A DNA stretch of 24,078 nt from a virus: positions 1 through 24,078 of the IMG/VR virus record IMGVR_UViG_3300032117_000154. One strand, 5' to 3'. A model generated the notes under the pieces. That model was given only the letters and a program-made list of their open reading frames with translations. It ran no database searches and was not told where the DNA came from. Below, in pieces: positions 1 through 24,078 of this stretch (position 1 is the first letter of the stretch; every line of letters starts with the position of its first letter). Made by a program: the position numbers and the translations under genes.

Positions 1-1087
1 TGCCCCGGATGAACGTGTCATCCCGGCTGAGCGTCTGCAGCGCAGGCGAGGTGATGCTCATCCGGCCAGTGATCGCCTCGGCCTGCCAGATCTGGCAGCG
101 CACCACGTCATCGGCATCCGCGCTCTTGATGAAGTTGTCCAGATAGGACGACATCATCTTCTCGGCGTGCCGTACGCCGAGCACCTGCTCCGCTATCTCC
201 CGTGCCTGCGGAGTCGATCCGAAGTCGCGGACGCGTGCCAGGAATTCCTTGTCCATCTTCGGCAGCCCGGACTTCGGGGTGAACTCCGTTGGCGGCTCAC
301 CATGTTTTTCCAGTGCGGCGGAAATCTGCCGGGCACTGAGCACGCTGGTGATGCCGTAGGCTGCGTCCAGCCAGGTGCGCGCTTCCGAGGCGTAGGTTTC
401 CAGCTTCAGCCGGGCCTGCGTGATGTAGGCGGGGTCGATGAGGATGCCCTTGAGCATCATGTTCACGCAGATCTTGTTGACTGCCAGCTCCACGTCGTAC
501 GCCTCGGGACAGCTCGCCATCACACGCGGGTACAGATGCGACCATAGCCTGCTTGTCAGCACCGGGTCCAGGGCTGAGTACGCCCAGTACGGAGCGAAGT
601 CATAGGGAACTGACCCCCAGGTCCAGCCGTTCCTCTTCATGCCGTCATCCAGGGCACGCTGACCGGAGTCCGCCTTCGGGTCGATCAGCCGCCGCGATAG
701 CGGCTTCAGCCCGCGCGCTCGCATCGGATCATCCAGTGCGGCTAGGATCAGCGTATCGTGCAGCCGGTGCCAGGGCAGGTCAATCCCGCCCTGAATCGAC
801 AGGAACCTCCAGTCGTGCGGGAGGTTGTGGAGGACCATCGGTCCCTCGTAGCTGCGCAGCACCTCCTGCGCCAGTCCGCCCCACAGCGGCCACGGAATCG
901 CCCAGCCGGTGTCCTGATCGCCCACCTGCACCAGCCTCAGGCTGTCACTGCTCGGATTCAGTCCCGACGACTCAGTGTCCACGCCTAGAATCTCGCGCCG
1001 CTCCCCCAGCCAGCGCTTGAGTGCGAGAGCCTCGTCCAAGTTAGTGACGAGGTGCAATTCCACCGCTTCTAGTGGTGAGGCTCCCAC
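1..1087 (-). CDS. polA: DNA polymerase I (family A), 3' end beyond window
   Basis: Replicative family A polymerase of the phage, read leftward and cut by the left edge, so most of the polymerase fingers and palm are missing. The visible part begins with a 3'-5' exonuclease domain: GVDTESSGL carries the Exo I Asp/Glu pair, HNLPHDWRFL fits Exo II and YSALD fits Exo III. The start of the polymerase domain follows, where TGRMSITSPALQTL near the edge matches the conserved TGR...S..PNLQN block. The frame is open throughout. I chose GTG at 1087 because GGAAGGAAG lies about nine bases upstream and no ATG precedes the exonuclease domain in frame. No 5'-nuclease domain is present, as is usual for phage PolA. 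It is the last visible gene of the leftward DNA-metabolism block, 46 bases after the membrane protein gene. Confidence 0.93.
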   Translation of the reverse strand, partial: MGASPLEAVELHLVTNLDEALALKRWLGERREILGVDTESSGLNPSSDSLRLVQVGDQDTGWAIPWPLWGGLAQEVLRSYEGPMVLHNLPHDWRFLSIQGGIDLPWHRLHDTLILAALDDPMRARGLKPLSRRLIDPKADSGQRALDDGMKRNGWTWGSVPYDFAPYWAYSALDPVLTSRLWSHLYPRVMASCPEAYDVELAVNKICVNMMLKGILIDPAYITQARLKLETYASEARTWLDAAYGITSVLSARQISAALEKHGEPPTEFTPKSGLPKMDKEFLARVRDFGSTPQAREIAEQVLGVRHAEKMMSSYLDNFIKSADADDVVRCQIWQAEAITGRMSITSPALQTLSRDDTFIRG

Positions 1088-1133
1088 AAGTTCTCGCTTC
1101 CTTCCGGCGTCACTGCCCTCAGCATAGCACGCT

Positions 1134-1751
1134 TCACTTATGAAATGCAGTGTAGATACCGATTGCCAGCACGATCGCAGCGATCACCAGGGCGAACAGC
1201 TGCATCCGTGCCTGTGACGCCTGGATGCGAGCCTGCTCAATCGCCACCAGGTCCCGGTCGGAGGAGGACGTTTCCACCTTCGAGGATTTCTCGCCCTGCT
1301 GCTGGTACTGAGCGGCACGCAGGTCTTCGATCGACTTGGTGATCGGGGCGAGCGCCTGGGCGAGGGCATCGGCGGTGGCGATGCGCGCCTGCTCCACCTG
1401 GTTGCGGAGTGCGTCGGCTGACGCCTGCTGCTGCGTCGCCAGGGTGGACGCCTGCGCCGCCGACACCTCCGCCGCTCGCGCAACCGCGCTGACGTCAACC
1501 TGCCGGATCGCGTCGATGCGAGCTGACTCCTGCGTTCGCAGCTTCTCCTCGTAGCTCGCCCGGATAGACATCAGCTCGCGGATGTGACTAGATTCGGCGA
1601 CGCGCAGGTCATCCTGCCGCTGGATAGCAGCGCGGACCAGGGCGTCCACGTTCTTGGTCGGGTCAATGACCTGATTGCCCTGCCGGTCCACGCCAGGGCC
1701 AGAGCTAGGGCCGGAACTCAGCCCTTCGTGCACCACGTCATTGTCAGGCAT
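1134..1751 (-). CDS. Tail-anchored coiled-coil membrane protein
   Basis: Function not recognised. The 205-residue product has a Gly/Pro/Ser-rich start (about residues 10-25), then a long alanine-, glutamine- and charge-rich helical stretch (about 35-150) with the heptad-like spacing of a coiled coil. A single hydrophobic segment of about 20 residues (LFALVIAAIVLAIGIYTAF) ends four bases short of the stop. This predicts a C-terminally anchored protein with a cytoplasmic coiled coil. The ATG at 1751 lies one base after the stop of the 51-residue gene and has only a weak Shine-Dalgarno, so it is probably translated by coupling. The position among replication genes argues against a holin role, but membrane anchoring of the replication machinery or a lysis-accessory role cannot be separated from sequence alone. 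Confidence 0.75.
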   Translation of the reverse strand: MPDNDVVHEGLSSGPSSGPGVDRQGNQVIDPTKNVDALVRAAIQRQDDLRVAESSHIRELMSIRASYEEKLRTQESARIDAIRQVDVSAVARAAEVSAAQASTLATQQQASADALRNQVEQARIATADALAQALAPITKSIEDLRAAQYQQQGEKSSKVETSSSDRDLVAIEQARIQASQARMQLFALVIAAIVLAIGIYTAFHK

Positions 1752-1752
1752 G

Positions 1753-1908
1753 CTACGACCGCGCGTATATCTTTCCCGTCGGAGGTTTCTTATGAGCGCA
1801 GAAGCACCACGTCAGGCCGGGGCAGCCATCTCGGTGCCTCGCCTCCGCTTCCGCGTCCTTTCCCTCTAGGTACAGGGCGGCACCTTCCCGGCACGCCTTG
1901 CAGATCAT
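1753..1908 (-). CDS. Small Cys-rich (zinc-finger-like) protein, 51 aa
   Basis: Small gene filling the gap between the DUF6378-like gene and the coiled-coil gene. The product starts MICKAC and contains HRDGCPGLTWCFCAHK, giving the pattern C-x2-C ... H-x3-C-x5-C-x-C-x2-H. This could hold one zinc ion and resembles small Cys/His proteins common in actinobacteriophages (family comparison from memory). The ATG overlaps the upstream TGA as ATGA, and its own TAG lies one base before the next ATG, so it fits exactly into a translationally coupled chain. No function can be assigned; nucleic-acid binding is a guess from the motif. Confidence 0.7.
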   Translation of the reverse strand: MICKACREGAALYLEGKDAEAEARHRDGCPGLTWCFCAHKKPPTGKIYARS

Positions 1909-2228
1909 GCGTCCTCATCCTCCTCATGCGCAATGCAGTCCCAGTAACAGGCACTGTAGCCAGCGATGTCCATCACCGAGTCCATCTTACTAGGCGTCCA
2001 CACCAGGCGGCTCAGCTTCAGGCAGATCTGGATGACAGCCACGTCCCGGGGCATCAGCATCCGGCCGCCCGGACCCGGACCTCGGTAGCCCAGGGCGTTC
2101 AGCATCTCCGCGATGCGGGCGAAGTCCTGATGAGGTTCCCCGTATTCCGCATTCCGTTCCTGAGTGACCAGCTGCTTAGCTCCGTCAAGCAACTGCTCCC
2201 GGAAGTCGTATCGTCCCGTTGTCACCAT
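1905..2228 (-). CDS. DUF6378-like phage protein
   Basis: The 107-residue product has the layout of the DUF6378 family: a start with LLDGAKQLVTQERNAEYG, then EPHQDFARIAEML, a central DVAVIQICLKLSRL helix and a C-terminal KMDSVMDIAGYSACYWDC. The charged helical pattern (E..DFxRIAxM, then K..DS..DIAGY) resembles all-alpha MazG-type NTP hydrolases, so a nucleotide-handling role is plausible but unproven. It directly follows a clearer MazG-like gene. I kept ATG 2228, which overlaps that gene by 44 bases, because GAGGG sits just upstream. A TTG at 2192 after GGGAG is the alternative and would cut the overlap to 8 bases. The stop overlaps the next start (ATGA). Confidence 0.8.
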   Translation of the reverse strand: MVTTGRYDFREQLLDGAKQLVTQERNAEYGEPHQDFARIAEMLNALGYRGPGPGGRMLMPRDVAVIQICLKLSRLVWTPSKMDSVMDIAGYSACYWDCIAHEEDEDA

Positions 2229-2595
2229 CGCCGCCCTCTTGCTCGATCACCCGTGCCAGGTGACGCTTCTGCGCAGCGACCATCACGGCCTGCGTCTCGA
2301 ACACGTCCTTGGTAAAGTGCTGGATGGCGTAGATGCTCGCCATCGCCGTGTCCGCCAGCTCCGCGAGCAGCTTCACCCGGGCACCGGGATGCTCCGTTTT
2401 GCGCGGATTCTGACCGGTCCACAGAATCATCTCCGACACCGCCTCGCCCACTTCCTCGGCTAGCTTAGCGACACGTGCCCAGTCCTGTGCGAGCGGCTGG
2501 TCCTTGTACCGCTGTGCCGTCATCTCATCGATGTGCGCGTCCACCTTCTTCACGACCTGCGGGATTATCATGACGATCATTGACTCAGGCTCCAT
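2185..2595 (-). CDS. MazG-like nucleotide pyrophosphohydrolase
   Basis: An all-alpha NTP pyrophosphohydrolase-like protein of 136 residues. Enzymes of this family hydrolyse NTPs or dNTPs to the monophosphate and pyrophosphate; phage members are thought to adjust nucleotide or alarmone pools. The metal-binding signature is visible: KLAEEVGEAV gives EExxE (Glu47, Glu48, Glu51) and, after a 27-residue gap, ELAD gives ExxD (Glu79, Asp82). I set the start at ATG 2595 because GAGGAG lies six bases upstream. A GTG at 2661, directly after the helicase stop, would add 22 residues but has a poorer ribosome binding site. It follows the SNF2-like helicase and overlaps the DUF6378-like gene. Confidence 0.82.
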   Translation of the reverse strand: MEPESMIVMIIPQVVKKVDAHIDEMTAQRYKDQPLAQDWARVAKLAEEVGEAVSEMILWTGQNPRKTEHPGARVKLLAELADTAMASIYAIQHFTKDVFETQAVMVAAQKRHLARVIEQEGGDGDNGTIRLPGAVA

Positions 2596-2663
2596 TCGCG
2601 TCTCCTCTAGTTCTAGGTTGACCGGTAATCCACTCCACTCCCTGCCGGCACCCAGGTTCACAC

Positions 2664-4448
2664 TTAGCCATTCGCTCCCAGTATCTTTCGCAGTGATTGC
2701 TCGTCGGCTAGAATTTCTTCGATGCGGAACGCCTTGACCTCAAGTATATCACGGACGCGCTGCTCTATACTGTTGGGTGTGACCTGCTCGATTATGCGAA
2801 TCTCATCGTGGATCTCAGATCCTATGCGGTGGATGCGATCGACAGCTTGTTCGTTAACTTGGGGGCTCCACGCTTTTTGCATGAAGCATATGACATTCGC
2901 TCGTGTCAGGGTCAGGCCCTCCGCTCCGGCTCCCAGTGTCATCAGTATGACACGGATGCGCCCGTCCTGGAAGTCCTGGACCGCCTTCGCCCGCTCGACG
3001 GTGGACTGCGCCCCGGTCACCAGCCCATGCCGGATCTTCTTCTCCGTCAGCCTCGCTGCTGCAAGCTCGATTAGCTTCCGCGACACCGCTGCCACAACCA
3101 GCGGCTCATCCTCGTCCATCTCGCCCAGCAGGTCCAGCAGGTCATCGACTTTAGACGACGGATTCTTGAGCTGCACCTCGCCCGCCTCATCAATCATAGC
3201 CGAGGACGACGCAAACTGCAGCAATCGCGTGGCCTGCGCAAGTGCGGACGGGGCACTGAGTATCTCACCGTCGTCGAGGACGGTAAGCAGATTCTTCTCC
3301 ATCTGCTGGTAGGCTTTCGCCTGCTTCGGGGACATCGGAGTCTCGCGTACCGAGGGAGGCAGCTTCGGCGGGAGCTGCGGCAGCACGGCACTTTTCAGCA
3401 TCCGGCGGAACGCGGGCTCAGTGATCGCCCGGAATTCGGAGGCAGTCTCCGGCTTGAGACCGAGGATTTCTGTTCCGCCGAACCAGTTGTACCCGATTAG
3501 CCCGTATCTAGTGAGGTAGCGGGTGTAGCGCGGGTGCCAGTCAGGCTGGATACCGTGCAGCAGACCCCACAGATCCCCGACGTGGTTGTTGACGGGGGTG
3601 CCGGTCAGCAGGAACCGGAACTCTGCGTCGTGGAGGACAGCCCACGAGCTGCGGGTGAGGGCAGTGTCCGCATGCCGGAGGCGGTGTGCCTCATCACAGA
3701 CAACAGTGCGATAGCCCGCCTCGTTCAGCTCCTTGCGCGCCTTCTGCTTGTCACTGAGCCGGATGGTGCCGTAGCCTGCTTCGCGAGTGTGCAGCCGCAG
3801 TGACTCGTAGTTGATGACGGTCACGTCGGTGGCTGACTCAATCTGCTTGCGGCGGGCGGGTGCTGTTCCGCCGACCACCGTGACCGACAGTTCGGGTGCC
3901 CAGGCTGCCAGCTCCTTCGCCCACACCGTATTCTTGAGGCTGTTCGGGCAGATGATGAGGGCGGGATACGGATCCAGACCCATCCGCTGCAGCACCTGCA
4001 ACGTCCTGATTGTGACCGGTGACTTGCCAGATCCCGGCTGGTTCCCCAGAATCGCCTGGCCGCAGGTGACCAGGAAGGCGACGTCAGCCTGCTGGAACGG
4101 CTTGAGCTGCAGCTCACCCCCGGCCTCGATCTTGTCCAGCCATTGTTTCACGTGAAACGCGACTTCATCAGTGCTGCTGTCAGGTAGCTCCAGCAGTTCG
4201 CGCAGCGCCATCGCGGGGTCGATCCGGGTGTTCTTCACCTGCCAGGCCCACTCCTGCAGTTCCGGCGTCAGGTCGAGAGCGGAGCCGAACAGGCTGCGGA
4301 GCTGGAGCGCTGCCGCCCAGGTCAGCGGCATCCGCCACAGCTGCAGGTTCTTATCCCAGCGGGAGCCGGGGATCTGCATGACCAGATCCCTTTCCGCATA
4401 ACTGCAGGTGAGGATGATGGTATCCTCGTCAAGCCCCGCTACTGACAT
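2664..4448 (-). CDS. SNF2-like DNA helicase/ATPase
   Basis: Superfamily 2 ATPase of 594 residues. The N-terminal ~60 residues (SYAERDLVMQIPGSRWD, then LWRMPL) resemble the HARP-like segment found before many phage SNF2 helicases. The motor core follows: Q-motif-like LKPFQQADVAFL, Walker A GNQPGSGKS (135-143), DEAH (252-255), TGTPVNN (282-288), and in the second RecA-like lobe LGAGAEGLTL and QAVDRIHRIG (534-543). All key residues are present, so the enzyme should be active in remodelling or translocating on DNA at forks or recombination intermediates. ATG 4448 overlaps the resolvase gene by 20 bases and has AAGGAG ten bases upstream. Helicase and resolvase adjacency suggests joint work on branched DNA. 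Confidence 0.92.
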   Translation of the reverse strand: MSVAGLDEDTIILTCSYAERDLVMQIPGSRWDKNLQLWRMPLTWAAALQLRSLFGSALDLTPELQEWAWQVKNTRIDPAMALRELLELPDSSTDEVAFHVKQWLDKIEAGGELQLKPFQQADVAFLVTCGQAILGNQPGSGKSPVTIRTLQVLQRMGLDPYPALIICPNSLKNTVWAKELAAWAPELSVTVVGGTAPARRKQIESATDVTVINYESLRLHTREAGYGTIRLSDKQKARKELNEAGYRTVVCDEAHRLRHADTALTRSSWAVLHDAEFRFLLTGTPVNNHVGDLWGLLHGIQPDWHPRYTRYLTRYGLIGYNWFGGTEILGLKPETASEFRAITEPAFRRMLKSAVLPQLPPKLPPSVRETPMSPKQAKAYQQMEKNLLTVLDDGEILSAPSALAQATRLLQFASSSAMIDEAGEVQLKNPSSKVDDLLDLLGEMDEDEPLVVAAVSRKLIELAAARLTEKKIRHGLVTGAQSTVERAKAVQDFQDGRIRVILMTLGAGAEGLTLTRANVICFMQKAWSPQVNEQAVDRIHRIGSEIHDEIRIIEQVTPNSIEQRVRDILEVKAFRIEEILADEQSLRKILGANG

Positions 4449-4902
4449 CCCGCAGTCGCTCCTTCAGTTCCTCGGGAAGCAGATCGTTAGTGATAGCCCA
4501 GGTCGCAAGATGACCTGCTGCATCCATTCCGTGCTGCTGTCCGGCCCGGTACCATCCAAGTGTTTTCAGATGCTTGAGCCCTAGCCTCCGTGCCGAGGGG
4601 GGCTGGGACGGGAGCATCGCCACGTTATGCTTAACTGTGAGCCATCTTAGCATACCAATGACCATGAGTGCGGATCCATCGTGCTTTATCTGCCTACCAG
4701 GCGTGATCGTGAACTGCTCGTACCCAAGGTAGAAGTCACTACCATAGCGTGTCACAAGGTCCTCGACAAGGGCTCCGGTCTCGCGGAACTGAAGTTGCGT
4801 ACTATTGAATCTCTGTTCGACGAAATCCCACAGCGCCAGTCCGGTTGTGCCGCCAGGATCCGCCCACAGAGCGGCCCGCATCGACCTTGACTGCTCAGTC
4901 AT
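4429..4902 (-). CDS. RuvC-like Holliday junction resolvase
   Basis: The 157-residue protein has an RNase H-fold resolvase pattern: WADPGGTTGLALWD (first metal-binding Asp, Asp15), YEQFTI (Glu62) and HGMDAAGHLATW (Asp127, with His131). Such phage RuvC-like nucleases cut four-way junctions during replication, recombination or before packaging. ATG 4902 is preceded by AAGGAG eight bases upstream; an in-frame ATG at 4881 has no comparable site. It is the first gene of the leftward block and diverges from the HNH gene. Length and motif order fit the actinobacteriophage resolvase family. Confidence 0.87.
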   Translation of the reverse strand: MTEQSRSMRAALWADPGGTTGLALWDFVEQRFNSTQLQFRETGALVEDLVTRYGSDFYLGYEQFTITPGRQIKHDGSALMVIGMLRWLTVKHNVAMLPSQPPSARRLGLKHLKTLGWYRAGQQHGMDAAGHLATWAITNDLLPEELKERLRDVSSGA

Positions 4903-4908
4903 ATCCCT

Positions 4909-4936
4909 TGCTCCTTAACTAAAACCGGTCTACTAT
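4909..4936 (+). promoter_or_regulatory. Candidate promoter for the rightward HNH/recombination operon
   Basis: TTGCTC (4909-4914) and TACTAT (4931-4936) are separated by 16 bases in the 60-base region between divergent genes. A start about seven bases downstream would leave a leader of about 20 bases before the GTG at 4963. The spacing is one base short of ideal and the -35 is partial. No equally good leftward promoter was found, so the resolvase operon promoter is unassigned. Confidence 0.4.
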
Positions 4937-4962
4937 GAATGAACAGCACCGGAGGGAGTCAC

Positions 4963-5553
4963 GTGGAGCAAGAGCCGAGAATCTGCGAGCAGTGCGGCAA
5001 GGAGATACTGCGTCGTGACGGGGAGTACGTGAGTCAGTACAAACGACGTCGTTACTGCAGTACAGATTGCAGAAAGACCGGATCGGCCAGCAAGAGGAAA
5101 GCAACACAGGAACCATCCTACGCGACACTTCACTATCGTGTCTACCGTGCACGCGGCCGAGCCGCAGACCAGATATGTGATCATTGCGGTAATCCTGCGA
5201 AGGAGTGGGCGACAGTGCACAACACGGATGGCCTAGACCCGATGACGGACTACATCCCGCTCTGCCGTAAGTGTCACCTAGCCTACGATGACGTAAACTA
5301 TCGCAAGGTAGCAACACGCAGGGCACAGGGAGGTTATGTAAAGACACCCGCGCAAATAGAAGCTATCAGTCAGGGATTCCGCCGGATGTGGAGCAAGATC
5401 CCGCCAGAGGAGCGAAGTGAGATCATGCGTCAGCGATGGGAGGTAAGTCGAGCAAAAAAAGCAGCTCTTCAGGAAACGGACTTGCTACCGGAGCAGGAAG
5501 CTGATACACTCAGTCATATCAGCACGGAGGGAAACGAGGAAGGTAATGACTGA
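4963..5553 (+). CDS. HNH endonuclease-like protein with zinc finger
   Basis: The 196-residue product carries two Cys pairs in each half. An N-terminal finger (CEQC at 8-11, CSTDC at 32-36) is followed by a second set, CDHC (72-75) and CRKCH (101-105). Between these lies TVHN (His86). The second part fits an HNH nuclease of the phage type in which a His in a TVHN-like strand and the His after the last Cys pair coordinate metal. The C-terminal QGFRRMWSKIPPEERSEI stretch looks like a NUMOD3-type DNA-binding helix, which is an inference. I chose GTG 4963 over ATG 4939 because GGAGG lies seven bases before the GTG. The last eight bases overlap the next gene. It may be a homing-type nuclease or a working operon member. 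Confidence 0.8.
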   Translation: MEQEPRICEQCGKEILRRDGEYVSQYKRRRYCSTDCRKTGSASKRKATQEPSYATLHYRVYRARGRAADQICDHCGNPAKEWATVHNTDGLDPMTDYIPLCRKCHLAYDDVNYRKVATRRAQGGYVKTPAQIEAISQGFRRMWSKIPPEERSEIMRQRWEVSRAKKAALQETDLLPEQEADTLSHISTEGNEEGND

Positions 5554-6271
5554 AGCACCACCGCCAGGGGTGACGTTTCTCATCCACGGGTTTTCCAAGC
5601 ACGGTAAGAGCTGGCTAGGAGACACAACTCCGGGGCCTCGGCTAGTGCTGGACGCTGAGACAGGCAGCCGGTTCACTCCTAGCCGTAAGATCCTGTGGGA
5701 CCCGACAAGGGATCGCCCGCCGAAGGCTGACGGCACCTGGGACACTGCCATCGTGCCAGTCCGGCAGTTTCGTACGATGAGCAAGGCGTACGAATGGCTC
5801 CTAGCGGGGGATCACGATTTCGAGTCAGTAGTACTGGACAGTCTGAGCGAGGTCCAGACCAAGATCCTGGATGACCTGACCGGCATCAACGCTCCGAAAA
5901 TGCAAGACTACGGTCAGTTGCTAAGGATCTCCACAGATCTGATCAGGAAGTTCCGAGATCTTGTCACGCATCCGACCAGGCCGTTGCAGTGCGTGATGAT
6001 GATAACGATGACCAAGCTCGGGCAGGACAACATTTACCGTCCGCTGCTCATCGGCCAGCTTGCTTCCGTCGCCCCCTACCTAGTAGACTGCGAGGGGTTC
6101 ATGGTCAAGGCTCCGCAGGAGGACGGCTCCATCGTGTACAGGCTGCTGACAGGCACGTTCCAGGGGTACGAGACGGGCGACCGTCTAGGTGGTCAGCTCG
6201 GGGAGTACACTGACAATCCCAGGATCGAAGATCTAATCAAGAAGATTCACAACGACACGAAGGAGCCATAG
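5546..6271 (+). CDS. RecA-like ATPase, Sak4-type single-strand annealing protein
   Basis: A 241-residue P-loop ATPase of the phage RecA-fold group (AAA_24/Sak4 type). Walker A is GFSKHGKS (15-22) and Walker B is VVLDS with Asp98. LDAETGSRF, just after the Walker A region, is the usual second conserved block of this group. Sak4 proteins bind single-stranded DNA and promote annealing or recombination, normally together with an SSB encoded beside them, which is the arrangement here: the SSB-like gene starts three bases downstream. The ATG overlaps the HNH stop by eight bases, with GAGGAAGG upstream. The biochemical role is assigned from family and neighbour, not from specific catalytic evidence. 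Confidence 0.82.
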   Translation: MTEAPPPGVTFLIHGFSKHGKSWLGDTTPGPRLVLDAETGSRFTPSRKILWDPTRDRPPKADGTWDTAIVPVRQFRTMSKAYEWLLAGDHDFESVVLDSLSEVQTKILDDLTGINAPKMQDYGQLLRISTDLIRKFRDLVTHPTRPLQCVMMITMTKLGQDNIYRPLLIGQLASVAPYLVDCEGFMVKAPQEDGSIVYRLLTGTFQGYETGDRLGGQLGEYTDNPRIEDLIKKIHNDTKEP

Positions 6272-6274
6272 CGA

Positions 6275-6832
6275 ATGAGTGTTCTAAAATGGTCGGAATG
6301 GTTGGCGGCGAGTGACGAGGCTGGCTTCAGCGCCATCCCCGCAGGCGACTACGACATGTACATCGAGTCCGCCGAGGCCACGCAGGCGCAGAGCAGCGGC
6401 AAGGACATGGTAAAGCTCGTCGCCAGGGTAGAGGCCGGACCGCACGAAGGTGCGAAAATCTTCTCGAACCTAGTCGTCAGTCCCGAGAATCCCACCGCCC
6501 TCAGCTTCCTCATCCGCAAGCTCGCGGCTCTTGGCCTCGACCGGGAGTATCTCGCCAAGAACCCGTCTCTCGAAAAGATCGCCAGCGACCTAGAGCACCG
6601 TCGCTTCCAGGGCAAGGTGACCGTCAGGCAGTGGAACGAGCAGGATCGCAACGACCTGGACTCGTTCCGTCCTCCGGCCGACGGCAACACGCACCGCGCC
6701 TCCGGCTCCATCCCCGACACCGCCTTCGGCGTGTTCATGCCGACCCCGGGCAACGGCGTCACTCCGCACGCCTCGCACCCCTCACACCCCGCTCACCACG
6801 GGGCGGGCAAGGGTCCGGAACTGCCCTTCTAG
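6275..6832 (+). CDS. SSB-like / DUF669-type single-stranded DNA-binding protein
   Basis: A 185-residue protein with IPAGDYDMYIESAEATQ, a basic and hydrophobic middle section and VTVRQWNEQDRNDL, the arrangement of DUF669-type phage proteins that stand in for SSB. The tail is low in complexity (His, Pro, Gly) and ends GPELPF. This recalls the acidic DDIPF-type tip by which SSB recruits partner proteins, although here it is less acidic. AAGGAG is placed nine bases before the ATG. It lies directly after the Sak4-like ATPase and is most simply its single-strand-binding partner. It is the last gene before a new promoter. Confidence 0.78.
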   Translation: MSVLKWSEWLAASDEAGFSAIPAGDYDMYIESAEATQAQSSGKDMVKLVARVEAGPHEGAKIFSNLVVSPENPTALSFLIRKLAALGLDREYLAKNPSLEKIASDLEHRRFQGKVTVRQWNEQDRNDLDSFRPPADGNTHRASGSIPDTAFGVFMPTPGNGVTPHASHPSHPAHHGAGKGPELPF

Positions 6833-6842
6833 TGTATCCCCG

Positions 6843-6862
6843 GTGCTATACAGTGCTATAAT
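6843..6862 (+). promoter_or_regulatory. Extended -10 promoter with tandem GTGCTATA
   Basis: GTGCTATA occurs twice, at 6843-6850 and 6853-6860, exactly one helical turn apart. The second copy runs into TATAAT (6857-6862) preceded by TGC, an extended -10 element. No good -35 is visible at 16-18 bases, so activation or a strong extended -10 is likely. The predicted start is about 6869, just before the inverted repeat that brackets the HTH gene start. The tandem copies could be a binding site or an overlapping second -10. Confidence 0.6.
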
Positions 6863-6876
6863 AAGTAAGGCATAGC

Positions 6877-6942
6877 CCGCCGTACGCGGGGACAAGGAAG
6901 CAGTATGACTACAACTCTAGCACCGCCCCCCGCGTACGGCGG
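6877..6942. repeat. 15-bp perfect inverted repeat around the HTH gene start
   Basis: CCGCCGTACGCGGGG (6877-6891) is repeated as its exact reverse complement at 6928-6942. The 36 bases between the arms contain the AAGGAAG ribosome binding site and the ATG at 6905. As DNA this could be a two-site operator. As RNA it would form a stem with the start region in the loop. The first arm can also fold alone (CCCGC, five-base loop, GCGGG). Because the gene encodes a DNA-binding protein, autoregulation is a reasonable inference. Confidence 0.75.
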
Positions 6943-7183
6943 CTTCACCGAGGTGGCCCGGCGCCTGACTGACGCCGGGCCGCGCAGCGTTTCCCGGCAG
7001 GGCGTGCGAGCCTGGTGGCTGCGGCGTGAGCGCAGCCAGTTCCCGGACTATCACCACCTGGATGGTGACGGTTTCAAGCAGTGGAACATCGCCGAGGTTA
7101 TCGACTGGTACGCACGGTACGTCCCCCCGTCGGTCACCCACTGGGGGGTGAGGAACAGGAAAGGAAGACTCACACCTGCATGA
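6905..7183 (+). CDS. Small helix-turn-helix DNA-binding protein
   Basis: A 92-residue protein with a winged-helix/excisionase-like pattern: GGFTEVARRLTD, then SVSRQGVRAWWLRR as the recognition region, FPDYH, and WNIAEVIDWYARY at the end of the domain. This is the organisation of MerR/Xis-like (HTH_17) domains that read a short operator or bend DNA. ATG 6905 follows AAGGAAG and lies inside a 15-bp inverted repeat, which suggests control of its own expression. It may also regulate neighbouring units. No integrase is present in the window, so an excisionase role is not supported. The stop overlaps the phosphoesterase start as ATGA. Confidence 0.75.
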   Translation: MTTTLAPPPAYGGFTEVARRLTDAGPRSVSRQGVRAWWLRRERSQFPDYHHLDGDGFKQWNIAEVIDWYARYVPPSVTHWGVRNRKGRLTPA

Positions 7184-7890
7184 GCAAACGGCTGTTCACG
7201 TCAGACCCGCATGTCGGCCATATCCTTCTGTCCGCTATCAGGGGGTTCGCTAGTGTCGAGGAGCACAACGAGGTAATAATCGAGCGCTGGAATAACACGG
7301 TCGGCGTCAAGGACACTGTGTTCGTAGCAGGGGATGCCGTCATGGGACGCCGGAGCATTTCACTCCAGCTGTACACCCGGATGAACGGGATTAAGCACCT
7401 GATCACCGGTAATCACGACGACTGCTGGAGCGGGCACCCCAACTCATGGGCTAAGCACGGGGAGTATAAGAAGGTTTTTGCTTCCATCCAGCCGTTTCTC
7501 CAGGTGACGATTGACGGCCAGCTGGTCCTGATAAGCCACTTCCCGTACACGGCGGATTCTATTCACCGGCCGCAGTACAACCAGTACCGCCTCCGGGATG
7601 AGGGAAACTGGCTGCTGCACGGTCACACGCACAGTTCCGTCCGGAGAACATCCGCCCGGGAAATACATATCGGCATGGACGCCTGGGACCTCACGCCGGT
7701 AGCAGAAACCAGGATCGTAGCAATGATGCGGGCACAGCTAGCACAGGAAAGAAATGGTGAAGGGAATGCGACCCTATCTCCGTCAGACATTCAGGTCCCT
7801 CCAGCGACGGCAGCTCCCTCCGCTCCCGTCATTCCGGGGGATGCCCAGGCCGACTCAGGAGCGCCTGGAGCGCCTGGTCACCATCAGTGA
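7180..7890 (+). CDS. Metallophosphoesterase
   Basis: A calcineurin-like metallophosphoesterase of 236 residues with the full set of metal ligands: SDPHVGH (Asp9, His11), GDAVMG (Asp52), GNHD (77-80), SHFP (His120) and GHTH (148-151). It should hydrolyse phosphomono- or diesters using two metal ions; the substrate cannot be told from sequence. The conserved domain ends near residue 185 (ETRIVAMM). The remaining ~50 residues are a low-complexity Ala/Pro/Gly tail. I took ATG 7180, which overlaps the HTH stop as ATGA, instead of an earlier in-frame codon inside that gene. A short second reading frame overlaps the tail. Confidence 0.9.
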   Translation: MSKRLFTSDPHVGHILLSAIRGFASVEEHNEVIIERWNNTVGVKDTVFVAGDAVMGRRSISLQLYTRMNGIKHLITGNHDDCWSGHPNSWAKHGEYKKVFASIQPFLQVTIDGQLVLISHFPYTADSIHRPQYNQYRLRDEGNWLLHGHTHSSVRRTSAREIHIGMDAWDLTPVAETRIVAMMRAQLAQERNGEGNATLSPSDIQVPPATAAPSAPVIPGDAQADSGAPGAPGHHQ

Positions 7891-7951
7891 GCTACAGCGG
7901 CTGCGGGAATTGCCTCCGCTGCCGCCTGATACCCGCAATGCGGCACAATGA
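7754..7951 (+). CDS. Possible small overlapping gene, 65 aa
   Basis: A second frame overlaps the last 137 bases of the phosphoesterase and runs 61 bases past it. The product is Arg/Leu/Pro-rich and repeats the motif (Q/E)LPPLP near residues 20 and 53, with a helical RPTQERLERLVTISELQRL between. AGGAAAG is just upstream of the ATG. For it: the overlapped part of the phosphoesterase is only a low-complexity tail, and this frame fills most of the gap. Against it: no recognisable family, and the overlap is long for this phage. Reported as uncertain. Confidence 0.3.
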   Translation: MVKGMRPYLRQTFRSLQRRQLPPLPSFRGMPRPTQERLERLVTISELQRLRELPPLPPDTRNAAQ

Positions 7952-7976
7952 CGCCCCCCGTACAGTAGGCTAGTAC
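7948..7976 (+). promoter_or_regulatory. Candidate promoter of the AAA+ ATPase gene
   Basis: ATGACG (7948-7953) and TAGTAC (7971-7976) are separated by 17 bases. The -10 is embedded in the palindrome CTAGTACTAG (7970-7979). The predicted start near 7983 lies ten bases before a hairpin. Both hexamers are imperfect, so support comes mainly from spacing and from the same layout at the other rightward units. Confidence 0.35.
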
Positions 7977-7992
7977 TAGTACCGCAACGCAG

Positions 7993-8013
7993 CCGGGTGC
8001 AACGGGAACCCGG
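7993..8013 (+). other. Short hairpin in the AAA+ gene leader
   Basis: CCGGGT (7993-7998) pairs with ACCCGG (8008-8013) across a nine-base loop, upstream of the GGAAGG ribosome binding site of the gene at 8036. There is no following T-run, so it is not an intrinsic terminator. GGTGCAA is also repeated directly (7996-8002 and 8012-8018). Confidence 0.45.
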
Positions 8014-8035
8014 TGCAAAGGAAGGATAGGCAAGC

Positions 8036-9517
8036 GTGTCAGACACGGAAGTAAAGGCTCTGCCCGCAACTCCCGCCGCCCGTCAGATGGCGGAAGCTGA
8101 ACTGAAGAAGAGGATACTGGAGAATCTTGCCGCGCTGGGCGGCCAGGTGTCCGGTGAGGACACCATCGTTTACGAAGGGACCGGGTTCCGTTTCCCGGCC
8201 TCCTTCGAAGGCGACCTCGCCGGGGTGATGCGTCACCTGGATGAGGTGCGGCGCTCGGAAGAGAAGAAGATCGTTTTCAAGCGCATGTTCCCGTACCGGA
8301 TGATGGACGGAGCTGTCGCCTTCAGCCGGGCCATGTCCGAGCTGTTCGGAGCGCAGGGGATCGGCATGGTCACCAGGACCATGTTCGGGGACATACCGCC
8401 GGAGATTCAGTCGGTCGAAACCGGCATCGGAGAGCACACCGAAGCTCCGTGGGGCAAGGTCGGGTTCACTGCGCTCGACGCAGTGTTCACCGTCAAGTAC
8501 ACGTCCCACCCGGAGCTGGGTTACGTCTCGGAGATTACCTGCGAGGCACCCCGCAAGCACCGGCGCAAGATTGAGGGCTTCTTCGACGTTGTTGAAGCGC
8601 ACCTGCGCAACAACAGCATATACCGGGGCAAGGCGATTACGGCAGCAAGCACCCCCGGGTTCTTCAATGCGTTCTCGGTCCGCCCGGAAAGCGTCGTCTA
8701 CACGCCTGCCGTCATGAGGCAGCTGAGTGCCAACGTCTGGACGCACATCCGGTACGCGCAGCAGCTGCGTGACATGAACCGGTCGCTGAAGCGGACCGTG
8801 CTGCTGAAGGGGCCGTACGGCACCGGCAAGTCGCTCGCCGGAGTGCTCACGGCGCAGATCGCGCTTGAACACGGCTGGACGTTCATCATCGTCCGATCCG
8901 AGGACGACCCGCTGCAGGCGCTGCAGACGGCAAAGATGTACGCCCCGGCAGTCGTGTTCATCGAGGACTTCGAACTCCTTACCGAGGGCAAGTCCAGGGA
9001 AGAAGTAGACCGGATCCTCGACCTCATGGACTCGGTGAGCACCAAGGGACAGGAGGTTATCGGGCTGCTCACGACCAACTTCCTCGAAAAGATCGACAAG
9101 GCCGCACTCCGGCCAGGCCGGATCGACCACATCATCTCCATCGAGGGCCTGGAAGGGGACGGGTACACCACCCTGGTCAAGTCCATCATCCCGGCCGCGC
9201 AGCTAGCTGCGGACGTCAACTACCAGGCGGTAGCTGAGGCTTTCAAGGGATTCTACCCGGCTTTCGCTAGCGAGGCAGCCGGAAAGGCGATCCTCTACAG
9301 CCTAGACCGGACCGGCGGTCGGCTGGACACCATCACTACCGAGGACCTGCTCGCCGCAGCAGCCGGAGTTCGTGAGCAGCTGGAAGTCCAGCAGGCTGCT
9401 CACGAGGCATCGCACCGGCAGCCCGGGATCGATGAACTGCTCGTAGAACGGATGGAGAACGTGCTGCGCCGCACCATGTACGAGGGCGACTACATGGTGG
9501 TTCAGCCCCGCAGGTAG
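8036..9517 (+). CDS. AAA+ ATPase with uncharacterised N-terminal domain
   Basis: A 493-residue protein. Residues 1 to about 245 form a domain I do not recognise, with mixed alpha and beta character. An AAA+ module of the FtsH/p97/proteasomal-ATPase type follows: Walker A GPYGTGKS (259-266), Walker B VVFIED (306-311), sensor-1 Asn348 in LLTTN, and the RPGR arginine fingers (359-362). All catalytic residues are present, so it should form an ATP-driven ring acting on a protein or nucleic-acid partner chosen by the N-terminal domain. No protease zinc motif (HEXXH) is present, so it is not FtsH itself. GTG 8036 is set by GGAAGG about ten bases upstream. It appears to be its own transcription unit. 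Confidence 0.88.
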   Translation: MSDTEVKALPATPAARQMAEAELKKRILENLAALGGQVSGEDTIVYEGTGFRFPASFEGDLAGVMRHLDEVRRSEEKKIVFKRMFPYRMMDGAVAFSRAMSELFGAQGIGMVTRTMFGDIPPEIQSVETGIGEHTEAPWGKVGFTALDAVFTVKYTSHPELGYVSEITCEAPRKHRRKIEGFFDVVEAHLRNNSIYRGKAITAASTPGFFNAFSVRPESVVYTPAVMRQLSANVWTHIRYAQQLRDMNRSLKRTVLLKGPYGTGKSLAGVLTAQIALEHGWTFIIVRSEDDPLQALQTAKMYAPAVVFIEDFELLTEGKSREEVDRILDLMDSVSTKGQEVIGLLTTNFLEKIDKAALRPGRIDHIISIEGLEGDGYTTLVKSIIPAAQLAADVNYQAVAEAFKGFYPAFASEAAGKAILYSLDRTGGRLDTITTEDLLAAAAGVREQLEVQQAAHEASHRQPGIDELLVERMENVLRRTMYEGDYMVVQPRR

Positions 9518-9525
9518 AACACCGC

Positions 9526-9554
9526 TTGCATGATCGGCAGTAGTTCGCTATACT
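9526..9554 (+). promoter_or_regulatory. Sigma-70-type promoter for the 213-aa orphan gene
   Basis: TTGCAT (9526-9531), a 17-base spacer and TATACT (9549-9554), just after the AAA+ gene stop. Both hexamers match consensus well. The predicted start is about 9560, at the first bases of a strong hairpin. Confidence 0.75.
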
Positions 9555-9558
9555 GACA

Positions 9559-9608
9559 GAGCGCCCCGGCCGGACGTCCACCCCATCCCCACGGCGGCCG
9601 GGGCGCTC
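9559..9608 (+). other. 14-bp hairpin at the predicted transcript 5' end
   Basis: GAGCGCCCCGGCCG (9559-9572) is exactly complementary to 9595-9608, leaving a 22-base loop. It begins at the predicted transcription start and ends 11 bases before the GAAGGAAA ribosome binding site. There is no T-run after it, so it does not look like a terminator. A protective 5' stem-loop, an RNA-binding site or a DNA operator are the options. Confidence 0.7.
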
Positions 9609-9631
9609 CTCAGCATGCAGGAAGGAAAATA

Positions 9632-10273
9632 GTGCTCCCGCACAAGGAGATCGTGTTCCCAGCAGTCGACCTGTCCGATGACGACGGGGACCCGGTATGG
9701 CCGATGCGTCATGAGATTTACGAGCAGGAAAAAGCGGAGGGGGAGCACCACTACCGATGGCTGTGCCCGCCCCGCGTGCATCATAACTTCTGGGAGGTAG
9801 TGAAAGGAGCCTGGGATGAAACTTCACGTGCGTATGAAGTCAATCCGGACAGTTTTCATGACAGCTGGCACTACCTCAACGATCACCCGATGTTCTGGAA
9901 ATTTACAGAACACCGCAATTCGGACAAGCCGAAGAATCATGTTTCCATGCTGGAAAGAGATTGCGGATTCGGCAGCAACAGCATTGATGTCATGGTCGTG
10001 CTAGTTGACGGGACAGGAACGATCAACGAGGACGACTCGCTGAACACACAGACGGAGGTCTGGCTGGAAACAGGCAAGTGGAACCTGTTCGCCGATGACC
10101 ACGAGCACAGCAGCGTCCACTGCCACTGGCACGACATCGAGCTGGACTGCGGCGGTCCGACATATGAAGCTGCCGTCATCACGCTTGCCCGTCTTGTCTG
10201 GGAGAAGTACGGGAATGACCGGCTGATCGCAGACGCCCCGCCCGTGTCGCCCATGTCGCCCGTGCAGTCATAG
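9632..10273 (+). CDS. Orphan 213-aa protein
   Basis: I do not recognise this protein. It is acidic, rich in Trp, His and Asp, without signal peptide or membrane segment. A His/Trp-rich stretch (HHNFWEVVKGAW, then FHDSWHYLND and MFWKF) is followed by a beta-like middle (SIDVMVVLVDGTGTI) and SSVHCHWHDIELDCGG, which could bind a metal. The C-terminal GPTYEAAVITLARLVWEKYG is a regular amphipathic helix of the kind seen at the end of small phage proteins. GTG 9632 follows GAAGGAAA. It has its own good promoter and a strong 5' hairpin and is flanked by another promoter, so it is probably expressed alone. Confidence 0.75.
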   Translation: MLPHKEIVFPAVDLSDDDGDPVWPMRHEIYEQEKAEGEHHYRWLCPPRVHHNFWEVVKGAWDETSRAYEVNPDSFHDSWHYLNDHPMFWKFTEHRNSDKPKNHVSMLERDCGFGSNSIDVMVVLVDGTGTINEDDSLNTQTEVWLETGKWNLFADDHEHSSVHCHWHDIELDCGGPTYEAAVITLARLVWEKYGNDRLIADAPPVSPMSPVQS

Positions 10274-10302
10274 TTGCATCCACTGCTCGCAGCTGCTAGG
10301 TT
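10274..10302 (+). promoter_or_regulatory. Promoter of the secreted-protein gene
   Basis: TTGCAT (10274-10279) and TAGGTT (10297-10302) with a 17-base spacer, beginning immediately after the stop of the orphan gene. The -35 is identical to that at 9526. The predicted start, about 10309, falls at the first bases of a short hairpin. Confidence 0.6.
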
Positions 10303-10307
10303 TAGCA

Positions 10308-10326
10308 CATGCCCGCAACGGGCATG
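10308..10326 (+). other. Hairpin at the start of the secreted-protein mRNA
   Basis: CATGCCCG (10308-10315), a CAA loop, and CGGGCATG (10319-10326) form a perfect 8-bp stem at the predicted transcription start, followed by the GGAAGGA ribosome binding site. No T-run follows. The in-frame ATG at 10309 lies in this stem and is rejected as the start codon. Confidence 0.6.
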
Positions 10327-10347
10327 CAACCGGAAGGACAGTACCGC

Positions 10348-11400
10348 ATGTTTTCTCGCAAGGCTATCGCGACCACGGTCGCAGTTGCCGCAGCCCTCGG
10401 AGGTGTGGCACTCGCGTCTGGCAGTGCCAGCGCCTCCACGCACTCTCCGCAGTTTCGGAGGGCGACGGCGACGGTGACAGCGACGCCAGACATGTTCCGC
10501 TCTCTCGGCCAGGGTGCGGTGAACACCTCCAACGGTGAGGCTGGGTACTTCACCTGGGCGAGTACGGCGTTCCAGGAGGTGCAGACCAACCTCACGCCAC
10601 TTGCCCCAGCAGAGCAGGCAGGAGCTAACGGCTCGCTGGGCATCGAGCTGACCAGCGTGGTGGGTGCCAACGCCAACGGGAACATCCTGCCCGGCACCGT
10701 CCCGGGCTCCCTGTCCTGTAATCTCGCGCAGCTGGGTTTCGTGTGGAACCCCGCCGAGCAGGCATACGACGTGTGGGAGGCTACCGGCACCACCACGTAC
10801 GACCCCACCGCCACTAACCCGTACCTCGGCGGCACCAAGGTCAACGTCTGCACCAGTGGCGGCGCGCTCAACCCCGCCCCGGGCACCACGTACCAGGACG
10901 GCTTCACGGTCGTCACGGACACCACGTCCCAGGTGCTCGGCGATGACAGCAGCGGCGAAGGCATCGCTGTCGGCCAGCAGGTGTTTCTCCAGCTGGAGAA
11001 GCACGGCAGCGACTTCACCGCGTCGGCCTGGGACACCAACCCCAACGACGACAACACCGGCGGTCCAGTGGACGTGGCCTTCCCCGGCACCTTCGGCTCG
11101 GCGCACTGGGCTGGTGCCGGAACCGTGGTTGACATCACTGACCGCACGCCTGCCACACCTCTCTCGGGCGAGGAAGCCATGTTCAGTGAGCTGCGCGCCG
11201 CCAACGCGACGCACACGACGCACGGTCGGAACCACGCTTACACGCTGAAGATCTTCAACACCTGGCTGAGTCAGGAGGTGGTGTCCTCGGCGAACGGCAC
11301 CAGCGCTGATGCGCCTGCCGTGACCCCGGCTAACTCACTCGTGGTCAAGACCGGCCCCGGTACCTTCAACCTGTACACCGGGTCACCTGTCGGAGCGTAG
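10348..11400 (+). CDS. Sec-secreted orphan protein
   Basis: A 350-residue exported protein of unknown function. The N-terminus is a textbook signal peptide: MFSRK, a hydrophobic AIATTVAVAAALGGVALA core and a likely cut after ASA near residue 29. The mature part is rich in Thr, Gly, Ala and Asn, looks beta-rich, and has two Cys (SLSCNLAQL and KVNVCTSGG) that could pair outside the cell. No catalytic motif is recognised; a lectin-like or other beta-sandwich fold is only a possibility. GGAAGGA nine bases upstream of ATG 10348 fixes the start and excludes 10309. It has its own promoter and a strong terminator, so it is an isolated unit, like morons that change the host surface or surroundings. 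Confidence 0.85.
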   Translation: MFSRKAIATTVAVAAALGGVALASGSASASTHSPQFRRATATVTATPDMFRSLGQGAVNTSNGEAGYFTWASTAFQEVQTNLTPLAPAEQAGANGSLGIELTSVVGANANGNILPGTVPGSLSCNLAQLGFVWNPAEQAYDVWEATGTTTYDPTATNPYLGGTKVNVCTSGGALNPAPGTTYQDGFTVVTDTTSQVLGDDSSGEGIAVGQQVFLQLEKHGSDFTASAWDTNPNDDNTGGPVDVAFPGTFGSAHWAGAGTVVDITDRTPATPLSGEEAMFSELRAANATHTTHGRNHAYTLKIFNTWLSQEVVSSANGTSADAPAVTPANSLVVKTGPGTFNLYTGSPVGA

Positions 11401-11420
11401 TACGCAGTAGCAGAACAGTA

Positions 11421-11454
11421 GACGGCCAGGTGCGCACGCACCTGGCCGTCTTTT
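11421..11454 (+). terminator. Intrinsic terminator after the secreted-protein gene
   Basis: GACGGCCAGGTGCG (11421-11434) is exactly complementary to 11437-11450 and is followed by TTTT. With a 14-bp stem 20 bases after the stop codon this is the clearest terminator in the window and should isolate the secreted-protein unit from the GT4 gene. Confidence 0.92.
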
Positions 11455-11523
11455 GCGTGCACTAGCCCCCCCGTTGCCGCCCTGCTGTGCGACGAGCTGC
11501 AGCCTAGCAGCAAGCTGCGTATA

Positions 11524-11552
11524 TGCCCTGTGTATGGTACTATTGCAGGGCA
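11524..11552 (+). promoter_or_regulatory. Inverted repeat around an extended -10 element
   Basis: TGCCCTG (11524-11530) and CAGGGCA (11546-11552) bracket TGG-TACTAT, in which TACTAT (11538-11543) resembles a -10 with the upstream TG of an extended element. No good -35 is present. It may be an operator-controlled second promoter. A transcript from here would meet the terminator at 11582-11628 and give an RNA of roughly 75-80 bases. Function is inferred. Confidence 0.35.
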
Positions 11553-11568
11553 ACGCAGGACAAGTAGC

Positions 11569-11597
11569 TTGACATAGCAGTGACTCCCCGCTAGAAT
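11569..11597 (+). promoter_or_regulatory. Consensus promoter of the GT4 gene
   Basis: TTGACA (11569-11574), 17 bases, TAGAAT (11592-11597): the best promoter match in the window. The predicted start is about 11604, giving a leader of about 23 bases that includes GGGGAG. The -10 lies inside the left arm of the terminator hairpin at 11582-11628. Confidence 0.85.
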
Positions 11598-11628
11598 CTC
11601 CGTAGGAGATCTAGTGGGGAGTCTTTTT
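11582..11628 (+). terminator. Terminator overlapping promoter and start codon of the GT4 gene
   Basis: GACTCCCC (11582-11589) pairs with GGGGAGTC (11616-11623). Inside it a G-T wobble, CTAG with CTAG, one bulged A, and ATCTCC (11596-11601) with GGAGAT (11605-11610) extend the stem, and TTTTT (11624-11628) follows. Transcripts arriving from upstream can fold it. Transcripts starting near 11604 lack the left arm. The right arm contains the GGGGAG ribosome binding site, and the T-run overlaps the TTG start codon. Confidence 0.75.
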
Positions 11629-12745
11629 GAAAATTCTGATCAGCTCAAATGCTCCATTCGTAGGCACAGGATACGGGCAGCAGACCGCCATGTGGGCACC
11701 GCGCTTCCGGGACCTAGGGCATGAGGTGTTCATCGCCTCGTTCCACGGCCTGTCCGGAGCCCCCTCACTGTGGGAGGGCATCCCGGTGCTGCCATCCGGG
11801 TATGACCCGTACGGCAACGACATTCTCGGGGCACATGCCAAGGCCGTCAGCGCAGACCTGATTCTCACGATCATGGACGCCTGGGTGATTGACCCCAACC
11901 AGACACAGGGGTTCAAGGTCGCCAACTGGACCCCGATCGACTGTGCCCCCTTGTCCGCCATGGACCGGCATTACTTCCAGATGTCCGGCTCCATCCCGGT
12001 CGCCATCAGCAAGTTCGGCCAGCACATGCTGGAAGACGCAGGATTCTCCAGCCTCTACGTCCCGCACGGCGTGGACACCTCCGTCTTCAGTCCGCCCGAT
12101 GACAGGAAGCGAGTGCGCGGTGAGCTAGGAATCCCCGAGGATGCGTTCGTAATCGCGATGAACGCTGCCAACAAGGATGCAGTACGGAAATCTTTTCCCG
12201 AGCAATTCCTCGCTTTCGCGAAGTTCTCGGAAACTCATTCCGACGCACTGCTGCTTGTGCACTCCCTCACCCAGGCTCCGCAGGCACTTAACCTGATGGA
12301 CATCGTCAACCACCTGGGCATCCGGGACAAGGTCAAGTTCAGCGACCAGTACGGCATCATCACCGGCCGTATCCAGCCCCAGAATCTAGCAGCGCTGTAC
12401 GGGGCAGCCGACATCCTGACTGCCACGTCCCACGCGGAAGGTTTCGGACTGCCGATTGTCGAGGCGCAAGCGTGCGGGACGCCAGTCGTCACTACCAACT
12501 TCTCCAGCATGCCGGAGCTGACCGGTGCCGGGTGGAGCGTCGAAGGTGAGCCGTTCTGGAACGCGGCACACCAGTCGTGGTGGTGCAAGCCGCACATCAG
12601 TGAAATCACGGCTGCTTACGAGAAGGCATACACAGAGGCCGCGTCGCTACGCGACGCGGCCCGGGAGTTCGGCCTCAAGTACTCGGTCGGCCGGGTACTA
12701 ACGGATCACTGGGCACCAGCACTCGACGAGATATTCGAGAGCTGA
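11627..12745 (+). CDS. GT4-type (GT-B) glycosyltransferase
   Basis: A 372-residue retaining glycosyltransferase of the GT-B fold, family GT4. The N-terminal Rossmann half begins KILISSNAPFVGTGYG. The donor-binding half contains EGFGLPIVEAQACGTPVV near residues 270-287, the E-x7-E signature that holds the nucleotide sugar. The donor and acceptor sugars cannot be read from sequence. The start is TTG 11627 with GGGGAG five bases upstream; no other in-frame start gives a complete first strand. It is transcribed rightward from its own promoter, while the other sugar genes run leftward towards it, and the 3' ends overlap by 40 bases. It probably acts in the same glycosylation process. Confidence 0.9.
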   Translation: MKILISSNAPFVGTGYGQQTAMWAPRFRDLGHEVFIASFHGLSGAPSLWEGIPVLPSGYDPYGNDILGAHAKAVSADLILTIMDAWVIDPNQTQGFKVANWTPIDCAPLSAMDRHYFQMSGSIPVAISKFGQHMLEDAGFSSLYVPHGVDTSVFSPPDDRKRVRGELGIPEDAFVIAMNAANKDAVRKSFPEQFLAFAKFSETHSDALLLVHSLTQAPQALNLMDIVNHLGIRDKVKFSDQYGIITGRIQPQNLAALYGAADILTATSHAEGFGLPIVEAQACGTPVVTTNFSSMPELTGAGWSVEGEPFWNAAHQSWWCKPHISEITAAYEKAYTEAASLRDAAREFGLKYSVGRVLTDHWAPALDEIFES

Positions 12746-13485
12746 TAGTCCACCAGCCCGTACACCTCGCGGAAGGAAGGATTGAGGGTGCTCGCGTACT
12801 CGCCAGGTGATGCGTGGACACCCTCAAACTTCCCGATGTTCTGACTGCGAGACGCAGCTGGCAGCACGGTCCGGTAGCCGCCGCCGGGGATAATCCGGGC
12901 ATCGATGTGGTGATCCCACCCTGACCCGGGATGCTCCGGAGTGCCTGTGGAGTACGTCCTGTCCCAGGTAGGCTCCAGCACCGTGTCCCACCGATCTCGC
13001 CAGCTCGCCCAGATCCAGCAGCGGAACCGCGTCCCCAGGTGCACGTCACGCGGATCCGCCCAGTACGACGCCCCCTCCTCGGTGTGCGCGCAGGCGATCA
13101 GCACCGTCTGGTCATCACGGAACTGCTCATCCGTCCACGCAAGATAGTCGAGAACGTCATCGCTGACGATGAGATCTTCCTCAGCAAACACAAGGAACTG
13201 CACCCCGGGATCAGATCCGAACACCGCGCGGGCCGTCTCCAGCGGATTCCCCAGGTTGTCGTACCGCTCCGGATTCTCGATGACGGTGATGTTCAGGCCG
13301 TGCCGGTCGCGTGCCTGCTGCACGATATCCAGCATTTTCTGCTGGCGCTCGGACGGATCCAGCCCGATGGTGAAGCTCCGCACATCGTGCACGCCCCGGA
13401 CAGCTGCCCACGATTCAAGCACCCGCCGGAGATACTGCGGGCGCTTCCAGGCAGTCATGACGATCGCGGTGTCGCTCAGGCTCAT
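12706..13485 (-). CDS. GT13-like (GNT-I-like) glycosyltransferase, copy B
   Basis: A 259-residue GT-A fold enzyme. The N-terminal IVMTAWKRPQYLRRVLESW matches the opening strand and helix of GT-A transferases, and AEEDLIVSDDVLDYL (Glu102-Glu103-Asp104) provides the metal and nucleotide-sugar site. The order of later blocks, RFRCWIWASWRDRWD, then GWDHHID and PAASRSQNIGKFEGVH, parallels GNT-I (GT13: EDDLEVAPDFFEYF, GLGWLL, FWDDW, PEISRTMTFG..GVSHG). GNT-I transfers GlcNAc to mannose; the donor here is unproven and a generic GT2 label is the fallback. It is the last gene of the late operon. Its ATG overlaps the methyltransferase stop as ATGA, and it is a paralogue of the gene at 13934-14689. Confidence 0.8.
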   Translation of the reverse strand: MSLSDTAIVMTAWKRPQYLRRVLESWAAVRGVHDVRSFTIGLDPSERQQKMLDIVQQARDRHGLNITVIENPERYDNLGNPLETARAVFGSDPGVQFLVFAEEDLIVSDDVLDYLAWTDEQFRDDQTVLIACAHTEEGASYWADPRDVHLGTRFRCWIWASWRDRWDTVLEPTWDRTYSTGTPEHPGSGWDHHIDARIIPGGGYRTVLPAASRSQNIGKFEGVHASPGEYASTLNPSFREVYGLVDYQLSNISSSAGAQ

Positions 13486-13937
13486 GCCTCGATCCTCCGC
13501 AGGACGATGAGGATATTAGAGCCGCCGTCTGTCAGTTCTAGGCTCACTTTCTCAAACAGCACGTCCCAGTAGCAGTACGCAGCACCGTACTTGAGGTTGT
13601 ACTCAGTGCTCTTGACCCAGTAGTCCCAGGTGCGCTCAGTACAGAACCTGCGATGTGTGGGGTCCGTGTACGCTGACTCGCTTCGCCAGTGCGGCGATCG
13701 AATCCGGAGTACACCACCTGGCTTGAGCACCCGCCCCGCCTGGTTCATGAAGACCAGGGGGTCGTTAACGTGCTCGAAGACATCCATCGCCCGGATCTCA
13801 TCCACGCTAGCGTTATCCCACGGCCACGGTGCTACGTCCAGGTCGTGCACGACATCGATCCCGGGCAGCTCTGCGATGTCCGAGTTCACCCACCCGGTAC
13901 GGATGTCGTATCCGGCACCAAGGTTCAACCGCTTCAT
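13482..13937 (-). CDS. Class I SAM-dependent methyltransferase
   Basis: A compact 151-residue methyltransferase. KRLNLGAGYD (residues 2-11) is motif I, which binds S-adenosylmethionine. Acidic residues near 31-34 fit the ribose contact, DVFEHV (52-57) is the usual post-motif block and LKPGGVLRIRSPHW (71-84) is the typical strand and loop. Membership between two glycosyltransferases, with ATGA overlaps at both ends, points to methylation of the sugar or glycan they build. Protein or small-molecule substrates are not excluded. Phage-encoded methylation of virion glycans is known in some actinobacteriophages, which makes this reading reasonable. Confidence 0.87.
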   Translation of the reverse strand: MKRLNLGAGYDIRTGWVNSDIAELPGIDVVHDLDVAPWPWDNASVDEIRAMDVFEHVNDPLVFMNQAGRVLKPGGVLRIRSPHWRSESAYTDPTHRRFCTERTWDYWVKSTEYNLKYGAAYCYWDVLFEKVSLELTDGGSNILIVLRRIEA

Positions 13938-14689
13938 GGCACCATCCGATACATGGCTGTCCCGCGCTTCTCCTTAAAGGAGGGGTTCAGGGTGTTGTGG
14001 TAGTCCGCCGGGCCAGCGTGCACACCTTCAAAGCGTCCGATGTTCTGCGAGCGAGAGGCTAGAGGGAATACGCACTTGAGCCCACGACCAGGGATAACAC
14101 GGAGATCCAAATTCCAATCGTATCCTGCTGGCTCACCCGAGCTGTAGTCTCTATCCCATGTCGGCTCGAACACGCTCTCAAATCGGTCGTTCCAAGTCCC
14201 CCAGATCCAGCACCGGTACCTCGGCAGCAGCTGCACCTCATCCTCGGCAGCCCCCGCATCCGCAGGCTCCGGCGTGTGCGCGCACACCCCCGCTACTCCT
14301 GGATCATCCTTGAACTTGTTGGCTGTCCACTTGAAGTAGCGCAGGATGTCATCCGACACGAGCATGTCGTCGTCGGCGATGATGACGAACCGAGCCCCCG
14401 CTTCGAACCCGCGCTTCATCGAGAACTCCGGGTTCATCGATACCCCGTAGTGCTCCGGATTCACCTCGGCTTCCAGGTGCGGCAGCAGCTCCCGCTTGTC
14501 CGCGCACACCCGGAGAATCTCATCCTGCCTATCAGACGGGTCAGCGTAGACAATGAACCGTCCCAGGCTGTTCACATCACGCACGCCGGTCCAGGAATGC
14601 AGCGCCTTCTTCAGGTACCCGGGCCGCCGCCACGCCGTGAGCACGACAGCCATGTCCGAGTAGTTGATCGCTTCAGTCACGTCAGTCAC
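13934..14689 (-). CDS. GT13-like (GNT-I-like) glycosyltransferase, copy A
   Basis: A 251-residue GT-A fold transferase and paralogue of the 12706-13485 product. Shared blocks occur in the same order: VLTAWRRPGYLKKAL, ADDDMLVSDDILRYF (Asp106-108, metal and donor site), RYRCWIWGTWNDRF, EPTWDRDYSSG, YDWNLDLRVIPG, ASRSQNIGRFEGVHAG and TLNPSFKE. The motif order fits GT13/GNT-I-like enzymes; GT2 is the general alternative. I chose GTG 14689, which overlaps the epimerase stop as GTGA and has AAGGGG upstream, instead of ATG 14755, which would lie inside the epimerase gene. Duplicate transferases suggest two successive sugar additions or two acceptors. Confidence 0.8.
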   Translation of the reverse strand: MTDVTEAINYSDMAVVLTAWRRPGYLKKALHSWTGVRDVNSLGRFIVYADPSDRQDEILRVCADKRELLPHLEAEVNPEHYGVSMNPEFSMKRGFEAGARFVIIADDDMLVSDDILRYFKWTANKFKDDPGVAGVCAHTPEPADAGAAEDEVQLLPRYRCWIWGTWNDRFESVFEPTWDRDYSSGEPAGYDWNLDLRVIPGRGLKCVFPLASRSQNIGRFEGVHAGPADYHNTLNPSFKEKRGTAMYRMVP

Positions 14690-15543
14690 AGCATCCCCTT
14701 CGCAGCGAGCTGCGCCTGGTACCATGCAACCGTCTCCGGTACGCGCCACGGCCATGCATGCTCAGCAGAACAGGCTGGATTCTCAGCTACGACAACAGCA
14801 CCCTCCGGCTCGCCAGCGCGCCCTGATACGTGCACGATACGGGATTTTGACTTGCACGCCTCAATGATGTCCAGTGCTGCGTCCTGCACCCTGGTCGCCA
14901 CTCCGCTTCCGGCTTCGACCACAGTTCCGTACGGGCCGTTAATCGCCTCGACCAGTACATCTGCCACGTCAGCAGCATGCACCAGGTCAATCATCTGGTC
15001 ACCGGAACCGTTGATCTCGATCCGCATGCCCGTCAGTGCCCGGCAGGCAAACGACGGGAATATCTTCCGGACACCTCCCGATCCATGCGGAGCGGACATC
15101 TTCTGCCCGGCACCGTAGACGTGGTACGCCCGGACCACGGTAATTCTCTCGCCTCGCCAGGTAGCGCGTGCCAGGCCCAGGTCCTCCGCCGCCCCCTTGG
15201 TGATCGCGTACGGGTTCAGCTGCCCTTTGTGCCCGGTGCCCACCTGCACGACCGGGATGCCAGCCCGAGCGGCAGCATCGTAGACGTTGAGCGCGCCAAT
15301 GATATTCGATTCTACCGCCTGATGCTCTCCGCCATTAGCGAACAGTTCTGATGTGCCCAGCACCCCGGCGAGATTGATGACCGCATCAATCTGCCGGGAT
15401 ATCGACTTGTCCAGCTGCGCCCGGTTTTCTACGTACCGGTCATCACAGGCATCGAATGACACGCATGTGTGCCCCGCCTTGCCGAGTGCGTCTTCCGTGT
15501 ACTTCCCGATGAACCCGTTCGAGCCTGTTACCAGTACTCGCAT
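14686..15543 (-). CDS. NAD-dependent sugar epimerase/dehydratase (extended SDR)
   Basis: A 285-residue extended short-chain dehydrogenase/reductase. MRVLVTGSNGFIG opens the Rossmann fold with GxxGxxG (residues 7-13); INLAG follows strand 4, and PYAITK gives the catalytic Tyr112-x3-Lys116. ACHVYG-type sequence (here AYHVYG) and DLVHAADVADVL are typical of nucleotide-sugar epimerases and 4,6-dehydratase relatives. It probably makes or modifies the donor sugar used by the neighbouring transferases; the exact substrate is not predictable. ATG 15543 has GGGATGG just upstream and begins at the first Rossmann strand, so longer in-frame starts were rejected. It lies 16 bases after the GT17-like gene. 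Confidence 0.88.
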   Translation of the reverse strand: MRVLVTGSNGFIGKYTEDALGKAGHTCVSFDACDDRYVENRAQLDKSISRQIDAVINLAGVLGTSELFANGGEHQAVESNIIGALNVYDAAARAGIPVVQVGTGHKGQLNPYAITKGAAEDLGLARATWRGERITVVRAYHVYGAGQKMSAPHGSGGVRKIFPSFACRALTGMRIEINGSGDQMIDLVHAADVADVLVEAINGPYGTVVEAGSGVATRVQDAALDIIEACKSKSRIVHVSGRAGEPEGAVVVAENPACSAEHAWPWRVPETVAWYQAQLAAKGML

Positions 15544-15559
15544 TCCATCCCATCCCCGT

Positions 15560-16327
15560 TCATTCTTCATCTCTCGGCCTGAACCACGAAGCAGGACATT
15601 CCCGCTTCCAGACCCACTGTGGCCATGTCTCGTCAACATCCACTCCGGCCAGCCGGTGCCCGTCGGAGTGCATTCCCTCACGGAGCCACACCCCGGACCG
15701 CAGCGCATCTTCCGTGTCCTTCGTCATCTCCAGGTGGCAGTGCACGTCAAGCTTCGCGATATGCGCAGCCGTCCCGCCCATCCAGGACAGGTGACTCCCT
15801 CCGTCGCCCACAGCAGGGAGGGAGTTTCTCACGCCGCGCAGCCTGGCAAACGAGCCAGCGCTTCTCACCTTCGTCACGATCGTACCATGCCAGGGGAGCG
15901 GATGCACCCAGTCCACGGCATACTGGCAGAGCCGCTGCTGCAGGACAACCGGGTACGTCCCGGCTCCCACGATCTCGCGCAGCGTGCCCGCCCGGGGAAT
16001 CTCGTCGCAATCCCCGTGCAGCACCACGTCGTTCCACTCGGCATCCGCGAGACCGCGCTTAACGAACTCACGTTGCGCCAGTTCCCGGCTCCACGGGTCA
16101 TCCCCCCGGGGCAGTTCATCCGCCTTCACGTGCACGTGAATGATCCGGTCTGCCCACGGGGCAAATCGCTCCCGGTTCCACATGTAGTGCAGCGGCTTCC
16201 GGAATCCCCGGTGCGCAATCTCTGCCTCGACAATCACGTGCACAAGATCGTCCACGCCTTCCAGCTCACGGAGGCGGCACTCAAGCACGTCAAGCTCGTC
16301 TCCGAACATGAACGAGTCCCAGATCAC
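15560..16327 (-). CDS. GT17-like glycosyltransferase
   Basis: A 255-residue protein with the features of glycosyltransferase family 17, the family of eukaryotic GNT-III (adds bisecting GlcNAc to N-glycans). It opens IWDSFMFGDELDVLECRL. VHVIVEAEIAHRGFRKPLHY (30-48), RFAPWADRIIHV (54-65), WSRELAQREF (79-88) and VVLHGDCDEIP (101-111) follow in family order; the last holds the metal-binding acidic residues. Bacterial and viral GT17 members exist, but their acceptors are mostly unknown. I placed the start at GTG 16327, overlapping the endolysin stop as GTGA, because the domain starts there. An upstream GTG at 16348 would add seven residues. Donor identity is inferred from family only. Confidence 0.87.
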   Translation of the reverse strand: MIWDSFMFGDELDVLECRLRELEGVDDLVHVIVEAEIAHRGFRKPLHYMWNRERFAPWADRIIHVHVKADELPRGDDPWSRELAQREFVKRGLADAEWNDVVLHGDCDEIPRAGTLREIVGAGTYPVVLQQRLCQYAVDWVHPLPWHGTIVTKVRSAGSFARLRGVRNSLPAVGDGGSHLSWMGGTAAHIAKLDVHCHLEMTKDTEDALRSGVWLREGMHSDGHRLAGVDVDETWPQWVWKRECPASWFRPRDEE

Positions 16328-17031
16328 GCGGTGAGTGCCGCCGTCCACGTAGCCGTGCCAACAATCCCGTCCTCGGAAGTCTTTTCTGCCCCCTGGAACT
16401 GCCGGGTAGCTGCCTCAGTGTCCGGGCCGAAATCCCCGTCCATCGTCAGGCTGTACTCGCGCGCGATGAGCAGCGCCTGCCAGTTCTTCACGGTCTGCCC
16501 GGTGCTGCCGAGCTGGATCACGGGGATCTGCGTCATGAGTTCATCATACTCTCCGAAGAAGCCGTCGTCAACAAGACTCTGATCCAGATTACGTCCCAGG
16601 GCACTGTCCGTCCACTGCGTTCCGTCCATCAGCCGGTCCACCGCGCCGCAGCTGTCCGGACCGCAGATGTGTGCTGTCCCCGTGTAGTGTGCGCTCCAGA
16701 ATCGGCAGGTGCTCAGGCTGATACCGGCCCCCTGCAGCGCGGCTAGTACCCCACCCATAGCGCTTGCAGACGCGTACAGGCATGGCCTGGGCGTCCCTAG
16801 GCCCGGCTGCCGCTGTACCCACCCGGGTACTTGCGCCGCCGTGGCGTCACCATTTTCAACATCCAGGCAGTTCGCGTTTCCTTCTGCCGTCACGGTGATG
16901 CTGAGCAGCTGGGCACCCGGGAAACGCTGAGCCAGGTCGCTGAACGTCGGCCAGTGCCCGTTGACGTACCCCGCCACTGCCGGAGCGTCCAGCGGGATGT
17001 TTTCCAGGCTCACTGCATCATACATTATCAC
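16324..17031 (-). CDS. Endolysin: glycoside hydrolase-like domain plus peptidoglycan-binding domain
   Basis: A 235-residue lysin. Residues 1 to about 160 form the glycoside hydrolase-like barrel common in actinobacteriophage lysins: MIMYDAV, VAGYVNG, CLDVENGDAT (acidic pair Asp57/Glu59), PCLYASAS, FWSAHY and DGTQWT. Residues 168-235 are a PG_binding_1 domain (VIQLGSTGQTVKNWQALL, then DGDFGPDTEAATRQFQ and DGIVGTATW). It should cut host cell wall from the inside at the end of infection, after a holin opens the membrane. I used GTG 17031 because AAGGAG lies ten bases upstream; an ATG at 17052 has a weaker site. It follows candidate holins and directly precedes the sugar genes. Confidence 0.85.
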   Translation of the reverse strand: MIMYDAVSLENIPLDAPAVAGYVNGHWPTFSDLAQRFPGAQLLSITVTAEGNANCLDVENGDATAAQVPGWVQRQPGLGTPRPCLYASASAMGGVLAALQGAGISLSTCRFWSAHYTGTAHICGPDSCGAVDRLMDGTQWTDSALGRNLDQSLVDDGFFGEYDELMTQIPVIQLGSTGQTVKNWQALLIAREYSLTMDGDFGPDTEAATRQFQGAEKTSEDGIVGTATWTAALTA

Positions 17032-17473
17032 GGCAGTCGTGCTCCTTGTCATCGGTGTACTCACGTGCAATCAGCTTCGTGAGAATGTCATCCTGCACCG
17101 CCAGGTGCTGCTGGATCTTTAGTGCTTCCGCTAGTACCGCTTCGGCATCCTGGTAGGTCTGCTCAGCACGCTTGTCCGAAGTTTTTGCCTGGATGTTCTG
17201 GCCCACGATGATGACGGGCAGTAGCACCAGCTGAAGGAAATTGGATGATACCCAGGCGATGATGATCGTCAGGTTGTGTGAGGTAATAGCCGATGGCAGT
17301 GACACTAGTGCGATGAGCGCGAACACGTAGCCGCAGATCATCGTGCCGACCACGGTGGTAACCGCCAGCCCGATCCTTGCATTCAGGCCGCCACCCCGCT
17401 CCGTAGCGGTACTGACTGGTCCTTGTTCCTTCCGCCTGGCGATGTGCGGATGCGGAACGTGTTCAAACAGCAT
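17018..17473 (-). CDS. Two-TM membrane protein, DUF1003-like, holin candidate
   Basis: A 151-residue membrane protein. After a basic N-terminal region (FEHVPHPHIARRKEQGP) come two hydrophobic segments, about residues 34-58 (IGLAVTTVVGTMICGYVFAL) and 68-92 (LTIIIAWVSSNFLQLVLLPV). A charged, helical cytoplasmic tail begins VGQNIQAKTSDKRAEQTYQD. The second segment with the following QNxQ resembles DUF1003 proteins. Its position immediately before the endolysin, which it overlaps by 14 bases, makes it a holin or lysis-accessory candidate. The ATG overlaps the preceding stop as TAATG and is preceded by AAAGGAG. Confidence 0.75.
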   Translation of the reverse strand: MLFEHVPHPHIARRKEQGPVSTATERGGGLNARIGLAVTTVVGTMICGYVFALIALVSLPSAITSHNLTIIIAWVSSNFLQLVLLPVIIVGQNIQAKTSDKRAEQTYQDAEAVLAEALKIQQHLAVQDDILTKLIAREYTDDKEHDCRDNV

Positions 17474-17847
17474 TACGTGTCTGCTCCTTTCCCGCCTTTG
17501 CGCATGTCCTCGCGGAAGCGCTCCAGGATGCCGATCCTGTTCTCGTGCCCGTTCAGCTCAGTCCGCACGCTCGTCACGAACTCACGCAGCTCAGCAGTCA
17601 GGCTGAAGACTGCATGCGTGTTCTCGTCCAGCTTGTCGGAGTTGTGCCGGACCGCAGCTGCCTGCTCGGCGCGTTGCTGGCCTTCTTGCGTCCAGCGCTC
17701 TCGCTGCTTGCCGTAGTACTTCATCAGGCCGCCCGCTACGCCGAATACGGTAGCGACGCTGCCGAGAATGTAGTACACGGTAACGCTGCTGATGCTGCTG
17801 CCCGCCCCCGGCTGAGCAATCGCGGCCAGGATAACCTGGCTCAGCAT
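17473..17847 (-). CDS. Single-TM coiled-coil membrane protein, holin candidate
   Basis: A 124-residue protein with a weakly hydrophobic N-terminus, one membrane segment (about residues 23-42, VTVYYILGSVATVFGVAGGL) and a long charged helix (RERWTQEGQQRAEQAAAV, then ELREFVTSVRTELNG) likely to form a coiled coil. Many phage holins and spanin-like helpers share this small TM-plus-coil plan, but several unrelated proteins do too. It lies in the lysis region between two other membrane proteins; AAGAGG is upstream of its ATG and the gene overlaps its neighbours by seven and one bases. Confidence 0.7.
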   Translation of the reverse strand: MLSQVILAAIAQPGAGSSISSVTVYYILGSVATVFGVAGGLMKYYGKQRERWTQEGQQRAEQAAAVRHNSDKLDENTHAVFSLTAELREFVTSVRTELNGHENRIGILERFREDMRKGGKGADT

Positions 17848-18137
17848 CCGAGCCTCTTCTTGAGCACGCTGAAGTCACTAGCCAGTTGCGCATCGTACTG
17901 CCGACTTGGATTGGATGTATTCGCGTTCGGCGGAGCCGGAGCCGCGTCAAGCAGGTCGATAACGGAGCACCACTTGTGCTCGGATGAGCTGACAGACCAC
18001 GATACAAACGCGACAGTACCGCCGGCAAATGCCAGGAAGCAGAAAACGATAAGCACGACAGGAATGATAAAGAAATGTTTAGTCGAGCGGTCATCATCTG
18101 GAACTGGAAATACCACAGGGTCTCCTAGATTGCTCAT
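17841..18137 (-). CDS. Single-TM protein downstream of tail genes
   Basis: A 98-residue protein: an acidic N-terminus (MSNLGDPVVFPVPDDD), one membrane segment (about 21-45, FFIIPVVLIVFCFLAFAGG), then SSSEHKWCSVIDLLD, a Pro/Asn spacer and a C-terminal QLASDFSVLKKRLGC ending in Cys. Small proteins with this KWC...LL...LGC pattern are often found after tail genes in actinobacteriophages (from memory). Their function is unknown. I chose ATG 18137, overlapping the tail protein stop as ATGA, rather than an in-frame start 18 bases upstream inside that gene. There is no good ribosome binding site, so coupling is likely. Confidence 0.72.
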   Translation of the reverse strand: MSNLGDPVVFPVPDDDRSTKHFFIIPVVLIVFCFLAFAGGTVAFVSWSVSSSEHKWCSVIDLLDAAPAPPNANTSNPSRQYDAQLASDFSVLKKRLGC

Positions 18138-19969
18138 GCTGAAACCCAGAAGCAACTGAACTGCGAGTACACCTGCGCACTAGCTGAGGTGGATACGTAC
18201 GTCCCCCAGGCTCCCCCCCAGCTCTGCGCTTGCAGGGACGGGTAAACGGATTCCCCCGGAGCCAGGTAGTAGAGATTGATCGCGGTAGCACCCGGAGGAG
18301 GACCTCCGGTAGATACCGGGTAGTAGACCTGCTGGAACTGATCCGGAGAAGATGACGGGATGATACTGCCACTAGAACTGACGTTGAATCCGGCGGTCAG
18401 CACTCCGGCAGTGCCGGAGACGGGCGGCACGGCATACAAGTCCGCGATGCACAGGTACCAGCCCGCCAGCTGAGACACGTACCGGTGATTAGTTGCATCC
18501 CAGCCGCCGTAGTTGTCCCCGTTACCGCCGTTGGGAGGAGCGCCGAGTGTGTCTATTGTCACCTTGTTAAAGGCCGCAGCCGTGCCGAATCCGGTTTGCG
18601 CCGTCAGCTGGTATCCGGTGAAGTACGGCCTGTTCATCAGGAATGTGATGTCGGCCCCCAGATGCTGATTGAGTGCTGCCGTCAGCGCCGTGCCGGACAG
18701 CGCACCCGCCTGCCAGCGGAATGAAGTACTAGGAGTTGCATACGTCAAGACAGTACCGGTAGCGGCTACCTGTCCCATGTACGCTCCGATAAGCCGGGAT
18801 CCGTAAGACGGCAGCAGCGTCAGGTTGCCGCCGCTATTCTGGAGCCCGTAGGTGAGCACCGTGTCATTTTTTGCCAGGCTGAGTATCCGCACGACTGACG
18901 TGCCCGTCATCCCGACACCCGTTATCCCCGGCCCGACGGGAGTCGCCTTGTAGACAGGCCCCTGGTAGAAGTTACCGATGCCGGTTCCGCCGGATCTCGT
19001 CTCTAGTCCTGAGTAGCGAACGCCCGCTGATGACTGCGTGCCCCAGCCGACTGTCGGGCAGAACAGGTACAAGCCCGGAAGCGGGACAGTGTAGATGCTG
19101 TTAGCTGTTGACCAGCCGCCGTAGTTGTCCACGTTCGGAGCCCCGGTGAACAAGATAGCTCCGGTGCCGCTGGTAGTGAAATTCTGGCTGCTCGCTGCGG
19201 TGACGCGCAGCATGGGCGGGTTGTTAAGCAGCGTCAGGCAGGATCCGAGCGTGGTATTAAGCGCTGCAGAGGTAACCGTCCCCCAGCTCGTCGTCGGAAC
19301 TGGGATAGACCCGAGCGTGCCGCCCCCGGTAGACACTCCATTCCAGAGCCAGCCCATCCGGGTGGTCTGCCCGGCGGTATCACTCCCGTTAGCGAAAATG
19401 ATAGGCGTGCTTGCCGTCAGCCACCAGAAGGACGGCTGCCAGGTGTTGACGGACCCGAACCCGGGATTGATGAGGTCCAGGTACCACGGGCAGTTGTTGT
19501 GCGTAGTCGTGCCGTACTGGAACACGCCGTTGGCGAAGGCGGTTCCGCTCAGGAACACCCCGGCTCCGACGCCGCCGGGAGGCGTGCTGACATTTTCCGT
19601 ATACGGGAATCCCCACGTCAGCCACTGTCCGGCGTATCCTCCCAGCGCCCCGCTGGAGGCCCCGACAAAGTTGCGGAAGTGGAACAGGGAGTTCACGCCG
19701 GGAGAATCCGCCCCGACCCCGTACAGGGCAGTGTTATCTATCACGGTAAACGCCTGGATACCGGAAACGTTTACCTGCTGCTGAACAAGAGGAGCATAGG
19801 CTGTGCCGCTGGCAGTCACGGACTCCGACAGCAGCGGCCGGTGCGCGTGGAACAAGATGCCAGTCGCGCCCGTGATGGTGGCAGTGGCACTGTACATGTC
19901 CAGGTTCAGCTGCTGTGCGGACAGCGGACCGGAAGTGTATGTACTCGGTGGTGTCGGGATGTCATTCAC
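18134..19969 (-). CDS. Minor tail protein with tandem C1q-like domains
   Basis: A 611-residue Gly/Thr/Ser/Tyr-rich protein, probably a tail-tip or receptor-binding component. The N-terminal ~230 residues are an uncharacterised beta-rich region. Two related domains follow, at about 237-400 and 433-611. Each begins with LN..LG....L.N.P, contains DNYGGW, then a PGLYLF or AGWYLC strand, and ends in a strand with Y/F-rich residues. This is the jelly-roll signature of C1q/TNF-like trimeric domains used by phage adhesins. The start is GTG 19969, one base past the preceding stop, with no strong ribosome binding site. It is the second tail gene in the late operon; host-surface binding is inferred. Confidence 0.8.
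   Translation of the reverse strand: MNDIPTPPSTYTSGPLSAQQLNLDMYSATATITGATGILFHAHRPLLSESVTASGTAYAPLVQQQVNVSGIQAFTVIDNTALYGVGADSPGVNSLFHFRNFVGASSGALGGYAGQWLTWGFPYTENVSTPPGGVGAGVFLSGTAFANGVFQYGTTTHNNCPWYLDLINPGFGSVNTWQPSFWWLTASTPIIFANGSDTAGQTTRMGWLWNGVSTGGGTLGSIPVPTTSWGTVTSAALNTTLGSCLTLLNNPPMLRVTAASSQNFTTSGTGAILFTGAPNVDNYGGWSTANSIYTVPLPGLYLFCPTVGWGTQSSAGVRYSGLETRSGGTGIGNFYQGPVYKATPVGPGITGVGMTGTSVVRILSLAKNDTVLTYGLQNSGGNLTLLPSYGSRLIGAYMGQVAATGTVLTYATPSTSFRWQAGALSGTALTAALNQHLGADITFLMNRPYFTGYQLTAQTGFGTAAAFNKVTIDTLGAPPNGGNGDNYGGWDATNHRYVSQLAGWYLCIADLYAVPPVSGTAGVLTAGFNVSSSGSIIPSSSPDQFQQVYYPVSTGGPPPGATAINLYYLAPGESVYPSLQAQSWGGAWGTYVSTSASAQVYSQFSCFWVSA
18500..19130. repeat. 19-bp direct repeat inside the C1q-like tail gene
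   Basis: CCAGCCGCCGTAGTTGTCC occurs at 18500-18518 and identically at 19112-19130, 612 bases apart and in frame. It encodes the DNYGGW core of both C1q-like domains. Recombination between copies would delete exactly one domain unit in frame. Confidence 0.7.
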
Positions 19970-19970
19970 C

Positions 19971-22900
19971 TCACCAGGCTAGGATCGTTGTTCCAGGTGT
20001 GTCATATCCTGTCGTGTCCGCGCAGAGCACGTTATTCGACGGCTGGTAAGGACTTACCTGGTACGTCACGTAGAAGTAGCGCGACCCGATATCATACGAG
20101 ATGCGCTCGATGATGCCGAGTTCCGATATCATCGCTCCTCCCACCGGCCGCCGGTTCACCTGCACGATATCACCGATGTCCAGGTTCAGGATCACCGGGA
20201 AAGCGATAACCGGGTTAGCGGACGCCTCGATCTTGATAGCAGCCACGTGGATGGACGGCTGCGCGAACTCGGCGATGGACCAGGTGGTCACGTCCGACAC
20301 GTCGTACGGGGACACCACATTCGAGCTGAAGCTCAGCGCGGATCTCCGGAAATACTGCTGCTCAGAAGCGAGATTTCGGTCATCGTACACGGTCAGCTGG
20401 TTAGGGCCGCTCTCCAGCGTCGCGGTCACCTCATTGTACAGGTACGAGTTGTCGAAGTCAAACTCAGTTTCTTTTTCATAAGGCACTTCCGGGCTCACCT
20501 GGATGAGCGCACCCGTCGCGATGTACAGCGGGGACGTACCCGAGTAAACTGCTGCTCCGGCCCGCGTCACCCCGGCTGGCACTGTGCAAGCCGACTGGAT
20601 GTAGGTCCAGGATGACGGCGGGATCACGGTAGTGGTGCCGACAGTGCTGCCCGCATTCCACACGATGCCGCCCGCCGCTACTGTCCCGCCCGCAGCGGAA
20701 AAGACCCAGGCTCCGGTCGTGTAGGTACCTCCGGCTGTCACCGGCCCGAACGGGGATACCGCCAGGGTGCTGACGGCTGTCCCCGGCTGGAACAGCAGAG
20801 TGCCCAGCGGGCCGTATGTCATTCCTGATTCGTAGGTAACAGACCCGGCACCGGTAGCTGACCAGCCGACGCCGTTGTTGATGTTAATTTCCGGATTCGG
20901 GTTGGCGATATCCGGAGCAGACGTCGCATTGTCACCAAGCACGGCCTGCGCAGTCAGGTTATAGGCAGCAGTTCTTTCCAGGTAGGTGATGGTGCCGTCC
21001 GCTTTGACGTAATACTGCCCTCCTTCACCTTGCGCAACCGCGTTGATCGCATCACTTGCGGTCGAGCCATTCAGCTGGTAGGCTGGTCCTACTTGAGTGA
21101 TTTCGGCAACCCCCGTGGCTCCGCTTTTCAGGTATCCGCCGCGTCGCAGACCCAGCTGCGCCCAGTCGAGGATCTGCGCGAATCGCTGTCCTGCACTCAC
21201 CCCTGACCAGCCGAACTCTCCAGTCTGGTAATGCGCGGCGATTCGTGACGCCGGAAGGATGTATGAGTAGACAGCAAGATGACCGGCTGCATAGTTGAAG
21301 GAAGAGTAGAAGTTGGCAACCAGATCCTGTATCTGGCAATCGTATGAGTATCGCCCTGGTCCTAGGACTATCGCATCAAGCGCAAAGTCAAATATCGTCG
21401 TACTGCTTCCGTCATTCACTCCGTTTAGCCACACCGTGAAAAAAGGCGATCCTCCTCCGGTGAACTGAACGACGCAGTGCTGTGGGGACTGAGATGGCAA
21501 GACAGCACCGGCTAGCAGGGACACATCGCCGACTTGCACGTTCAGGAGGGCTTCGGAGCCGCCGTTCACGATGTTAACAACCAGGCAGGCTCCGTTGTTC
21601 TGCGTCTCGTTCTGCACTATGAACGCTGACGGAGTGCTGTAACCGGACAGCAGCGTCGTACCCTGCGTAGCGGTCCCGTCCCAGGAAAACCAGAATTCAA
21701 GAGTGAACGACAGCGAAGACGACACCCCTGCGACAGCAGGCAATCCCGGATCACTGTAAAGTAGAGAAGGACCGCGTGTCCCCGTCACCTGGGAACTGTA
21801 CCCGGTCGCGCCCATCCCGGTGCCGTCGTCACCCAGGAAGTTAATGGACAGCCCGGTGCTGACCTGCACAGTCTGCCCATCGAAATAGACGCCTACCGCC
21901 TGGTTGTTCGTAGCACTGTTCAGGGCGATCTGCCCGTTAGCATCCACCGGAGTGAGCGCGGGGCTGCCTGCGTAGAAAAACAGGTTGGCTGGAGTAGCTC
22001 CGGTAGTAGCGGTCGTGTACTGCTCGTTGCACGGCAGATAGGCATACGGATTGTCGATCAGCACCTCGCCTATCAGCGCAGAATACATGCTGCCTGCCGC
22101 CGCGACAGCGATAGCATCCGTTGCCGTGACCTGGGAGAAGCCCCACTGCGGCATGTCCGGCCAGGACTGTGGCCAGCGCTCGGCAAACCCGGACCAGAGC
22201 GGGTACTGCCTCCCTTGCCACCAGCAGCTGATCCGCATCGGGGTCTCTAGTGCGACCAGCCCCGTGGTGACAGCAGTCCCCGTGACGACAGCTGCCTCTG
22301 CTACGTAGAATAGCGTTGATGACGGTGGTGTTCCTCCCATCTCCAGCCCGAAGAAGATAAGAGTGCTCCCGCTTGCCGGAGTAACCCCCGTGTAAGTTAT
22401 CTGGGTCCACACCCCGGCTGGAATGGGGGAGACAGAGCCACTAGTGCTGAATATATCGCCGCCGGAATTAGCCCAGGTGATGACGATAGCAGCACCAGTT
22501 GTCCAGCCTGCCGGGCACATGACCCAGCAGGAAAAGGAGTACGTGTAGTTCTGGTTGACTGGAGCCCCGACAGTAGTGAAGATGGCAGTGTTAGCAGTAA
22601 CACCATCCGGCGTTATCAGCATGGAATACTGAGCATTCGCATTAAGCCCGGATGCGAACGTTTCCGCCCGGGACTGCGACAAGGACGCGCCGAAAACACC
22701 ACGCCACCCGCTGATCCCCGACTGGAATGACATGTTGGAGTTCAGTGCATTCGAGTAGTACGGAGAACCAGGATTGGTCGGGGTGAATGCTCCGTCGTGA
22801 TTATCCAGGTAGATGGTCATCTGCCCGGCTTCTTCCTGCTGCAGCTCGTACTGCCGTCCGCGCGCTGCGGAAATCCGTCCCGCTACTGCGTCACCGATGA

Positions 22901-24078
22901 CCCGGGTGCTGATGTCGGCCCACGGCACGTACTCACTAGCGAACGTGAAATCAAGTGAGGACGAAGCATTGCCCGGCGTCGCCCCGAATGCTGCTTCCGT
23001 GATAATAAGCGGAAACCGGAAGTCGTACTGCGGCGGTGGAGAGACACTTGCTATCAAGGCGCACTGCACCACGCTGTAGGATGAAACAGTCCCGAAAGTT
23101 CCGTTAGTCGTCACGCTTCCGGCAATGATGCCGGTATTCCAGTACGGGTAGACAGACATCCCGGTGCTAGCACTCCCGGTAGAAGACACCTCACTCGTCA
23201 GTGCCGTCCAGCCTGCCGGACCTGCCAGAGCCTGGCTGCTGTTCCCGGACGCGAACAAGGCGAACCCGATATCGTTGCTGGATGCCACTCCGGTCAGCGT
23301 GGGAGCGGTACCGCCCGAGTTGGCACTGATGCTGTAATCAATGTCAATAACCTGCGCCAGCCCGGCTATCTCCGTGATAGTCCAGGCAGCCGACGCCGTG
23401 TACCCGGCGATGCCGACAGATACCCAGTCCACGCTCTGCGCGTTCACTGTCGCCCAGATAGCGCATCGAGTGGTAGAAGTGATGCCCGGCCCGCCGCGTG
23501 ATATGCCAATCTGCTTCCACAGATTGCCGGTGCTGTCCGACACGCATGCAGAGGGAACCCCGATGTAGCTGCCGCTCGTCACGCAGTTCCACCCGATGAA
23601 CGCAACTAGCCCGTTTCCCTCCGTGGAGGTGATAGCTGTCGTGCCTACACCGTAGCCGCCCGCTGACGATCCGGTCACCTGCTGCACGATATGCGTGTTC
23701 CCGCCCGTGCTGACGGGGGTGACTTCCGGGTCTATCCACCAGTTAGCCGAGGTGTACGTAGTACCGGGATAACTGATCCCGACAGCGAAGTTGTAGTCCT
23801 CCTGACCGTCAGACGAGGAACTAGCGCTCGGGGCTAGCAGCGGCCCGTTAGAGAGTCCGCTAGCACCCGGGCCGGTTGACCAGTAATCGTCTGTCTCGTA
23901 GAGACTGTCAGCGGCCAGCAGGTAAACACATGCCTTGTATATGGTGACTGCTGTCAGGACCGGCGGCGTGACAAACGGTCCGCGCACCCATCCTGAGCCA
24001 GCCGCACCGGACCAGGCAGGGCTCAGGGTCGCGACCAGCACCTGCCCGGACACCTCGTACAGGCCGATCGTCGGCAGG
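19971..24078 (-). CDS. Large minor tail protein, 5' end beyond window
   Basis: At least 1369 residues. The frame stays open to the right edge, and GLYEVSGQVL at the edge is the middle of a DUF4082-like domain, so the true start lies outside; GTG 24053 is not taken as the start. In order: the DUF4082-like segment (to about residue 60), a beta-sandwich with GNGLVAFIGWN, a tail-associated core (VPWADISTRV, then MTIYLDNHDGAFTPTNPGSPY) common in actinobacteriophage minor tail proteins, a concanavalin A/LamG-like lectin domain starting near residue 790 (SFTLEFWFSWDG), and a C-terminal region ending NLDIGDIVQVNRRP. It probably forms part of the tail tip and binds cell-surface sugars. The next gene starts one base after its stop. 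Confidence 0.88.
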   Translation of the reverse strand, partial: LPTIGLYEVSGQVLVATLSPAWSGAAGSGWVRGPFVTPPVLTAVTIYKACVYLLAADSLYETDDYWSTGPGASGLSNGPLLAPSASSSSDGQEDYNFAVGISYPGTTYTSANWWIDPEVTPVSTGGNTHIVQQVTGSSAGGYGVGTTAITSTEGNGLVAFIGWNCVTSGSYIGVPSACVSDSTGNLWKQIGISRGGPGITSTTRCAIWATVNAQSVDWVSVGIAGYTASAAWTITEIAGLAQVIDIDYSISANSGGTAPTLTGVASSNDIGFALFASGNSSQALAGPAGWTALTSEVSSTGSASTGMSVYPYWNTGIIAGSVTTNGTFGTVSSYSVVQCALIASVSPPPQYDFRFPLIITEAAFGATPGNASSSLDFTFASEYVPWADISTRVIGDAVAGRISAARGRQYELQQEEAGQMTIYLDNHDGAFTPTNPGSPYYSNALNSNMSFQSGISGWRGVFGASLSQSRAETFASGLNANAQYSMLITPDGVTANTAIFTTVGAPVNQNYTYSFSCWVMCPAGWTTGAAIVITWANSGGDIFSTSGSVSPIPAGVWTQITYTGVTPASGSTLIFFGLEMGGTPPSSTLFYVAEAAVVTGTAVTTGLVALETPMRISCWWQGRQYPLWSGFAERWPQSWPDMPQWGFSQVTATDAIAVAAAGSMYSALIGEVLIDNPYAYLPCNEQYTTATTGATPANLFFYAGSPALTPVDANGQIALNSATNNQAVGVYFDGQTVQVSTGLSINFLGDDGTGMGATGYSSQVTGTRGPSLLYSDPGLPAVAGVSSSLSFTLEFWFSWDGTATQGTTLLSGYSTPSAFIVQNETQNNGACLVVNIVNGGSEALLNVQVGDVSLLAGAVLPSQSPQHCVVQFTGGGSPFFTVWLNGVNDGSSTTIFDFALDAIVLGPGRYSYDCQIQDLVANFYSSFNYAAGHLAVYSYILPASRIAAHYQTGEFGWSGVSAGQRFAQILDWAQLGLRRGGYLKSGATGVAEITQVGPAYQLNGSTASDAINAVAQGEGGQYYVKADGTITYLERTAAYNLTAQAVLGDNATSAPDIANPNPEININNGVGWSATGAGSVTYESGMTYGPLGTLLFQPGTAVSTLAVSPFGPVTAGGTYTTGAWVFSAAGGTVAAGGIVWNAGSTVGTTTVIPPSSWTYIQSACTVPAGVTRAGAAVYSGTSPLYIATGALIQVSPEVPYEKETEFDFDNSYLYNEVTATLESGPNQLTVYDDRNLASEQQYFRRSALSFSSNVVSPYDVSDVTTWSIAEFAQPSIHVAAIKIEASANPVIAFPVILNLDIGDIVQVNRRPVGGAMISELGIIERISYDIGSRYFYVTYQVSPYQPSNNVLCADTTGYDTPGTTILAW

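Follow-up and report, generated by a model that had tools for sequence, protein, structure and literature searches.

A predicted exported orphan protein in a candidate cargo slot of a probably virulent actinophage

The stretch of DNA analysed here, a linear IMG/VR virus record of 24,078 bases referred to as the window, encodes an orphan protein of 350 aa with a Sec signal peptide (10348 to 11400, + strand). Judged from comparison with a related phage, this gene and its upstream neighbour (9632 to 10273) look like an exchangeable cargo cassette of a phage that is probably large and virulent.

The gene and its predicted product

The start codon (ATG at 10348) is preceded by a Shine-Dalgarno sequence, GGAAGGA (10332 to 10338, + strand). 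An alternative ATG further upstream (10309) has no visible ribosome site and lies inside a palindrome. The codon score of the reading frame is 0.317 bits per codon, with the 20 training genes spanning 0.033 to 0.415, while two long antisense ORFs overlapping it scored -0.074 and -0.050. Codon use supports the frame at 10348 to 11400 and not the antisense ORFs, and start codon, ribosome site and codon score all agree with the gene for a secreted-type orphan protein proposed in the initial annotation. With a GC content of 66.2%, the gene exceeds the window (61.1%) and the neighbouring gene (57.0%).

Residues 1 to 29 (10348 to 10434, + strand) form a Sec signal peptide with n-, h- and c-region, consisting of MFSRK, a hydrophobic core and an AxA motif with predicted cleavage after residue 29. 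Judged by a simple rule of our own with controls rather than by a trained predictor, its score was matched in 6 of 20,000 shuffled versions of the protein and at 6 of 3,023 internal Met positions taken at random, and the same rule flagged no other export candidate among the 33 codon-filtered ORFs of the window. Neither a lipobox Cys nor twin Arg was seen by eye in the signal peptide; the Ltp-type lipobox is lacking, the cleavage site falling between ASA and S with no Cys before residue 124. The mature part comprises 321 aa (32.9 kDa, pI 4.40), with 27 acidic and 10 basic residues and no membrane segment (largest 19-residue hydropathy 0.91). The two cysteines noted earlier for the mature protein are present at residues 124 and 168. 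The signal peptide, also recognised in the initial annotation and upheld by the score controls, implies that the protein would act beyond the membrane. Superinfection exclusion, surface masking or an effect on competitors, as suggested there, would each be possible.

The cargo interval and its signals

The surroundings of the gene were compared with record 3300036820_000003 (129,940 bases, hereafter G004), found via alignment of the helicase. Helicase (74% identical), glycosyltransferase (81%) and AAA ATPase (47%) are syntenic in both. The interval is flanked on the left by the AAA ATPase (8036 to 9517, + strand, PF00004) and on the right by the glycosyltransferase (11627 to 12745, + strand, PF00534). 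The first and last 127 bases of G004 are identical, as in a complete, circularly permuted or circular assembly; its ends fall within the homologous interval, which can be read through the terminal repeat. From the ATPase stop to the glycosyltransferase start, the interval measures 2,109 bases in the window (9518 to 11626) and 691 bases in G004 (stop 726-728, start 34), where the glycosyltransferase frame is shifted near the contig end, probably by a flaw of assembly or sequence. In this one relative compared, the interval carries a gene for a 63-aa HTH protein (HTH_17, 48 bits; MerR, 38 bits) and neither the exported gene nor its neighbour; no third phage with the interval was found among the related records and loci searched. 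The neighbour (+ strand) encodes 213 aa with no Pfam family, weak matches to PHROGs with no assigned function and no tblastn match in G004. Since G004 has a different gene between conserved borders, the exported gene and its neighbour look like exchangeable cargo, and in this sense the earlier designation as a moron is apt.

The left border is a hairpin (9559 to 9608, + strand) that matches G004 646 to 693, with 46 of 50 alignment columns identical and one compensatory change from C-G to T-A. Both its stem and its loop of 20 to 22 nt are conserved, and it stands directly after a promoter-like site of the TTGC class described below, TTGCAT-17-TATACT (9526 to 9554, + strand), the probable promoter of the cassette. 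The conserved loop suggests a possible role beyond that of a terminator. At the right border, a promoter belonging to the glycosyltransferase unit (TTGACA-17-TAGAAT, 11/12; 11569 to 11623, + strand) overlies a stable hairpin (z -6.43), which has a counterpart in G004 at 426 with 47 of 68 columns identical. Its -10 element lies within the hairpin, which ends in TTTTT, an arrangement kept in both phages. Further on in the window, two related glycosyltransferase-2-like genes (12706 to 13485 and 13934 to 14755) in a run of sugar genes share a 90-nt direct repeat (71% identical).

Downstream of the exported gene, the hairpin scan revealed an intrinsic terminator (11420 to 11451, + strand) with a stem of 14 perfect pairs and a 4-nt loop, followed by TTTGCG. 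None of 200 shuffles was as stable (MFE z -6.57), and the private 14-bp terminator described earlier is thereby confirmed. The standard terminator scan omits 11420 to 11451, we think because its T count begins after the longest possible stem. The gene had further been called isolated, which needs qualifying: it lies 74 bp downstream of 9632 to 10273 on the same strand and the hairpin scan gave no strong hairpin between the two, so that transcripts starting at the promoter-like site at 9526 are likely to run on into it.

The initial annotation also assigned the gene its own promoter. A standard sigma-70 scan found none upstream, the best consensus match there being 7/12, a value attained by 52% of the window's 88-bp stretches, and the gene was at first taken to lack a promoter. 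This view was revised after enrichment of the class TTGC-N19-TA...T (hexamer spacing 17), into which TTGCAT-17-TAGGTT (10274 to 10302, + strand) fits, a poor sigma-70 match missed by the standard scan. The class was counted 19 times in G004 (2.6 expected) and 6 times in the window's phage (1.38 expected); it was defined after viewing this leader, and the comparison of spacings and fourth bases in G004 is the real control. There, TTGC at spacings 10, 13, 16, 21 and 24 was found 2 to 5 times each (2.3 to 4.2 expected) and at spacing 18 nine times (3.2 expected), while at spacing 17 TTGA, TTGG and TTGT occurred 11, 3 and 6 times (2.1, 2.4 and 1.6 expected). Of the 19 G004 sites, thirteen lie between genes and have a called gene start at most 70 nt downstream, three lie between genes but lack such a start, and three fall within called genes. 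TTGCAT at spacing 16 to 18 occurs three times in 32.8 kb of the window's phage (0.00 expected, eight simulations), two of these sites being those at 9526 and 10274. The site at 10274 is regarded as a probable promoter of the exported gene, and a promoter of its own is plausible.

Several of the G004 sites end 6 to 8 nt before the start codon, and the respective mRNAs would be leaderless. A role of the TTGC class in marking exported genes was rejected, as just one of G004's three convincing exported genes (73510) has a listed site, the majority of the 19 sites serving other genes. The leader of the window gene also contains a palindrome, ATGCCCG-CAA-CGGGCAT (10309 to 10325, + strand), possibly an operator or small hairpin, matched once in the window where 0.14 matches are expected at up to two mismatches; the fold of the whole leader is no more stable than that of shuffled sequences (z 0.00).

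Phage, host and exported proteins of relatives

Two other records represent the same phage. 3300032665_001742 has one mismatch in 11,358 bases and ends inside the gene at window position 11393, and 3300032677_002037 is identical over window positions 1 to 9575, stops short of the gene and extends the sequence upstream by 8,727 bases. Among the matches listed (20 of 1607 records), the helicase (2664 to 4448) is 44% identical to that of Actinomycetia phage DSL-LC01, 41% to that of Micrococcus phage Kurnik and 36 to 39% to those of Gordonia and Microbacterium phages. The AAA ATPase has its best matches in Mycobacterium and Gordonia phages (35 to 38%). Because the replication proteins resemble those of actinophages, we infer an actinobacterial host. 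Tyrosine integrase (PF00589) and serine recombinase (PF00239) were found in none of seven records, a count provided by G004 and six others, with the window's own phage known in part only. A lysogen is therefore unlikely and the protein is probably made in lytic growth; expression in a lysogen or apart from the lytic programme, as suggested earlier, is not supported.

No significant match of the exported protein was obtained in Pfam, NCBIfam, PHROGs, PADLOC or PDB sequences, in line with the earlier statement that it has no recognised domain. The weak family-library matches (E 0.1, 0.43 and 0.44) are noise, and similarity to structural PHROGs was absent, the sole match being phrog_31123 (E 0.43), a family with no assigned function. 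With the protein as query, viral contigs returned only the same phage in another assembly. No homologue was detected in phages (E ≤ 10), plasmids (E ≤ 1), 43 related viral records and then 7 more, or ORFs called in six frames at 223 loci and at 40 ATPase loci (best non-self match in the latter: a 91-aa ORF, E 0.049). Bacterial genome contigs gave 81 pattern matches and no relative by a method reaching close relatives only, so that a distant bacterial relative may have escaped. Homologues among virion proteins, named in the initial annotation as evidence against its reading, did not arise, for the sole reason that the searches turned up no homologue of any kind. The open-licence papers searched on exported actinophage proteins do not describe this protein. 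Its layout is reminiscent of that of a glutamic peptidase (PF01828); this assignment (family G1) was discarded, the profile having no match at E ≤ 10 in the window and none in the Pfam scan.

By eye, the exported protein G004:73510 (324 aa) was first thought a likely homologue. It is of similar size, likewise has a Sec signal peptide, a terminator-like hairpin and a TTGC-class promoter, and shares with the window protein a GEAG motif after the signal peptide; however, it sits elsewhere in the genome and phmmer gave no match between the two. Six alignment settings yielded Z values of 1.13 to 4.03, the shuffle-based rank was 3 of 1811 with PAM250 and 224 of 1811 with BLOSUM45, and the likeness of the two leaders was undistinctive (rank 4, 12 and 227 of 8,656 stretches under three scorings). 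The homology was set aside as unproven. A two-row alignment built on this pairing found no homologue in the viral contigs, and AlphaFold was uninformative both with it (mean pLDDT 30.2) and with the protein alone (30.1), giving no backing to the beta-rich mature protein described initially. Beside G004:73510 lie L177:14480-15703 and 13618-14397, one with a radical-SAM-like CNLDCDYCYMY motif and one von Willebrand A-like, both as seen by eye.

Applied to 11 record sets, the simple export rule flagged 29 of 1,583 codon-filtered ORFs, a number that includes overlapping false ORFs and to which 3300032677_002037 contributes a repeat of part of the window. By eye, nine soluble-type exports besides the window protein were convincing (three each in G004 and G009, one in G006 and two in G051), and three more, in G006, G007 and G010, were lipoprotein-like; the window's second contig, G052 and G053 yielded no convincing export. 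A Pfam family above cut-off was assigned to three of the nine (LysM + SLT; Transglycosylas + SLT; DUF4232), leaving six with none. Export is recurrent yet not universal in these related phages, as counted with no broad control across phages at large. The exported L178:428-1138 (G004) and L185:17262-17984 (G006) each have an SLT/transglycosylase-like domain and LysM, the latter below cut-off in G006, and are separate from the endolysin; we take them to be reminiscent of resuscitation-promoting factors. In G051, a 115-kb relative, L213:16996-17526 and L214:10712-11422 are exported, one with DUF4232 and the other without a Pfam family above cut-off. The exported L199:3298-3876 of G009 (193 aa) has no Pfam family; its weak match in PHROGs (E 0.0032), to a family annotated as cytolethal distending toxin C subunit, probably reflects no more than a lectin-like fold.

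Possible roles of the exported protein

The best explanation, put forward tentatively as a possible one, is that of an extracellular factor made in lytic infection which hinders adsorption or superinfection. The cassette would sit between the replication-side operon and the glycosyltransferase genes of a probably virulent actinophage, and its last gene, equipped with a probable promoter and a terminator, would yield a 350-residue preprotein. The host Sec machinery would export this preprotein during infection, and the signal peptide would be removed after residue 29. Export during lytic growth is likely, and cleavage as well as disulfide formation are predicted. A soluble, acidic protein of 321 residues, perhaps with one disulfide, would then reach the cell wall or the medium and bind a component on the surface of the host or of arriving phages, whereby adsorption or DNA entry of competitors would be hindered or, alternatively, progeny would be less able to re-adsorb to debris and infected mycelium.

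The blocking role itself is a guess and rather doubtful; it is rated first because of two phage precedents, gp41 of Aquarius and Ltp (PMC11480721). Cutibacterium phage Aquarius is described as an actinophage without a classical lysogenic state, the gp41 of which has a signal peptide and is highly transcribed in infection; superinfection resistance is proposed and unproven, based on expression and resemblance rather than on a knock-out (PMC11480721). Ltp of phage TP-J34 is a lipoprotein of 142 residues and gp41 a membrane-anchored protein of 179 residues (PMC11480721). Like the window protein, both are phage-coded with a signal peptide and a non-cytoplasmic acidic part. The window protein differs in its 350 aa and in having no anchor, so that both the membrane anchor and the small size of gp41 are lacking; sequences were compared through family libraries only. 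In contrast to exclusion proteins of the Ltp type, it lacks a lipobox and a membrane anchor and may therefore diffuse away. Against the blocking role stand the missing homologue, structural model and known partner, and nothing in the window ties the protein to adsorption.

Classic morons were described in temperate phages and are expressed from prophages. The window gene resembles phage morons in forming a unit of one gene, with a probable promoter and a terminator, where a close relative has another gene, but differs in that G004 has no integrase family.

An extracellular enzyme of auxiliary metabolic or public-good type, hydrolase or other, acting on polymers around the host would match the size, acidity and signal peptide of the protein, which are in keeping with secreted actinobacterial enzymes. 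Phages from environmental samples do code for active polymer-degrading enzymes, e.g. a viral chitosanase (PMC9485262), and the window protein is comparable to it as cargo of possible extracellular use. The chitosanase has an enzyme function, whereas no enzyme family was found for the window protein in Pfam, NCBIfam, PHROGs or PDB sequences, PF01828 included, and we consider an enzyme fairly unlikely. It is unlikely, too, that a recently acquired host secretion gene is simply carried as a passenger of little consequence to the phage. The GC content, higher than that of the window and the partner gene, and the absence from the same place in G004 would fit such an origin, but codon use fits the phage, no bacterial relative was found in a search reaching close relatives only, and the only other assembly to reach the gene has an uninterrupted frame, which, this being the same phage, lends weak support.

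Quite improbable is a shield, as inhibitor or decoy, against extracellular host factors that inactivate virions, such as secreted proteases: a secreted actinobacterial protease cuts phage titres from outside the cell (PMC13175485) and an extracellular counter-measure would be logical, but family-library and sequence searches gave no inhibitor family or motif. That the protein aids lysis or remodels the wall from outside is very improbable. Although G004 and G006 have exported LysM/transglycosylase proteins, the window protein has no wall-binding or lytic domain and the window contains an endolysin-like gene of its own (16324 to 17070). A virion protein, finally, is extremely unlikely, because a protein with a signal peptide is encoded outside the structural genes; lysis and tail genes are about 5 kb away, but the gene occupies a cargo position on the strand opposite to the tail genes and its product has no structural PHROG.

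A wider proposal, which we would sooner doubt than expect to hold, is that large, apparently virulent actinophages routinely keep an "extracellular arm" of fast-evolving, mostly orphan Sec-exported proteins in exchangeable cassettes of one or two genes, the window gene included, with the interval between the hairpin and the glycosyltransferase promoter as one of several docking places. Exports from infected mycelium would act on neighbouring cells, rival phages or extracellular defences of the host, and some cassettes would be under the TTGC-N19-TA promoter class. Secreted host-side factors are beginning to be reported (PMC13175485).

The exported orphan in its cargo slot amounts to a good candidate, short of a discovery, and the conserved borders offer a simple handle for finding other cargo in this slot. 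If the protein acts outside the cell, it would represent an unusual case of a lytic actinophage altering the surroundings of its infected multicellular host.
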